The notes beneath the pieces were generated by a model. It was not told the origin of the DNA. It worked only from the letters and a program-made list of their open reading frames with translations, and ran no database searches. A stretch of DNA of 64,000 nt from Yersinia proxima (lineage in GTDB: Bacteria; Pseudomonadota; Gammaproteobacteria; Enterobacterales; Enterobacteriaceae), in NCBI RefSeq assembly GCF_902170785.1, contig NZ_CABHYG010000001.1:186001-250000 (forward strand). Reading direction: 5' to 3'. Positions 1-64,000 of the stretch are shown one piece after another. Every line of letters begins with the position of its first letter. Position 1 is the stretch's first letter. A program made the translations under genes and the position numbers.

Positions 1-416
1 GACGGGTCTTTTAGGTCTTGCACAAATTTGCCATCGACCAGCACATTGATTAAATCAACCACTTGATGTTGGTCGGCGGTCAGTTCAGCCATTGTATAGC
101 CAGTCCAGACCCAAATATCTTTACCGTCGCACTCCTGGCGTACGCGTTTGACCAGTTGCAGAATGGCGGACAGATTTTGTGGATGCAGCGGGTCACCGCC
201 GGAGAGGGATAACCCTTGCCGGTGGATACGAGGATCGTTCAGATCCGCTATGATTTTATCTTCCATTTCTTGGGTAAATGGCTTACCCGAATTCAGCCGC
301 CAGGTGCTTTTGTTATAACAACCTACACATTCGTGTACGCAGCCAGAGACGAACAGCGTACAGCGAGTGCCAGGGCCATTTATAACGTCGACGCTATAAT
401 ATTGATGATAATTCAT
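1..416 (-). CDS. nrdG: Anaerobic ribonucleotide reductase-activating protein NrdG (3' end cut by window)
   Basis: Radical-SAM activase that makes the glycyl radical on NrdD under anaerobic conditions. Reading leftward from the ATG at 416-414, the protein begins MNYHQYYSVDVINGPGTRC and carries the cluster motif CVHECVGC (CxxxxCxxC spacing as read here), then SLSGGDPLHPQN, typical of this family. About 138 codons are visible and the C-terminus lies outside the window. It follows nrdD in the same direction, with an ERIC repeat between them, as in the usual nrdDG operon. Confidence is high from N-terminal sequence and synteny. Confidence 0.95.
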   Translation of the reverse strand, partial: MNYHQYYSVDVINGPGTRCTLFVSGCVHECVGCYNKSTWRLNSGKPFTQEMEDKIIADLNDPRIHRQGLSLSGGDPLHPQNLSAILQLVKRVRQECDGKDIWVWTGYTMAELTADQHQVVDLINVLVDGKFVQDLKDP

Positions 417-427
417 AATCAGTGCCT

Positions 428-546
428 CCCTCGTACTTGAAGCCGCAGGGGTGTTCGCTACGTTCACTTACCCGAATCACTTACATCAGTAAGCTCATCG
501 GGATAAGCTCGTTTGCTGCCTACCTGCAACTCCAATTACTTTGGGC
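428..546. repeat. ERIC (IRU) repeat between nrdD and nrdG
   Basis: Imperfect palindrome of about 120 bp with the ERIC landmarks: CTTGAAGCCGCAGG on the left, the central CACTTACATCAGTAAGCTCAT, and CTACCTGCAACTCCAATTAC on the right. It occupies almost the whole nrdD-nrdG spacer, so it would be transcribed inside the operon mRNA, where such elements can fold and affect message processing. Three further copies lie in this window (near 11.0, 12.0 and 15.6 kb). Confidence 0.8.
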
Positions 547-562
547 CTTCGTCTTTGGTGGG

Positions 563-2701
563 TTAGCCCAGTTGTCCGTTTGCCAAATGCTTAACGCGAC
601 GCTTCACTTCTTCTTGTTTGCCGGCGTTAAATGGGCGTGCATCCGGGCTACCCAAATAGCCACATACCCGACGGGTGACTGACACTTTTGATGGTTCATG
701 ATTACCGCATTTCGGGCAGGTGAAGCCCTTGCTGGTACAGGAGAATTCGCCGGTAAAACCGCACTCGTAGCATTCATCAATTGGTGTGTTGGTGCCGTAA
801 TATGGCACCCGGCTGTAGCTGTAATCCCAGACATCTTCCAGCGCTCTGAGGTTATGCTGCAAGTTAGGGTATTCGCCGTAACAGATGAAACCGCCGTTAG
901 CCAATGGAGGATAGGGCGCTTCGAAGTCCAGTTTGTCGTACGGGTTAACTTTCTTTTCAACATCCAGATGGAAGCTGTTGGTGTAATAGCCTTTGTCGGT
1001 GACACCTTCTACCACGCCAAATTCTGCGGTATCCAGGCGGCAGAAGCGGTCACAGAGGTTTTCGCTCGGTGTGCTGTACAGGCTAAAGGCGTAGCCAGTT
1101 TCTTCTTTCCAGCTATCCGTTGCTTGTCTCATGCGCTCGACGATAGCCACGCCTTTTGCACGTAACTTTTCGTCATCAAATACATGAGATTTATTGCCAA
1201 ACAGAGCATTAACCGTTTCATGAATACCAATAAAGCCCAGCGAGATAGATGCGCGGCCATTTTTGAAGATTTCAGAGATATTGTCATCCGCTTGCAAGCG
1301 CACACCGCAAGCCCCTTCCATATACAGGATAGGAGCCACGCGGGCTTTGATCCCTTCGAGTCGGGCAATGCGGGTCATTAAGGCTTTCTTGGCTAACAGC
1401 AGGCGTTCATCCAGTAATCGCCAGAATTTATCTTCATCACCTTGAGCTTCTAAAGCAATGCGCGGCAGGTTAAGGCTGATAACTCCCAAATTGTTACGGC
1501 CATCGTGGATCTGTTCGCCATTTTCTTCATAAACACCAAGGAAGCTACGGCAGCCCATTGGTGTTTTGAAGGAGCCGGTAACTTTAACCACTTGATCGTA
1601 ATTGAGAATATCTGGATACATGCGCTTGGTGGCACACTCAAGTGCTAACTGCTTGATATCGTAATTGGGATCGCCAAATTTATGGTTAAGGCCATCGCGG
1701 ATAGCAAACACCAGTTTTGGGAACACCGCAGTTTTACGGTTTTTGCCCAAACCAGCAATGCGATTACGCAGAATCGCCTGCTGAATCATGCGCGACTCCC
1801 AACTGGCACCTAACCCGAAGCCGAAGGTAACAAACGGTGTTTGGCCATTGGCGGTATGCAGGGTATTCACTTCATATTCCAGCGATTGGAAAGCGTCATA
1901 ACACTCTTTTTCGGTGCGTGACCGGGCATAGCCGTCAGCATCTGGAATCTGCCACTCTTCAGCGACCCGCTTGTGTTTATTGAAACTTTCGGTGACAAAC
2001 GGTGCCAAAATTTCATCGATGCGGTTAATGGTTGTGCCACCATAGATATGGCTGGCTACCTGCGCAATAATCTGCGCGGTCACTGCGGTAGCAGTAGAAA
2101 TGGATTTTGGTGGCTCTATTTCTGCGTTACCCATTTTAAAACCTTGGGTCAGCATCCCCTTGAGATCAATCAACATACAGTTGAACATCGGGAAAAATGG
2201 CGCGTAATCCAGATCGTGATAGTGAATTTCACCACGTTCATGAGCTAAAACCACGTCTCGCGGCAAAATATGTTGTTTGGCGTAGTGTTTCGCAACAATA
2301 CCAGCCAGCAGATCGCGCTGAGTTGGGATGACTTTGCTGTCTTTATTCGCATTTTCGTTCAGTAGCGCTTTGTTACTTTGCTCTACCAAACCTTGGATCT
2401 CCTGATTCAGGCGACCGCGCAGTTCGCGCGAGATATCCCGGTCATGGCGATATTCGATATAGGCTCGGGCGAGTTGCTTGTATTGACCTGCCATCAGCTG
2501 GTTTTCTACCGCAGTTTGGATATCGCGGATATCAACTTTCGGCTGGTTCTCCATCGTCTGAGCGACCACTCGGGCAACAGTTGCACAATAATCTGCGTCT
2601 ACCACGCCAACCGCTAGCGCTGCGCGCTCGACAGCTTCCTTGATTCGTACCTCATCAAAAGGTACCTGACAACCGTCCCGTTTAATCACTACTGTTTTCA
2701 C
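563..2701 (-). CDS. nrdD: Anaerobic ribonucleoside-triphosphate reductase NrdD
   Basis: Class III reductase, which reduces ribonucleoside triphosphates to deoxyribonucleotides without oxygen using a glycyl radical made by NrdG. The 712-residue length matches E. coli NrdD. Visible parts are an N-terminal ATP-cone (about 1-95, MKTVVIKRDGC...), the C-terminal zinc knuckle (CYECGF ... CPKCG) and the radical site RVCGYLG with Gly681. The start codon is GTG (2701-2699), preceded by AGGAG in the right place, and no better ATG exists. nrdG follows downstream. The upstream region holds two NrdR-like boxes and a weak FNR-like site, consistent with control by NrdR and oxygen. Confidence 0.97.
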   Translation of the reverse strand: MKTVVIKRDGCQVPFDEVRIKEAVERAALAVGVVDADYCATVARVVAQTMENQPKVDIRDIQTAVENQLMAGQYKQLARAYIEYRHDRDISRELRGRLNQEIQGLVEQSNKALLNENANKDSKVIPTQRDLLAGIVAKHYAKQHILPRDVVLAHERGEIHYHDLDYAPFFPMFNCMLIDLKGMLTQGFKMGNAEIEPPKSISTATAVTAQIIAQVASHIYGGTTINRIDEILAPFVTESFNKHKRVAEEWQIPDADGYARSRTEKECYDAFQSLEYEVNTLHTANGQTPFVTFGFGLGASWESRMIQQAILRNRIAGLGKNRKTAVFPKLVFAIRDGLNHKFGDPNYDIKQLALECATKRMYPDILNYDQVVKVTGSFKTPMGCRSFLGVYEENGEQIHDGRNNLGVISLNLPRIALEAQGDEDKFWRLLDERLLLAKKALMTRIARLEGIKARVAPILYMEGACGVRLQADDNISEIFKNGRASISLGFIGIHETVNALFGNKSHVFDDEKLRAKGVAIVERMRQATDSWKEETGYAFSLYSTPSENLCDRFCRLDTAEFGVVEGVTDKGYYTNSFHLDVEKKVNPYDKLDFEAPYPPLANGGFICYGEYPNLQHNLRALEDVWDYSYSRVPYYGTNTPIDECYECGFTGEFSCTSKGFTCPKCGNHEPSKVSVTRRVCGYLGSPDARPFNAGKQEEVKRRVKHLANGQLG

Positions 2702-2812
2702 AATGTCGCTCCTGTATCCTGCCGCGTAGGATTAGCCCCAAAACAATCTTATCCACAAGGCAAACCGCAGCACATAAGGGCTGCGAGGGGGTGTGGATGG
2801 TTTTGTGGATAA

Positions 2813-2859
2813 CTACTATATATAGGTGTGTTAATTCCCATAGACACTATATATGGGTA
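2813..2859 (-). promoter_or_regulatory. Two NrdR-like boxes upstream of nrdD
   Basis: Two AT-rich near-palindromes, CTACTATATATAGGTG (2813-2828) and ACACTATATATGGGTA (2844-2859), resemble the NrdR box consensus acaCwAtATaTwGtgt. Their centres are 31 bp apart, about three helical turns, the spacing expected for cooperative NrdR binding. They lie 110-160 bp upstream of the nrdD start. Binding is inferred from sequence and position. Confidence 0.8.
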
Positions 2860-2884
2860 ATGACAGAAGTGACAGTCAACATAA

Positions 2885-2898
2885 TTGACCTAGAACAA
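2885..2898 (-). promoter_or_regulatory. Possible FNR site upstream of nrdD
   Basis: TTGACCTAGAACAA matches the FNR consensus TTGAT-N4-ATCAA with two mismatches. It lies just upstream of the NrdR boxes, where a site activating an anaerobically expressed promoter reading leftward would sit. It is weak on sequence alone; position and known FNR control of E. coli nrdDG are the support. Confidence 0.35.
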
Positions 2899-2984
2899 GG
2901 AAATCAGCTTTAGGTTTATTCCCTGTTCAGTGCATCACAAAATGGACATTTTTATGCCACTTTTTTTGCACAAAATAGGATGAG

Positions 2985-3059
2985 TTAGCGCTTCATTGGG
3001 CGGAACTGTTCCAGCAAAAAATCGATCCAAACGCGCACCCGCGGGGGTAAATCGGCAGA
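2985..3059 (-). pseudogene. 3' remnant of a LysR-type regulator gene
   Basis: Minus-strand frame ending at the TAA at 2987-2985 reads ADLPPRVRVWIDFLLEQF..., the typical C-terminal helix of LysR-family regulators (LPPRVRxFIDFL). Only about 24 codons remain. Homology stops abruptly near 3060, where an unrelated plus-strand fragment begins. This is a deletion scar. Confidence 0.6.
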
Positions 3060-3060
3060 G

Positions 3061-3261
3061 GTATACAGTGAAGATCCGGTCCGCTATCGTTTTAACTCAA
3101 TGTTATCAGATAGCGGTGTGCAATTGCGTGAGCGGCTAGATCCCGACAGTGAGTACCGCGTCATCTATGACTATGATGACCAAACTGTGGAAATACTGGC
3201 TTTTGTCAGTATAAAACAAGATTTAGAACGGTTTATCTACCGCTACCTCATGTTTCGATAG
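3061..3261 (+). pseudogene. C-terminal fragment of a small protein, possibly RelE/ParE-type toxin
   Basis: Open frame of 66 codons ending at TAG 3259-3261, reading ...EYRVIYDYDDQTVEILAF then SIKQDLERFIYRYLMFR. The pattern 'YRVIYDYDDQTVEIL' followed by a basic C-terminus resembles the last strands of RelE/ParE-type toxins, but this is only a motif impression. No ribosome-binding site or usual start codon is seen at the 5' end, and no antitoxin gene adjoins. It directly abuts the LysR remnant, so it is most likely the 3' piece of a deleted gene. Confidence 0.3.
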
Positions 3262-3316
3262 CATTCACTACTCGGTTTTGCCGGGTACTGAACGGCCTTT
3301 GTTGCCCTATAAAGTG

Positions 3317-4033
3317 CTACCCCATAAAATGTTCCGCCAACTCAAGATCCCGCCGCGTAAACTCTCTCACAATTTTCCCACTCTCCATCATGGCTGCGCG
3401 CTCGGACATATGTGCCACCACATCACTGTCATGGCTGACCAACAAATAGGTCATACCGTGTTCGCGTTTCAAATGATTGAGTAGATTGAGGATTTCCGCT
3501 TGCACTGACATATCTAATGCTGAGGTCGGTTCATCCAGCAGCAGCAGTTTCGGCCGCAATAGCAGGGCGCGGGCGATGGCAATGCGCTGGCGCTGGCCAC
3601 CGGAAAATTGATGCGGGTAGCGCTGCGCCGCCGATGCCGGTAAGCCCACTTGCTCTAAAGCCTGATCAATGCGCCGCTGGATATTTTGCTCACCGTGAAT
3701 CTTTAGCGGCTCACCCAGTGTGCGCTGAATATTATGTTGAGGATGCAGTGATGCATAAGGGTCTTGGAATACCATCTGCACATCTTTACGCAATTGGCCG
3801 ACGAAACGTTGCCCCGGTTGCAATGGTTGGCCCAGCAAGGTTATCTCGCCTTGCCACTCCCGCTGTAAACCGGCCAAAGTACGTAATACGGTAGATTTAC
3901 CGCAGCCAGATGCCCCAATCAGGCTGAATGTTTCACCTGCTTCAACCGCAAAACTGACCGACTCAACCGCTGTTTTTAGCTGATTCTTTTGGGCAAAACT
4001 GACGCGTAGATTTTTGACTTCAATCAGTGCCAC
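3317..4033 (-). CDS. ABC importer ATPase (Dpp/Opp/Nik family), second ATPase
   Basis: One of the two ATPase subunits of a peptide/nickel-type importer, 238 aa, cytoplasmic at the membrane. Visible motifs are Walker A GASGCGKST, signature FSGGQRQRIAIA, Walker B LLLLDEPTSALD and the switch-histidine segment VSHDSDVV. It overlaps the end of the upstream ATPase gene by 14 bp and is the last gene of the five-gene operon. At 238 aa it is nearer to NikE/short DppF than to full OppF, and it lacks the long C-terminal oligopeptide extension. Substrate cannot be told from sequence. Confidence 0.88.
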   Translation of the reverse strand: MALIEVKNLRVSFAQKNQLKTAVESVSFAVEAGETFSLIGASGCGKSTVLRTLAGLQREWQGEITLLGQPLQPGQRFVGQLRKDVQMVFQDPYASLHPQHNIQRTLGEPLKIHGEQNIQRRIDQALEQVGLPASAAQRYPHQFSGGQRQRIAIARALLLRPKLLLLDEPTSALDMSVQAEILNLLNHLKREHGMTYLLVSHDSDVVAHMSERAAMMESGKIVREFTRRDLELAEHFMG

Positions 4034-4898
4034 GGGAACCTCCAGAGAAATCAGCGCTGCGATCTAATACCGGCAGATCCGTGCCATAGGTACTGGCATT
4101 TGGGCGGCAAGCCCATAAGGTATGGGTATAAGGGTGAGTTGAATGGGGCAGGTCAGCTGCTGCGCCTTGATCTACCAGTTTCCCCTGATACATCACCAAC
4201 ACGCGATGGCAATGCTCGGCGACTAACGGCAGATCGTGGCTGATCAACAACAAACTCATATTGCGCTGCTCAGTCTGTTCGACAATCAACTCCAGTATTT
4301 GATTACGCAATTTGGCGTCCAATGCGGAGGTTGGCTCATCGGCAATTAATACCCGTGGGTTATTCACTAAAGCGATAGCTAACATGGCTCGTTGGCCCAT
4401 ACCGCCAGAAAGTTGGCCGGGATAACTGTGCCAGGCACTTTCATTGAGTCCGACCGAGGCTAGCGCATTCAATACTCGCTCGCGGGTATCCGCGCGGGAA
4501 AGGGTGTTATGCAGCAGCAGGGATTCTTCAATTTGTTTCCCCACGGTTCGTACCGGATTCAGCGCATAGCGCGGATCTTGCAGTACCATAGCAATTTCGC
4601 TGCCACGTAATGCGCCCCATTGTTTCGGTTTCAACTGCAATAGGTCGTGTTCGATAACTTGACCTGAATTGCCCTGTTGATCGGTGTTATCAGCATAATA
4701 ACTGAGCTTGTTAGCACTGACTTTGCCCGGAGCACGAACTAATCCCATCAATGCTCTGGCGGTAATGGACTTGCCCGAACCGGACTCACCCACCAGTGCA
4801 ACCCGTTCGCGACCGAGATGGAATGAAATATTATCCACCACTCGCTGTTGCTGGAAATCGACACAGAGATTGTCGACGGCAAAAATTTTATCAGTCAT
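4020..4898 (-). CDS. ABC importer ATPase (Dpp/Opp/Nik family), first ATPase
   Basis: First ATPase of the importer, about 292 aa. Start chosen at ATG 4898 (MTDKIFAVDNLCV); a start 30 bp upstream would add a non-homologous peptide. Walker A is GESGSGKS, followed by TARALMG. The signature reads LSGGMGQRAMLA, and Walker B is VLIADEPTSALD. The C-terminus has the HPYTHTLWACRP pattern of the family's oligopeptide/dipeptide extension. It overlaps the permease gene upstream by 8 bp, indicating translational coupling. Confidence 0.88.
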   Translation of the reverse strand: MTDKIFAVDNLCVDFQQQRVVDNISFHLGRERVALVGESGSGKSITARALMGLVRAPGKVSANKLSYYADNTDQQGNSGQVIEHDLLQLKPKQWGALRGSEIAMVLQDPRYALNPVRTVGKQIEESLLLHNTLSRADTRERVLNALASVGLNESAWHSYPGQLSGGMGQRAMLAIALVNNPRVLIADEPTSALDAKLRNQILELIVEQTEQRNMSLLLISHDLPLVAEHCHRVLVMYQGKLVDQGAAADLPHSTHPYTHTLWACRPNASTYGTDLPVLDRSADFSGGSRGTD

Positions 4899-5730
4899 GG
4901 TGAGGGTCCAAAATATCGCGCAGGCCATCGCCTAACAGATTAAATGCCATACTGCTCAGTAAGATAGCGCAACCCGGAATGGCGGCAATCCACCATTGGT
5001 CAAAGATAACCTGCATGCCATCCGCGACCATGGAACCCCATTCTGACATGGGCGGGCGCGCCCCTAATCCGAGGAAGCCAAGACCTGCCGCAGCCAGAAT
5101 AATACCGGCTAAATCCAATGCCAGGCGCACCACCGCAGAAGGAAGGCACATAGGGAGAATATGACCCCACAGTAACCGCAACCCTTTGATTCCCATCATT
5201 TCAGCTGCGGCCAGATAATCACTTTTACGTAATAACTGAATCTCAGCTCTGGCCTGACGGGCATAGGCCGGCCAAGTGGTCAGGGCCAATGCCAGCGCAC
5301 CGTTAATTAAACCGGGGCCAAGCATGGCAACAAAAGCAAAAGCCAGAATCAGCCGTGGCATTGACATCACCACATCGGTAACGCGCATCAGAATACGTTC
5401 GAGCCAGCCGCCGTAATAACCAGAAAGCACTCCGACCAGTAAGCCGAGCGGCAAGGTTATGACGGTAACCAGCAGCACCAACCCCAAGGTAGGGCGCGTG
5501 CCGTAAATCAGGCGCGACAGCATATCGCGGCCATAACTGTCAGTTCCCAGCCAGTGAACTGCGCCCGGAGGTAGCAACCGGTCGGCTGCGTTTTGCCAGT
5601 TGGGATCAAATGGTGCCAGCCACGGGGCGAAAATCGCGATAAACACCAGTGAGGAGAGAATAAATAGCCCAATGCTGGTGGAGGGGGAACGCTTTAGCGT
5701 GTGGCAGATTTTTGTTATCGGTATCGACAT
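4891..5730 (-). CDS. ABC importer permease (DppC/NikC type)
   Basis: Inner-membrane permease, 279 aa. It has an N-terminal transmembrane helix (about 20-41), the OppBC core with several helices, and the EAA loop region 'AAAEMMGIKGLRLLWGHILP' that contacts an ATPase. The ending GDGLRDILDP is the standard C-terminus of DppC/OppC/NikC proteins. One base separates it from the upstream permease stop/start region, so the two permeases are co-translated. It pairs with the 349-aa permease to form the channel. Confidence 0.9.
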   Translation of the reverse strand: MSIPITKICHTLKRSPSTSIGLFILSSLVFIAIFAPWLAPFDPNWQNAADRLLPPGAVHWLGTDSYGRDMLSRLIYGTRPTLGLVLLVTVITLPLGLLVGVLSGYYGGWLERILMRVTDVVMSMPRLILAFAFVAMLGPGLINGALALALTTWPAYARQARAEIQLLRKSDYLAAAEMMGIKGLRLLWGHILPMCLPSAVVRLALDLAGIILAAAGLGFLGLGARPPMSEWGSMVADGMQVIFDQWWIAAIPGCAILLSSMAFNLLGDGLRDILDPHHD

Positions 5731-5731
5731 A

Positions 5732-6781
5732 TCAGCGCGTTCTCGGATCCAGCAAGCGGACCAGCAGATCCGTCACATTGTTAATCAAAATAAAGCACAT
5801 ACCCAGCAACAGTGTTCCGCCCATAATGGCCGTGGTGTCTCCGGCAAACAGCGCGCTGGTCAGATAACGGCCAATGCCCGGCCAGGCAAAAACGGTTTCG
5901 GTGAGCACCGCACCTTCCAACATGCTGGTATAGGCCAGAGCAATCACTGTCAGCAAGGTGCCACGGATATTCGGCAGTACATGCGTCAATAAAATCCGCA
6001 TCTCGCCCGCGCCTTTGGCTCTTGCCAGTGTGATGTACTCTTTATTCAGTTCACTCAGACAAGCTGAACGTGTCAGGCGAGTAATACTGGCAAGCGCGTA
6101 ATAAGAGAGCAGGGAAACCGGTAAGATCAAATGAGCCAGAGCATTACTAAAGGCACCAGCATCACCTGAGCGCCAGGTATCGATCAGGGCAAAACCGGTT
6201 GTGGCTTCCACGGTATATTGATAAATATCATCGAGACGGCCAGGGCCGGGGCTCCATTGCAGGCGTGCATAAAATAGCAATAGCATCAGCAGGCCAAGCC
6301 AGAAGATAGGAACCGAATTCCCTAGCAAGGTGATAAAGCGGATAGTGGCATCCAGTTTGCTACCCGCCCAGCGCGCGCACAATAAGCCGAGGATAACTCC
6401 CAGTGCTGCGCCAATGACTAGCGATAATGTTGCCAGTTCCAATGAGGCAGGGAAAACGGTCAACAGATCTTGTAATACCGGCTGACCGCTGGCGCTGGCG
6501 ACACCCAGATCCCCATGAGCCAGCCGTTCCAGATAATGCCAGAACTGAACCGGTAAAGGTTTATCCAACCCAAGTTGTTGTTTAACTTGCTGATAAGTGG
6601 CCTCACTGGCGTGGTCGCCCACGATTTGCAGCACTCTGTCCACCGGCGACAGTGCCGACAGGAAAAAGGTGATAACCAGTAGACCGAATAAGGTCAGGGC
6701 CAGGGTGAATAATCCCTGTAAAAACCCCCAAAGACGACGCCGGGATAGGGTTCCCGGCGTTTGATTTAGTGCGACAGACAT
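5732..6781 (-). CDS. ABC importer permease (DppB/NikB type)
   Basis: Inner-membrane permease, 349 aa, of the DppB/OppB/NikB family. It has an N-terminal helix after a basic cytoplasmic stretch (RRRLWGFLQGLF), the core helices, and the ATPase-contact loop 'YITLARAKGAGEMRILLTHV'. The C-terminus NNVTDLLVRLLDPRTR is family-typical. It follows the binding-protein gene after about 50 bp in the same direction. Confidence 0.9.
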   Translation of the reverse strand: MSVALNQTPGTLSRRRLWGFLQGLFTLALTLFGLLVITFFLSALSPVDRVLQIVGDHASEATYQQVKQQLGLDKPLPVQFWHYLERLAHGDLGVASASGQPVLQDLLTVFPASLELATLSLVIGAALGVILGLLCARWAGSKLDATIRFITLLGNSVPIFWLGLLMLLLFYARLQWSPGPGRLDDIYQYTVEATTGFALIDTWRSGDAGAFSNALAHLILPVSLLSYYALASITRLTRSACLSELNKEYITLARAKGAGEMRILLTHVLPNIRGTLLTVIALAYTSMLEGAVLTETVFAWPGIGRYLTSALFAGDTTAIMGGTLLLGMCFILINNVTDLLVRLLDPRTR

Positions 6782-6830
6782 CGACTAGCAACTCACTTAT
6801 ATTTCATAAGACTTTATTGATAGATCAGCA

Positions 6831-8399
6831 CTACTTGCTGACGCGGTCATAATAGACCATATCTGCATTCAGACCTTGTTGATAGCCTTTTACATTATCT
6901 CGTAGCACAACTTGTGCTTTGGCTTGATCAATAAAGATATAAGGCGAGTTCTTTTGCAGCTCTTCCTGTAACTGAGTGTAGAGCGCGGTGCGCTTGGCCG
7001 GATCAGCCTCGGCGACTGCCGCCAATGTTTGTTTATTCAGCTCAGGAATAACCCAGCCGTTTAAACCGGCAACAGTACTGCTCTTACCGTCATTATAGGC
7101 AAAGGCGCTGGCATTTGAGTGTGCATCGAAGTAGTCCGGGATCCACAGACGGATAGCAGACTGATGCTGTTTGGCACGTACGCGGCCATACACCTGGCTA
7201 CCAGCGGCTGGTAATAACACCAATTTCACGCCACCTTGGGCAAAGCTGGCTTGCAGCGACTGAGCAATTGTAATGAATGGCGGTTTGTTCTCCACATCCA
7301 GCGTCAGCGTGGCATCTTTAATACCAGCTTTGGTCAGAATTTCTTTGGCTTTAGCGGGATCAAAGGTGAACGGATTGCTTTCCAGCGCACCCGGTAACCC
7401 CACTGGCAAGAAACTTTGGTGTACAAAATACTGGCCTTTCAGCAAATCTTTGGTAATCCCCTGATAATCAACCAAATATCGGGCAGCCTGCCAGAATTCA
7501 GGTTTGCTCAACAGCGGATTGGCCTGATTGGCCGTATTAAATACCAGATAATTTTGTTCGGCAGACGGGATCTCGACAACTTGAATACCCGCCTGGGTTT
7601 TCAGTGCCGCAGTTTGGTCTGGCCCTAATTCACGCGCGATATCAGCATCACCTTGCTGGATCAGCAGGCGACGAGCACTTGGATCGGGAACGTTTTTAAT
7701 AATGATATTTTTAATCAGAGGCTTATCGCCAGGAGATGTCGGATTGGCGTCCAGTACGATGGCCTGATGCGGTTGATAAACACGCATTTTGAATGGGCCA
7801 CTACCGGCTGAATGCATTTTCAACCAGGCATTACCATAGTCGTCATCTTTTACATTAGCGGTCACCGCTTTTTTATCAACAATTGAGGCAATGGGGGTTG
7901 ATAAAATATTCAGCGCAACTGCGGGGCTGACATCTGCACTCCAGCTCAGTTGCACGGTGTTGTTATCAATTTTCTTCAAATGCTGATCGATATTACTCGC
8001 ATCCCAGCCCAAGACATTCAGGATAAAAGCCGGTGAACGGTTCATCTTGACAGCGCGATTAAAGGAATAAATCACGTCATCGGCTTGCACCGGATTGCCG
8101 GAGGCAAATACTGCCTGCGGACGTAATTTTACCGTAAGGGTTTTTGCCGCGGCATCGCCCTGCCAGCTTTCTGCAAGAACGGGTTCTATTTTTGCCGGAT
8201 TATCACGATCGGCTTGCACCAGCCGCTGATAAAGACTTGGTACGGTCTGAATACTGGATAGCTCATTACTTTCAGCCGGATCAAGGCTCACGATATCATC
8301 CAGGGATTGCACCACAACCAGAGTATCTGGCGGCGTTGCTGCCAGTGCACTGCCAGATAGTGCTGTCAAAACCAATAGTGACAGAATTTTAGCTTTCAT
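6831..8399 (-). CDS. Periplasmic substrate-binding protein of a peptide/nickel-type ABC importer
   Basis: SBP_bac_5-family binding protein that captures substrate in the periplasm for the permeases encoded downstream. Start set at ATG 8399 because it gives a clean signal peptide (MKAKILSLLVLTALSGSALA, cleavage before ATPP) and has GGGAG just upstream; an upstream in-frame extension to 8534 would bury the signal. Mature features are LAESW early, VQADDVIYSFNRAV and the C-terminal FIDQAKAQVVLRDNVKGY, typical of the family. About 522 aa. The substrate (peptide, metal chelate or other) is undetermined. First gene of the operon 8399 to 3317. Confidence 0.9.
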   Translation of the reverse strand: MKAKILSLLVLTALSGSALAATPPDTLVVVQSLDDIVSLDPAESNELSSIQTVPSLYQRLVQADRDNPAKIEPVLAESWQGDAAAKTLTVKLRPQAVFASGNPVQADDVIYSFNRAVKMNRSPAFILNVLGWDASNIDQHLKKIDNNTVQLSWSADVSPAVALNILSTPIASIVDKKAVTANVKDDDYGNAWLKMHSAGSGPFKMRVYQPHQAIVLDANPTSPGDKPLIKNIIIKNVPDPSARRLLIQQGDADIARELGPDQTAALKTQAGIQVVEIPSAEQNYLVFNTANQANPLLSKPEFWQAARYLVDYQGITKDLLKGQYFVHQSFLPVGLPGALESNPFTFDPAKAKEILTKAGIKDATLTLDVENKPPFITIAQSLQASFAQGGVKLVLLPAAGSQVYGRVRAKQHQSAIRLWIPDYFDAHSNASAFAYNDGKSSTVAGLNGWVIPELNKQTLAAVAEADPAKRTALYTQLQEELQKNSPYIFIDQAKAQVVLRDNVKGYQQGLNADMVYYDRVSK

Positions 8400-8693
8400 T
8401 GAGACTCCCTGAAATGGATTGAACCATCGTATTTTTAAAATATAGCGGGTGTAATAACACCAATGGGAAATTATTGTTTTTTCGACTATTTCATCGCAGT
8501 TTCTCACGATAATAGCTTTGCCGTCTGTGGTCAAAGTCTCAACAGTTATTTGTTATAACAATTAGTGATAAAGAAATATTGTATAAATGTAATGATTCTG
8601 CGGCGATTTAATACTGATAGTAGAACCCCATGTAAGCAATACCACAGGCTGTTTCGGCATAAATAAATGTTAGAGACTTCCCACTAAATATAG

Positions 8694-9207
<514 letters not shown>

Positions 9208-9214
9208 GCTATTT

Positions 9215-9320
9215 CACTTGCCAGCTTGAGCTTCGGGCAGTGCTCGCCGCCGTCACATACTCCGTGTATGCTCCGTTGGCTGCGCGCTGTCCGCACTCAA
9301 TCTGCCTGCGCCAATAACGC
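9215..9320. repeat. Palindrome-rich intergenic sequence after tabA
   Basis: Short imperfect inverted stretches, for example ACATACTCCGTGTATG, and a G+C-rich segment (GGCTGCGCGCTGTCCGC) give a structured intergenic sequence resembling small palindromic repeats of enterobacteria. It is not an ERIC. The assignment to a repeat family is a guess. Confidence 0.3.
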
Positions 9321-9345
9321 CTATTGATTAGGTGTGAAAATAATT

Positions 9346-9372
9346 AAAAGCCGACACATCAGCTGCCGGCCT
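9346..9372 (-). terminator. argI terminator
   Basis: On the minus strand, GCCGGCA-gctgatg-TGTCGGC (one mismatch) is followed by TTTTAATT, just beyond the argI stop codon at 9381. This is the layout of a Rho-independent terminator. Confidence 0.75.
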
Positions 9373-9380
9373 CATCATGA

Positions 9381-10388
9381 TTACTCTTGACCCAGAGTGG
9401 CAACCATCACGGCTTTGATGGTGTGCAGGCGGTTTTCGGCCTGATCAAACACAATGCTGTGAGCCGATTCAAATACTTCGTCGGTCACTTCCATGCCCCC
9501 CGGTAAGTCATAAAGTTCGGCCATTTGTTTGCCGACGGTAGTTTGGTCATCGTGGAACGCGGGCAAGCAATGCAGGAATTTAACCTGTGGGTTACCGGTC
9601 AGTTTCACCACATCCATATTGACCTGATAGGGCTTGAGCAATGCAACCCGCTCCTGCCAGACTTCTTTCGGTTCGCCCATCGAAACCCATACATCGGTAT
9701 ACAAGAAATCAGCCCCTTTGACGCCTTCGGCAATATCTTCGGTCAAGGTGATTTTACCACCGGTCTTTTTGGCCTGCGCCTGACAAGCGACGACTAATTC
9801 GGCCTCCGGCCAGCATGCTTTTGGCGCGACCAGACGTAAATCCATCCCTACCAAAGCGGCCGCTTCTAACAGGGTATTACCCATGTTGTTACGAGCATCA
9901 CCAAGATAGGCAAATTTCATTTCACTCAATGGCTTACCCGGCAAGTGCTCCTGCATAGTCAGTAAGTCGGCCAGTAACTGGGTTGGATGGAATTCATTGG
10001 TCAGGCCATTCCATACCGGCACGCCGGCAAATTCAGCCAACGTTTCAACCACCTTTTGGCCGTGACCACGATATTGAATACCGTCATACATCCGACCTAA
10101 TACTCTGGCGGTATCTTTAATTGATTCTTTATGCCCTATTTGACTTCCACCTGGGCCGAGATAAGTCACCCGCGCACCTTGATCATATGCGGCAACTTCG
10201 AAAGAGCATCGAGTACGTGTCGAGTCTTTTTCGAAGATGAGCGCGATATTCTTACCTACCAATTTTTGTTGCTCACAGCCGGATTTCTTGGCTTGCTTCA
10301 GATCAGCTGCCAAATCCAGCAGGGCTGTAATCTCGGCGGGAGTAAAATCCAGTAACCTTAGAAAGTGACGTTTATAGAACTGACTCAT
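9381..10388 (-). CDS. argI: Ornithine carbamoyltransferase ArgI
   Basis: Makes citrulline from ornithine and carbamoyl phosphate in arginine biosynthesis, a cytoplasmic trimer. 335 aa from the ATG at 10388 ([16 protein letters not shown]), which matches the E. coli ArgI start; an upstream in-frame ATG at 10457 lies across the operator and is unlikely. Motifs are the carbamoyl-phosphate loop [14 protein letters not shown], and the active-site loop HCLPAFHD. Gene order tabA-argI-rraB is as in E. coli. ARG-box operators lie just upstream. Confidence 0.96.
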
Positions 10389-10419
10389 CGTGTTCATCTT
10401 TTGCATCCTGAATAGTTCG

Positions 10420-10460
10420 GTTGAATTTAAATTCAATTTATACGTATAAATATTCAATTA
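10420..10460 (-). promoter_or_regulatory. Tandem ARG boxes (ArgR operator) of argI
   Basis: A perfect palindrome TGAATTTAAATTCA (10422-10435) fits the ARG box consensus. A second, weaker half-conserved box with ATTCA at 10452-10456 has its centre 21 bp away. 18-bp boxes separated by 3 bp is exactly the arrangement bound by ArgR hexamers. Located 34-72 bp upstream of the argI ATG. Confidence 0.8.
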
Positions 10461-10558
10461 CAACCCCGATCAATAAATCTTTCTCGTTTGTAGTGGAGGC
10501 AATAGCGTGGGTGTGGGAAAATAGCGCCATACTAAGCCCATTGACTGAGGATAAAGGC

Positions 10559-10990
10559 ATGGCAAACCGCGAAATGCTGGACGAACAACGTGACGAAACC
10601 CGCCTGATCATCGAAGAATTACTGGACGATGGCAGCGATCCGGATGCGCTCTACACTATTGAGCACCACCTTTCCGCCGAGAAATTCGAAGTGCTGGAAA
10701 AGGCTGCTGTTGAAGCATTCAAGCTGGGTTATGAAGTGACAGATGCTGAAGAGCTGGAAGTCGAAGATGGCTCAGTGGTGATGTGCTGTGATGTGATCAG
10801 TGAAGTTGCGCTGAATGCTGAAATTATTGATGCGCAGGTTGAACAGCTGATTGCACTGGCTGAAAAATGTGGCGTGAATTATGACGGTTGGGGCACTTAC
10901 TATGAAGATCCTAACGCAGAAGATGATGAAGACGGCGAGTTCGACGACGAAGAGTTAGTGGACGAAGACGACGACGGTAAGCGCCACTAG
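10559..10990 (+). CDS. rraB: Regulator of ribonuclease E activity B, RraB
   Basis: Small acidic protein that binds the C-terminal scaffold of RNase E and lowers its activity. 143 aa from ATG 10559 ([17 protein letters not shown]), matching the E. coli RraB start; the frame is open upstream to 10421 but that part is not conserved. Diagnostic stretches are [20 protein letters not shown] and [12 protein letters not shown], with a strongly acidic tail ([20 protein letters not shown]). Divergent from argI. Confidence 0.95.
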
Positions 10991-10997
10991 ATTCCTC

Positions 10998-11190
10998 TTC
11001 GTCTTTGGCGCTATAGCTGTGTTAGCGGGACTCACGCACCCGGACCACTGACTTGAGTCAGCTCATCGGGATTAATGAGCCTCGTCCCTGAGGCTCCCCC
11101 TTCGGGCAGCATAAATGCTGTTCAAATCGGTTCCCGACCGATTTGTTGCTCGTTTGCTGCCTTGCTGTAACGGTAATGACTTTGGGGATT
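10998..11190. repeat. ERIC element interrupted by a three-hairpin insertion
   Basis: The left half (around CACTGACTTGAGTCAGCTCAT, with the centre conserved) and right half (GCTCGTTTGCTGCC, CTGTAACGGTAATGACTTTG) of an ERIC flank about 70 bp of extra DNA at roughly 11077-11146. The insert is three consecutive hairpins: GAGCCTC/GAGGCTC (11077-11096), CAGCAT/ATGCTG (11107-11120) and AAATCGGT/ACCGATTT (11124-11144). Located after rraB. Confidence 0.65.
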
Positions 11191-11214
11191 TAATCAGGGG
11201 ACTGATAAGCTTCG

Positions 11215-11350
11215 AACACTCGCTCTTGCCAAGGTGAGGGCAGGCAGAAGAGTAAAGCGTCCGCGCCAAGGAAGGCGCGGCTCGAGCCCCCAGGGAAGGG
11301 TTTACGGCGTCTTTACGATCTGCCTGTTTTCACCGTTTCGGGCACTCCGT
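11215..11350. other. Structured G+C-rich intergenic sequence, probable repeat
   Basis: About 135 bp between rraB/ERIC and yjgM, carrying GCGCCAAGGAAGGCGCGG, then GAGCCCCCAGGGAAGGG and GGCGTCTTTACGATCTGCC. The first is a short near-palindrome. The sequence style (paired 'xxCAAGGAxx' blocks around CGAGC) resembles dispersed intergenic repeats of gammaproteobacteria. No protein frame is convincing. Confidence 0.35.
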
Positions 11351-11396
11351 TCTTAACTTTAGGGTGTAATGTCCCTTGATATTTGCTGAGAGGAAG

Positions 11397-11900
11397 TTAA
11401 AGCGATTTCAGCATAGTCACTTCGCAATCCACATGACCGGTATTTCCCATTGGGCCATTGATATGCTCAAAACCTAATCTTTCATATAAACCTACGGCAC
11501 TGGTCAAACTGGCCGTGGTCTCCAGATAGCAACGGTTGAAGCCCTGTTGACGGGCAAACTCCAGCGCTTGTAACGCCAACTGCTTAGCCAACCCTTTGCC
11601 GCGCAATATCGGCAGGAAATACATTTTCTGCAATTCACACAGAGAGGCTTCACCACCCGACAAAGGTGCCACGCCGCCGCCGCCCGCAATATTTCCGTCA
11701 ACTTCAATCACCCAGTAAGCGCTACGTGGCTGGCTGTACAGCTCATATAAGTGATCCAAATTGGGATCAGACACGGTATAGCCTTTATCGGCAGTCAGGC
11801 CGAATTCAGCCGAAACTTCCCGAATGACATTAGCGATAGCGAGGTTGTCTGCTACGGTGATGGGGCGTACCAGCAGGCGGATAGGTGTAGCTGTGGTCAT
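11397..11900 (-). CDS. yjgM: GNAT-family N-acetyltransferase YjgM
   Basis: GCN5-related acetyltransferase of about 167 aa. Acyl-CoA binding motif A is visible as [18 protein letters not shown] (R/Q-x-x-G-x-G/A variant RGKGLAK), followed by [24 protein letters not shown] and the ending [13 protein letters not shown], closely like E. coli YjgM. Start set at ATG 11900 ([15 protein letters not shown]); the frame extends to 11948 but without conserved sequence. Substrate unknown. In E. coli it also lies between rraB and valS; the E. coli neighbour yjgN is absent here. Confidence 0.88.
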
Positions 11901-11949
11901 ACTCTTTAAACCTAAAGGTAATAACTTAGTAATAATCTGTAATACCATC

Positions 11950-12076
11950 TATACCCGTCATACTTCAAGCTGTATGTGCGTTGGCCGCTCTCAATAACCC
12001 GAGTCACTTACTGCAGTAAGCTCATCGGGACTATCTCGCTTGCCGCCTTCCTACAACTCGAATTATTTAGGGTATG
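11950..12076. repeat. ERIC (IRU) repeat, near full length
   Basis: About 127 bp bounded by TATACCCGTCATACTTCAAG and TTATTTAGGGTATGA, with the centre CACTTACTGCAGTAAGCTCAT and CTTGCCGCCTTCCTACAACT. Length and landmarks match the standard ERIC. It sits between the yjgM promoter side and the valS terminator. Confidence 0.85.
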
Positions 12077-12095
12077 ACGCTGAATTAATACAATG

Positions 12096-12131
12096 ATAAA
12101 AAAACAGCGGCTACCTAAATAGTCCGCTGTT
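12096..12131 (-). terminator. valS terminator
   Basis: On the minus strand, AACAGCGG and CCGCTGTT pair around a short loop and are followed by TTTTTTT. It lies 30-65 bp past the valS stop codon. Confidence 0.85.
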
Positions 12132-12159
12132 TCTATTTTGCTGTTGAATTTCAGGTTAA

Positions 12160-15057
12160 TTACAGTGCGGCGATAGTCGCCTGTTGCTCAATTAACTTCT
12201 GCTTGGCTTCAGCACAGGCTGCCATTCTTTCGCGCTCTTTGGCAACCACGGCTTCTGGCGCACGCGCCACAAAACCTTCATTACTCAACTTGCCTTCGAT
12301 ACGCTCAATTTCAGCTTCCAGCTTAGCCACTTCTTTTGCCAGCCTTTCCAGTTCGGTGGCTTTATCAATCAGGCCAGCCATCGGGATCAGCACTTCCGCA
12401 CCTTCGACCAACTTGGTCACAGATACCGGGCCTTTATCACCTTCAGGTAATAGGGTGAGAGAGGACAACCGCGCCAGTGACTGGATGAAACTCTGGTTTT
12501 CCAGTACGCGGCGCTGAGCTTCAGCATTGGCTCCACGCAGCATCACTTCCAGTGGTTTACCCGGTGCGATGTTCATTTCTGCACGGATATTACGCACTGC
12601 AATAATGGTTTGCTTGATCCATTCCAGATCACTCAGTGCTTTCTCATCAACCTGGCTGGCATCATATTCCGGGAAAGGCTGCAACATAATGGTGTCGGCA
12701 GTAATACCTTTCAGGGTTTTGACTCGCTGCCAGATGGTCTCTGTGATGTAAGGAATGATTGGGTGTGCCAGACGCAGCAGGGCTTCCAGAACTTCAATCA
12801 GAGTATGGCGAGTCCCGCGCAGTTCCGCTTCAGAACCACTGTTCATCACTGGCTTGGCCAGTTCCAGATACCAGTCACAGGACTGGTTCCAGGTAAACTC
12901 ATACAGAATATTAGCGGCCAAATCGAAGCGGTAAGTGTCCATCGCTTCGCGGTAGGCTTTGATGGTCTGATTGAATTCAGCCAGAATCCAGCGGTCAGCC
13001 AGTGACAGTACCATTTCGCCGCCATTCTGCCCGCAATCCTGCCCTTCGGTGTTCATCAGCACGAAACGGCTGGCGTTCCACAGCTTATTACAGAAGTTGC
13101 GATATCCTTCCAGGCGCTTCATGTCCCAGTTGATATCACGGCCGGTGGAAGCCAGAGCTGCCAACGTAAAGCGCAGAGCATCTGTGCCGTGCGGCTCAAT
13201 ACCGTTCGGGAACTGCTTCTCGGTGCGCTTGCGGATTTTCTCCGCCAACTGCGGCTGCATCATGTTGCCAGTACGTTTTTCCAGCAATTCTTCCAGCGAG
13301 ATACCATCAACCATATCCAGTGGGTCAATCACGTTACCTTTCGACTTGGACATTTTCTGCCCTTCGTCATCACGGATAAGACCGGTCATGTAGACGGTTT
13401 TAAATGGTACTTGCGGCTTACCATTTTCATCTTTCATAAAGTGCATGGTCAGCATGATCATGCGGGCAATCCAGAAGAAAATAATATCAAAACCACTGAC
13501 CACAACACTGGTCGGGTGGAAGGTTTTCAGTGCTTCGGTTTGCTCAGGCCAGCCCAGAGTGGAGAAAGTCCACAGGCCAGAGGAGAACCAGGTATCCAGC
13601 ACGTCTTCATCCTGGCGTAATGCAACATCAGCGCCCAGGTTGTTTTCACGGCGTACTTCAGCCTCATCACGGCCCACATACACTTTACCCTGCTCGTCAT
13701 ACCAGGCTGGAATGCGGTGGCCCCACCACAACTGACGGGAGATACACCAGTCTTGGATATCGCGCATCCACGAGTAATACATATTTTCGTACTGCTTCGG
13801 TACGAATTGGATCTCGCCGTTTTCAACTGCTTCGATTGCCACTTTAGCCAGCGGAGCGGTGCGAACATACCATTGGTCAGTCAGCATCGGCTCGATAACC
13901 ACGCCGCCACGGTCGCCATAAGGCACAGTCAGGTCGTGGGCTTTGACTTCTTCCAGCAGGCCAAGTTTATCGAATTCAGCCACTACAGCTTTACGGGCAG
14001 CAAAACGCTCCAAACCTTGGAACTGTTCTGGAATTGCACCGCTGCACGCATCAGTCGCTTCGCCATTGGTATCAAATACTTCCGCTTCGGTACGGATATC
14101 ACCGTCGAAAGTCAGAACGTTGATCATCGGCAGGGCGTGGCGTTTACCAACTTCATAGTCATTAAAATCGTGCGCTGGCGTGATTTTCACACAACCGGTG
14201 CCTTTTTCCATGTCGGCATGCTCGTCACCGAGGATCGGAATACGGCGACCAACCAGAGGCAGGATCACTTCTTTGCCGATCAGATCTTTATAACGCGGAT
14301 CTTCCGGGTTTACTGCCACGCCGGTATCGCCCAATACGGTTTCCGGACGCGTGGTAGCGACTACCAGATAGTCTTTGCCATCCGCAGTTTTAGCACCATC
14401 GGCCAGCGGATAACGCAGATGCCACATGGAGCCTTTGGATTCGCGGTTTTCGACTTCCAGATCAGAGATAGCCGTGCGCAGTTTTGGATCCCAGTTCACC
14501 AGGCGCTTGCCACGGTAAATTAAGTCTTCTTTGTGCAGACGTACAAACACTTCTTTAACCGCATTGGATAGGCCATCGTCCATGGTGAAACGCTCACGTT
14601 CCCAATCCACGGAGTTACCCAGACGGCGCATTTGGCGAGTAATGGTGCCGCCAGATTCGCCTTTCCATTGCCAGATTTTATCGATAAATGCGTCACGGCC
14701 GTAATCGTGGCGAGTTTTGCCTTCTTCTGCGGCAATCTTGCGCTCAACCACCATTTGGGTCGCGATACCGGCATGGTCAGTCCCGGCTTGCCACAAGGTA
14801 TTTTTGCCCTGCATACGTTGATAACGAATCAAGGTATCCATGATGGTTTGTTGGAATGCATGGCCCATGTGCAGGCTACCGGTGACGTTCGGCGGCGGGA
14901 TCATGATGCAGTAGCTTTCTTTACTGGTATCGCCGTTCGGCTTGAAATAACCCTGTTTTTCCCAGTGTTCATACAGCGGCTGTTCGATTTCTTGCGGGCT
15001 GTATGTTTTATCGAGGGACGGCTCAGTTTTGTCGGTATTAGAAGGTGTGTTTTCCAT
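12160..15057 (-). CDS. valS: Valyl-tRNA synthetase
   Basis: Class I synthetase charging tRNA-Val, 965 aa, the usual length for enterobacteria. Motifs are the HIGH box as HMGH (63-66, in [14 protein letters not shown]), KMSKSKGN near residue 568, a CP1 editing domain between them ([27 protein letters not shown]), the anticodon-binding domain, and a C-terminal coiled-coil arm ([20 protein letters not shown]). It is preceded by holC with 13 bp between them, as in E. coli. Confidence 0.97.
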
Positions 15058-15070
15058 TTTCTTTTTTAGT

Positions 15071-15520
15071 TCAATTAGTTGGCGGCGTTGCCGTGGTCAA
15101 GTGGAAGCCGACGCTGCGATAAGACTTATATCGGTCGCGCGCCAACTGTTTCAAATTTTCTTCGTAAGGAACGAAGTCTACCACTTCATGGAAAGCGGTG
15201 GCAAAACCTGCGAACTCTGGTAGCAGGCTGATAAGCAGGTCGCGGGGGGAATTTCCACGTCGTTCCGGCCATGCCAGTTCGACTGGTGCGCCATACTTTG
15301 GCCCTTCACCCGCCAAATTATGGGGAACAAATTGCTCAGGTGCCCGTTGCCATAGTGCTTCATCCAGCCGCTGGGCCTGCTCCTGACTTTCACAGGCGAT
15401 CAGTACCCGTTTGCCTGCCCGCCAACGCTCAGCCGCAATTTCGCAGGCCAACGCCTCATGAGCACGCAGCTCACCAGCGGGCGTGTCGTGTTCGAGCAGA
15501 TAAAAGGTGGCGTTTTTCAT
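15071..15520 (-). CDS. holC: DNA polymerase III chi subunit HolC
   Basis: Chi subunit of the clamp-loader complex, which links DnaX-psi to single-strand DNA-binding protein. About 149 aa from ATG 15520 ([18 protein letters not shown]), matching E. coli HolC; four codons upstream are an alternative GTG-type extension. Conserved stretches are [36 protein letters not shown] and [21 protein letters not shown]. Same strand as pepA upstream and valS downstream. Confidence 0.95.
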
Positions 15521-15532
15521 AAATTCTCTCAC

Positions 15533-15672
15533 CCTTCGTGCTTGAAGCCGCAGGGGTGTTCACTGCGTTCACTCACCCACCCGAATCACTTACTTGTAGT
15601 TGACCTACTTGAATAAGCTCATCGGGATGAGTTCGCTGGCTGCCTACCTGCAACTTCAATTACTTTGGGTGT
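15533..15672. repeat. ERIC (IRU) repeat between pepA and holC
   Basis: ERIC landmarks CTTGAAGCCGCAGG, CACCCGAATCACTTACTTG, GCTCATCGGGATGAGTTCG and CTACCTGCAACTTCAATTAC are present. The centre carries about 15 extra bp (TAGTTGACCTACTTGAA region), lengthening the element to about 140 bp. Confidence 0.75.
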
Positions 15673-15698
15673 ATATCAAATGGAATACATCAAAACGA

Positions 15699-17225
<1,527 letters not shown>

Positions 17226-17489
17226 TTAAAGACAAAGGCGGGAGCTACCGCTAGAATGTAGCGCTCCGCAACGATCTCTCTCCGTTGTGTTAACGACGTG
17301 TGTTAACCTTAACGGCATAAGTTGTTTTGTTTTGGCGACTATAAGCATGTTCCTATAGGACACCTAAACGCTAGATGCTGTAATACTATTTTAGCTGTGA
17401 AGGTTGCCATATGATGAGAATAAATGGCGGATTAACGATGAAACTATCGATTTTCCTGCAAAAAGACAAGTTTTCACAGGCGTATTAGC

Positions 17490-18584
17490 GTGATCATCAT
17501 TAGATATCTGGTACGGGAAACACTTAAGAGCCAAATTGCGATTCTGTTCATCCTGCTATTAATCTTCTTTAGTCAGAAGTTAGTACGGATATTAGGCGCT
17601 GCGGTAGATGGTGAAATCCCGACAAATCTGGTTTTATCCCTTTTAGGGCTCGGTGTGCCGGAAATGGCACAACTTATCCTGCCGTTAAGCTTATTCCTTG
17701 GCTTATTGATGACGCTAGGTAAATTGTACACGGAGAGTGAAATCACCGTGATGCATGCCTGCGGCATGGGCAAGAAATCCTTGATTATGGCTGCATTGAT
17801 CCTGGCGCTGGTTACTTCTGCGCTGGCGGCGGTCAACACTATTTGGCTTGGCCCTTGGTCTTCTAAACATCAAGACGAAGTGCTGAACGACGCCAGAGCC
17901 AACCCTAGCCTGGCCGCTTTGGCTGGTGGGCAGTTTAAATCCTCAACTGATGGCAATTCAGCCTTATTTATCGGTAACGTGACGGGCAAAGAGTTTAACC
18001 GTGTATTTCTGGCACAATTGCGGCCAAACGGTAATCAGCGTCCCTCCGTTGTTGTTGCTGACAGCGGTCACATGACCGAACGGCCCGATGGTTCACAAGT
18101 GGTCATCTTAAATAAAGGTACTCGCTACGAAGGCACTGCATTGTTGCGCGATTTCCGTATTACTGATTTTGTCGACTATCAGGCCATCATTGGTCATCAG
18201 GAAGTGCAGCAAAATAATAATGTGGCAGAGCAGATGACCATGAAACAATTGTGGAACTCGAACGAGCCTGATGCTCGCGCCGAGTTTCATTGGCGTCTAA
18301 CGCTGATTGTGTCGGTTATCGTCATGGCGTTGCTGGTGGTGCCCCTCAGCGTGGTGAACCCACGCCAGGGCCGCGTGTTGAGTATGCTACCAGCTATGTT
18401 GCTGTATTTAATCTTCTTCCTGTTACAAAGCTCCCTGCGTTCTAACGCCAGTAGTGGCAAATTGGACCCTTTGATCTGGATGTGGACTGTAAATGGTGCT
18501 TATCTGGCTCTTGCGGTGATATTGAACCTGTGGGATGGCCTGCCGGCTCGTAAGTTACGTGCTCGATTGAGAGGTGCAGCCTGA
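17490..18584 (+). CDS. lptF: LPS export permease LptF
   Basis: Inner-membrane subunit of the LptB2FGC transporter, which extracts lipopolysaccharide from the inner membrane. 364 aa, with three N-terminal and three C-terminal transmembrane helices around a periplasmic jellyroll (about 125-255). Conserved starts IIIRYLVRETLKSQIAIL and MHACGMGKKSL (the cytoplasmic coupling helix to LptB). Overlaps lptG by one base (TGATG), the usual lptFG coupling. Confidence 0.95.
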   Translation: MIIIRYLVRETLKSQIAILFILLLIFFSQKLVRILGAAVDGEIPTNLVLSLLGLGVPEMAQLILPLSLFLGLLMTLGKLYTESEITVMHACGMGKKSLIMAALILALVTSALAAVNTIWLGPWSSKHQDEVLNDARANPSLAALAGGQFKSSTDGNSALFIGNVTGKEFNRVFLAQLRPNGNQRPSVVVADSGHMTERPDGSQVVILNKGTRYEGTALLRDFRITDFVDYQAIIGHQEVQQNNNVAEQMTMKQLWNSNEPDARAEFHWRLTLIVSVIVMALLVVPLSVVNPRQGRVLSMLPAMLLYLIFFLLQSSLRSNASSGKLDPLIWMWTVNGAYLALAVILNLWDGLPARKLRARLRGAA

Positions 18585-19654
18585 TGTTTGGTGTATTAGA
18601 CCGTTATATCGGACGGACTATCCTCAATACCATCCTGATGACGCTATTCATGCTGGTATCGCTGTCCGGCATTATCAAGTTTGTCGATCAGTTACGTAAA
18701 GTCGGGCAGGGCGATTACTCAGCAGCATCTGCTGGCATGTACACCTTGCTCAGCATTCCTAAAGATATCGAGATCTTCTTCCCGATGGCAGCGCTGCTAG
18801 GTGCATTGCTGGGGCTGGGTACATTGGCTACACGCAGTGAGCTGGTGGTAATGCAGGCTTCGGGCTTTACCCGCATGCAAATTGCTGCCTCGGTGATGAA
18901 AACAGCGATCCCACTTGTGTTGCTGACCATGGCCATCGGTGAGTGGGTTGCGCCGCAAGGCGAGCAGATGGCGCGTAACTTCCGTGCGCAGCAAATGTAC
19001 GGTGGTTCATTGTTATCAACGCAATCTGGGTTGTGGGCAAAAGACGGTTCTGACTTTATTTATATCCAGCGTGTATCGGGTGATAACGAACTGACTGGGG
19101 TGAATATTTATCATTTTGATAAACAGGATCGTTTGCTCTCGGTTCGCTATGCTGCCACGGCAACTTTTGAAGACAACCTGTGGCGTTTATCGCAGGTTGA
19201 TGAGTCTGATTTAAGCAATCCAAATAAGGTGACTGGCTCGCAGACACTAACCGGTGAATGGAAGACCAACCTGACACCAGAGAAGTTGGGTGTGGTTGCC
19301 ATGAACCCAGATTCGCTCTCTATTAGCGGGTTGCACGATTACAGTAAATACCTGCGGCAAAGCGGGCAGGAGTCTAGCCGGTATGAATTGAATATGTGGG
19401 GCAAGATATTTGCGCCATTCTCCGTTGCCGTAATGATGTTGATGGCGTTGTCATTCATTTTTGGCCCATTACGCAGTGTACCAATGGGAGTTCGGGTAGT
19501 TACCGGTATCTTCTTTGGCTTTGTTTTCTACGTGTTGGATCAGATTTTTGGCCCGCTTAGCTTGGTTTACAACATCCCACCGGTCATCGGTGCGCTGTTA
19601 CCGAGTATACTTTTCCTCCTAATCAGTATTTATTTGCTGCTAAAACGGCGTTGA
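18584..19654 (+). CDS. lptG: LPS export permease LptG
   Basis: Partner of LptF, 356 aa, same fold: N-terminal MFGVLDRYIGRTILNTILM, a coupling helix VVMQASGFTRMQIA, a periplasmic domain (about 125-260) and three final helices (GKIFAPFSVAVMMLMAL...). Ends 101 bp before leuX, the same core boundary as in E. coli, where leuX is the integration hotspot. Confidence 0.95.
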   Translation: MFGVLDRYIGRTILNTILMTLFMLVSLSGIIKFVDQLRKVGQGDYSAASAGMYTLLSIPKDIEIFFPMAALLGALLGLGTLATRSELVVMQASGFTRMQIAASVMKTAIPLVLLTMAIGEWVAPQGEQMARNFRAQQMYGGSLLSTQSGLWAKDGSDFIYIQRVSGDNELTGVNIYHFDKQDRLLSVRYAATATFEDNLWRLSQVDESDLSNPNKVTGSQTLTGEWKTNLTPEKLGVVAMNPDSLSISGLHDYSKYLRQSGQESSRYELNMWGKIFAPFSVAVMMLMALSFIFGPLRSVPMGVRVVTGIFFGFVFYVLDQIFGPLSLVYNIPPVIGALLPSILFLLISIYLLLKRR

Positions 19655-19698
19655 TGGCGGTTTTTTCAACACTTAGACTAAACTTGGTGGGATAACAG

Positions 19699-19726
19699 TT
19701 GCATGCGGAGTTCGGGTAGGTATAAT
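19699..19726 (+). promoter_or_regulatory. leuX promoter
   Basis: TTGCAT (19699-19704) and TATAAT (19721-19726) are separated by 16 bp and lie about 30 bp before the tRNA 5' end. The perfect -10 and the distance fit a sigma-70 tRNA promoter. Confidence 0.65.
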
Positions 19727-19755
19727 TCACCTCGTTCTCCGCATACTACTTCAGT

Positions 19756-19840
19756 GCCGAAGTGGCGAAATCGGTAGACGCAGTTGATTCAAAATCAACC
19801 GCCGCGAGGCATGCCGGTTCGATTCCGGCCTTCGGCACCA
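19756..19840 (+). tRNA. leuX: tRNA-Leu (anticodon CAA)
   Basis: 85-nt class II tRNA. The acceptor stem GCCGAAG pairs with CTTCGGC, the D-loop reads AATCGGTAGACG, the anticodon stem is GTTGA/TCAAC with loop TTCAAAA (anticodon CAA), then a variable arm and T-arm GGTTCGATTCC. CCA is encoded. It is the leuX position seen in E. coli, and its 3' end is the likely attachment site for the adjoining island. Confidence 0.95.
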
Positions 19841-19853
19841 TTAGTATGTAAAG

Positions 19854-19877
19854 AGACGTCTACGGACGTCTTTTTTT
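19854..19877 (+). terminator. leuX terminator
   Basis: AGACGTC-TACG-GACGTCT hairpin followed at once by TTTTTT, 14 nt after the tRNA CCA end: a canonical Rho-independent terminator. Confidence 0.85.
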
Positions 19878-19962
19878 ATGTCTAAAATCCAGTCCCCGCA
19901 AGGCTTTTCCTCTCTTTTCAGTCAACCGACGTCAATCTGAGTTACCCCACATCAACCTGCTT

Positions 19963-20014
19963 GTGAGTATACAAGTGAGTATATATGCTGGTTTGATAAC
20001 GTTTATATACTCAC
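19963..20014. promoter_or_regulatory. Direct and inverted GTGAGTATA repeats upstream of the integrase gene
   Basis: GTGAGTATA at 19963-19971 is followed 12 bp on by GTGAGTATATA at 19975-19985, and its exact inverse TATATACTCAC lies at 20004-20014. They are 25-75 bp before the integrase ATG. This pattern fits binding sites for the integrase arm domain or a small excisionase/AlpA-type regulator that also controls int. The rest of 19878-20039 shows no gene. Confidence 0.6.
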
Positions 20015-20039
20015 GGCGGCATATGGAAGGATTACCATC

Positions 20040-21305
20040 ATGGCCCTGACTGATACTAAGGTACGTTCGGCAAAACCTGAAGCAAAGGAATACTCGCTAG
20101 TAGACGGCGATGGCATGTTTTTGTTGATACACCCTAACGGCTCCAAATACTGGCGCTTTCGTTTCCGCTTTGGTGGTAAGCAACATCTGATGGCTTTTGG
20201 TGTTTACCCAGAGACATCTCTTGCTGATGCCAGACATAAAAGAGAAGCTGCCAGAAAACTGGTTGCGGCAGGTATTGACCCTCGCGAACAAAAACGTGCA
20301 GTAAAAGAAGAGTTGGCTAAAGAAGTCTTCACCTTCGAAGTGGTTGCCAGAGAATGGCATGCGACTAATAAGAAGTAGTCAAAAGATCATAGCTCCCGAG
20401 TTTTGAAAACCCTGGAAGACTTTCTTTTCCCCTCTATCGGTAAATGCAATATTACCGAACTTAAAACCCGCGATTTGCTGGTACCCATCAAAGTGGTAGA
20501 GAAATCAGGGCGTCTTGAAGTGGCTTCACGCCTACAACAGCGCACCACAGCAATCATGCGCTACGCCGTACAAAGCGGTTTGACCGATTATAATCCCGCG
20601 CAGGAAATGGCAGGAGCTGTCGCTACAGCAAAAAGGCAACATCGTCCCGCTTTAGAACTTAGCCGGACTCCTGAGCTCCTTCATCGTATTGACACATACA
20701 CCGGTAGACCGCTCACTCGTTTAGCTATAGAAATAACGTTGCTTACCTTTATCCGTTCCAGCGAACTGCGTTTCGCCCGTTGGTCAGAGATCGACTTCGA
20801 GACAGCAATGTGGACGATACCGGCAGATCGCGAACCATTGGAAGGGGTTAAGCATTCTCACCGTGGATCTAAGATGCGAATGCCGCACCTAGTACCGTTA
20901 TCTCGTCAGGCCCTTGCAGTCCTTGAGAAAATAAAACGACTAAATGGTAATCGCGATTTAATTTTCGTTGGCGATCATGACCCGCGTAAACCAATGAGTG
21001 AAAATACGGTAAACAATGCACTCCGGGTGATGGGCTATGACACGAAAGTTGAGGTTTGCGGGCATGGATTTAGGACTATGGCATGTAGTTCGTTGATCGA
21101 ATCAGGGATGTGGTCGAAGGATGCGGTCGAGCGGCAGATGAGTCATCAGGAGCGTAACTCTGTACGTGCGTCTTACATTCATAAGGCAGAGCACTTGGAT
21201 GAACGCAGGCTAATGCTGCAGTGGTGGGCTGATTTTCTGGATGCAAATCGGAAAAGCGTTATCTCGCCTTTTGACTATGCGAAGATTAAAAACTCCCTGT
21301 CATAA
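20040..21305 (+). pseudogene. P4/CP4-57-type tyrosine integrase, interrupted by an amber codon
   Basis: One continuous frame of 421 codons plus stop, broken only by TAG at 20376-20378 (codon 113). The N-terminal piece (MALTDTKVRSAKPEAKEYSL...) is the DUF4102 domain of P4-type integrases. The rest holds the core-binding and catalytic domains (SSELRFARW with catalytic Arg, HGFRTMACSSLIES with the H-x-x-R box, YIHKAEHL with the tyrosine). The residue at codon 113 is Trp in relatives as I recall (NKKW-S), so TGG to TAG is likely. A TTG 24 bp later can restart in frame (20403). Activity is lost unless the amber is suppressed. Confidence 0.85.
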
Positions 21306-21354
21306 AGAAAGAGTGCATCGATAAGACTTACTTTGCACAAAAGAAAACACTATG

Positions 21355-21379
21355 GAGACCTGAGTGAATATCAGGTCTC
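21355..21379. terminator. Hairpin between integrase and zorE
   Basis: GAGACCTGA (21355-21363) pairs perfectly with TCAGGTCTC (21371-21379) around a 7-nt loop, followed on the plus strand by TTTCAAATTTTT. It sits between the convergent integrase and zorE genes and may act as a terminator in both directions. Confidence 0.6.
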
Positions 21380-21397
21380 TTTCAAATTTTTACCGAA

Positions 21398-22489
21398 TTA
21401 AAATATAACCCCAGATTGTATCTGTTTTACGAGTTCACCAACTGTGAATATTTCCCAACCTTCTACTTGTATTTCGGTTAAATTCACTGCAATTTTTAAT
21501 GTGGGCCATGCAGCTTCTACAGTTGCAATAATCTCATGTGCAGAGTTCTGTAAGTCTAATCCTGGAACCGGAGGTTGATATCCTTTGTGCTGCATAATGT
21601 TAATATCACCGTGAACAGATGGGTCAGTTAGCTCATAAATATCTTTCCAAGAATCAGCCTTTAATAACCCCTGCTGAGATCGCAAACGTTGAATAATTGC
21701 CATTTCAGCTTGAGTGACAAATATCCCTTCGTGGAGAGGTTGTTTGCGATGGCAATCCTTGCAAAGAACATGCAAGTTTTCTGCTGAATTATCGTATTTA
21801 ACACCATTTTTATGATGAACATCGCAGAGCTGGCGTGTGGAGCTTAAATCAACACCGCAATCATTACATTTATAGCTTGATTGTTCACGTACAGACCGTG
21901 AAATCTCTTTCCAATTATCTACATAGCCACTATTTGCTTTATCATGAATACCTTTTGGCATATGACGGAAACAAGTACTGTAGTGAGAGAAAAAATTATT
22001 TAAGGAGAACGATTTAAATATTATTCTCTTTTGTATCTTATCAATGCTACCTTTATAATTTAGTCGTTCAAGGCAATTCATGCAAACTCTCAAGTCAGCA
22101 TCTTGACTGCGACCTAAACCATCGTCAATTTCAAATAAACCATCAACACGGTTTGTTGCATGGTAGCGTTCAAAACGATTTTTCTGGCGCATTTCGTCAA
22201 GTGTTCGACACCATGCGATATGAAATCTTTTTCCTTTCTCACCATCCTCAATAGCAGCATCATATCGTCCGGAGTGATCCCGAATATATAGAAGAACTTG
22301 ACGACCCCGGTAGGAAATTAAACCACTACCAGGATCAAGGTCAGCAATACTGACTTCCTTTCCTGCAGACAATTCAATATCAATAGGATCGAATACAACA
22401 AGCGCTTCATCAAGAGAAAATTTAGCACCAGAAGGAAGCATTTTTTTTCCTAGTGCAATCAATTCAGAAAAATCAAGAGTTAACTTCAT
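21398..22489 (-). CDS. zorE: Zorya type II effector ZorE (HNH endonuclease)
   Basis: 363-aa HNH nuclease, the expected third gene of Zorya type II. The HNH unit spans about 205-250: C208-x2-C211, then CDVHH (D223, H225, H226), NLH, and C243-x2-C246-H. A further pair C136-x2-C139 lies upstream and could bind zinc. In this family ZorE is thought to nick or cut invading DNA after the ZorAB motor senses infection. It starts 5 bp after the zorB stop codon and is the last gene of the operon. Confidence 0.88.
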   Translation of the reverse strand: MKLTLDFSELIALGKKMLPSGAKFSLDEALVVFDPIDIELSAGKEVSIADLDPGSGLISYRGRQVLLYIRDHSGRYDAAIEDGEKGKRFHIAWCRTLDEMRQKNRFERYHATNRVDGLFEIDDGLGRSQDADLRVCMNCLERLNYKGSIDKIQKRIIFKSFSLNNFFSHYSTCFRHMPKGIHDKANSGYVDNWKEISRSVREQSSYKCNDCGVDLSSTRQLCDVHHKNGVKYDNSAENLHVLCKDCHRKQPLHEGIFVTQAEMAIIQRLRSQQGLLKADSWKDIYELTDPSVHGDINIMQHKGYQPPVPGLDLQNSAHEIIATVEAAWPTLKIAVNLTEIQVEGWEIFTVGELVKQIQSGVIF

Positions 22490-22494
22490 TTTGA

Positions 22495-23202
22495 CTATTC
22501 CTGAATAATACGACGAATTTGTAATTCGGCATTTGTAATAACTTTAAACGTGACTCGTCGTGAACGGTTTGGGTCTTCTTTTCCTTCAGGGGCAAGAATT
22601 GGATGTGAAGATGAATATCCTACCGCAGAAAATTTACTTTTCACCCATTTTTGGTGACCAGCTGATTCTTTTAAAGAATATACATATTGTAATACTGCAC
22701 GAGTTCTTCCCTGAGATAACTCCATATTATTAAAATAGGCAATATCTTGATTGGCTGCACCCGTCCAATCTGTACTGGTATGTCCCTCTATACGTACCTC
22801 AGTAATATGCTGCTTATACTCATCTAATACTTTCAAATAGCGTGGGAAAAAGTCGTTAAGAATTTCTTTGAATTTTGGTTTTAAGTCTGAGCTGCCTAAT
22901 CCAAAAAGAACATCAGGGGATTTAAATCTTACTTCAAGGGTTTGCTTATCGATTTCGGCATCCCAGGATGGTAGGTCTTTCGAAAACTCAACCTCTAAAG
23001 CATTATAAAGCTGCTGTTGAGCTTGCTCATAGGCAACAGCCACTTCTTTTATTTTTTCTTTTTCAATACGCACATAATGCATATAAGCAATAGAAATAAA
23101 CATAAATACCATCATCAGTCCGGCCATTAGGTCTGACATAGAAACCCAGTGTTCATTATCTTGGGTTTTCTTCGGGGTAGGTTTGCCTATAATTTTATCC
23201 AT
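22495..23202 (-). CDS. zorB: Zorya ZorB, OmpA/MotB-like stator subunit
   Basis: 235-aa membrane protein: a short cytoplasmic N-terminus, one transmembrane helix (about 22-43, MSDLMAGLMMVFMFISIAYMH) with the membrane aspartate Asp24 expected to carry protons, and a C-terminal OmpA-like peptidoglycan-binding domain (VRIEGHTSTDW ... NRSRRVTFKV). Together with ZorA it forms the inner-membrane ion-driven motor of Zorya. Located 18 bp after zorA, same strand. Confidence 0.92.
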   Translation of the reverse strand: MDKIIGKPTPKKTQDNEHWVSMSDLMAGLMMVFMFISIAYMHYVRIEKEKIKEVAVAYEQAQQQLYNALEVEFSKDLPSWDAEIDKQTLEVRFKSPDVLFGLGSSDLKPKFKEILNDFFPRYLKVLDEYKQHITEVRIEGHTSTDWTGAANQDIAYFNNMELSQGRTRAVLQYVYSLKESAGHQKWVKSKFSAVGYSSSHPILAPEGKEDPNRSRRVTFKVITNAELQIRRIIQE

Positions 23203-23220
23203 TGATTGTTACCCACGGTT

Positions 23221-24861
23221 TTATCTTGAGTTAATTAATGGTTGTAGTTGGCCAAGAATACTTTGATATTCTTTTATTAGATGATCGTAGTTTTTAACAA
23301 ATCCCTGGCTGATTGCCAGTAATGAATTTCCTAGTGCTTGCATTTCCCTATTCATTTCACGTTCAGTAGCTTGTTCAAAAGCGTGCAGTTGTTCGTTGAT
23401 GGAACTACCAAAGCGCTCAACTGATTCTTTTACCTGTGAATTCAAACCTGCACTTGCTTTGTCAAATGTTGACTGGATGGTTCCAAACATATTATCTGCA
23501 TTATTAGATAACTGTTGATTAAACTTATCACCGGTTTTAGTGAAGAGGTCAATAACACTGGCTGTGTTTTTTTCCATATTACGGTGAAGATCTTTAGAAT
23601 GTGATTCAAGAGACTTCAAGAACTCATCACCACTTTGCTTCATTTCAGTAATGGTTTCACCCAAAGTTGATGTCAAAGTCTCAGAAGAATTACTTACATC
23701 ATGTGCCATTGATGCAAATGCTTGCTGAGTCTGAGTAACCGACTGTCTGAAACCTTCTGAGCCTTCATCCAGGGCAATGCGCATGGCATTTGCATTGGTA
23801 AGTAGTTCCTCTCCTGTTTGCCCCAGGGAGGTACTGACACTCAGGGCACCTGCTTTAAGCAATTCACCTACTTCATTCAGTTTTTCATGGATAGCCGGAA
23901 CTGCATCGGTTGCTTTATCACGTAACAAAACAAAAGCATCAAGGTGCTGAGATAACTCGCCTATTTGATGTTGGTTAACCTGCAAAACATCGCGTAACTC
24001 AGCCATTGCAAGTGGTATCTCTTTGCACTCCTCCCAGATACCAGCGACTGCACCACGTGTTTCAACTAATGATTCGACACTTTGTTGGTACTGTGCGCCC
24101 ATTTGTTCGACTTGGGTTTTATAGTTTTCTTGCCAATCGACAAGTTTTTTTACCGAAGCATCAAGGGCTTTAAAGTTCTCACCGAATTGTTCTGTTAAGT
24201 TATTATTAAAATCAGTAATAACTTGTCTCAGTGCATCAATTATTTGCTCAGTCGCGCCCTTGGCCATCAAATCTGCAAATTGTTGAAGTTGTTCCCATAG
24301 TTTATTACTAAATTCATTATGATGAGAAAGTTGGATGCGAGATGTATCATTTATTTCATTACGTAATAATTTTATCTGTGCAACCAACGAACCTTCTTCG
24401 CTGCCATTCATTCCCGATACTAACTTTTCCAAAAATTGGTTTTGTTCTTTCAATTCATGGTGAATATGATCTGGAGTGATAATTTCTGTTTCATTAGTTG
24501 CCGATTTATTTCGTTTATTTGCAAAGAAAAATGCATCAAGTGCATTAAATGCAATAGCGAAAAACATACCGACAATACTTGTGATGAAAGCTGTTTTTAA
24601 ACCACCAAGCAATACGGGGATACTAGTATCAATACTTTCTGTATTAAAATTCAATAAGCCAATAATTATGCCGATAAAGGTACCTAATATACCTAATGCA
24701 CCCATTAGTGTCGGCGCATATTCCCTGAATTTGCTATGGATATTTTTATAGTCACACCACCAGGCACTAAAGAAGATTAAAATTACGGCCCAAATAAAAA
24801 TATTGGTTACAAGCATTGAATCAACAGAGTGAAACAAATGTTCAAAAAGCTGGGCTAACAT
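23221..24861 (-). CDS. zorA: Zorya ZorA, MotA/TolQ/ExbB-like motor subunit
   Basis: 546-aa inner-membrane protein. Three hydrophobic segments lie near 14-36, 49-71 and 80-114 (GALGILGTFIGIIIGLLNF, FITSIVGMFFAIAFNALDA), the MotA/TolQ/ExbB core. A long, mostly helical cytoplasmic tail follows (about 130-546, repeated Ser/Gln/Glu-rich helices), thought to transmit the signal to the effector. Composition is A+T-rich compared with the core genes. First gene of the minus-strand operon, divergent from druH. Confidence 0.92.
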   Translation of the reverse strand: MLAQLFEHLFHSVDSMLVTNIFIWAVILIFFSAWWCDYKNIHSKFREYAPTLMGALGILGTFIGIIIGLLNFNTESIDTSIPVLLGGLKTAFITSIVGMFFAIAFNALDAFFFANKRNKSATNETEIITPDHIHHELKEQNQFLEKLVSGMNGSEEGSLVAQIKLLRNEINDTSRIQLSHHNEFSNKLWEQLQQFADLMAKGATEQIIDALRQVITDFNNNLTEQFGENFKALDASVKKLVDWQENYKTQVEQMGAQYQQSVESLVETRGAVAGIWEECKEIPLAMAELRDVLQVNQHQIGELSQHLDAFVLLRDKATDAVPAIHEKLNEVGELLKAGALSVSTSLGQTGEELLTNANAMRIALDEGSEGFRQSVTQTQQAFASMAHDVSNSSETLTSTLGETITEMKQSGDEFLKSLESHSKDLHRNMEKNTASVIDLFTKTGDKFNQQLSNNADNMFGTIQSTFDKASAGLNSQVKESVERFGSSINEQLHAFEQATEREMNREMQALGNSLLAISQGFVKNYDHLIKEYQSILGQLQPLINSR

Positions 24862-25047
24862 AACGATTCCTGTGTTACGTAATTGTAATTTTTAAGCTTA
24901 GCGGCAGGCACAATGGGAAAAATTTATCAAAGTGCTGCGAGCAAACCTGATTTTTGTGATTATTGTAACAAAATTAATCTAAGAATAAATGACATTAATC
25001 AGTCTTGAAGGTGGTTATCCTTTGAGCTTTTCATTCATGGTAGTAAT
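24862..25047. promoter_or_regulatory. Divergent promoter region of zorAB-E and druHE
   Basis: 186 bp of A+T-rich DNA separating the two divergent defence operons, so both promoters must lie here. AT-rich blocks such as TTGTAATTTTTAAGC and TTATTGTAACAAAATTAATC are present, but I cannot assign -35/-10 pairs with confidence. The shared region suggests common control. Confidence 0.5.
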
Positions 25048-28000
25048 GTGTTAAGAAATCTGATTCCGGACAAAAGGATGCTTGTGAAGACGCCAACTAA
25101 CCCTCTTCTACTGTGGCTTAAAGATTTTCTTAGAAAACGCCAGCTAACAGTAACAGATGGAAGAGCTCTCTATGCCTATCGATGCGAAGATGTCGAATTC
25201 GCGAAACTGGCTCAGATTCTTAGCAGTCATGTCCCTCGGAGCTATCCCAAAACGGTCTTTATTTCTTACAGCGATGCTTTGTTCTGTCTTTATGCAGCCG
25301 AATTTATTCGTCGGAATCACACTGCTGGCCATCCCAAATGGGATGCTATTTTACAGTCCATAAACTGGCAAATTCCATATCAGCATCGCCAGAAGCTTGT
25401 CAGTGAAGGTATACGCTACTGGAAAAGAGAAGTGAGGAGTCTGGGGCAAGCTTCAGGCTACTTACATACACTAGCCTGCGAAGGTGGATTGCCAGTACGA
25501 ATGATAGAAAATGAGAGTGGTTATTTAATAAACTACTTCAGGCGGATTTATCAGGCTTTGAGAGGGTCACAAGGTAATGTCTCAGCAGTTAAGATTGCGG
25601 AAGACTTGAGTGACACTATTCCAGGTACAATGCAAAACGAGCTTGTCTATGAAGTAGCGGGTGAATTTTGCTGGACGCTTTCTAAACTTCTTAACGAAAG
25701 TGGTCATCAGGGGGGAGATCCTATTGCCTCACTACGCAAGACATTGCCAAACTGGCATCACCAACTACCTCTCGTTCTCCTGGAAGAAAATGCAGCAGAA
25801 ATAGTCAGGCGTTTACTTTCACAAACATCTGAAACCCGAGTCGCTTCTGGCATCTTAATAGAAAGAATTTGGATAGATGTCGATGACAGTTGGTTCTGTG
25901 ACGCGCGCTTCCGTTTTCCTGGCATGCTACGTACTGAACAGCTTAAAGCCTTATTTGAGTGTGAAATACAACAAGATCAATCGCGACTGATTATTTCTGC
26001 ACAATGGATAAATGGTGGAGCACGTCTGGCAATGCTAAGTCGTCATGAACATCAAGATTGGCGGATTGAGTTGTTGCCAGCTGCGACACAAAAAATCTCA
26101 GGCATGGAGGCTATGGGAGAAATATCATTAATGTTGTTTGATGGGCCAGCGCTCATAGGCAGGGGAATTCCGAAAGGAGGATACGAACTGGCAGAAGATC
26201 TCCCTTGGGTTTTTGAAGCTATGAACGAGAGTGAGTCACAGCTGAAATTATTCGGAATGGGTTCTGTTAGTTCTGTGCAAGCAGCTCTATTTATCTCATT
26301 GCCTGCAAATAGCAATCTGGATATCAGTGGTGAGGGAGACTTCGATATTCCACGACTTTTGACGAATAGTGCACGTAGTCTCACGAAAGTCAGTGGTGTT
26401 TTTAGCGTTATTTTGCAAGATGGTGCCATCTGTACTATTCGTACTCGGCAGATATCTGATTCATCGACTGAATATTTTATTAAACCATCAGAGGTCGATC
26501 TTGTTAAGTCGGATTATCCTGTTCATCGAGCCTGGCCTAAAATTGCCTGGAAAAAAGACCTTCAGCATGGGATTGTTCCCGAGCCGGAACTTTATTGGCG
26601 CTCAATACGTTCAGGGAATATGACATGGTCCTTAGTCTCAACTTCAATGCCTAAAGGGCAAGTTGAAGTACGGCATGTGGTTAATAATGAAGTGTTATTC
26701 AGTGGTCGGATGGTTGTTCTACCAGCAGATTTTGATATTAAAATTGTTCCCGACTCAGCCCAAAAAGGAATTATTACTCTTTCCGGGATTGCTGAAACGC
26801 GGGTAGAACGTTACACAAATAATGAAAATTATTTATTAAAAACTGACTATCTGGCTCAAGAGTGCATAGTTCCTTTCGATGGTAGTGTTTCCAAAAATAT
26901 CACAATAGACCTGCGTGTTACCTGGCGGGATGGTTGTAACCTTAAGCTATTATTACCCTCTCCAGTGGCAGGTGGTCGATTTGTTAATCATGAAGGTGAG
27001 ACATTTTCTGAAGGTATTGCATCAGTAGACCATTTACATGGGGTGAGCGCTGACTTGCTAACAATATCTCCAGTGGGAAAAGGTTTTCTAAATATAGAGT
27101 TAAAAGATGAGAACCCACTTTCTAAAAATTATCATTTTTTATCCATGGATATTCCATTATTAACTGGGCGCAATGAAAGCTTACAACAAATTTCACTATA
27201 TGAGAAATATAACCTCTTAAAATCACTTCTAGCGTGCACATGGGCGAGAAATAGCTCATTACATCTTGATTTCTACGCTGAGAAATTAGGAAAAGTCGGT
27301 TCAACGCTAAACGTAAAACGATATGATGGTAAGTTTATTGAACGAGATGATCGTCTACATATTGATGTTCAGGACGCAATTAGCTTTCCACAAGATCGAG
27401 CTAGTGAAATAATTGTACAAGCAGTTTCACTTACAGATCCTGCTTCATGCGTTATGACCTTACAGAAAGATGCATTAGGTTATGATTTTTCGTCAAAGAG
27501 TGATAGCAGTGGGCCTTGGTTAATAATTGGCAAGCTAGATAACTATATTCGGGTTGAACCATTATTAAGATGGCGCGATAAATTACCCGTACACGATGAA
27601 CTGTTAATAAAATCACTTTGTGAGCCGGAGCAGTCAAAACGTAAGAGTGAGATAAACTCACTGCTCTCCGATGTAAAAAACAATCCATTACAGCAGTCTG
27701 CTTATTCAATAGTCGAGTATTTAAAAAAATATAAAAGCTCTGATGACTTACCTCTGCATGTGCACGATTTGTTTAATAAACTATCCAGGGACCCACTGGC
27801 TTTAATTCAGCTCTTAATCACATCCTGTTTATCTGGTGATAGTGAGCTTATTTACGATATGCAAAATGAATTGCCATTCTCATGGGGTTGGATTCCATTC
27901 GAAAATTGGAGGAAATCTTTTCATGATTGTTATGTTTCTCTTGCAACTCAGTTTGGTGATGAAGCGCTGGCGTTAAATATATTACAGCCATTTGTTGTAT

Positions 28001-28437
28001 TTATTAGTAATAGAGCAGCGATTGACCGTCGATTCGCAGCGATTGCCAATATGCTTCAAATGAATTTGAAATTATCACAATCAGTCTGTGTCGGAATTCC
28101 ATCTGTTGATCGTGAGCAGTTTAATGAAGCAAAACAGATGCTGCTACGTACTCCGGATAGCTTTGGCCGTGTTGGAACCTTTACCAAGGAACAATGGTTA
28201 ACTGCTATATCGCCTGATCTGAAATCTATATTTAAAAAGTTTTGGATCGAAGACAGTTACCAACAAAAATTTGAGAAACTATTTAATTTGATGTTGGTCG
28301 CCGCGTTGTTATCTCATAAAGATAATAATGTAATGCACCAGCTTTCTTCACTATTTGAAATACACTATCAACAAGCCCCGCAACAGTTGGGGGTCATTTA
28401 TCAGTATTATTTTGAGCAAGCAGGAGTTTGTCATTGA
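25048..28437 (+). CDS. druH: Druantia type III protein DruH
   Basis: 1129-aa protein with no enzymatic motif that I can see. It is called DruH from its size and from its fixed position directly before, and overlapping, a DruE-type helicase, the two-gene layout of Druantia type III. Its role is unknown. The start is uncertain: GTG at 25048, or ATG at 25078 (MLVKTPTNPLLLW), which has AAAGG very close upstream. The gene is A+T-rich, like the zor genes. Confidence 0.78.
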   Translation: MLRNLIPDKRMLVKTPTNPLLLWLKDFLRKRQLTVTDGRALYAYRCEDVEFAKLAQILSSHVPRSYPKTVFISYSDALFCLYAAEFIRRNHTAGHPKWDAILQSINWQIPYQHRQKLVSEGIRYWKREVRSLGQASGYLHTLACEGGLPVRMIENESGYLINYFRRIYQALRGSQGNVSAVKIAEDLSDTIPGTMQNELVYEVAGEFCWTLSKLLNESGHQGGDPIASLRKTLPNWHHQLPLVLLEENAAEIVRRLLSQTSETRVASGILIERIWIDVDDSWFCDARFRFPGMLRTEQLKALFECEIQQDQSRLIISAQWINGGARLAMLSRHEHQDWRIELLPAATQKISGMEAMGEISLMLFDGPALIGRGIPKGGYELAEDLPWVFEAMNESESQLKLFGMGSVSSVQAALFISLPANSNLDISGEGDFDIPRLLTNSARSLTKVSGVFSVILQDGAICTIRTRQISDSSTEYFIKPSEVDLVKSDYPVHRAWPKIAWKKDLQHGIVPEPELYWRSIRSGNMTWSLVSTSMPKGQVEVRHVVNNEVLFSGRMVVLPADFDIKIVPDSAQKGIITLSGIAETRVERYTNNENYLLKTDYLAQECIVPFDGSVSKNITIDLRVTWRDGCNLKLLLPSPVAGGRFVNHEGETFSEGIASVDHLHGVSADLLTISPVGKGFLNIELKDENPLSKNYHFLSMDIPLLTGRNESLQQISLYEKYNLLKSLLACTWARNSSLHLDFYAEKLGKVGSTLNVKRYDGKFIERDDRLHIDVQDAISFPQDRASEIIVQAVSLTDPASCVMTLQKDALGYDFSSKSDSSGPWLIIGKLDNYIRVEPLLRWRDKLPVHDELLIKSLCEPEQSKRKSEINSLLSDVKNNPLQQSAYSIVEYLKKYKSSDDLPLHVHDLFNKLSRDPLALIQLLITSCLSGDSELIYDMQNELPFSWGWIPFENWRKSFHDCYVSLATQFGDEALALNILQPFVVFISNRAAIDRRFAAIANMLQMNLKLSQSVCVGIPSVDREQFNEAKQMLLRTPDSFGRVGTFTKEQWLTAISPDLKSIFKKFWIEDSYQQKFEKLFNLMLVAALLSHKDNNVMHQLSSLFEIHYQQAPQQLGVIYQYYFEQAGVCH

Positions 28438-31400
28438 TGAAAGTCCAGCAACTACATTATGCGCCGCTTTTAAATCAACTTCATCAGCGTGCAGTGCGTT
28501 CGGTGGTGAGCCAACTGGCATTGCGTAGCAAATCGCTGACTGAGTATCTGGAATCTCAGTACTTCAGAGCACCAGGACAACAAGGTTCTCTGCTTGCCGA
28601 TCCCGTATTTGAAAGTACTTTTGGTTGGATGCCTGCTAGTGAAACAATGGATGGTCTTCGAGACAAGCTCATATCTAACCATTTGGTTAATGCACTCAGT
28701 CATGCACCAGTGCCCTTTTCCCACCAGCTAACAGCCTGGCGTACTATTCTTGAAGATAAACAGTCCTTATTAGTGAGCAGTGGTACTGGGTCAGGAAAAA
28801 CAGAATGTTTCATGGTCCCTGTACTGGAGGACCTGATTCGACAGCAAGAAGCGTACAGGCAGCCACTGACGGGGACTCAGGCTATTTTTTTGTACCCGCT
28901 TAATGCCCTAATCAACAGTCAGCAGGAACGGTTACGTGACTGGACCAAAGGATTTAAAGGAAAAATTCGCTTTGCGCTTTATAACGGTGAAACGAAACAC
29001 ACGAAATATGAGGTTCAGGAAGAGCAGAAAAAAGTTCCAGAACAAGCTTTGAGTAGAGAGGAAATATACGAGTCCCCACCTTCTATTATGGTAACGAATA
29101 CCACCATGCTGGAATATATGCTTATTCGACGTAAAGATGCTCCTATCGTTGATAAGTCACAGGGGATGTTGAAATATATCGTTCTTGATGAGGCGCATAG
29201 CTATATTGGTTCCCAGGCGGCAGAGCTGGCATTATTACTGCGCCGTGTCATGCAGGCCTTTAATGTCGGTCCAGGGACTGATAATCCTGTTCAGGTCATT
29301 GCAACATCGGCCACGATTGGTGAAGATTCAGTCGAGGGCAATCAAGAATTGGCAAAATTTGTCGCTGATTTGGCTGGTGTGACTGAGCCGAATGTAAAAG
29401 TGATACGTGGTTACCGCCAGATCCCACCTATATCTGATACGCATATTCGAGCTGAATTTCCGTCATCTTTATCTTCACTAAATAATCTTACCCCGACAGA
29501 ACTTTATCAACAGCTTTGTCAGTACCAAGTTACGCAAGAACTACGGCGAGCATTAACTCAGAAAAAAAATCCTGCAGTGCGTTTAAGTGAATTACTGGTT
29601 ACTGCCCGGCATATCTGGCCGGAAATATCAAACCGTGAGTTATTGCAATTACTTGATCTGATGGCTAAAGCTCGTGTAGATACATCAGATTATTCGCTAG
29701 CTTTTACCCCTTTACGTATGCACGGGTTTATTCGAACTCTGGCTGGGCTATGGGCGTGTTCAAATCGGCAATGTGACCATAAATCTCCTGAATTGCAGAA
29801 TAAGGATTGGTCGTTTGGACAAATTTGGTCTGAGCAACGCCTGTTTTGTGATTGTGGCGCACCAGTCTTTGAGGTACTTCGTTGTTCCGGCTGTGGCACA
29901 GCTTATTTATCGGCAAAGGAAGAATTAAAAAACGATGGCACTACATGGTTATCTGCACAACCAACTGTTGCCGATGAAGACGAGTTTGCTCTTGAAGTAG
30001 ACTTATATCGTGATGATGAAGATGAAGACAGCGAAGAGAGCGGTCACCAGTTTGATCGTCTTTTAGCTGATACCGGTGAGAAAACATTTGTCTCACTCGA
30101 AGAGAACAGCCAAGGGAAAATAGTCAGTAATTCCGCAGTTGGTTATGAAGTGAATTTGCTGAGACCGGAAAACCGTGATGTAGGAAAATCGACGTTTTTT
30201 ACTTGTATTTGCTGTGGTGATGCTGAGCGGAAAAATAACCCTTTATTTCGCCCACTGCGTTTGGGGGCACCTTTCTTTCTAAGTGACATTATTCCAACGT
30301 TACTTGAATTCTCCCCATTACCAAAAAACCTGGAAGAACAGCAAGGGCCTTTCAATGGTCGTCGATTACTGACTTTTACCGATTCCCGTCAGGGTACGGC
30401 ACGAATTTCTGCACGCTTACAGCAAGATGCAGATAAATCAACCCTCAGAACCCTTTGCTATCAAGAGTTAGCGAACATAACAGAACGTTCTGCTGGTTTG
30501 AGCGACGAGCAGAAAGAATTGCTCAAACCTTATATTTCCCAATTCTCTGTAGTTCCAATATTTAAGAGTGCAGTCGAGGCTTTAAGTAAGGCGATAACCT
30601 CACATGAAGTGTTAAGCCCAAATGAAATTCTCGCTTTGAATACCATTACGGCAGCCATCAGTTCACAAAGCGAAGCACATGCTCAGGCAATGGAAGCGTT
30701 ACTTTCTGGTTCGGGTGGTCAGAAGGTTAAATCTGTTTCCTGGCAAACATTGGTCGAGCAGCTATCCGGTAGTGTAGACCTGGCTGACCGAATGCGAGGT
30801 AGTTTCAAAGAAATATCTGGGCTTGATTTAACCAAACAACAGTTTGCCGATTTTTGTCTGTACAGTGAATTTGGACGCCGCCCTAAAAATGCATGGACGT
30901 TAGAAAATTTGGGTCTCGTTGCTATTCATTATCCTTTTATTGATAACGTGAATCGTTGTCCTCAGGATTGGAAAAGCCTTCTGCCAGATCCTGACAAGCA
31001 ACTTGCCGAATGGCGCAATCTACTGAAAATTACCCTTGATTTCTTTATTCGCGAAAACAGTGCTGTCTTTTACGAGAATGAACAATATCCCCGTTGGATG
31101 GGGGCACGTTTCCCAGTAAAAATGCTGCAAGGGCCGGATAAAAAATATAAAGAGCAGAAGCGTGATCAACTTTGGCCCCAAATTCGGGATCGCCATTACA
31201 ACCGGGTTATTAAGTTACTGGTGGCTGTATTCCCAGCTATTCAGCCAGATCAAACTTACTGGAAAGATTTAGTTAACAATTTAATGAAAGAGGCCTGGGA
31301 TGCCATCAGGCCAAATCTACGTCAATTTGAGTCGGGTTATCAATTTGATATTAAAGAACAAGCTTATTTTTACAGCCCAAAAGAGATCTGGTGTTGTCCT

Positions 31401-34400
31401 TATACCCGGCGCGCACTTGATGTAACTCTGCTAGGTTACTCACCTTATTTACCTGGAAGTGAAGGCATTGCTCCTGAGAAGGCCGTATTGGTTGAAATGC
31501 CTGAATTGCCAATGCGCCACTGGCGGCTGTCTGGTGGCGGTGAGTTGCCAAGAGATGAGCGGTTACAATGGCTGGAAGATGACCCGCAAATCAAGAGCGC
31601 TCGTCGTGAAGGTGTGTGGTCTACCCGTAGCGACAGGCTGGCACTGAAGGATGGCTGGTATCGCCTGGAAGAGCATTCTGCACAACGCACACCTCAACAA
31701 AACCAGTTTAACGAAAAACTGTTTAAGGCTGGGAAAGTAAACGTGTTGAACTGCTCTACGACGATGGAAATGGGCGTAGACATTGGCGGTATGAGTTTGG
31801 TTGCGATGAATAACGTCCCTCCTGCTCCAGCTAATTATCTGCAGCGTGCAGGCCGTGCAGGGCGTCGAGGTGAATCAGCTTCAGCAGCAATTACCTTATG
31901 CAAAAATACCGCCCATGGTATGGAAGTTTTCAAAGATCCGCTTTGGCCATTTAACAGTAGTTCCAAGGCTCCACAGGTACGCTTTGAGAGCGAAAGCATT
32001 GTCCAGCGCCACGTCAATGCGCTGGTACTTGGTCTGTTTTTAAGGGCGGAAGTGCCGGATGCGACCAAGCTGAGTTGTAAATGGTTTTTTGAGGGTGAAG
32101 ATAGCCAGTGTCAACGTTTCTTGAATTGGATGAATGGCCAATCAGAAGTATTGGCCAACAAGTTGAAACGGCTGGTTCAGGGAACGATATTAACGTCTCT
32201 GACTGCTTCCCAGCTACTTTCCCGTACCAATACAATGATGAAGAAAGCGGAGCTTCACTGGCGTAATCAACTCGCTATTTTGCTGCAAAATATTGAATCT
32301 TTGAAAGCAGACAATATTGCCTGGGAAGAGACTCCTGCCGGTAAAGCAATTGCCTATCAATTACGTGATTATCGTAGCGCATATCTTTTTTCAAAACTGA
32401 TCAGTGAAGCTTTTCTTCCTGGACACGGTTTCCCTGTGGGGGTCGTTAACTTTAACTTCCTGACAGCTGATGAACTTGAAAAGCGTAAAGCTTTAAAAGC
32501 CAGTCAATTGGATCAGAAAGAGGGGACAGAGAACTTTTCACGTAGTCTCGAAAAACTGCCAAGTCGTGACTTGCCTACAGCATTGCGTGAATATGCACCG
32601 GGTGCCGATGTGGTTTTAGGCGGAAAAGTCTACCGGTCCGCAGGAATTATGCTCGGTAAAGTATTGGGGAGTGGGCAGGAGCTAAAAGGCGACCATCATA
32701 TTCCGTGGTTCTGGCACTGCCGCCAATGTGGTGCGGGGTCTACCAGCGCAACATATCCTGCAGGTTGTAGCCATTGTGGTGCAGAAAAATCACTACTTAC
32801 CGTGAGGCGCTATTTGCAACCAGTTGGTTTTGCGACAGATATCCGTTATCAGGCCCATAACGATGTGTCTATGCCCGCACAATTGCCTTATCAGGACCCT
32901 CGGGTTCTGGTGCCTTCAGCTGTATGGGTTTCTCTGCCAGATACATCACTGGGGCGTTACCGCTTTAGCAATAGTGGTGAGTTATTCCATTTCAGCGATG
33001 GTGAGTTCGGTAAAGGCTATGCCATTTGCTTGTCTTGTGGTCGCACTGAGTCACAAATGGAAGCTGAACGCACACCGGTAACACTCAAAAATCCTGCACT
33101 AGAAAATACGCATCTTCTGTTACGTGGCGGCAGTAATGATTGGCAGGGCAGCAGCAAGCTGTGCCATGGTCATGTTCATAAAGATTTGTGGTTAGGTTAT
33201 AGCAGCCGTACAGACATGGTTGAACTGCAGCTTAATGACGAAAACGGTTTGCTGATTACTGATGATGTTGCTGCACGTTCCCTGGCTGTCACATTACGTG
33301 AAGGGTTGGCGCATAAATTAGGTATTGAAAATACCGAGCTGGGCGTCACTATTCAGCAATCACGCGATAGTAACAATGCTTATGGATACTCGATTTTCAT
33401 CTATGACAATAATGCAGGCGGGGCAGGTTATGCTGTTCAAATAATTGATCTTTTTAGCGAAGTGTTTAACTACGCCAAAAAGTTACTTGATTGCTCATGC
33501 GATAAATTCTGTCATCACTGCTTACTCAGTTACGACAGTCAGCACTATGTCAGTAAGTTGGATCGCCATCGTGCCTTACCATTGCTCACCAGTACGCGTT
33601 TGCAGATGTTGAAACTTGCACCGGAATATCAATTCTTCGGGCCGAGCAGCCGGGTTGAAACTATCCCTCTAATGCTGCGTTTATCGCAGCATCTTAGCTC
33701 AGGGCGTTACGGCACTCTCTCATTGGTAATATCCGGAGTGACAGAGGAGTGGGATTTTGCGCAGTGGCCATTATTGAAGGATGTACTGCGGTTTGCATCC
33801 TCGGGAGGCAAGGTTGAACTGCTAATCACCTCCGCATTAGCTGAGTTACCTGAGAAAATACGCCATCAGTTGTCGGCATTGTCAGCGATGCCGGGTAATA
33901 CATTATGCATCCGTCCTATCACTGAGATCCAGCTTGCTCAGAATAAAGGTCGCTGGTTGGCGCAAATTATTGGTGATGATCATTGCCTACAGTGGGCCGC
34001 AGGCAATGATGCCATTACCATCCCTGGTGAAAGCTGGGGGCAGAGTGCAACAACTCCTGTTGTATCTTGTCAGGTGTCCGCTGCTAAGGATTACCCTGGA
34101 AATGCGCTCTCCCCGGAAGAACTGTTACCTAAGTTGCCCGCGGGAGCTGTTCGAATCCATTTGTCCCACCAACTTGATGGCCCATTGGAAGGTTTCGGGG
34201 CACGTTTCTGGGCGCTTATAAGCAGTCAACACCCATTCTGGAAGCGTGCTTTCACCGAAAAACGTGAAATAGCTCAGGTGCAATATAGCGATCGTTATGT
34301 GAATAGTCCTTTCACTGCACGTCTGCTGGCCGAACTTTTGACTGAATTGGTCGAACAAGGAATGGCAGAACGAGCGGCACTCTCGATATCGGTGAAAAAG

Positions 34401-34766
34401 CTCGACTACAGTTCGCGTCAACATGACTCATTGTTTAACGCCTGGCTCAACGAGCAAGACAGGGAGCAGGTGTTGAGAACATTGCTGGAAGAAGGATATC
34501 TGGGCCCTGCCTGGTCAGGGAATATTTCATGGTTTGTTGGTGATAACCGAACGACTGACCATGGCCGCGAGTTAACTGTGTCATTCAAAGATGGTAGTGA
34601 AGGTTATCTACTGCTGGATATGGGGCTTGGCTACTGGCGCTGCCAGGGGGATTCATTCTTTGACTTCGAAGAGCATCCTTCCCGGCAAGTCGAAATAGTC
34701 GCTTCCAGTAGGGCAAATCTCATCGCTCCAGATAATGGTCTGCGAAGCTACATTATTGTCGGGTAA
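28437..34766 (+). CDS. druE: Druantia helicase DruE (DUF1998)
   Basis: About 2109-aa superfamily 2 helicase. From ATG 28437: Walker A SSGTGSGKTECF near residue 115, DEAH (VLDEAHSY) near 250, motif III SATIG, motif VI QRAGRAGRRGE near 1135, and a C-terminal MZB/DUF1998 region near 1650-1710 (NNAGGAGYAVQ, CSCDKFCHHCL zinc site). Two extra zinc-ribbon-like segments (CDCGAP...CSGCG near 475-490; CRQCG...CSHCG near 1420-1445) are visible. TGATG overlap with druH and CAGGAG 10 bp upstream support this start over the earlier TTG. Defence role follows from family and context. Confidence 0.88.
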   Translation: MKVQQLHYAPLLNQLHQRAVRSVVSQLALRSKSLTEYLESQYFRAPGQQGSLLADPVFESTFGWMPASETMDGLRDKLISNHLVNALSHAPVPFSHQLTAWRTILEDKQSLLVSSGTGSGKTECFMVPVLEDLIRQQEAYRQPLTGTQAIFLYPLNALINSQQERLRDWTKGFKGKIRFALYNGETKHTKYEVQEEQKKVPEQALSREEIYESPPSIMVTNTTMLEYMLIRRKDAPIVDKSQGMLKYIVLDEAHSYIGSQAAELALLLRRVMQAFNVGPGTDNPVQVIATSATIGEDSVEGNQELAKFVADLAGVTEPNVKVIRGYRQIPPISDTHIRAEFPSSLSSLNNLTPTELYQQLCQYQVTQELRRALTQKKNPAVRLSELLVTARHIWPEISNRELLQLLDLMAKARVDTSDYSLAFTPLRMHGFIRTLAGLWACSNRQCDHKSPELQNKDWSFGQIWSEQRLFCDCGAPVFEVLRCSGCGTAYLSAKEELKNDGTTWLSAQPTVADEDEFALEVDLYRDDEDEDSEESGHQFDRLLADTGEKTFVSLEENSQGKIVSNSAVGYEVNLLRPENRDVGKSTFFTCICCGDAERKNNPLFRPLRLGAPFFLSDIIPTLLEFSPLPKNLEEQQGPFNGRRLLTFTDSRQGTARISARLQQDADKSTLRTLCYQELANITERSAGLSDEQKELLKPYISQFSVVPIFKSAVEALSKAITSHEVLSPNEILALNTITAAISSQSEAHAQAMEALLSGSGGQKVKSVSWQTLVEQLSGSVDLADRMRGSFKEISGLDLTKQQFADFCLYSEFGRRPKNAWTLENLGLVAIHYPFIDNVNRCPQDWKSLLPDPDKQLAEWRNLLKITLDFFIRENSAVFYENEQYPRWMGARFPVKMLQGPDKKYKEQKRDQLWPQIRDRHYNRVIKLLVAVFPAIQPDQTYWKDLVNNLMKEAWDAIRPNLRQFESGYQFDIKEQAYFYSPKEIWCCPYTRRALDVTLLGYSPYLPGSEGIAPEKAVLVEMPELPMRHWRLSGGGELPRDERLQWLEDDPQIKSARREGVWSTRSDRLALKDGWYRLEEHSAQRTPQQNQFNEKLFKAGKVNVLNCSTTMEMGVDIGGMSLVAMNNVPPAPANYLQRAGRAGRRGESASAAITLCKNTAHGMEVFKDPLWPFNSSSKAPQVRFESESIVQRHVNALVLGLFLRAEVPDATKLSCKWFFEGEDSQCQRFLNWMNGQSEVLANKLKRLVQGTILTSLTASQLLSRTNTMMKKAELHWRNQLAILLQNIESLKADNIAWEETPAGKAIAYQLRDYRSAYLFSKLISEAFLPGHGFPVGVVNFNFLTADELEKRKALKASQLDQKEGTENFSRSLEKLPSRDLPTALREYAPGADVVLGGKVYRSAGIMLGKVLGSGQELKGDHHIPWFWHCRQCGAGSTSATYPAGCSHCGAEKSLLTVRRYLQPVGFATDIRYQAHNDVSMPAQLPYQDPRVLVPSAVWVSLPDTSLGRYRFSNSGELFHFSDGEFGKGYAICLSCGRTESQMEAERTPVTLKNPALENTHLLLRGGSNDWQGSSKLCHGHVHKDLWLGYSSRTDMVELQLNDENGLLITDDVAARSLAVTLREGLAHKLGIENTELGVTIQQSRDSNNAYGYSIFIYDNNAGGAGYAVQIIDLFSEVFNYAKKLLDCSCDKFCHHCLLSYDSQHYVSKLDRHRALPLLTSTRLQMLKLAPEYQFFGPSSRVETIPLMLRLSQHLSSGRYGTLSLVISGVTEEWDFAQWPLLKDVLRFASSGGKVELLITSALAELPEKIRHQLSALSAMPGNTLCIRPITEIQLAQNKGRWLAQIIGDDHCLQWAAGNDAITIPGESWGQSATTPVVSCQVSAAKDYPGNALSPEELLPKLPAGAVRIHLSHQLDGPLEGFGARFWALISSQHPFWKRAFTEKREIAQVQYSDRYVNSPFTARLLAELLTELVEQGMAERAALSISVKKLDYSSRQHDSLFNAWLNEQDREQVLRTLLEEGYLGPAWSGNISWFVGDNRTTDHGRELTVSFKDGSEGYLLLDMGLGYWRCQGDSFFDFEEHPSRQVEIVASSRANLIAPDNGLRSYIIVG

Positions 34767-34773
34767 TTGAAGG

Positions 34774-34798
34774 CCCCCTGCCTGTTCAGGGCAGGGGG
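34774..34798 (+). terminator. Strong hairpin after druE
   Basis: CCCCCTGCC and GGCAGGGGG form a perfect 9-bp G+C-rich stem with a 7-nt loop, starting 8 bp after the druE stop. It is not followed by a T-run, so it may be a weak or Rho-assisted terminator or an mRNA-end protector. The rest of 34799-34989 holds the presumed promoter of the next operon; no gene seen. Confidence 0.5.
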
Positions 34799-34989
34799 TT
34801 GACGAAGCGCACTATTCTCATGTCTCTGGTTAATAAATAAACTAAATTATTGCGAGATGTCCCCCATTAAGCCATCACATTAATCAGCCATCGTGATACT
34901 CTTTAACTCCCTCTTTTTTATCGCAGTATGCCGTGCTGGTGCCGATAAACCGCCGATTTGCATTGCTGCTACAACAGACAGAAAAACCG

Positions 34990-37854
34990 ATGAACGAACA
35001 AAATTATGCACCCGGAATGCGGGTAGTCATTCGTGACGCAGAGTGGCGTATTCGTCGCGCAGACAACAGCGGTGATGGTGGTCACTTGCTTATTTGTGAC
35101 GGCATTTCGGAACTGGTACGCGGTAAAGAAGGGTTGTTTCTGACAGGGTTGGAAGAAAATATAGAAATACTGGATCCTGCAAAAACTAAGCTGGTAGAGG
35201 ACGACTCCGCCAACTATCAGGCGTCACAACTTTATATCGAAAGCCAGCTTCGCCAGCGAGTGCCGACAGATAATTTGGTTCACTTCGGCCATAACGCGGC
35301 GATGGATTCGATGCCTTTCCAGCTTGATCCAACGCGGATGGCGCTGGCGCAGCCACGCCAGAGAATTTTGATTGCCGATGCGGTAGGCCTTGGCAAAACG
35401 CTCGAAGCGGGAATTTTGGTTTCTGAATTAATCCACCGTGGGCGTGGGAAACGTATCCTGGTGTTGGCAGTCAAGTCCATGCTTACTCAGTTTCAGAAAG
35501 AGTTCTGGAGCCGTTTTGCGATTCCTCTTACCCGTCTTGATTCTGCAGGTTTGCAAAAAGTACGCAACCGTATCCCCACGAACCACAACCCGTTTCACTA
35601 TTTCGATAAAACGATTATTTCCATCGATACCCTGAAACAAGACATTGAATACCGTCACCATCTGGAAAATGCCTGGTGGGATATTATTGTCATCGATGAA
35701 GCGCATAACGTCGCTGAACGAGGGACCAGCTCCTTACGCAGCAAACTGGCAAAATTGCTTGCCGGGCGAAGCGATACGTTAATTATGCTCTCTGCGACCC
35801 CTCATGATGGTAAAGCTGAAAGTTTTGCCAGCCTGATGAACATGCTTGACCCCACTGCGATTGCTAATCCTAAAGAGTATGAGTACGCAGATTTCGCGGA
35901 TAAAAATTTGGTTGTGCGTCGCTTTAAGAAAGACGTCAAAGACCAAATGGCTGGTGAGTTCCCGGAACGAGAAATCAAGGCCTTGAAACGAGAGGCGACA
36001 TCCGCAGAAGAAGAGGTTTACCGCCGTCTTCTGGAAAGTAAATTCCGCGATGACGACGATGAAGATACTTCAGTAAACAAAGGTCGTTTGTTCAAAATCA
36101 CGCTGGAGAAAGCTCTGTTCTCCAGTCCTATGGCTTGTGCCAGCGTGGTTGCGAACCGTTTGAAACGCCTGGAAAGCCGTAAAGAAATTAATAGCCAGAG
36201 CCAAATTAACGAACTGCATTCTCTGCTGCTGGCTTTGAATAATGTTGATGCCAGTCAGTTCAGCAAATACCAGTTATTACTGGAAACCATCCGCAGCGAT
36301 CTCAAATGGAAAGCCAATAACAGCGACGACCGTCTGGTGATCTTTACCGAGAGCATAAAAACGCTGGAATTCTTGCACCAGCAACTGCTTGCTGACCTCA
36401 AAATCAAACCAGAGCAAGTCGCAACATTACGTGGCGACCAGGGCGACACTGTGCTGATGGAAACTGTTGAAGCCTTCGGTAAGCAACAGTCACCATTGCG
36501 TTTGCTGATCTGTTCGGACGTGGCATCGGAAGGTATCAACTTGCACCACCTGAGCCACAAAATGGTTCACTTCGATATTCCCTGGTCGTTGATGGTATTC
36601 CAGCAACGTAACGGGCGTATCGACCGCTACGGCCAAAAGCACGTTCCACAAATTCGTTACCTGTTAACTGAGGCGAATGAGCCGCAAATCAATGGCGATA
36701 TGCGCGTTCTGCAAGTGCTGATCAACAAAGATGAGCAAGCGCAGAAAAATATCGGTGACAGTTCAGAATTCACGGGTAAGTTTACCCAGGAAGAGGAAGA
36801 AGAGCAGGTCGCAGGCTACATGATGCAAGGTAGCGATAACGGTGCCAGCCTCTTTGATGAGCTATTGAACAGTAACGTCGGTGAAAGTGCTGAACACGAT
36901 TTATTCAGCGAACTGAGTAATGTGGTTTCCGACGACATTCAGTCACTAACGGCCACTGATACCAGCCTCTTCGCTGATGAACAAACCTACTGTGAAAAAG
37001 CCCTGGGTTATCTGAAGGCCAGTGGCCAACGTATTCAATTTGAAACCTTGCCTGATAACACTCTGTCGCTGGTGGCACCGGAAGAATTGCGCCGACGCTT
37101 TAATCAGCTTCCTCCAGAAATCACCCCGGAAAATGGCCAGCTTTACCTAAGCCAGGATAAAAAAGTTATCACTGATTCCATTATCCGTTCCCGTGGGGAG
37201 CAACACGCCTGGCCAGATATTCATTATCTCTGGCAAATCAACCCGGTGGTGCAGTGGTTAGATGACAAAATGCAGTCTGCTTTTGGTCGCCATCAGGCCC
37301 CGGTAATTCGCCTGCCGCATCTATTTTCGCCAGATGAAGACCATTTTATTCTCTCTGGCTTGTTCCCGAATCGTAAATCCCACCCGATGGTGAATTCATG
37401 GCTCGTGGTGAGTTTTAATCTTGACCAGCTAACCGGGAGTTTGCCGTTTGCTGAATTCCTGGCAAACAATCCGCAGCTTGGCAAAAAACTGACCAATGCC
37501 GGTGGCGAGCAACGCAACCACCAGCGCCAGCAGCAACTACTGGAAAAAGCGATTGACCATGCTCGCGATGTTTTTGCACACGATCGTCAGGCTTTTGAAG
37601 ACAAAATTAACCAACAGCTCAATGAACATCTGGAAAAGCTAGAGAAACTCAAAGGGCGTCAGATAAGCCAGCTGGAAATGGATTTTGCTGAAAATAAACA
37701 GCAAGAGTCAGTTAAACAGAGCCGTAAAGAGCAGCGCCAGCGTGAAATTGAACACAACTTTAACAGCTATATCGAATGGATTGAGGACACGATGACGACA
37801 GAAAAACAACCCTACATTCAGGTCATTGCTGTTATCACCGGAGCGGAGGGTTAA
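34990..37854 (+). CDS. RapA/HepA-type SNF2 ATPase of a DISARM-like operon (DrmD-like)
   Basis: 954-aa double-stranded DNA translocase. Walker A ADAVGLGKT (Lys136), DEAH at 236-239, SATPHDG near 270, and a C-terminal helicase lobe with SDVASEGINLH and QQRNGRIDRYGQ. A charged coiled-coil tail (about 845-930) is unusual. Start set at ATG 34990 (MNEQNYAPGMRVVIRD); the open frame reaches 34933, but that stretch has no clear conserved sequence and neither start has a good ribosome-binding site. It heads a four-gene operon and corresponds in order to DrmD of class 1 DISARM. Confidence 0.8.
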   Translation: MNEQNYAPGMRVVIRDAEWRIRRADNSGDGGHLLICDGISELVRGKEGLFLTGLEENIEILDPAKTKLVEDDSANYQASQLYIESQLRQRVPTDNLVHFGHNAAMDSMPFQLDPTRMALAQPRQRILIADAVGLGKTLEAGILVSELIHRGRGKRILVLAVKSMLTQFQKEFWSRFAIPLTRLDSAGLQKVRNRIPTNHNPFHYFDKTIISIDTLKQDIEYRHHLENAWWDIIVIDEAHNVAERGTSSLRSKLAKLLAGRSDTLIMLSATPHDGKAESFASLMNMLDPTAIANPKEYEYADFADKNLVVRRFKKDVKDQMAGEFPEREIKALKREATSAEEEVYRRLLESKFRDDDDEDTSVNKGRLFKITLEKALFSSPMACASVVANRLKRLESRKEINSQSQINELHSLLLALNNVDASQFSKYQLLLETIRSDLKWKANNSDDRLVIFTESIKTLEFLHQQLLADLKIKPEQVATLRGDQGDTVLMETVEAFGKQQSPLRLLICSDVASEGINLHHLSHKMVHFDIPWSLMVFQQRNGRIDRYGQKHVPQIRYLLTEANEPQINGDMRVLQVLINKDEQAQKNIGDSSEFTGKFTQEEEEEQVAGYMMQGSDNGASLFDELLNSNVGESAEHDLFSELSNVVSDDIQSLTATDTSLFADEQTYCEKALGYLKASGQRIQFETLPDNTLSLVAPEELRRRFNQLPPEITPENGQLYLSQDKKVITDSIIRSRGEQHAWPDIHYLWQINPVVQWLDDKMQSAFGRHQAPVIRLPHLFSPDEDHFILSGLFPNRKSHPMVNSWLVVSFNLDQLTGSLPFAEFLANNPQLGKKLTNAGGEQRNHQRQQQLLEKAIDHARDVFAHDRQAFEDKINQQLNEHLEKLEKLKGRQISQLEMDFAENKQQESVKQSRKEQRQREIEHNFNSYIEWIEDTMTTEKQPYIQVIAVITGAEG

Positions 37855-37856
37855 TC

Positions 37857-40800
37857 ATGGCGTTGGTCGGTATTAATAACGAAAACGAATTTTACTCTAA
37901 CCACTATTTGGGCGAAGTGTTTACCAGCGATATCCGCGAAGCTCTGGAGCCGTGGAACGAGCAGGAAAATGCCGCTCGTGAAGTAGAGCGCGCTGCCAGA
38001 GAACAGGGCGAAGAGTTTACACCCGGCTACCGGGCACCCTGGAATCAGCTAAACAGCCTGGCGACAGCCTTCTTCCGCCAGTTAGCTGAACAGGAAAAAC
38101 AGCGCCAGATCCCGCAACGACTGGTGGATCAACGCAGCCGCTGGCAGCCACTGATGCAGGCCTTAGGCTATGAGCTGAACCCGCAAATTCAGGTGCTGGA
38201 GGACGGTTCTCCTCTTCCCGTGCTAGCGCGTTATAACAGCGCTGATGGCAGTCCGTGGTTATGGATTGTTGAAGCCCACGATGTGGAAGAGGGCACCCTC
38301 GATCCGCTTGCGTTATCCTTGCTGAAGGCTCAGTTCCCGGCTGATGTAGATAAAAAGCACCGTGATAATCTGCGTAAAAATGCCCGTGGTGAATACCGTT
38401 CCTGGCAGGATCTGATTTCCACCGAAGTCTTCACTCAGCCAGAACCCCCGCGATTTGTCTTGCTACTTGGCAACCGCCAGTTGCTGCTGCTGGACCGCAC
38501 CAAGTGGGCGCAAAACCGTCTGCTGCGTTTTGATTTCGAAGAAATTTTAAGCCGCCGCGAAACGGAAACGCTGAAAGCGACGGCGGTGTTACTGCACAAA
38601 GATTCGCTCATGCCTGGCAGCGGCGCGCCTTATCTCGATTCATTGGATGCCAATTCCCACAAACATGCGTTTGGTGTATCTGAAGATCTGAAATATGCGC
38701 TGCGTGAAAGTATCGAATTACTCGGCAACGAAGCGATGCGTTACCTCATTGAGCGAGGGCTGGCAAACTATACGGGTAATCGTGCCGTTAACCCGGAAGA
38801 TCTCAGCCGTGAATGCCTGCGCTATATGTACCGCCTGCTGTTCCTGTTCTATATCGAAGCTCGTCCCGAACTGGGCTATGCACCCATGCAGGCGCGGACC
38901 TATCTGCAAGGCTACAGCCTGGAAACGCTGCGTGACCTGGAAATGATCCCGCTCACCAGCGAAGAGGACAGAAATGGCCGTTACCTGCATGACAGCCTGA
39001 ATATGCTGTTTAAGCTGGTGCGTGAGGGCTACAAAGGTGGTGAGAAGATCCAGAGCGACTGGATCAGCGGTGAACAGATCAGTGTTCATAGCAATCAGTT
39101 CAAGATCCCTCGTCTTGAAAGTCATCTTTTTGCGACAGAAAACACGCCTTATTTGAATCGTGTTGTGTTCCGTAATGAAACGCTGCAACAGGTTATTCAG
39201 GCGATGTCCCTGAGCCGTCCAGGCAAAGGGCGTTTTGCGCGTCGCGGGCGTATTTCTTATCGCCAGTTAGGGATTAACCAGTTAGGTGCAGTGTATGAAG
39301 CGCTGCTCTCCTATCGTGGATTCTTTGCCAGCCACGATCTCTATGAAGTGAAAAAAGCCGGGGAAGAGTTCAACGAACTGGAAACCGGCTACTTCGTCAG
39401 TGCCGATGAGATAACGAAATACCACGATGACGAAAAGGTTTACGAGAAAGACGGCAGCCTGCGTATTCACCGTCGGGGCAGCTTTATCTATCGGATGGCC
39501 GGTCGTGACCGAGAGAAATCGGCGTCTTACTACACCCCAGAAGTGCTGACTCGCTCATTGGTAAAATACGCGCTCAAAGAACTGTTTAAAGAGCAGATTG
39601 AGCCGATAGCCGATCCGCATGCTAAAGCCGATGCGATTTTAAAACTCACCGTTTGCGAACCGGCAATGGGAAGTGCTGCGTTCCTTAACGAAGCCATCAA
39701 CCAGTTAGCAGAAGCTTATCTGTTCCATAAACAGCAGGCGGAAGGGCGACGGATTCCGCAGGATCAGTACACCCAGGAATTACAACGGGTGAAAATGTAC
39801 ATCGCGGATAATAACGTCTTCGGCGTTGACTTAAACCCGGTGGCGGTTGAACTGGCGGAAGTCTCCCTGTGGCTGAACGCCATTAGCGGTGACACCTTTG
39901 TGCCCTGGTTTGGTTACCAGCTGCACTGCGGTAACTCGCTGGTCGGCACCCGTCGCCAGGTATTTAACAAGAGCGAACTGACTTACAAAAAAGCCAAAGA
40001 TCCAAGCTGGCTGAACAGCGAATCTGCTGAGTTGTCGATGATTACGCCACGCGATGAAAAGCAGATTTTCCACTTCCTGCTGCCAGACAGCGGCATGGCA
40101 AACTACAGCGACAAAACGGTTAAGCAGCGTTACCCGGATGATTATAAACTACTGGATGCCTGGCGTAAGGCGTTTACCGCAAGCTTTGAACCGCATGAAA
40201 TTAATGATTTGCAGCGTATCAGCGGCAAAGTAGAAGCGTTGTGGAACGCGTATCGTCAGCAGCTTAAAGCCGAGCGCGAAGCCACCGCTGATGGTTATGC
40301 CGTCTGGCCATTGCCAGCCGATGCGCAATTGTACTCCAGCATGCGCAGCAAGGACGAGACGTTCAGCAAACGCCACCAGGACAATAGCGTCTATCAAAAA
40401 CTACGTTGGGTAATGGACTACTGGTGTGCGCTGTGGTTCTGGCCGATTGATAAAGCCGATGAACTGCCGGATCGCAGCGACTGGCTGTTTGATCTGGAGA
40501 CCCTGCTCGACGGGATTGTGGTGACGGAAGAAGTGACCGCTGCGGAATCAAACTCTATTGCTGATTTGTTTGATTCAGAAGAAAGCATTCGTGAAGAAGC
40601 ATCACTTTTCTCCGGCACCGGTCGCCTGAAAACCGATGTGCTGTTCCGCCATTTACCGCGCCTGAAAGTGGTAGACGCGTTGCGTAAACAACACCGTTTC
40701 TTCCACTGGGATTTAGAGTTCAGCGATCTGTTTGCCGAACGTGGCGGTTTTGACCTGATGCTGGGTAACCCGCCGTGGCTGAAAGTGGAATGGCAGGAAG

Positions 40801-42791
40801 CGGGTGTGCTGGGTGACTTCGAGCCGGAGTTTGTGCTGCGAAAACTGAGTGCGTCAAAGTTGGTAACGCTGCGGGAACAAACCTTTAACCACATCCCTGC
40901 GCTGGAAGATGCCTGGCGCAGTGAGTACGAAGGCTGCGAAGGGATGCAGAACTTCCTTAATGCACAGCAGAATTACTCTGTATTAGCAGGTCAAAAAGCA
41001 AATCTCTACAAATGTTTCTTGCCGCAGGCCTGGCGCTTAGGTGCTAATAAAGGAGTGGCTGGGTTCCTACACCCTGAAGGGATTTATGACGATCCGAAAG
41101 GCGGACAACTACGTGCTGCTGTGTATCCGAGGCTAAGAGCGCATTTTCAATTTCATAATGAACTGAGTTTGTTTGCAGAAGTGCATCACGCAACGATGTT
41201 CAGTATTAATGTTTATGGGCCACAGCAGGTGACACCTTCATTCATCAACATGTCGAATGTTTATGCGGTAAACGCGATTGATGCATCGTTTAAACATAAC
41301 AACCAAGGGCCTGTGCCGGGCATTAAAGATGAACAGGTAATTGACGGAAAGGTAAAAGTTTTCTGGAATACCACCGGCCACCGTTCTCGCCTCATCAACG
41401 TTGGTTTGCACGAACTCTCCTTATTTGCTCGCCTGTACGACGATGAAGGAACTCCAGCCTTACAAGCCCGTTTGCCTGCATTACATGCAACACAGCTAGT
41501 CACAGTGTTAGATAAATTTGCTGATCAACCAACGAAATTAGGGGATTTGAGTGGATCCTACTATGCGACGCAACACTGGAATGAAGTCAATGCACAAAAA
41601 GACGGTACGATGAGGCGTGAGATTCAATTCGCAGATCATACTTCGCAATGGATTTTATCAGGACCGCATTTCTTTGTGGGGAATCCTTTCTACAAAACGC
41701 CAAGAGCAAACTGTACGCTGAATAGTGATTACGACTGCCTCGATCTGTTGACTCTGCCAGAAGACTATTTGCCACGCACCAACTACATCCCTGCATGTGA
41801 TGCGCAGGAATATGCCAAACGTACGCCGCGAGTGACTTGGACTGAGCTTGGTGAAGATGAGCCGAGGAAGGTGACGGATTATTATCGTTTCGTGAACCGA
41901 GAAATGATAGGGCCATCTTCAGAGAGAACACTGATTACAACTATTGTTCCACCGGGTGTTGCCCATATTAACACTTGCCTTGGTTCTGTTTTTAAAAACA
42001 CTCAAATATTGCTCGATTACTTTGCTATGACTATGTCGGTCCCTTTGGACTATCGCGTTAAAAGTACCGGTATGGGGCATGCTAATACTTCTCTCATAAA
42101 CCAGTTGCCAGTCCTTACAGCTGATAAATATAGAACTGCTTTACATAGTCGAGCATTGAGTTTGGTTTCGTTGGTGAATAGTTACTCAGAGCTTTGGCAA
42201 TCCAGCTACACCTCTGATTTCAACACCCAACGCTGGAGCCGCAACCTCACGCAGCTTCCACAAGATTTCTTCGCCAACCTCACGCCAGAATGGCAGCGTA
42301 ACTGCGCTTTGCGCACCGATTACACCCGCCGTCAGGCGCTGGTGGAAATCGACGTGCTTGTTGCTCAGTCCCTGGGATTAACGCTCGAAGAGTTGCTGAC
42401 TATCTACCGCGTCCAGTTCCCGGTGATGCGTCAGTACGAAGCTGACACCTGGTACGATCAAATCGGCCGGATTATCTTTACCCCAAGTAAAGGGTTGGTG
42501 GGCGTTGGCCTGCCGCGTACGGCGCGTAAAGCTGATTTAAAAAATGGTTTTAGATTCTCGGTTGATAGCCCGGAATGGAAGGGCGGTGATGGCGAGGAGT
42601 TGGCGATTGGCTGGGACGATGTTAAACACCTCCAAAGCGGCACTGTCAGTGTGACTTTTGATGACTACACCCGCAGCGATGCTGGTGAGCGCCGCACCGT
42701 GACCTGGCAGGCACCGTTTATCAAACCAGACCGCGAAGACGACTATAAAATCGCCTGGGCATTCTTTGAAAATGATAAGGAGAGCATCTGA
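37857..42791 (+). CDS. Large gamma-class N6-adenine DNA methyltransferase (DrmMI-like)
   Basis: 1644 aa. S-adenosylmethionine motif I VCEPAMGSAAFLNEA lies near 599-613, a FGVDLNPVAVELAEVS segment near 657, and the catalytic NPPW (LGNPPWLKVEW) near 969, the order of Eco57I/PglX-type adenine methylases. About 350 residues lie between motif I and NPPW. A large N-terminal part (1-560) has no motif I recognise. The C-terminal part after 1050 would be the target-recognition region. Starts 2 bp after the SNF2 gene and overlaps the next by one base. Expected to mark host DNA as self. Confidence 0.83.
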   Translation: MALVGINNENEFYSNHYLGEVFTSDIREALEPWNEQENAAREVERAAREQGEEFTPGYRAPWNQLNSLATAFFRQLAEQEKQRQIPQRLVDQRSRWQPLMQALGYELNPQIQVLEDGSPLPVLARYNSADGSPWLWIVEAHDVEEGTLDPLALSLLKAQFPADVDKKHRDNLRKNARGEYRSWQDLISTEVFTQPEPPRFVLLLGNRQLLLLDRTKWAQNRLLRFDFEEILSRRETETLKATAVLLHKDSLMPGSGAPYLDSLDANSHKHAFGVSEDLKYALRESIELLGNEAMRYLIERGLANYTGNRAVNPEDLSRECLRYMYRLLFLFYIEARPELGYAPMQARTYLQGYSLETLRDLEMIPLTSEEDRNGRYLHDSLNMLFKLVREGYKGGEKIQSDWISGEQISVHSNQFKIPRLESHLFATENTPYLNRVVFRNETLQQVIQAMSLSRPGKGRFARRGRISYRQLGINQLGAVYEALLSYRGFFASHDLYEVKKAGEEFNELETGYFVSADEITKYHDDEKVYEKDGSLRIHRRGSFIYRMAGRDREKSASYYTPEVLTRSLVKYALKELFKEQIEPIADPHAKADAILKLTVCEPAMGSAAFLNEAINQLAEAYLFHKQQAEGRRIPQDQYTQELQRVKMYIADNNVFGVDLNPVAVELAEVSLWLNAISGDTFVPWFGYQLHCGNSLVGTRRQVFNKSELTYKKAKDPSWLNSESAELSMITPRDEKQIFHFLLPDSGMANYSDKTVKQRYPDDYKLLDAWRKAFTASFEPHEINDLQRISGKVEALWNAYRQQLKAEREATADGYAVWPLPADAQLYSSMRSKDETFSKRHQDNSVYQKLRWVMDYWCALWFWPIDKADELPDRSDWLFDLETLLDGIVVTEEVTAAESNSIADLFDSEESIREEASLFSGTGRLKTDVLFRHLPRLKVVDALRKQHRFFHWDLEFSDLFAERGGFDLMLGNPPWLKVEWQEAGVLGDFEPEFVLRKLSASKLVTLREQTFNHIPALEDAWRSEYEGCEGMQNFLNAQQNYSVLAGQKANLYKCFLPQAWRLGANKGVAGFLHPEGIYDDPKGGQLRAAVYPRLRAHFQFHNELSLFAEVHHATMFSINVYGPQQVTPSFINMSNVYAVNAIDASFKHNNQGPVPGIKDEQVIDGKVKVFWNTTGHRSRLINVGLHELSLFARLYDDEGTPALQARLPALHATQLVTVLDKFADQPTKLGDLSGSYYATQHWNEVNAQKDGTMRREIQFADHTSQWILSGPHFFVGNPFYKTPRANCTLNSDYDCLDLLTLPEDYLPRTNYIPACDAQEYAKRTPRVTWTELGEDEPRKVTDYYRFVNREMIGPSSERTLITTIVPPGVAHINTCLGSVFKNTQILLDYFAMTMSVPLDYRVKSTGMGHANTSLINQLPVLTADKYRTALHSRALSLVSLVNSYSELWQSSYTSDFNTQRWSRNLTQLPQDFFANLTPEWQRNCALRTDYTRRQALVEIDVLVAQSLGLTLEELLTIYRVQFPVMRQYEADTWYDQIGRIIFTPSKGLVGVGLPRTARKADLKNGFRFSVDSPEWKGGDGEELAIGWDDVKHLQSGTVSVTFDDYTRSDAGERRTVTWQAPFIKPDREDDYKIAWAFFENDKESI

Positions 42792-45700
42792 TGCTGCCTT
42801 CCGTTGTCAGTCGGCAGGTCGCCGACAGCGTAGCCGAATTTTTACGTGCGGCCTTTCCGCTCAATAGTCCGTTATTCAATGGCGAAGAAAACGAAGATAT
42901 CAATATGCTGGAGCAGTTTTTGCGCCAGCCAGAAGCGTTGCTGAAAGGGCCGTATCTCTCCGCTCAGTTGCCGTTTCGTAAAAGTACTTTGCCGCTGGAT
43001 TTCTTCCCCCATCTGTCGCTGCCGTTCCCGCCGCACGCCCATCAGGCGCAGGCTTTTGAACGGCTGGGAAATGACGAGCCACAGCCAACGCTGGTGGCAA
43101 CCGGCACCGGTTCTGGTAAGACGGAATGTTTCATGTTCCCATTGCTTAACTACTGCGCAGGAACTCCGGGTGCCGGGGTGAAAGCGATAGTGATTTACCC
43201 CATGAACGCCCTGGCAACCGATCAGGCCAGTCGTTTTGCTCAAACTATCAGTGGTGATCCACGCCTGCACGGTAAAGTCACCGTTGGCTTGTTTGTGGGT
43301 GATAGCGAAGAACACCCTAGCAAAAAAATGTCCGCCGATAAGGTGATTACCTGCAAGCACACGCTGCGCGACAGCCCACCAGATATCCTGCTGACTAACT
43401 ATAAAATGCTTGACTACTTGCTGATGCGTCCCGGCGACCAAAAGCTGTGGAGGCACAATAAGCCCGGTATGTTGCGCTATCTGGTGGTGGATGAGCTGCA
43501 TACTTTTGATGGTGCTCAGGGTTCCGATTTGGCCTGCCTGGTGCGTCGCCTTAAATACCATGTCGGTGTAGATAACGCACGTTTTGCCTGTGTAGGTACT
43601 TCGGCGACCGTCGGAGATGAACTGGAGCAATTGCTGGACTACGCGCAAACTATTTTTGATCAGCCGTTTACCGATGCAGCCGTGATCCGCGAAGATCGTT
43701 ATAGCGCAGCCGAGTACCTGCAAGGCTTTGAAATAACTCACAGCCAATATCCCGCGCAAGAAGATAAAAAGGCGCTTGAACCTCATCGTTATGCCACGCC
43801 GGTTGACTATCTAAACGGGCAGATTCCCCTTTGGTTCCCGGAGTGTACATTGCGTCTTCCTGAGAATCTGGAAGACGATAACGGGCGTGAAAAACGCGTA
43901 GCGCTCGGTGAAATGTTACGTCGCCACAGTGTGTTGCATGTATTACTGCGTGATTTACAGGGTGGCATTCTTTCCGAACAGCAGTGCCTTCAAAACCTAC
44001 AGGTCATGCTTTCTGAAAGTCCGGAACACGCCGCTTTGGTGTTGCAAAGTATTCTGGCGCTGATTGCTCAGGCAAGGCTGGAAGTGCCGGAAAACCCTGG
44101 CGACCATCAGCAGCGAATTGCAGCAGGTAAACCACGCCCGGTCTTACCCTTTGTACAGCTGCGTTCACAATTATGGTTACGTGAAATGCGTCGCCTGGTG
44201 GCCAGCGTTTCAAAAACACCGCAACTGGTATTTGCCGATGACCTGACCGTTGAAGACCGAGAACATCATCTGCCGGTCATCCACTGCCGTGACTGCCATG
44301 CCACCGGTTGGGTGAGTATGCGCCACGGGCAAAATGTGCAGCTGGAAACCGATCTTGATGGGATTTATCGCCAGTTCTTTGAAAAGGGCCGCTCGATTGT
44401 GCTGGCCTTCCCGGATAAGAATGAAAAAGCCGTTAGCGGTGTGCATCAAAAATTATGCCCGGCTTGCCTGAAGCTTAATAAGCAAACCAACGTGCAGTGT
44501 GGGCACTGTGGTTATAGCGAAATGGTTCGGGTACTGATCCCTGATATGCTCAAAGAGCGCAAAGACCAGCTTGAGTTCGCCAACGAATGCCCTTATTGCA
44601 ACAGCAAAAATGGTATCTCGATCCTCGGTTCGCGAGCGGCCAGCTTATCGGCGGTGATGATCCACCAGCTCTATGGCAGTAAGTTTAACGAACATAAAAA
44701 GCTGATCACTTTTTCAGACTCCGTGCAAGACGCAGCCCACCGCGCCAGTTTCTTTACTGCCCGTACGTGGCCATTAATGGTGCGTGGGCAGATTGCCCGT
44801 TTACTCAATGTGGGTGAAACCTTAAGGCTGGACGAATTCGCCCAGAAAGTTTGCCAGCAAACTCGTGAGTCTTCGACCGATGACGCACATTTCGTGGCGA
44901 ATTTCATCGCGCCAAATATGCAGTGGCTCAACGATTATCAGACATTAAAAATCGAAGGCCAGCTGACTGAAAATTCGGATCTTCCGGAGTTGGTTCGGTT
45001 ACGTCTCGACTGGGAAGTGTGGAGCGAGTTTACCCTTCGCGCCAGCATCGGGCGAACGTTAGAAACCACGGGGTTTGCTGCTACCGGTGTGGATACTGAA
45101 CGGCTTAATCCGGCTATCAAAGCGCTACATCAGCAGCTTTGCGAAGAGCTGGGTGACCTGATGAATGGCGTGACGGTTGAGCAAGTCACACATCTGGCTT
45201 TAGGGGTTTTGTGGTATCAGCGCCATGCTGGTGCGGTGATGCACCCGGCATTTGAAAGTTATCGCCGGGATGGCACGACCTTTATGATGACGCAAAAAGA
45301 GCGTACATCACGCTACATGCCATCTATCGGCCCGAAAACGCGTAAACCCGTTTACGCCTCATTTGAAAAAATCACCGGCTTCCACCGCCTTATCGGCTCT
45401 AAAGACAACCCAAGCTGGTATCAGCGTTGGTTAACCCGCTCGTTAAACAGCGGCGATAATATTTTCATCAGTAGTACTTCGGAAACGATACTGCGGTTGC
45501 TTTATACGGCGCTGCAACGTGCAGGAATGGTGACATCTTTCGATACCAAAGGCCGTGAAGCCTGGGGATTGAGTACTTCGGCACTGGTTGTTAGCCGCGA
45601 TGTCACCCAGCTCAACTGCACGTGCTGCCGGGAAATCGTTTGCGCTCCAACCGAACAGGCGTGGCTTTGGGAAAATGCGCCCTGTATGTCACTGCGCTGT

Positions 45701-48700
45701 GATGAAGGTCGCTACCAGATTACAGATAGCAAGCCGACGCTGCGTTGGGACAATATGGATATTGCTCGCGTCATGGGGGCTGAGCATACCGGCTTGCTGA
45801 CCCGCGAAGATCGCGAGGCAACGGAAAAATCGTTCTATCGCGGCACTAAGCCCTGGAACATCAATTTATTATCAGCGACCCCTACGCTGGAGATGGGGAT
45901 CGATGTTGGCGATCTTTCTTCGGTTCTACTTTGTTCCGTACCCCCGGCTCAGGCTAACTATTTACAGCGTATCGGGCGTGCCGGTCGTAAAGACGGGAAT
46001 GCATTAAACATTACTGTTGCCGAAGGAAATCCACACGACCAGTTCTTCTTTGAAGAACCGCTGGAGATGATGCAGGGGCAGGTTCAGGCTCCCGGTGTAT
46101 TTCTCAATGCAGTGGCGATTCTCGAGCGACAACTCGCCGCGTTCTGCCTGGATAACTGGGTAAAAACGGGTGTGCCGGGTTCCGCCATCAGTAAAAACGT
46201 GAAGCAGATGCTCGATGAATTGGATACTGGCCGTAAGGGCGGTTTCCCATACAATTTCCTGCGCTATGTGCAGGAACATCGTGTGGCGATTGCCGAACGT
46301 TTTGCCGGGATTTTCCCGCAACTGGAAGCTGATACCCTGCTGCAACTGACCCATTACCTCACCGGTGAGCAAAATTATCGTTCGCTTGAACAAAGAATAG
46401 ATACTGCACTGGCGCAATTACTCGAAGATCGCAAGTCACTGCGTGCACGTATTGATAAGTTGAAATACAGCATCGAGAAGTTGAAAGCTGCGCCGCAGGA
46501 TCAAAATTACGAAGCTGATTTGCGTGAACTGACTTCTGAGCGTTCAGCATTGCAGTCACTGATTCGTCAAATAAACGACAAGCAGACCCTGAACTTCCTC
46601 ACTGATGAAGGCTTGCTGCCGAACTATGCTTTCCCGGAAGCCGGTGTGACTTTACGTTCTGTTTTGTGGAGGCGTAAAGAAGGGGGGCAAGAACGTGAAT
46701 TCCAGAATACAACCTACGAGTATGAACGCCCTGCCGCCACAGCGCTGGCTGAGCTAGCCCCCTTGAATAACTTTTATGCTGGTGGGCATAAAGTAGAGAT
46801 CGAACAAATTGATCTTAACGTCTCGAAGCCTGAAAACTGGCGGATATGTAGCCACTGCAACTACAGCGAAAATATCGATCAAACTGGTGATCAGCATAAG
46901 TACTGTCCAAAATGTGGCACGCCTGTTTGGGCTGATGCAGGGCAGAAAACGACCTTACTGAAATTGCGTCAGGTCTATGCTCGTGCCAGTGCACGCGATA
47001 GCCAAATCAGCGATGAAAGTGATAGCCGCGAACCGACTTTCTTCCAGCGGCAGTTACTGGTTAGTTATGAACCTCAGGATGTCACGGCGGCCTATGCCAT
47101 TGACGAAGGCGAAGTCCCGTTTGGCTTTGAGTTCTTGAGTAAAGTGACTCTGCGCGATATTAACTTCGGCAAGATGGCTGATGATGCCAGCGAGTTGATG
47201 ATTGCGGGTGACAAAAAGCGACGTACTGGTTTCCAGGTTTGCCTGAGCTGTGGGATGGTAAAACGCCCGCGTAACAATGATCCGCGAAAGGACCATGACC
47301 TGAGCTGTAAATACCGAAGCGAGCCAGAAAAAGCGAAGTTTGAAGATTATCTCTATCTTTATCGTCAGCTTGAATCTGAAGCGCTGCGTATTTTATTGCC
47401 AGTAACCAGTTACAGTAATGACCGTATTGTTGAGTCGTCACTTGCTGCTGCCATCCAACTTGGGTTGAAACATTACTTTAAGGGGAATGTTGATCATCTG
47501 AAGGGGATTGTGTATCGCGAACCTGAAAACGAGGGTGAGTCGTGGCGGCAATATCTGGTCATCTACGATACGGTGCCAGGAGGAACGGGCTCTCTAAAAG
47601 AGCTGATGAGAACGCCAGACAACCTGCTGAAATTGTTGCAGCAGGCATATAAGGCATTAGTGGAATGTAGCTGTAATCACGATACCAGCAAAGATGGCTG
47701 TTACCGTTGTGTATACGCCTATCGTGACCGTGGGCGCATGAAGTTTGTTTCACGTGACCAATCACGCGTACTCTTGGCGCAAATTCTTAAAGCCAGCGAT
47801 AAAATTCGCCAAATTAAAACCATCAATAGTATTTCGCTCGACGCAATGATGGGGTCTGAGCTTGAGAAGCGATTTATCAGCTGCTTACAGGAGCAAAAGA
47901 GCCTGGTTGTTAGCCGCAGCTACGCGCACCAAAGCGCAGGCTGGGTTATCAACACCCGAGCGGAGTCTTCGTCCAGTTGGCATTTAAAAGCACAGGTAGA
48001 TTTAGGGGTTAAAGAGGGGGTGGGTATTCCATCGCGCCCTGATTTTGTTCTTTACCCTATTGCGCAATCAGCAGATATAAAGCCAGTTGCGATATTCCTC
48101 GATGGCTATGCCTTCCATAAAGACACAGTTTTTGATGACGTTCAGAAACGGCAAGCGATCAAAGATAGCGGGAATTACCACGTCTGGACTATTGGTTGGC
48201 GTGATCTTAATGAGGCTGGGTGTAAGCATCTGCAGGATGTACTTGGTCTTGGGCATAATCCGGCAATGAAACAGCCTACGATTTATAACCGATTCCATGA
48301 TGTCAATTTCGTTACCTTACATACTTCCGTTCAGGACAGGAACAGCTTCGATTTGTTACTTGATTATTTGGCAGAGCCTGAGCAAAAAACGACGTTTTGG
48401 AAACAGCTGGCTGCCGCACATGCCTGGGTATGGCTGGATGTTAAGCGCTCACAAGAGCCTGGCGTTCAGCAAAAATATGCTTATGAAATGCAGGAAAATG
48501 CCTCACCAGTACGCCAGAAGCAAATTTTACCCGACGAACCTTTTGTTTTTGGCGGGCTTCTGGACAGTTGCGGTTCATCTCAACAATTTATTGAGTTGGC
48601 ATCAGTACTGCTTCAGAGCTATCTCAAGATCACGCCAACTGCTGATCAGCTGTGTGAGGCATTACGACTACATCTCTGTTTTGATGACCGCCATTCAGAG

Positions 48701-49138
48701 GATAGCGGTTATGAAGCTGGATTTTATGGTTTCTGGCGCTTGGTGAACCTGCTGCAATTTTTGCCTGATATGTCGTTTACCAGTCGTAAAGCAATACACC
48801 AGCCACAAGAAAAATTAGTAGTTGTGCCGATAAAAGCAGCTCAAGAAGTGCAGTCAGATGCCAGTTGGGCAGAAATTATTGAGTTTGAATTACTCACCAG
48901 TGAAGAAATTGCTTTGCTTCAGGCTCATGACCTTGGAGCACCTGTTCCTGGCTACGCCTTACAAAACGATCTGGGTGAGATTATTGCAGAAGCCGATCTT
49001 GCCTGGCCTGAACGGAAACAGGTCATCATTTTCGAAGATGAGAACTTCGCTTCTCATTTCACAACAAATGGCTGGCAGGTCGCTTTAGGCCCAATCAGCG
49101 AAGAAACCTTACAACATCTGTCAGGAGGTGATAAATGA
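42791..49138 (+). CDS. DUF1998 helicase with C-terminal nuclease-like domain (DrmA/DrmB-like)
   Basis: 2115-aa helicase. Walker A ATGTGSGKTECF near 102-113, Walker B as DELH (VVDELHTFDG) near 233, GTSATVGDE near 270, QRIGRAGRKDGN near 1060, zinc-knuckle pairs (CRDCH; CPAC...CGHCG; CPYC; CSHC...CPKCG), and DUF1998 near 1590-1660 (DTVPGGTGSL, DGCYRCVYAY). Beyond it, near 1750-1800, PDFVLYP then AIFLDGYAFH and DDVQKRQAI, with VWTIGWRDL, resemble a Vsr/PD-(D/E)XK endonuclease. Class 1 DISARM has separate DrmA and DrmB; here one chain carries both regions. Similar to DruE only in the helicase/DUF1998 layout. Confidence 0.8.
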   Translation: MLPSVVSRQVADSVAEFLRAAFPLNSPLFNGEENEDINMLEQFLRQPEALLKGPYLSAQLPFRKSTLPLDFFPHLSLPFPPHAHQAQAFERLGNDEPQPTLVATGTGSGKTECFMFPLLNYCAGTPGAGVKAIVIYPMNALATDQASRFAQTISGDPRLHGKVTVGLFVGDSEEHPSKKMSADKVITCKHTLRDSPPDILLTNYKMLDYLLMRPGDQKLWRHNKPGMLRYLVVDELHTFDGAQGSDLACLVRRLKYHVGVDNARFACVGTSATVGDELEQLLDYAQTIFDQPFTDAAVIREDRYSAAEYLQGFEITHSQYPAQEDKKALEPHRYATPVDYLNGQIPLWFPECTLRLPENLEDDNGREKRVALGEMLRRHSVLHVLLRDLQGGILSEQQCLQNLQVMLSESPEHAALVLQSILALIAQARLEVPENPGDHQQRIAAGKPRPVLPFVQLRSQLWLREMRRLVASVSKTPQLVFADDLTVEDREHHLPVIHCRDCHATGWVSMRHGQNVQLETDLDGIYRQFFEKGRSIVLAFPDKNEKAVSGVHQKLCPACLKLNKQTNVQCGHCGYSEMVRVLIPDMLKERKDQLEFANECPYCNSKNGISILGSRAASLSAVMIHQLYGSKFNEHKKLITFSDSVQDAAHRASFFTARTWPLMVRGQIARLLNVGETLRLDEFAQKVCQQTRESSTDDAHFVANFIAPNMQWLNDYQTLKIEGQLTENSDLPELVRLRLDWEVWSEFTLRASIGRTLETTGFAATGVDTERLNPAIKALHQQLCEELGDLMNGVTVEQVTHLALGVLWYQRHAGAVMHPAFESYRRDGTTFMMTQKERTSRYMPSIGPKTRKPVYASFEKITGFHRLIGSKDNPSWYQRWLTRSLNSGDNIFISSTSETILRLLYTALQRAGMVTSFDTKGREAWGLSTSALVVSRDVTQLNCTCCREIVCAPTEQAWLWENAPCMSLRCDEGRYQITDSKPTLRWDNMDIARVMGAEHTGLLTREDREATEKSFYRGTKPWNINLLSATPTLEMGIDVGDLSSVLLCSVPPAQANYLQRIGRAGRKDGNALNITVAEGNPHDQFFFEEPLEMMQGQVQAPGVFLNAVAILERQLAAFCLDNWVKTGVPGSAISKNVKQMLDELDTGRKGGFPYNFLRYVQEHRVAIAERFAGIFPQLEADTLLQLTHYLTGEQNYRSLEQRIDTALAQLLEDRKSLRARIDKLKYSIEKLKAAPQDQNYEADLRELTSERSALQSLIRQINDKQTLNFLTDEGLLPNYAFPEAGVTLRSVLWRRKEGGQEREFQNTTYEYERPAATALAELAPLNNFYAGGHKVEIEQIDLNVSKPENWRICSHCNYSENIDQTGDQHKYCPKCGTPVWADAGQKTTLLKLRQVYARASARDSQISDESDSREPTFFQRQLLVSYEPQDVTAAYAIDEGEVPFGFEFLSKVTLRDINFGKMADDASELMIAGDKKRRTGFQVCLSCGMVKRPRNNDPRKDHDLSCKYRSEPEKAKFEDYLYLYRQLESEALRILLPVTSYSNDRIVESSLAAAIQLGLKHYFKGNVDHLKGIVYREPENEGESWRQYLVIYDTVPGGTGSLKELMRTPDNLLKLLQQAYKALVECSCNHDTSKDGCYRCVYAYRDRGRMKFVSRDQSRVLLAQILKASDKIRQIKTINSISLDAMMGSELEKRFISCLQEQKSLVVSRSYAHQSAGWVINTRAESSSSWHLKAQVDLGVKEGVGIPSRPDFVLYPIAQSADIKPVAIFLDGYAFHKDTVFDDVQKRQAIKDSGNYHVWTIGWRDLNEAGCKHLQDVLGLGHNPAMKQPTIYNRFHDVNFVTLHTSVQDRNSFDLLLDYLAEPEQKTTFWKQLAAAHAWVWLDVKRSQEPGVQQKYAYEMQENASPVRQKQILPDEPFVFGGLLDSCGSSQQFIELASVLLQSYLKITPTADQLCEALRLHLCFDDRHSEDSGYEAGFYGFWRLVNLLQFLPDMSFTSRKAIHQPQEKLVVVPIKAAQEVQSDASWAEIIEFELLTSEEIALLQAHDLGAPVPGYALQNDLGEIIAEADLAWPERKQVIIFEDENFASHFTTNGWQVALGPISEETLQHLSGGDK

Positions 49139-51258
49139 CGGTTCAGTCGCCAAAAGTGGCACTTTCTGATGGCTTTTTGGGGGCGTTTGCTCGTATCCCA
49201 AAAGCGCAGCAGAAGAAAGTTCAGGAGTTTATTTCTAAGTTTCGCCAGGATCCCACCAGTAATGGGCTGAACTACGAAAAGATTCACGATGCTCGAAGTG
49301 CCAATGTTCATTCGGTACGCATTGATCAAACTTACCGCGCTATCGTGCTTAAACCAGAACAAGGCGCGATATATATGCTGATGTGGGTGGACAAGCATGA
49401 CGAAGCCTATGAATGGGCGCGCCGTCATGACTGTTCGATTCACCCATTAACTGGGGCGATTCAGATTATTGATATTAGTTATATCAAGGCTGCGCCTGAA
49501 CCTGTTGCACCTGATAAATCTAAGCTGTTTGCTGCATATTCAGCCGATCAGATCCTGGCACTAGGTGTTCCTCCTGTATTTATCGATCAGGTTATGGTTC
49601 TTACGGATGTCTATGGGCTTAACCAGCTTGAAAACGTTATGCCTGCAGAGGCCTGGGAGCCACTTCATTGGTTGTCTGAAGGATTGGATTACCAAGAGGT
49701 TCTGGAAGAGTTTAACGACCGCAAAGATGTGCCTGTCGATACTAACGACTTCATCGAAGCTATTGAACGCAGTAAGCGTCGATTCCATGTAGTGGAAAAT
49801 GAGCAAGAACTGCTCCAAATGCTTAATGCACCACTAGAAAAGTGGCGAATCTTTTTGCACCCCAGCCAGCGTAAGTTGGTAGAAAATCCAGCGACCGGAC
49901 CTGTTCGTGTATTGGGTGGAGCAGGTACAGGGAAAACAGTAGTCGCTATGCATCGTGCAAGATGGCTTGCTCAACGTTTGGGTGATCAACCTGGCAAGAA
50001 AATTCTGTTTACGACTTTTACTCGTAACCTTGCTGCAGATATTCGCGCCAATTTACAGCGTCTTTGTTCTCGTGAAGAAATGGCTCGCATCGAAGTTATT
50101 AATATTGATGCCTGGATGAGTGAACAACTTAAACGTCATGGTTATGATTTCCGTGTAGTTTATGAAAGCGATGAAGGTCGACGTAAATGCTGGAGTTATG
50201 CCTTGCAGCAAGCCCCAGCAGAGCTCGGTTTATCTGATAATTTTTACGCGGAAGAATGGGCTCGGGTAGTGCAACCCAATGCGGTCTACAGTCGTGAAGA
50301 CTACCTTAAAGTTAGTCGGCTAGGGCGAGGAACGGCATTGTCACGTATTCAGCGAGCCAAAATATGGCCTGTATTTGAAGAGTTTCGTTCCCAAATGGCA
50401 CGCGCAAAGTTGCGTGAAATGGGGGATGCGATGCATGAAGCGATTGTCCTGTTTAAAGAAAAACAGGTTCAGTTACCTTATAGCAGCATTGTGGTCGATG
50501 AAGCCCAGGATATTGGTGCTCCGGCCTTTACTCTAATTCGTAGTCTGGTACCTGAGTCGCCTAATGATCTGTTTATTGTCGGTGATGGGCATCAGAGGAT
50601 CTATCGCAATAAGGTTGTTCTGGGGCAATGTGGCATTAATGTCCGTGGCCGCCGAAGTAAGAAGCTAAAAATTAACTACCGTACAACCGAAGAAACTCGT
50701 CGGTTTGCCGTTGGGTTGTTGACTGGAGTTAAGGTAGATAACCTAGATGGTGAAGCAGATGCCAGCAATGATTATTTGTCATTGCTGCATGGTGATTTAC
50801 CAACCATAACGCATGCTACCGATTTTAAAGAAGAAGCAGGCACCATCGTTAAACAGATTCAGGCGTTACTGGCTAATAATGTGCGTTCCCAGGATATTTG
50901 TATAACGGCCCGTACCAAGCACGCCTATGACCGTTATGCTTCTGCGTTAGATGATGCTGGAATTGAAACTTATTCTTTAGGCCAGGACAGCGGTGATACT
51001 GATCAACGTTCTGGGGTGCGTATGGCAACGATGCATCGCATCAAAGGACTTGAGTTCCAGTATGTCTTCCTTGCCGGGATTAACGATGGTGTTGTACCTG
51101 AGGTGAAAGCAATAACTTCAGATGATCCTGTAGAGAAACGTGATGCGTTGTTCAATGAACGAGCATTGCTTCACGTGGCAGCAACACGTGCAGTAAAAGG
51201 ATTATTTGTTTCATCATACGGTAAACCTAGTTTCTTACTGGAGCCTGAAAGCGAGTAA
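49135..51258 (+). CDS. UvrD/Rep-type helicase with RelE-like N-terminal domain
   Basis: 707 aa. Residues 1-120 (RIPKAQQKKVQEFISKFRQ, YEKIHDARSANVHSVRID, YRAIVLKPE) look like a RelE/HigB-type toxin fold, then a superfamily 1 helicase: Walker A GGAGTGKTVV near 261, DEAQD near 456 (IVVDEAQDIG), VGDGHQRIYR, NYRTTEETR, MHRIKGLEF and HVAATRAVKG. The start overlaps the preceding stop by 4 bp (ATGA). It is the last gene before a strong terminator. UvrD-type proteins with this N-terminus often travel with defence operons; its part in this system is inferred. Confidence 0.75.
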   Translation: MTVQSPKVALSDGFLGAFARIPKAQQKKVQEFISKFRQDPTSNGLNYEKIHDARSANVHSVRIDQTYRAIVLKPEQGAIYMLMWVDKHDEAYEWARRHDCSIHPLTGAIQIIDISYIKAAPEPVAPDKSKLFAAYSADQILALGVPPVFIDQVMVLTDVYGLNQLENVMPAEAWEPLHWLSEGLDYQEVLEEFNDRKDVPVDTNDFIEAIERSKRRFHVVENEQELLQMLNAPLEKWRIFLHPSQRKLVENPATGPVRVLGGAGTGKTVVAMHRARWLAQRLGDQPGKKILFTTFTRNLAADIRANLQRLCSREEMARIEVINIDAWMSEQLKRHGYDFRVVYESDEGRRKCWSYALQQAPAELGLSDNFYAEEWARVVQPNAVYSREDYLKVSRLGRGTALSRIQRAKIWPVFEEFRSQMARAKLREMGDAMHEAIVLFKEKQVQLPYSSIVVDEAQDIGAPAFTLIRSLVPESPNDLFIVGDGHQRIYRNKVVLGQCGINVRGRRSKKLKINYRTTEETRRFAVGLLTGVKVDNLDGEADASNDYLSLLHGDLPTITHATDFKEEAGTIVKQIQALLANNVRSQDICITARTKHAYDRYASALDDAGIETYSLGQDSGDTDQRSGVRMATMHRIKGLEFQYVFLAGINDGVVPEVKAITSDDPVEKRDALFNERALLHVAATRAVKGLFVSSYGKPSFLLEPESE

Positions 51259-51265
51259 CACAACC

Positions 51266-51305
51266 AGATAACCAGAAGCTGTAGCTTCTGGTTATCTGCA
51301 TTTTA
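51266..51305 (+). terminator. Terminator of the DISARM-like operon
   Basis: AGATAACCAGAAGCT (51266-51280) pairs perfectly over 15 bp with AGCTTCTGGTTATCT (51283-51297), followed by GCATTTTAG, directly after the UvrD-type gene. It separates the four-gene operon from the next three-gene operon. In 51306-51438 no gene is seen. Confidence 0.85.
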
Positions 51306-51438
51306 GCCCTAATCAATATCGGCCACTGATTTGCTGATTTGGTAAGGATTAGGAAATCAAGTGGCACATGGAAGGGCTTTCGCAGTGCACAAATTGCGTG
51401 TTGTTAGCCCTGTGGGCATAAAGGACTGACGCAACGAA

Positions 51439-52827
51439 ATGTACATAGAAAAATTTCTGACTGAATACGATGACTCGCTAACAGGTGAATTGAATGTTGA
51501 TCCGCTTGGGCAATTAGTCATCTGGTCGTCCTGGGGACAGGACATCTTTCATAGCCGTATTACTTCTATCGCAAATGATGTGCGGCAATACACGCTGAAT
51601 CTGATGCATCACAGCGTACTGCGCCAGCTGCTGGCAGATGACAAGCAGCAAACTGCTGGCGCGATGAAAAGCCTCTATCATAAAAAGCAGGCGCGCGAGT
51701 TCAGCGCAGCCTGTCTGATCCATCTTGAAAATATCTATATCTACTCCATGCTGGCGGCTGAAAAAAGGGGCGTCATGCTCACCGGTGTGCAGGGTATTAA
51801 TAAAGCCAGGCTAAGATGGAATGCCGCAGACAAAAATCCTCCGTTACATTTTGGTCATGAGAAGGGCAGTGAGCTGCTGACCAATCAGATTGCGCTTGGC
51901 ACCAATGGGCGCTACAAATCGCCAATGATGAATATGCAGTTTTTCACTACAGATTACCGCTACGATCTGCCGGGTAATAAGCCTGTGTGGCAGGCTGCAG
52001 AGGCATTTATCCAGCATGTGCCAGAGCTGAATAAATTACGTGAAGCGGCTCTGACCCACTTGCAGTCACTAATGCAGGTATCACATAAGCGCGATCTCAG
52101 CCCGGTTTACGAAGACATTCCTGCCAGCCTTAAAAAGGCTTATGTGACGGCATTCCGCGCCCCCAAAATGGTGGGTGATTACTCCCGTGAATTCTGGCTG
52201 CAAAGAACAGGTTTGGATAAACACGCGGCTGGGGCGATTTATCTGGTACTTGAGCAGGAACGTGAACGTTCGGACGAACCGGAGCTCACAGTCGCTGAGG
52301 TTTTCAAACGAGCCGTACAACAGGCTAAAAGCGTGCCTGAAATGAATGAAAACGATCTCATGGCGTTACAGAATATCTGCCAGGCTGAGCCGTTTTTGTC
52401 GTTGATCGATCTGATGTTTTCTGGTCTACGCCGACAGGGTAGTCAAACACTGGCAGAGTTCCGTCAATTCTGGCAGTCGCGCGGTCTCACGGAACTACAT
52501 CTGCCTCAAATGGCGGCTCAGCTTCAACAAAATGGTGCACTACTTTCCTCCCTTTCCGGAACTCCCGCTAGACGTTTTCAGCAGTTATTAACGCTGGCCA
52601 GCGAGACATTGCTGGAAGAACAGGTACGGGGTCTGCTGGCCTATCATCACAAGCTAATGGAAGCTCGAGGGCAATTTCCGTGGCTAATGCTGGAAGGCGA
52701 CGAGATTGTGTTGCAAGTGCCGCCGTATTCGCTTCGTGAAGAACGCCGGAATAGCGACTGGGTAAACCGTTACTATTTGCCACAGTTCAGGCACATGCTG
52801 AATGGCTTATGGGGAAGCGCGGCATGA
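51439..52827 (+). CDS. Unknown protein, first gene of the PLD-nuclease/SNF2 operon
   Basis: 462 aa, no domain recognised. Largely helical with few cysteines and no signal or membrane segment. Segments GELNVDPLGQLVIWSSWGQ at the N-terminus and FWQSRGLTELHLPQMA late are notable only as landmarks. The stop overlaps the ATG of the next gene (ATGA), so it is co-translated with a phospholipase-D-type nuclease. A sensor, recognition or scaffold role would be guesswork. An AAAGGA lies 13 bp before the ATG, rather far for a ribosome-binding site. Confidence 0.7.
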   Translation: MYIEKFLTEYDDSLTGELNVDPLGQLVIWSSWGQDIFHSRITSIANDVRQYTLNLMHHSVLRQLLADDKQQTAGAMKSLYHKKQAREFSAACLIHLENIYIYSMLAAEKRGVMLTGVQGINKARLRWNAADKNPPLHFGHEKGSELLTNQIALGTNGRYKSPMMNMQFFTTDYRYDLPGNKPVWQAAEAFIQHVPELNKLREAALTHLQSLMQVSHKRDLSPVYEDIPASLKKAYVTAFRAPKMVGDYSREFWLQRTGLDKHAAGAIYLVLEQERERSDEPELTVAEVFKRAVQQAKSVPEMNENDLMALQNICQAEPFLSLIDLMFSGLRRQGSQTLAEFRQFWQSRGLTELHLPQMAAQLQQNGALLSSLSGTPARRFQQLLTLASETLLEEQVRGLLAYHHKLMEARGQFPWLMLEGDEIVLQVPPYSLREERRNSDWVNRYYLPQFRHMLNGLWGSAA

Positions 52828-54725
52828 AACTGCTAGAAACTTTTAAAAAGCAGATTGCTGAAATGGGCGATCTAAAGCGCGTTTGGCTTACCACCTTTAA
52901 TCTGGATATCTCTTTTGTTGAGACTTGGGTGCTACCTGCTGTACTGGGAATGGATGTGCCTGCGAGTCGTATGGACTATGAAGGCCTGCAACGAGCGCTG
53001 GACGAGAGCGGCATTGATTTCCGCATTTATTGCGATCCGCACATGATGGCGAAAGATAAGCCGAAAAGAACCTCGATAGCGGTGTATCCGGTTTCGGTGC
53101 GTAGGCTGGCTCAAGGCGAAGACTCTTATCTGGACAAGGATCGCGGTCTGTTTCACCCGAAAGTGTTTTATCTCGAAGATCACAACAGAAAGATTATTGT
53201 GGGTGCGGGCAGTGCTAACCTTACGCTGAGTGGATGGGGGCGAAATCAGGAAGCAGTAGTTTTTCGTTGCGTTGCCAGTAATACCCAGTACCAACAGGTA
53301 AAACAGTTTTTTACCTCTATCGACAACAGTTTGAATAAAGAAGCGTTCTTCCCCATACGCCGTAAGTTTCTTGGCGATGATCATGACTGGTCATTTATTC
53401 ACAGTCTGGCTGGCACCACGCTGCTGGATACCCTGAAACAGGGTGTTGAGTTGAAAACGCTGAGCGTCTGGTCACCTTATCTTGCTGCGGATCTGGCAGG
53501 TTTTATTGGCAGGTTAGGGCCGGAATTACACGTAGAATTAGTTCCTGACTTGGTCGAAGGAAGCTATATACGCACTCGCTGGAGTGAAAGTATTCAGGAG
53601 CTAATAACAAGTAAAGCGCTGACCCTTCACGACTCGCCGGCTCCCAAAGACGATCGTGCGTTGATGACCCATGCCAAGCTCTGGCTGGCGAAAAGCAGCA
53701 AAAGCACGCAACTGGCAGTGGGTTCCTGGAATTTCACTTCTCCCGGTTGCAGCAGCCTCATGGAGAAAAACTGGAATGTAGAAGCGGGAATTGTGCATCC
53801 GGTCTCTCGTAACATCACGATTTGCGGCAAAGAATGGGATTATGTTAATGAGGAGGATTTCGCCAGTGAAGCGCTGTTGAAGGAAGAGGTGCTGGAGCTG
53901 GGCGAACTCCCTCCTTTCGATCTCACCGTTATTTTTGACTGGACCCGCTGCGAATATCAGATTGTCGGGCAATGGTTCAGTGGCAAGCCAGAGTCGGGTT
54001 ACCACTTGATACTGCCGGGTATCAATGGGTCGAATGAACTGGTATGGAAAGCTAATGGTAAAGTTCTGAAGTCACCACAGCAATTGGCAGTATTGAAGAG
54101 CGATGCCGTGTTGGATAACCCTTTTTATACCCTGCGTAGAGCAGGAAAAACAGACTGGCAGGGTATGATCGTCGAAACTGGTACTGAACACCGGCGCGCG
54201 CTGAGTTTTACATCGCTCGATGATCTGCTTAACAGTTATCTGAGTTCTGCAGATCCCGGTTTGAGCGATCGCCTTATGCTGCGGGGCGTTGGGGCGCAAG
54301 ACGAAGTGCAAAGTGAGGTAGAGGCAGAAATCGTTAGGCTAGAAGTCACCAGCTATTTCCGCCTGTTTCAGTCCATCCAACAACGTCGCAACTGGCTGGT
54401 AGAGGTGGAAGATGGCACCCTGCTTTATCGTCGTCTGTTCAGCGAACCTGGCTGTCTGCAGGAACTGGCAGAAATAGCCAGAAAGCGGGTGAAGCAACCA
54501 ACCCATCCGGTATTTAACTGGTTCCTGGCGCAGGAAGTTAATAGTCTGGCAGCTCTGGCAATAAAGCGTGTTAAAAGTATCCGACGTAAACAGGGGGCTG
54601 AAGCCATATTTGTCGCAGCGCACTTGTGGGAGTCTCTACAGGTTGCCATTCCACCTCTAACTAGCGATGCCGCTAGCCTGCGTTATCTCGCTGCCATCAG
54701 GGAAGACTGTAGTTATGGCGAATAA
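52824..54725 (+). CDS. Tandem-HxK phospholipase-D-fold nuclease
   Basis: 633 aa from ATG 52824 (MKLLETFKKQIAEMGDL), overlapping the preceding gene by 4 bp. Two HxK half-sites: H111-P-K113 followed by GAGSANLT (S130, N132), and H283-A-K285 followed by GSWNFT (S301, N303). Two halves in one chain form a complete PLD active site. The residues at the +6 aspartate position are not Asp (Glu118 in the first), as in the nuclease branch of the family. The C-terminal part (about 330-633) is unassigned. DrmC of DISARM is also a PLD-fold protein, but much shorter. Confidence 0.82.
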   Translation: MKLLETFKKQIAEMGDLKRVWLTTFNLDISFVETWVLPAVLGMDVPASRMDYEGLQRALDESGIDFRIYCDPHMMAKDKPKRTSIAVYPVSVRRLAQGEDSYLDKDRGLFHPKVFYLEDHNRKIIVGAGSANLTLSGWGRNQEAVVFRCVASNTQYQQVKQFFTSIDNSLNKEAFFPIRRKFLGDDHDWSFIHSLAGTTLLDTLKQGVELKTLSVWSPYLAADLAGFIGRLGPELHVELVPDLVEGSYIRTRWSESIQELITSKALTLHDSPAPKDDRALMTHAKLWLAKSSKSTQLAVGSWNFTSPGCSSLMEKNWNVEAGIVHPVSRNITICGKEWDYVNEEDFASEALLKEEVLELGELPPFDLTVIFDWTRCEYQIVGQWFSGKPESGYHLILPGINGSNELVWKANGKVLKSPQQLAVLKSDAVLDNPFYTLRRAGKTDWQGMIVETGTEHRRALSFTSLDDLLNSYLSSADPGLSDRLMLRGVGAQDEVQSEVEAEIVRLEVTSYFRLFQSIQQRRNWLVEVEDGTLLYRRLFSEPGCLQELAEIARKRVKQPTHPVFNWFLAQEVNSLAALAIKRVKSIRRKQGAEAIFVAAHLWESLQVAIPPLTSDAASLRYLAAIREDCSYGE

Positions 54726-57372
54726 GTTAAAACAGATCATTACCCCGGTTGAGGTTTCAGCCGTGATGAATTTCGATGCGACTGATATGCACTGGCAGTA
54801 TCAATCCGGTGCGTCCAGCATGGCGGCGAAGCAGGCTGAGGGTGTGGCTGGATTGTGGAATTTGCTGAGTAAACAACGACTGGCGCTTCTCGCCGATGAA
54901 GTCGGCATGGGCAAGACCTATCAGGCGATGGGTATAATGCTGCTGTTATGGGAGGCAAAACCCGATGCGCGCATTCTGGTGATGGCACCTAACAGGACGC
55001 TCTGCGACAACTGGGAAAAGGAATTCGGCACCTTCACCCAGAAGCACTACCGGGCAGCGAATAATGCGTTTACCTCAGCAGAGGGGAAGGAAAAATATGC
55101 TCCGCAAATTCAAGGCAGGCTGGCAGATCTGGCGGCAGCTGCGGAGAAAAAGGCACACCATTTCTACCTCACTACCATCCACTCATTAAGCGGCCTGGTG
55201 CCCCAGTCTGAAAAAGAAGATGCTCTGAACGCTGCAGAAGCCTATGGCGCGTCGTATCGTCAGCAGATTAAGCAAGCTCTGGGAAAAGGAGGCTTTGACT
55301 TAATTATCATTGATGAGGCGCACTACTTTCGTAACCGAAGCGGCTCACAGCGCGCTGCTGCCGCTCAGGCCTTCTTTGGTGATGCGCAGGATCGGCTGGG
55401 TAGCAACGTACTACTGTTGACGGGAACCCCCAATCACTCATCACCGCGAAATATTTATGACATTTTTAGCTACTTCAGTGACTTGCCAAAGCGGTACGCA
55501 GTGGATGATGTCAGCGCTCTGATGAATGATTTTGCCATCCGTCGCCTGCGCAAAATGCAGGGCAGGGAGGGCAGTCACAGCAAATATGAATATCGTCATG
55601 AGCGCGCCAGCGTTTCCAACTTTACTGACCGGCTGGATGCAGAGCTGTTCTTTGCTCTTTATCAGAAACAACTGGTTGTCCAGCTGGATAAAGAGAAAAA
55701 GTCGGGTGGCGGCAGACGTATGCTCTATGGCTATCTTGAAGGGTTTGAATCAACGGGTAGCACAGCCAGTGAGCGGGACAATGGTGGCGATGAAGAAGAA
55801 CAAATCCATAACGACTTCAACCAAGCCCCGGATTCTTCTCTGCTCAACAGGCTTACCCGGCAGTTTAACGATATCTATCACCGCTTTCCAGATCACCCGA
55901 AATACGATGCGCTGGTGGATGCCTGCGTTACCAGCGATCCATTCGAGCAGTTGCAGCCGCTACACAGCAGAAAGCATCTGGTCTTTGTGCGCCGCATTCC
56001 GTCGGTGCGCGAAATTACCCAGCGCATCAACGCCCGTTATGACGAAATGATGGCTAAGCGGTTGATGGATGCCTGGCATCTACCCGCTGATGCACGGGAA
56101 AAATGGCGAGAATCGGGTTGGTCGCGGGAAATCTTCGTTGATCTTTTATCGGGAAAATCCAGCGGGGAGCCGGATCTGGAAGAGCATATGCAGGAAGATA
56201 GCGCGGCAGATGAACCCGAAGCAGATAATGAGCTGAAGCTTTCCAGTAAAATAGCGGAGTTGTTTGTAACGAAGAAAACCGGCCTGCGCAGCACTGACTG
56301 TGCCAACGTCAGTTTGCGTTTCCGCCGCCCGGAAAGTCTTTTCTCTCTGTTTCTGGAACCCGCACTGGACGGCACAACTGGTACCTATCGTTATCATTAC
56401 CGAAAAGAGTTTGGTGAACGTCAGCGCGACAGCTATGGTGATGCAGCGCGCGATGCCCGGTGGTCGCAAACCCCATTAGCGGCGGGGATTGAATATACCA
56501 AGGCATTGCCTACCGCCTGGGGACTGATGTTCAATGAGCTCCCGCATCCGGCAAAAGAGCAACTGATAAAGTGGCTCGACCAGCCTAACGGCATGGCAAT
56601 TATTGAAAACTTTGCCAACTATCTGCGCACTGGTTACCTGTTTGCCAGCTCGGTGATGATTGAGCTCTATTGCTGGTTTACTGAGTTCAGGAGTAAACCT
56701 CAAAAGAGCGAAGTTCAGCAGCGCTATGAGCATTTTGTTGAGTGGGTGACCCCCAAACTGAAGAGATCGCTGATGCAGCGTTACTTTGTGGCTGCCATCG
56801 AAACTTTCGAAACACTATGCGTGAAAATTGTTGGTCAGAAGCTGGATAGTAATCAGTACAGCTGGCGCGAGTTTACCAGCCTTAACAGCCCTGGCTGGTA
56901 CGCTAGCGGGCAATCCCACAGCCGTGAACGCTTGATTCGCGGATTTAACTCGCCCTTCTTCCCGAATGTCTTGGTAGCGACTTCAGTATTGCAGGAAGGT
57001 GTGAACCTCCATCTTCAATGTCATCAGGTGCACCATTACGGCATTGCCTGGACGCCTGGTGATAATGAACAGCGGAATGGGCGAGTTGACCGCCTCTTTG
57101 GCCGTATCAATACCATGCTCAAGGTCCAGGGAGAGGCCGAGATGATAATAAATTATCCTTTCCTTGAAGGTTCATTTGACCAGGATCAGTTGGCATCATT
57201 TATTCGCCATAAACATAGTGTTGAAGAGAAGCTTGACAGTTGTGAACCCCAGGATTTCGATAGTGCAATTGATCTCCAGGAGGACACTCAGGATTGGCAA
57301 CGATGGCTACGACAGCCTTGTAAGGACAAGGATAAAGAAGATCCTTATCCAGCAAGGTTTGATCAGCAGTGA
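54715..57372 (+). CDS. SNF2-family ATPase paired with the PLD nuclease
   Basis: 885 aa from ATG 54715 (MANKLKQIITPVEV), overlapping the PLD gene by 11 bp. Walker A DEVGMGKT (Lys67), DEAH at 200-203 (LIIIDEAHYF), TGTPNHS near 240, and a C-terminal lobe ending with ATSVLQEGVNLHLQC and QRNGRVDRLFGR. Expected to translocate on double-stranded DNA. Conserved lobe elements resemble the 954-aa SNF2 protein of the neighbouring operon, but the middle is different. Last gene on the plus strand, facing the minus-strand WYL operon; 57373-57473 shows no clear terminator. Confidence 0.82.
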   Translation: MANKLKQIITPVEVSAVMNFDATDMHWQYQSGASSMAAKQAEGVAGLWNLLSKQRLALLADEVGMGKTYQAMGIMLLLWEAKPDARILVMAPNRTLCDNWEKEFGTFTQKHYRAANNAFTSAEGKEKYAPQIQGRLADLAAAAEKKAHHFYLTTIHSLSGLVPQSEKEDALNAAEAYGASYRQQIKQALGKGGFDLIIIDEAHYFRNRSGSQRAAAAQAFFGDAQDRLGSNVLLLTGTPNHSSPRNIYDIFSYFSDLPKRYAVDDVSALMNDFAIRRLRKMQGREGSHSKYEYRHERASVSNFTDRLDAELFFALYQKQLVVQLDKEKKSGGGRRMLYGYLEGFESTGSTASERDNGGDEEEQIHNDFNQAPDSSLLNRLTRQFNDIYHRFPDHPKYDALVDACVTSDPFEQLQPLHSRKHLVFVRRIPSVREITQRINARYDEMMAKRLMDAWHLPADAREKWRESGWSREIFVDLLSGKSSGEPDLEEHMQEDSAADEPEADNELKLSSKIAELFVTKKTGLRSTDCANVSLRFRRPESLFSLFLEPALDGTTGTYRYHYRKEFGERQRDSYGDAARDARWSQTPLAAGIEYTKALPTAWGLMFNELPHPAKEQLIKWLDQPNGMAIIENFANYLRTGYLFASSVMIELYCWFTEFRSKPQKSEVQQRYEHFVEWVTPKLKRSLMQRYFVAAIETFETLCVKIVGQKLDSNQYSWREFTSLNSPGWYASGQSHSRERLIRGFNSPFFPNVLVATSVLQEGVNLHLQCHQVHHYGIAWTPGDNEQRNGRVDRLFGRINTMLKVQGEAEMIINYPFLEGSFDQDQLASFIRHKHSVEEKLDSCEPQDFDSAIDLQEDTQDWQRWLRQPCKDKDKEDPYPARFDQQ

Positions 57373-57473
57373 TCTACTCTAGGTGATTCCCACACATACG
57401 ATAATCACCCTCGTATATCAACGGATTATCAAAGAAGGGAGCCACTACACACTGGCCCAGCCGCTATATTGTC

Positions 57474-58001
57474 TTAAAAATTTGTCCCTATATTATTTCG
57501 GTCATGCAGCAGCAGAAATCGGCGCTGCAGTCTCCAGTTGATCAACATATTGGCTGTTGCACGGCCTTGCTCTTTAGCAGCGAAGATGATCTCCAGCGTT
57601 TTTGGGTCGAGCACTGCTGCCAGATTCGCATTAAGATTTTCCAGCTCATGCTCTGTAAGAATGAAGCTTGTCGCAAGCCATGTTACTTGCTCCTGAATGA
57701 GCGTCAGCACTTTAACCCGATCGTCTTCAACCAGAGCACTAGCAATTTTTTTGGAAATAGCTGTAGCAATCATCCCACCTAGTAAGCTGCCTGCTGCGCG
57801 CAAGGTTATGCGCTCCACAATATAACCTGCTAATAGCGGTGGTCCTGCTACAATCAGCACCCCTAGACCTAATACCACACCCAGAATATTGAACGATGCC
57901 CGAAATAACGCTTTAAGAATAACAAACCCTATAACCAGAAGAATTAATACACCAATTATCTGTAGCATTATTATTTTTATCCTTGTTTTAACCGGTTTCA
58001 T
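57474..58001 (-). CDS. Small membrane protein, last gene of the WYL operon
   Basis: 175 aa, unrecognised. Hydrophobic N-terminal half: helix near 12-33 (MLQIIGVLILLVIGFVILKAL), then a Gly/Ala-rich stretch near 38-85 (ILGVVLGLGVLIVAGPPLLAG). The C-terminal half is soluble and helical (DDRVKVLTLIQEQVTWLAT, DPKTLEIIFAAKEQG). Begins 7 bp after the 483-aa gene. An internal ATG at 57968 has AAGGA upstream and is a good alternative start (MLQIIG). Confidence 0.65.
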   Translation of the reverse strand: MKPVKTRIKIIMLQIIGVLILLVIGFVILKALFRASFNILGVVLGLGVLIVAGPPLLAGYIVERITLRAAGSLLGGMIATAISKKIASALVEDDRVKVLTLIQEQVTWLATSFILTEHELENLNANLAAVLDPKTLEIIFAAKEQGRATANMLINWRLQRRFLLLHDRNNIGTNF

Positions 58002-58008
58002 CCCGGCA

Positions 58009-59460
58009 TCACGCCATCATAAAGGCGTCCAAATCATCCGCATTTTTAATGATTTTGTTTTTCGCTACTCCATAGGCCTGAGCAAGTGTAATGCTCGCCT
58101 CGAGTAATTTACGGTTATTTTCAACATTGAAAGCTGCTGCTGTCAGTTCACCTAATGCCGTGAATTCGGACAAGATGCGCTTGAGTGCCTGCTGCTCAAT
58201 GTCATTCAACCGAAGAGTAAAATGGTCCATTCTGGCTTGCAGAGCCTGGCGGGCTTTGCTGTCCAGATTTTTGGCTACGGTGACCATGAACTTCCCGGAG
58301 ATAGAGCCAATCACAGCTCCCAGCACAGGAACAGGGATTAACGCCTGGCCTGCAATGGCCATTGCACCAACAATCGCGGACTCGGCACAAACAATGAGCC
58401 CGAGCTCGGTAAACTCATCAAGATCTATTTCACCCTGCTGGTAAGATAAGGCAAGGCTTCCAACCCCCTTGGCGGCGGTGACAAGTGCGCTGGCGAATGG
58501 TGCTCCCATCGAGGCATAGTTGGTAAGGGTATAAATCGCTCCAGCGGATACACCTCCAATGGCTGCACCTTTTAGTGTATCTAGCCCCACGTCCTGCCAG
58601 TCTTGTGCATCGAACTCACCACAAAATATATTTTTACCGTCACGATACTTGCGGTATATCCCCGTTCCGAGAGCAAAAGCCCCCCCGAAAGCTACTCCCA
58701 TCGCTGTCGCCCGCATGGCTTCGTTCAGCGAAGGCTGGTGATCCTCGATAATTTCAGCTTTTTTAGTCTCGTTCTGCTTACCTAATTCCTGATCATGCTT
58801 ATCAAGTGTTTCGTCGATTTTCCCCCATTGAACGTCTTTGTAATCGGAAACACCTGGGCGCACGACATCGGCAAATGGTCGCCCCGTCACGCTTTCAATA
58901 TCGGCAACTTTATCCTTAATAGCCTGTAATGTTTTTTCGCTCAATCCCTCTACCGGCTTCCCGTCAATGACGTCCTGGATGGTCTGCCAGGTATCTTTCG
59001 GGATATGGTAAAACGGTTCACCCTTTGTGAAGTCGGGATAGGTTTCCATGTGCTTCAGGACATGCGTTAGATTGTTATTAATGCCGTTTATAAATTTTGA
59101 CTGTACTTCAATACCATCAATCTTGTAGTCCGCAGGGGCGGTGCGACCCACCCCGTTAAATGTTGCACCTAAAGCCGACTCATCAACCAATCCCTCATCG
59201 AACGCCTGGCGTGCATTGCGTACGCCCACCTCAAGTTGTTCAGCAATCTCACCGTGCTTGGTACTCATCGAACCCAGAATGTTATTCGGTGACGCAATAA
59301 AATCACGCACCTTCTGCATCTGTTCGCCCGCAAAAGTAAAGGCGCTATCCTGCTGCGCCAACTTAAACAATTTATCCTTGATGCGGGCCTGATTGAGGGC
59401 ATCAACTGCACTGCCGATAACTTGGTCGCCAACCGCATCATGACTATTTAAACTATTCAT
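58009..59460 (-). CDS. Unknown protein with Gly/Ala-rich membrane segments and nuclease-like N-terminus
   Basis: 483 aa, not recognised. Residues 1-240 are soluble; here GRTAPADYKIDGIEVQSKF (Asp ... Gln-x-Lys spacing) vaguely recalls PD-(D/E)XK nucleases with a Q-x-K variant, an impression only. Residues 245-400 hold Gly/Ala-rich segments (MGVAFGGAFALGTGIY, GAAIGGVSAGAIYTL, AIVGAMAIAGQALIPVP) that could insert in membrane. The ending is helical. Starts at ATG overlapping the previous stop (TAATG), so tightly coupled to the 281-aa gene. Confidence 0.7.
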   Translation of the reverse strand: MNSLNSHDAVGDQVIGSAVDALNQARIKDKLFKLAQQDSAFTFAGEQMQKVRDFIASPNNILGSMSTKHGEIAEQLEVGVRNARQAFDEGLVDESALGATFNGVGRTAPADYKIDGIEVQSKFINGINNNLTHVLKHMETYPDFTKGEPFYHIPKDTWQTIQDVIDGKPVEGLSEKTLQAIKDKVADIESVTGRPFADVVRPGVSDYKDVQWGKIDETLDKHDQELGKQNETKKAEIIEDHQPSLNEAMRATAMGVAFGGAFALGTGIYRKYRDGKNIFCGEFDAQDWQDVGLDTLKGAAIGGVSAGAIYTLTNYASMGAPFASALVTAAKGVGSLALSYQQGEIDLDEFTELGLIVCAESAIVGAMAIAGQALIPVPVLGAVIGSISGKFMVTVAKNLDSKARQALQARMDHFTLRLNDIEQQALKRILSEFTALGELTAAAFNVENNRKLLEASITLAQAYGVAKNKIIKNADDLDAFMMA

Positions 59461-60305
59461 TACTGGATTTTCTTGTTGATCAGTTTTGACAACGCATTGA
59501 TATGGTTAATCAACGCCCCTAGCTGATCTTTCTGATGCACATTGAACTGGCTATAGTCTCGCGGTGCGGTCTTTTCCAGTGCATCGACGATGCTTTCAGT
59601 GCCATGATAATGCTCTGACGTTAACACCTTTAGTTCCTGAGCTCCGCGTTCCATCACTCTCAATTCGCTGGTTTTGGCGCGAACCTGGCGATCTTCGCGC
59701 TGAGCTTCGTCAATAATTTTTCCATTCTTACGACGAGCCAGTAAGGTTCCTCCCGCAATACCTACGGCACCAATTCCCCAACCGACTGGACCCGCTAACG
59801 CCAGCAATGTGCCTCCAGCGGACATGCCTCCGCCGCCAGCTGCCAGTGCACCACCACCAAGCCATGCCAACGCAGCATTCGTTGCCGCAGCGCCGCTTAA
59901 AGTTGCAATTGCGGTACCCGTTGAGGCCGTACCAAAAGTCGTTGCAATGGCTAAGGCTGCCGTGGGGGCAAATGCTGCGACTCCCGCTCCGGCTGCAACC
60001 CCTGCGGCAGCGGTCCCTTTTCCAACGTGTGATGTTCGGTATTCTTCTTCCAGTTTTTCGACGACGTTATCGAATTCAGCAATTTCCGCTTTCAGTTCGC
60101 TCCAGGACTTATCAAATTCTTTGGGTTTATTCGCCAGTCGGTTTACAAAGCTTTCACCACGAGTAATCAAATTTTTACTGCACTTTTGGCGCAGCAAAAA
60201 GAGCGCAGTGATCTTTTCCTGAGTATCTTTTGCCTGTGCTTCATATTGGTTAGTTGCTCTGGTGAGACTGGCTAATGCTTCTTTTCTTTCTGAACCGCGT
60301 AGCAT
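59460..60305 (-). CDS. Unknown coiled-coil protein with Gly/Ala-rich hydrophobic centre
   Basis: 281 aa, not recognised. N-terminal coiled coil (about 1-95, LTRATNQYEAQAKDTQEKIT...), a long Gly/Ala-rich hydrophobic block (about 100-190, GKGTAAAGVAAGAGVAAFAP ... GPVGWGIGAVGIAGGTLLA) that ends in basic residues (RRKNGK), and a C-terminal helical part. Start ATG 60305 lies 3 bp after the WYL gene stop with AGGAG just upstream. The layout, coiled coil plus glycine-zipper-like membrane part, recalls pore-forming or membrane-tethering proteins; that is inference. Confidence 0.7.
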   Translation of the reverse strand: MLRGSERKEALASLTRATNQYEAQAKDTQEKITALFLLRQKCSKNLITRGESFVNRLANKPKEFDKSWSELKAEIAEFDNVVEKLEEEYRTSHVGKGTAAAGVAAGAGVAAFAPTAALAIATTFGTASTGTAIATLSGAAATNAALAWLGGGALAAGGGGMSAGGTLLALAGPVGWGIGAVGIAGGTLLARRKNGKIIDEAQREDRQVRAKTSELRVMERGAQELKVLTSEHYHGTESIVDALEKTAPRDYSQFNVHQKDQLGALINHINALSKLINKKIQ

Positions 60306-60308
60306 GAT

Positions 60309-61217
60309 TTACTCCTGTTGCATGTCGTCAAAAATAGCCATGCCGTATTTTGTTTCCATTTCAGCCATCTGTTGATTGAGCTTCTGCTGAAAACGATGTT
60401 GCAGGCTAATAGGGGAAACAATAATGAGATTGGGTAACCAGTATCGTAATAGAGGGAAGAGCTGGTTTTCGTGCGCCATTTCGGTTTGCACAATCAAATC
60501 ACCGTTTGATTCTTGTCGTATTAATTTCTGCGCAGGTAATAAGTTGCGCCGCTGAAAGTAGTAGCTAACCTCGGCTGCGATTTTGACGTGTACCGTCTGC
60601 TTATTCAGAGAAAACCAGACATCATCTTCTTCAGCAAAGTACTGGGTTATGTGCCGCTCTGGCGTGAAATGTACGGGAGTAAGATTCAGCCAGCGAATTT
60701 TACTGAGCTGATAACCCTTCACATTTCCTCTATCCACAGCACCGAGATACCAGACACCTTTTATGTTAATGAGCTTATAAGGGGCAACGGTACGGAGTTT
60801 GTCTTTATAGTGAAATTCGCAAATATTGTTTTCGCGAATCGCTTTATCAAACAGACTAAAGTTATTCTCAAGTACTCGTTGAGCCTCAGGATCGCTCGGT
60901 AAAGCACGGATACTTAACGATGTTAAATCAGGCTGGGAAAAGAGTTTTTTTGCGGGAAATAACGCTTCCATACCTAAAATACGGACGAGATTTTGCAGTT
61001 CTTTTAGTGATTGAGGTTTGGCATAAGCAGGTGCCAGCCTGTAAATACCCTCTCCATTATGGATAATACGATCGCCCAAGCGGTTAAGATCCCGATACAA
61101 GGTGCGTTCACTTATTTTGAATTCGTTCATCAACTTTTGGCGAGACACAAAACCGTATTGATAAAGTTCTGAGATAATGACGGTTATTCTCTGTACCATG
61201 ACTTCATGCCCGCTCAT
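60309..61217 (-). CDS. WYL-domain transcriptional regulator
   Basis: 302 aa. N-terminal winged helix-turn-helix (about 1-60, RQKLMNEFKISERTLYRDLN), then a WYL domain around 140-215 (CEFHYKDKLRTVAPYKLI, GVWYLGAVDRG) and a C-terminal extension (WCX-like, 220-302). AAGGGA is 7 bp before ATG 61217. Such regulators repress many defence operons (for example BrxR in BREX). A perfect 10-bp inverted repeat lies 40 bp upstream, so autoregulation of this gene and the three after it is likely. Confidence 0.9.
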   Translation of the reverse strand: MSGHEVMVQRITVIISELYQYGFVSRQKLMNEFKISERTLYRDLNRLGDRIIHNGEGIYRLAPAYAKPQSLKELQNLVRILGMEALFPAKKLFSQPDLTSLSIRALPSDPEAQRVLENNFSLFDKAIRENNICEFHYKDKLRTVAPYKLINIKGVWYLGAVDRGNVKGYQLSKIRWLNLTPVHFTPERHITQYFAEEDDVWFSLNKQTVHVKIAAEVSYYFQRRNLLPAQKLIRQESNGDLIVQTEMAHENQLFPLLRYWLPNLIIVSPISLQHRFQQKLNQQMAEMETKYGMAIFDDMQQE

Positions 61218-61256
61218 AAGTCTTCCCTTGATAGCTTTTCCCTGATGGTAATCTTA

Positions 61257-61281
61257 CTTACTGACAGGTTATGTCAGTAAG
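61257..61281 (-). promoter_or_regulatory. Perfect palindrome, probable WYL-regulator operator
   Basis: CTTACTGACA-GGTTA-TGTCAGTAAG: 10-bp arms without mismatch and a 5-bp spacer, 40-64 bp upstream of the WYL gene ATG. An extra CTTA half-copy (61253-61256) precedes it. Size and location fit a dimeric winged-helix binding site. The rest of 61218-61388 shows no gene. Confidence 0.7.
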
Positions 61282-61388
61282 CGACAGAAAGATGGAGAGC
61301 CTCTTCTTTCTATATCGGCACAAAAACAGTTTTTCTTAAAAATTTCATGCATCAATGTTGCACCCGATACAACCCGGTAAACATGAGA

Positions 61389-62759
61389 CTAATTGCTCTC
61401 TGCGGATAACCCATCATAATTGACAAATTGTCCTTTAAAATTAATGACCTGACTGGAAGGTGTGTAGTCCACATCGGAGAGCGACTCATCGCAACGGGCA
61501 ATCGACGGGTCGCTAATTTTCATCCATTCTGAAAATGTTTCCAGAAAACGTAAGCCGCTGTGTTGTACCGGGATGATAACTCTTTCTGTTTGATTTCTGT
61601 CGACGGTGAAAAATGGCACGTCGTAATTCTCGCGGGTTTTATCCCCGTGCGTTAAGTAAGCATTTGCCTTGTCTTTGTTGATGTATGACAGTCCGTGATC
61701 CGAAAAATACATCATGGACCAGTCGCCGCCGTGATGCTCTGCCATGTCATGGATCTGTCCCAGCAGCTTGTCAGTCATAGCGATGGATTTGATATAGCAT
61801 GATATTTCTTTGGCACCCGTATCGATATCATACTGATCTCGTGTTCTCACACAGGCCTGCGGATGTGGCCCCATCAGGTGCAGTACGATGAATTTTTTTC
61901 CATCGCCCTGTTTCAGTGCGGTTTTGAGTTGCGGCAACAACTGATCATCCGGGGAATACGTCCTGTCATCAGAGCTGGCTGATTTAGTAAAATAAGGATG
62001 GTCTGCACTTTCTCCTATTAATGCCATGGGTGAGTCAAAATGACCTTTCCTGCCCTGATTTGAAATCCACCAGGTTTCAAATCCGGCGCGTGAAGCGAGC
62101 GTAACGATATTGTTATTGAGTTCTGCCGCATTACCGCGACTACGGGCCAGTGTATTGGTCAGGGAAAGTACGGTGGAGGGCCCTGCAGAGATATAATGGG
62201 TAAACAGCGTGGCTGGTGTGTTATCAAGCCATGGCGTGTTGGGATACTTTTCCCCGTAGGCATGCAGATAATCGCGGCGTGCGCTTTCTCCGATAACCAG
62301 AATGTAGGTTTTGTGCTGACCCGGTAAAGAGACCGGCTTCCAAATGCTACCCGTGGTCATTATTCTGGCGAAGTACTGATTGTTGTCACGTACTGCCAGG
62401 TAAGACGTATAGATGTCATGAATAAAACGTATCTCAGGTAATCCGCTGCTGAGCACTCGCCCCTGTCGGAGCGGTGACCATAATGCAGAAGCAACGAAGA
62501 ATATGACCAGAAAACTGTAAACGCCCCGTGTGAAGGGTACGCTTTTATGCCCGGAAAACGATGACACGATAGTAGCTATACCGGAGACAATAACAGACGC
62601 AGATAGTAGCCAGGCGGCTGTCGGGATATTACCGACGAACTCATGGGCTTCATTCGTACTGGTGTACATCAGCGAGCCAATGACATTGATATCCGGGAAG
62701 CCATAGTTAATGCCAACCGGCGCATAAAATGCACCAGCCAGTGTAAATACCATCACCAC
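61389..62759 (-). CDS. Phosphoethanolamine-transferase-like protein, 5' end unclear
   Basis: Sulfatase-fold transferase of the EptA/EptC type, which moves phosphoethanolamine to LPS or another envelope target. Seen: nucleophile region LVIGESARRDYLHAYG, LHLMGPHP, and YFSDHGLS (metal Asp-His). From the GTG at 62759 it has 456 aa and about two or three membrane helices. But the frame stays open upstream to 63142 and reads membrane-like sequence (NLYLLLWVLLLHYALGY), with no ATG, GTG or TTG in that part. So the true start is either unusual or lost, and the gene may be 5'-truncated. Confidence 0.7.
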   Translation of the reverse strand: MVMVFTLAGAFYAPVGINYGFPDINVIGSLMYTSTNEAHEFVGNIPTAAWLLSASVIVSGIATIVSSFSGHKSVPFTRGVYSFLVIFFVASALWSPLRQGRVLSSGLPEIRFIHDIYTSYLAVRDNNQYFARIMTTGSIWKPVSLPGQHKTYILVIGESARRDYLHAYGEKYPNTPWLDNTPATLFTHYISAGPSTVLSLTNTLARSRGNAAELNNNIVTLASRAGFETWWISNQGRKGHFDSPMALIGESADHPYFTKSASSDDRTYSPDDQLLPQLKTALKQGDGKKFIVLHLMGPHPQACVRTRDQYDIDTGAKEISCYIKSIAMTDKLLGQIHDMAEHHGGDWSMMYFSDHGLSYINKDKANAYLTHGDKTRENYDVPFFTVDRNQTERVIIPVQHSGLRFLETFSEWMKISDPSIARCDESLSDVDYTPSSQVINFKGQFVNYDGLSAESN

Positions 62760-63261
62760 GCAACGGTAAATTATTTTCCCTGCATATCTGAGCAGTAATA
62801 ATCCGGATAAAGCTGAAAAGACATAGATTAATTTATATTGATACCCCAGTGCGTAATGCAGAAGTAATACCCATAACAGCAGGTACAGATTTTCTCTGTT
62901 AATTTGTCTGTGACGCCGATACGCTGGGCAGTCACGGTGATGTCTATATTGCGATTTATCAGGAACTGTCTTTGTTACTTTCAGAAAGCGGTGGGCCAGC
63001 TGACATTTAAGCCCCAGAGCTGATAGATAAGATGAATGACATTATTGAGAGTCACGATTCGGGGATGTTGGTAAAACCATCTGAACTGCTGTTCTTCAAC
63101 CTATTTTTCTTTAGTAAATTCACTTAAAATTGTAAAAACTATCTTCTTTTAACTCATTGATATATTAATGTTATTAATCAAAATTTATTGAGTATATAAA
63201 GTAGATCTATTGTAATTTATATATTTATAATTCAATGAATTAGATTTGATTGGCGAGTCCG
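62760..63261. other. A+T-rich stretch with in-frame continuation of the transferase
   Basis: About 500 bp without an independent gene. From 62760 to 63142 the minus-strand frame of the transferase stays open (see that entry). From 63085 to 63261 the DNA is strongly A+T-rich, with no terminator, promoter or attachment-site repeat that I can support. Confidence 0.5.
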
Positions 63262-64000
63262 GTAAGCGAACATTGCTGAATTGAGGACAAGGGATCTGCT
63301 TGTACCAATCAAAGCAGTCGAGTCATCCGGGCGGCTCGAAGTCGCCGCTCGTTTACAGCAACGAACTACCGCGATTATGCACTTTGCCGTTCAGAGCGGC
63401 TTAATCGACTATAACCCCGCGCAAGAGATTGCCGGTGCGATTGCTACGGCGAAAAGACAGCATCGTGCTGCTCTGGAACTTAATCGCATTCCTGAATTAC
63501 TTCACCACATCGATCACTATTCTGGCAGGCCGTTAACTCGACTGGCAGTTGAACTCACTTTGTTGGTTTTCATCCGTTCAAGTGAGCTGCGTTTTGCCCG
63601 CTGGTCAGAAGTGGGTTTTGAAACGGCCATGTGGACGATTCCGGGTGAGCGTGAACCACTTGAAGGAGTTAAGCATTCTCAACGTGGTTCAAAGATACGG
63701 ACTCCTCATCTTGTTCCTTTGTCGCGGCAGGCTCTAGGCGTTTTGGAAAAGATCAAAAGCATGAGTGGGAATCGAGAGCTGATTTTTGTAGGCGATCACG
63801 GTCCGCGTAAAACCATGAGTGAGAATACGGTGAACAAGGCTCTGCGAGTGATGGGTTATGACACGGAAACGGAAGTATGTGGGCATGGTTTCAGGACGAT
63901 GGCGTGTAGTTCGTTGATTGAGTCGGGGTTGTGGTCGAGGGATGCGGTAGAGAGGCAGATGAGCCATCAGGAGCGCTGCTTATATTCATAAGGCGGAACA
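63262..64000 (+). pseudogene. Second, degenerate P4-type integrase copy (runs off window)
   Basis: Reads from AELRTRDLLVPIKAVESSGR to ERQMSHQER and is, by eye, mostly identical to the catalytic part of the integrase at 20.0-21.3 kb. The N-terminal domain is missing: homology fades left of about 63262, where one base also seems lost. Near 63975 about 14 bp are missing relative to the other copy, shifting the frame to an early stop at 63991, before the catalytic tyrosine; homology then continues to the window end. Not functional as it stands. Confidence 0.8.

What the first reader, a model, noticed from the sequence alone, without database searches (positions are those of the whole stretch)
57474..61281. 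Unrecognised four-gene operon: WYL regulator plus three Gly/Ala-rich membrane proteins
Seen: a WYL regulator followed, with 3-bp, overlapping and 7-bp junctions, by proteins of 281, 483 and 175 aa, each with Gly/Ala-rich hydrophobic segments, the first with a coiled coil. No known defence system I can name has this set. WYL regulators often govern defence operons, and the block sits inside a defence island. Inference: a regulated membrane-acting (abortive) system.
Basis: partly seen in the sequence, partly recalled or inferred. Interest (0 to 1): 0.75.

Follow-up and report, generated by a model that had tools for sequence, protein, structure and literature searches.

The report
Two-gene membrane defence candidate, WYL-controlled
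A defence island carries a pair of linked genes, probably a membrane-inserting protein and a membrane-bound DNA-cutting-type protein, under their own regulator; the pair recurs in distant bacteria beside phage-defence genes, and the supposed third partner is only the wreck of a related gene.

Summary
The four ORFs exist as described, but the unit is not four genes. (1) The 281-aa (A) and 483-aa (B) proteins are a linked pair, already listed without function in PADLOC (PDC-M09A/B): A lies directly upstream of B in 77 of 79 loci. (2) The 175-aa ORF is a remnant of an ~839-aa YeeR-like gene, intact in sister loci. (3) An inverted repeat lies 61 nt upstream of the WYL gene in 7 of 7 loci holding that orthologue. 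(4) B's N-terminal domain keeps E74, D111 and Q120-x-K122 in 63 of 63 proteins; it is homologous to YeeR and, through a two-sequence intermediate family, to Mrr-type nucleases. Direct B-Mrr comparison gave no signal. (5) A shows weak, sub-threshold matches to ClyA-type pore-former subunits. (6) Relatives sit beside defence genes; the phage sensor JukA follows A-B in five loci, but is absent from this genome. Best reading: a WYL-regulated, membrane-acting two-protein defence module.

The parts
61257..61281 (.). Inverted repeat CTTACTGACA-N5-TGTCAGTAAG upstream of the WYL gene: putative WYL operator
   Evidence: Perfect 10-bp arms, only match in the window with up to 2 mismatches, 0.00 expected in 100 shuffles. 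Core ACTGACA-N5-TGTCAGT lies 61 nt upstream of the WYL start in 7 of 7 distinct loci with this WYL orthologue and nowhere else in the 166 loci held (1,842,268 bases, partly overlapping); outer arms change on both sides in L016, L017, L005, L103; only the 7-bp core is kept in L095
60309..61217 (-). WYL regulator, 302 aa (HTH_DeoR - WYL - WCX)
   Evidence: Pfam over cut-off; orthologues 77-98% in L005/L016/L017/L019 and 74% in L003 = L095
59460..60305 (-). Protein A, 281 aa (PDC-M09A): helical flank - Gly/Ala hydrophobic segment - helical flank (helices inferred from sequence)
   Evidence: PADLOC 7.6e-119; directly upstream of B in 77 of 79 loci
59730..60029 (-). Strongly conserved hydrophobic Gly/Ala segment of A (residues ~93-192)
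   Evidence: Alignments A2 and A4, hydropathy
58009..59460 (-). Protein B, 483 aa (PDC-M09B): N-terminal nuclease-fold-like domain, C-terminal Gly-rich hydrophobic region
   Evidence: PADLOC 1.4e-215 / 7e-212
58981..59274 (-). B N-terminal domain (residues 63-160) with K68-H69-G70-E71-x-A73-E74, D111, Q120-x-K122
   Evidence: 63 of 63 sequences keep E74, D111, Q120, K122; profile homology to YeeR-like and E-type domains
58267..58416 (-). B C-terminal hydrophobic segment with invariant I375-P376-x-P378-xx-G381-xxx-G385
57474..58001 (-). ORF C, 175 aa: remnant of a YeeR-like (~839 aa) gene with two internal deletions; not an independent gene

Best explanation
A-B is a two-protein defence module (PADLOC candidate PDC-M09) kept low by its own WYL regulator bound at the inverted repeat. 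On infection the regulator lets go and/or the proteins are activated. A, a helical protein with a hydrophobic tongue, and B, a PD-(D/E)xK (Mrr-like) nuclease-fold domain fused to a glycine-rich membrane segment, assemble at a membrane; the complex perforates or remodels it and B attacks DNA at that site. In relatives a JukA-type sensor or a dynamin-like GTPase may direct it. Shown here: A-B pairing, purifying selection, conserved inverted repeat, invariant E/D/QxK, homology of B's domain to YeeR-like proteins and to an Mrr-like intermediate, defence neighbourhoods. Inferred: membrane insertion, nuclease activity, infection trigger, repression by WYL, complex formation. The YeeR-like third gene looks accessory: it is broken in the window and in L019 while A-B stays intact.
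For: A directly upstream of B in 77 of 79 loci, 68 of these overlapping or within 30 nt. In an even draw of 398 genomes of the phylum, the window's own included, 4 have B at E<=1e-10 and the same 4 have A at E<1e-100 beside it. E74, D111, Q120, K122 in 63 of 63. hhalign, B-domain vs YeeR-like domain 41.0 against at most 17.6 in 100 column shuffles; vs E-type domain 36.7 against at most 16.6; E-type vs Mrr_cat 28.7 against at most 15.7 in 60 shuffles, aligning E, D and QxK. A: NheB 6 of 60, alpha-xenorhabdolysin A 4 of 60, NheC 1 of 60 members at E<=0.01. JukA is the next gene found, same strand, after B in L028, L038, L046, L057 and L165. HTH-dynamin GTPases near A-B in L022, L089, L094, L007, L008. 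Operator.
Against: Direct comparison of B or the YeeR-like domain with Mrr_cat gave no signal (12.45 and 11.41, below the best shuffles), so the nuclease link rests on an intermediate profile of two sequences. One B-like paralogue (L033, 517 aa) appears by eye to have S at the Q position. A's toxin-family matches are far below curated cut-offs (20.7 vs 125 bits) and may reflect coiled-coil and hydrophobic composition. A vs dynamin paddle barely exceeds block shuffles (66.66 vs 60.25). L056 has B with upstream DNA held but no A; 6 of 398 genomes have distant A-like proteins without close B. No PDB relative. No JukA in the window's own genome. Defence genes were seen both next to A-B and >4 kb away, so no sharp enrichment at A-B is shown. 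No structure model, no experiment.
Confidence: 0.45

Rival explanations
1. Pure pore-forming abortive-infection pair: A and B form a helical pore in the host (or a phage-derived) membrane, and B's N-terminal domain is a catalytically dead, nucleic-acid- or partner-sensing module.
For: Weak ClyA-type matches in A; Gly/Ala hydrophobic segments in both; JukA neighbours, whose known partner JukB makes pores (passages of PMC13282480); no direct Mrr match.
Against: E74, D111, Q120 and K122 kept in 63 of 63 B proteins, more than a dead scaffold would seem to need; A's matches are all below cut-off.
Confidence: 0.25
2. Non-defence role: an envelope- or stress-response membrane module (ter-like, vesicle or dynamin-linked) carried as island cargo.
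For: A-B lies beside ter genes on the two ter-bearing Klebsiella plasmids opened (L004, L014) and a relic of B does so on an E. coli plasmid (L015). L095 pairs the relatives with a protein only weakly TerB-like (E 0.18). Dynamin neighbours. YeeR-like genes sit in CP4-44-like islands, beside an Ag43-type autotransporter.
Against: PADLOC lists the pair as a phage-defence candidate (meaning of PDC from passages of PMC11514479); surroundings include Druantia, Zorya, Gabija, Septu, type I RM and JukA; patchy distribution (4 of 398 genomes).
Confidence: 0.2
3. Toxin-antitoxin-like pair: one of A/B is toxic, the other neutralises it, and WYL represses both.
For: Tight coupling, probable autoregulation, presence on plasmids and IMG/VR contigs.
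Against: Both partners are large, with membrane-type segments and strong conservation; no toxin-antitoxin family matched above cut-off.
Confidence: 0.08

Closest known systems
PADLOC candidate PDC-M09 (A/B)
   Same: A and B match its two model sets over nearly their whole length, in a tight A-B pair
   Different: The PADLOC output gives no function; the WYL gene, the operator and the YeeR-like third gene are not among the M09 models that matched
YeeR (E. coli K-12 b2001, CP4-44)
   Same: B's N-terminal domain is homologous to a domain of YeeR-like proteins with the same E/D/QxK layout; ORF C is a remnant of a YeeR-like gene
   Different: Enterobacterial YeeR-like proteins have a long N-terminal extension that B lacks; A-B was not seen in the six YeeR-type stretches opened (L097-L102). 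K-12 YeeR itself is truncated (510 of ~839 aa; also stated in PMC6480617, passages)
JukAB (jumbo phage killer)
   Same: JukA follows A-B in five loci; a membrane-perforating effector recruited by JukA is the same logic (PMC13282480, passages)
   Different: No JukA in the window's genome; A and B match no JukB-named model (E<=0.1; whether PADLOC holds a JukB model was not checked)
BrxR-family WYL repressors
   Same: HTH-WYL-WCX protein encoded first in the operon, inverted repeat with 5-bp spacer upstream (BrxR: 11 bp imperfect, 5-bp spacer; PMC9122601, passages)
   Different: No PDB chain matched the protein at E<=0.01, so close kinship to BrxR is not shown
Eleos / LeoBC dynamins
   Same: Weak PADLOC LeoBC match of A (6.1e-5); dynamin-like GTPases near A-B in some relatives
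   Different: No GTPase domain found in A; paddle similarity inconclusive

Membership tests
PDC-M09 | Both component models match and the genes are adjacent | tested here: met
PD-(D/E)xK (Mrr-like) nucleases | Conserved E ... D ... (E/Q)xK in order | tested here: met
   E74, D111, Q120-x-K122 in 63 of 63; the meaning of the motif is recalled knowledge
PD-(D/E)xK (Mrr-like) nucleases | Direct profile similarity to Mrr_cat (PF04471) | tested here: not met
   12.45, below the best of 60 shuffles (17.9)
PD-(D/E)xK (Mrr-like) nucleases | Link through an intermediate family (E-type) | tested here: met
   B-E 36.74 vs <=16.57; E-Mrr 28.73 vs <=15.74; E-type profile has only two sequences
PD-(D/E)xK (Mrr-like) nucleases | Alpha-beta core fold and nuclease activity | not testable with these tools
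   structure prediction switched off
ClyA-type alpha pore-formers (XaxA/Nhe) | Curated family score | tested here: not met
   20.7 vs 125 bits for the window's A; 6, 4 and 1 of 60 members match NheB, alpha-xenorhabdolysin A, NheC at E<=0.01. That these families share a fold is recalled
ClyA-type alpha pore-formers (XaxA/Nhe) | Helical bundle with hydrophobic tongue | tested here: inconclusive
   order of segments fits; no structure
BrxR-family WYL regulators | HTH-WYL-WCX architecture | tested here: met
BrxR-family WYL regulators | Inverted repeat upstream of own gene | tested here: met
BrxR-family WYL regulators | Sequence kinship to BrxR | tested here: inconclusive
   no PDB chain at E<=0.01; BrxR sequences were not compared directly
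JukAB | JukA present with the effector | tested here: not met
   no match in the window's genome at E<=0.01; beside relatives in five loci
Bacterial dynamins / Eleos | GTPase domain | tested here: not met
   none among Pfam matches of A or B
YeeR | ORF C is a full-length member | tested here: not met
   only the two ends of the ~839-aa protein remain

The most novel reading that the evidence does not exclude
B, YeeR-like and E-type proteins form one superfamily of membrane-tethered Mrr-like nucleases. B's standing partner A is a ClyA-like helical pore protein that opens or docks on a membrane (in JukA-bearing relatives a phage-derived vesicle) and so gives the nuclease access to enclosed phage DNA: a coupled perforate-and-cut defence, with the widespread E. 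coli yeeR genes as kin.
Probability: 0.2. Interest if true: 0.8.

Novelty: new variant of a known kind. Interest (0 to 1): 0.55.

Why it matters
PDC-M09 is a listed candidate with no function in the library searched (0 papers for the name), found here in bacteria as far apart as enterobacteria, cyanobacteria, lactococci, Bacteroidales and Rhodococcus. A testable two-part logic (membrane protein plus QxK nuclease-like domain), a defined operator, and links to JukA and to YeeR turn it into an experiment. One 260-bp stretch of the YeeR-like remnant has matches in 2166 of 5426 E. coli genomes, and the passages read on yeeR assign it no function.

Tried and rejected
Rejected or without result: (a) ORF C as a third membrane partner: it is a deletion remnant. 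(b) A four-gene recurring system: beyond enterobacteria and one IMG/VR contig I saw only A-B recur; WYL-type genes lie in the held DNA of 16 of 79 loci at E<=1e-4, some divergent or distant. (c) A as a dynamin fragment: similarity to the dynamin paddle 66.66 vs a best of 40 block shuffles of 60.25, inconclusive. (d) Homology of A to the 516-aa partner of the E-type protein in L055, or to the JukA proteins: no signal (24.45 and 13.02, below the best shuffles). (e) Direct B-Mrr homology: no signal. (f) Pfam on 63 B proteins: scattered weak hits (DUF3482 in 11, EcsC in 9, SLATT_fungal in 6, Apolipoprotein in 6; best E among these 0.0014). (g) PDB sequence searches with the B and A profiles: best E 0.057 and 0.12; with the E-type protein 0.16. 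(h) E-type relatives in viral contigs: none; in plasmids: one record. (i) Sigma-70 promoter scan: 5 sites vs 6.6 in shuffles, none at the operator. (j) PHROGs: A matches a tape-measure family at 2e-6, taken as compositional. (k) Papers: searches found no paper on this pair.

Limits of counts: neighbour scans used 127 of 148 nearest genes and 127 of 138 drawn distant genes, and PADLOC printed only the 25 commonest families of each; genes were called by a greedy ORF picker (>=100 aa); both sets contain defence genes. The 79 loci come from the best 80 of 244 relatives among 506 pattern matches, so distant forms are under-sampled. In the 77 of 79 count, L018's A is cut by the contig end and B is split in L083 and L092. 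JukA was sought in 49 of the 79 genomes by tool and in the ORFs of the held loci by script. The operator shuffle kept base composition only (4 of 2000 reached 10-bp arms). Phyla are read from organism names.
Full report
Observation. The four ORFs are on the minus strand at the stated places and with the stated junctions. The WYL protein has HTH_DeoR, WYL and WCX domains over Pfam's cut-offs. No Pfam or NCBIfam family reaches its cut-off in the other three. PADLOC, however, has full-length models for the 281-aa and 483-aa proteins, PDC-M09A and PDC-M09B; PDC stands for phage defence candidate (PMC11514479, passages). A full-text search for PDC-M09 found 0 papers, so the pair is listed but, as far as this library shows, not described. 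The island is genuine: DruH3, DruE3, a DrmD-like helicase, a type IIG enzyme, a second DruE-like protein, a GajB-like helicase and PDC-M27A/B/C lie in 25-57 kb; tRNA-Leu(caa) lies at 19756.

The third gene. The 175-aa ORF matches only the two ends of an ~839-aa protein that follows B in L016, L017 and L005. At DNA level the window shows a ~1.97-kb deletion with 4 bp of overlap at its ends and a second of ~80 bp with 13 bp of overlap, relative to L016. The 839-aa protein is YeeR-like: K-12 YeeR aligns over residues 1-508 at 66% and is itself cut short at 510 aa, as PMC6480617 also states (passages). In L019 (Serratia) the gene is also broken. It is uninterrupted in L005, L006, L016, L017 and the viral contig L103. 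A and B stay intact with dN/dS of 0.03-0.06 (A, five comparisons) and 0.06-0.13 (B, four; the fifth saturated); the YeeR-like gene has 0.05 between L016 and L017, so it too is constrained where intact. I read it as an accessory that can be lost.

The core. A pattern scan of one genome for each of 84,980 species found 244 relatives of B among 506 pattern matches; the best 79 loci were kept, from proteobacteria, cyanobacteria, Bacillota, Bacteroidales, Herpetosiphonaceae and others by organism name. A ends within -100 to +200 nt of B's start in 77 of 79, and in 68 of these overlaps it or lies within 30 nt. The exceptions are L056, where the upstream DNA is held and no A was found, and L088, where B starts 386 bp from the contig end. 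Plasmid relatives (64 of 72,556 records) are in Klebsiella, Lactococcus, Leptolyngbya, Niallia, Rhodococcus and others, with A beside B in all eight full-length Lactococcus-to-Klebsiella loci opened and; one E. coli record holds only a relic of B. Five of 5426 complete E. coli genomes have a near DNA match, three over at least 80% of the query. In an even draw of 398 genomes of the phylum, the window's own included, 4 have B at E<=1e-10 and the same 4 have close A beside it; 6 more have only distant A-like proteins. Eight IMG/VR contigs matched the B profile; six of them have A beside B, and two match only around the IPxP hydrophobic motif.

Regulator and operator. Upstream of the WYL gene is a perfect 10-bp inverted repeat with 5-bp spacer at 61257-61281, unique in the window. 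The core ACTGACA-N5-TGTCAGT lies 61 nt before the WYL start in all 7 distinct loci held that carry this orthologue (window, L005, L016, L017, L019, L095, L103) and nowhere else in the 166 loci held. Beyond the core, arms of 10-14 bp stay symmetrical although their letters differ between loci; in L095 only the 7-bp core is symmetrical. L095 is telling: the same WYL protein (74%) and core repeat precede a different set, a distant B-like (525 aa), a weakly TerB-like 190-aa protein (E 0.18) and a distant A-like (342 aa). BrxR uses an 11-bp imperfect repeat with 5-bp spacer to repress its own promoter (PMC9122601, passages). Autorepression here is inferred.

Protein B. All 63 aligned B proteins keep K68, H69, G70, E71, A73, E74, R106, D111, Q120, K122 and H137; the lactococcal and actinobacterial members in A1 lose E71 but keep E74, D111, Q120, K122. 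The layout E - D - QxK is that of Mrr-type PD-(D/E)xK nucleases (recalled knowledge). Profile comparison shows this domain shared with YeeR-like proteins (41.0; best of 100 shuffles 17.6) and with an E-type protein that follows A-B in L055 and has a relative in Paracoccus L111 (36.7; best shuffle 16.6); YeeR-like vs E-type gives 25.4 (best shuffle 16.4). The E-type domain matches Mrr_cat at 28.7 (best of 60 shuffles 15.7), aligning E, D and QxK; B and YeeR-like directly against Mrr_cat give nothing. One paralogue seems to have SxK (L033). I take the nuclease fold as likely (about 0.65) and activity as unproven. The C-terminal half is hydrophobic and glycine-rich with an invariant IPxPxxGxxxG.

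Protein A. Flanks rich in helix-forming residues surround a strongly conserved Gly/Ala segment. Of 60 A proteins, 6 match NheB, 4 alpha-xenorhabdolysin A and 1 NheC at E<=0.01; the window's own match is far below the curated score. The PADLOC LeoBC match (6.1e-5) and the dynamin-paddle comparison are compatible with shared membrane-insertion chemistry but are not proof.

Neighbours. Among 289 genes within two positions of A-B in 79 loci, clusters include WYL-type regulators (11) and HTH-dynamin GTPases (3). The next gene called downstream of A-B in L028, L038, L046 and L057 is JukA: PADLOC hits in those genomes fall at those coordinates, with the four JukA proteins 50-97% identical to each other. 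L165 has the same order, and L084 has JukA 2.4 kb away. In the other genomes with JukA among the 49 searched, it lies elsewhere. JukA senses early proteins in the phage vesicle and recruits effectors such as the pore-former JukB (review PMC13282480, passages). The four named loci are all Burkholderiales by name, so they may reflect one ancestral event; L165's species is not told. Known defence genes stand both next to A-B and more than 4 kb away, and Zorya is near the E. coli copy L006.

Verdict. The best-supported picture is a WYL-regulated two-protein module acting at a membrane with a probable nuclease-type domain. The mechanism is inferred throughout; no structure model could be made.

Noticed in passing
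57474-58001: Deletion remnant of a YeeR-like gene; the same gene is also broken in L019 and truncated in K-12.
   Followed up: yes
L095 7420-11539: Same WYL regulator (74%) and core operator precede a different set: distant B-like, weakly TerB-like and distant A-like genes, a little downstream of a ychF-like gene (name recalled).
   Followed up: partly
L055 9938-12786; L111 1897-4200: A second pair (516 aa plus E-type nuclease-like 433 aa) follows A-B in Alkalihalobacillus; in Paracoccus a 767-aa ORF carries the E-type domain in its second half, perhaps a fusion of such a pair.
   Followed up: partly
L007, L008, L022, L089, L094: HTH-dynamin-like GTPases near A-B in Lactococcus plasmids and three proteobacterial loci.
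   Followed up: partly
L004, L014, L015: On two Klebsiella plasmids A-B (on an E. coli plasmid a relic of B) sits next to a HAD hydrolase, a VWA gene and ter genes; in L014 B is annotated as a sulfite exporter, which nothing here supports.
   Followed up: no
61389-62759: Phosphoethanolamine-transferase-like gene (sulfatase domain) upstream of the operon, 456 aa as called; the ORF at the same place in L016 is called at 588 aa.
   Followed up: no
51439-57372: PDC-M27A/B/C set, another listed candidate, directly left of the finding.
   Followed up: no
42791-51258: Second DruE-like protein and a GajB-like UvrD helicase in one co-directional run; not assigned to a known system here.
   Followed up: no
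19756-19840: tRNA-Leu(caa), a possible integration site of the island; integrase-like ORF at 63281-63991 (by eye).
   Followed up: no
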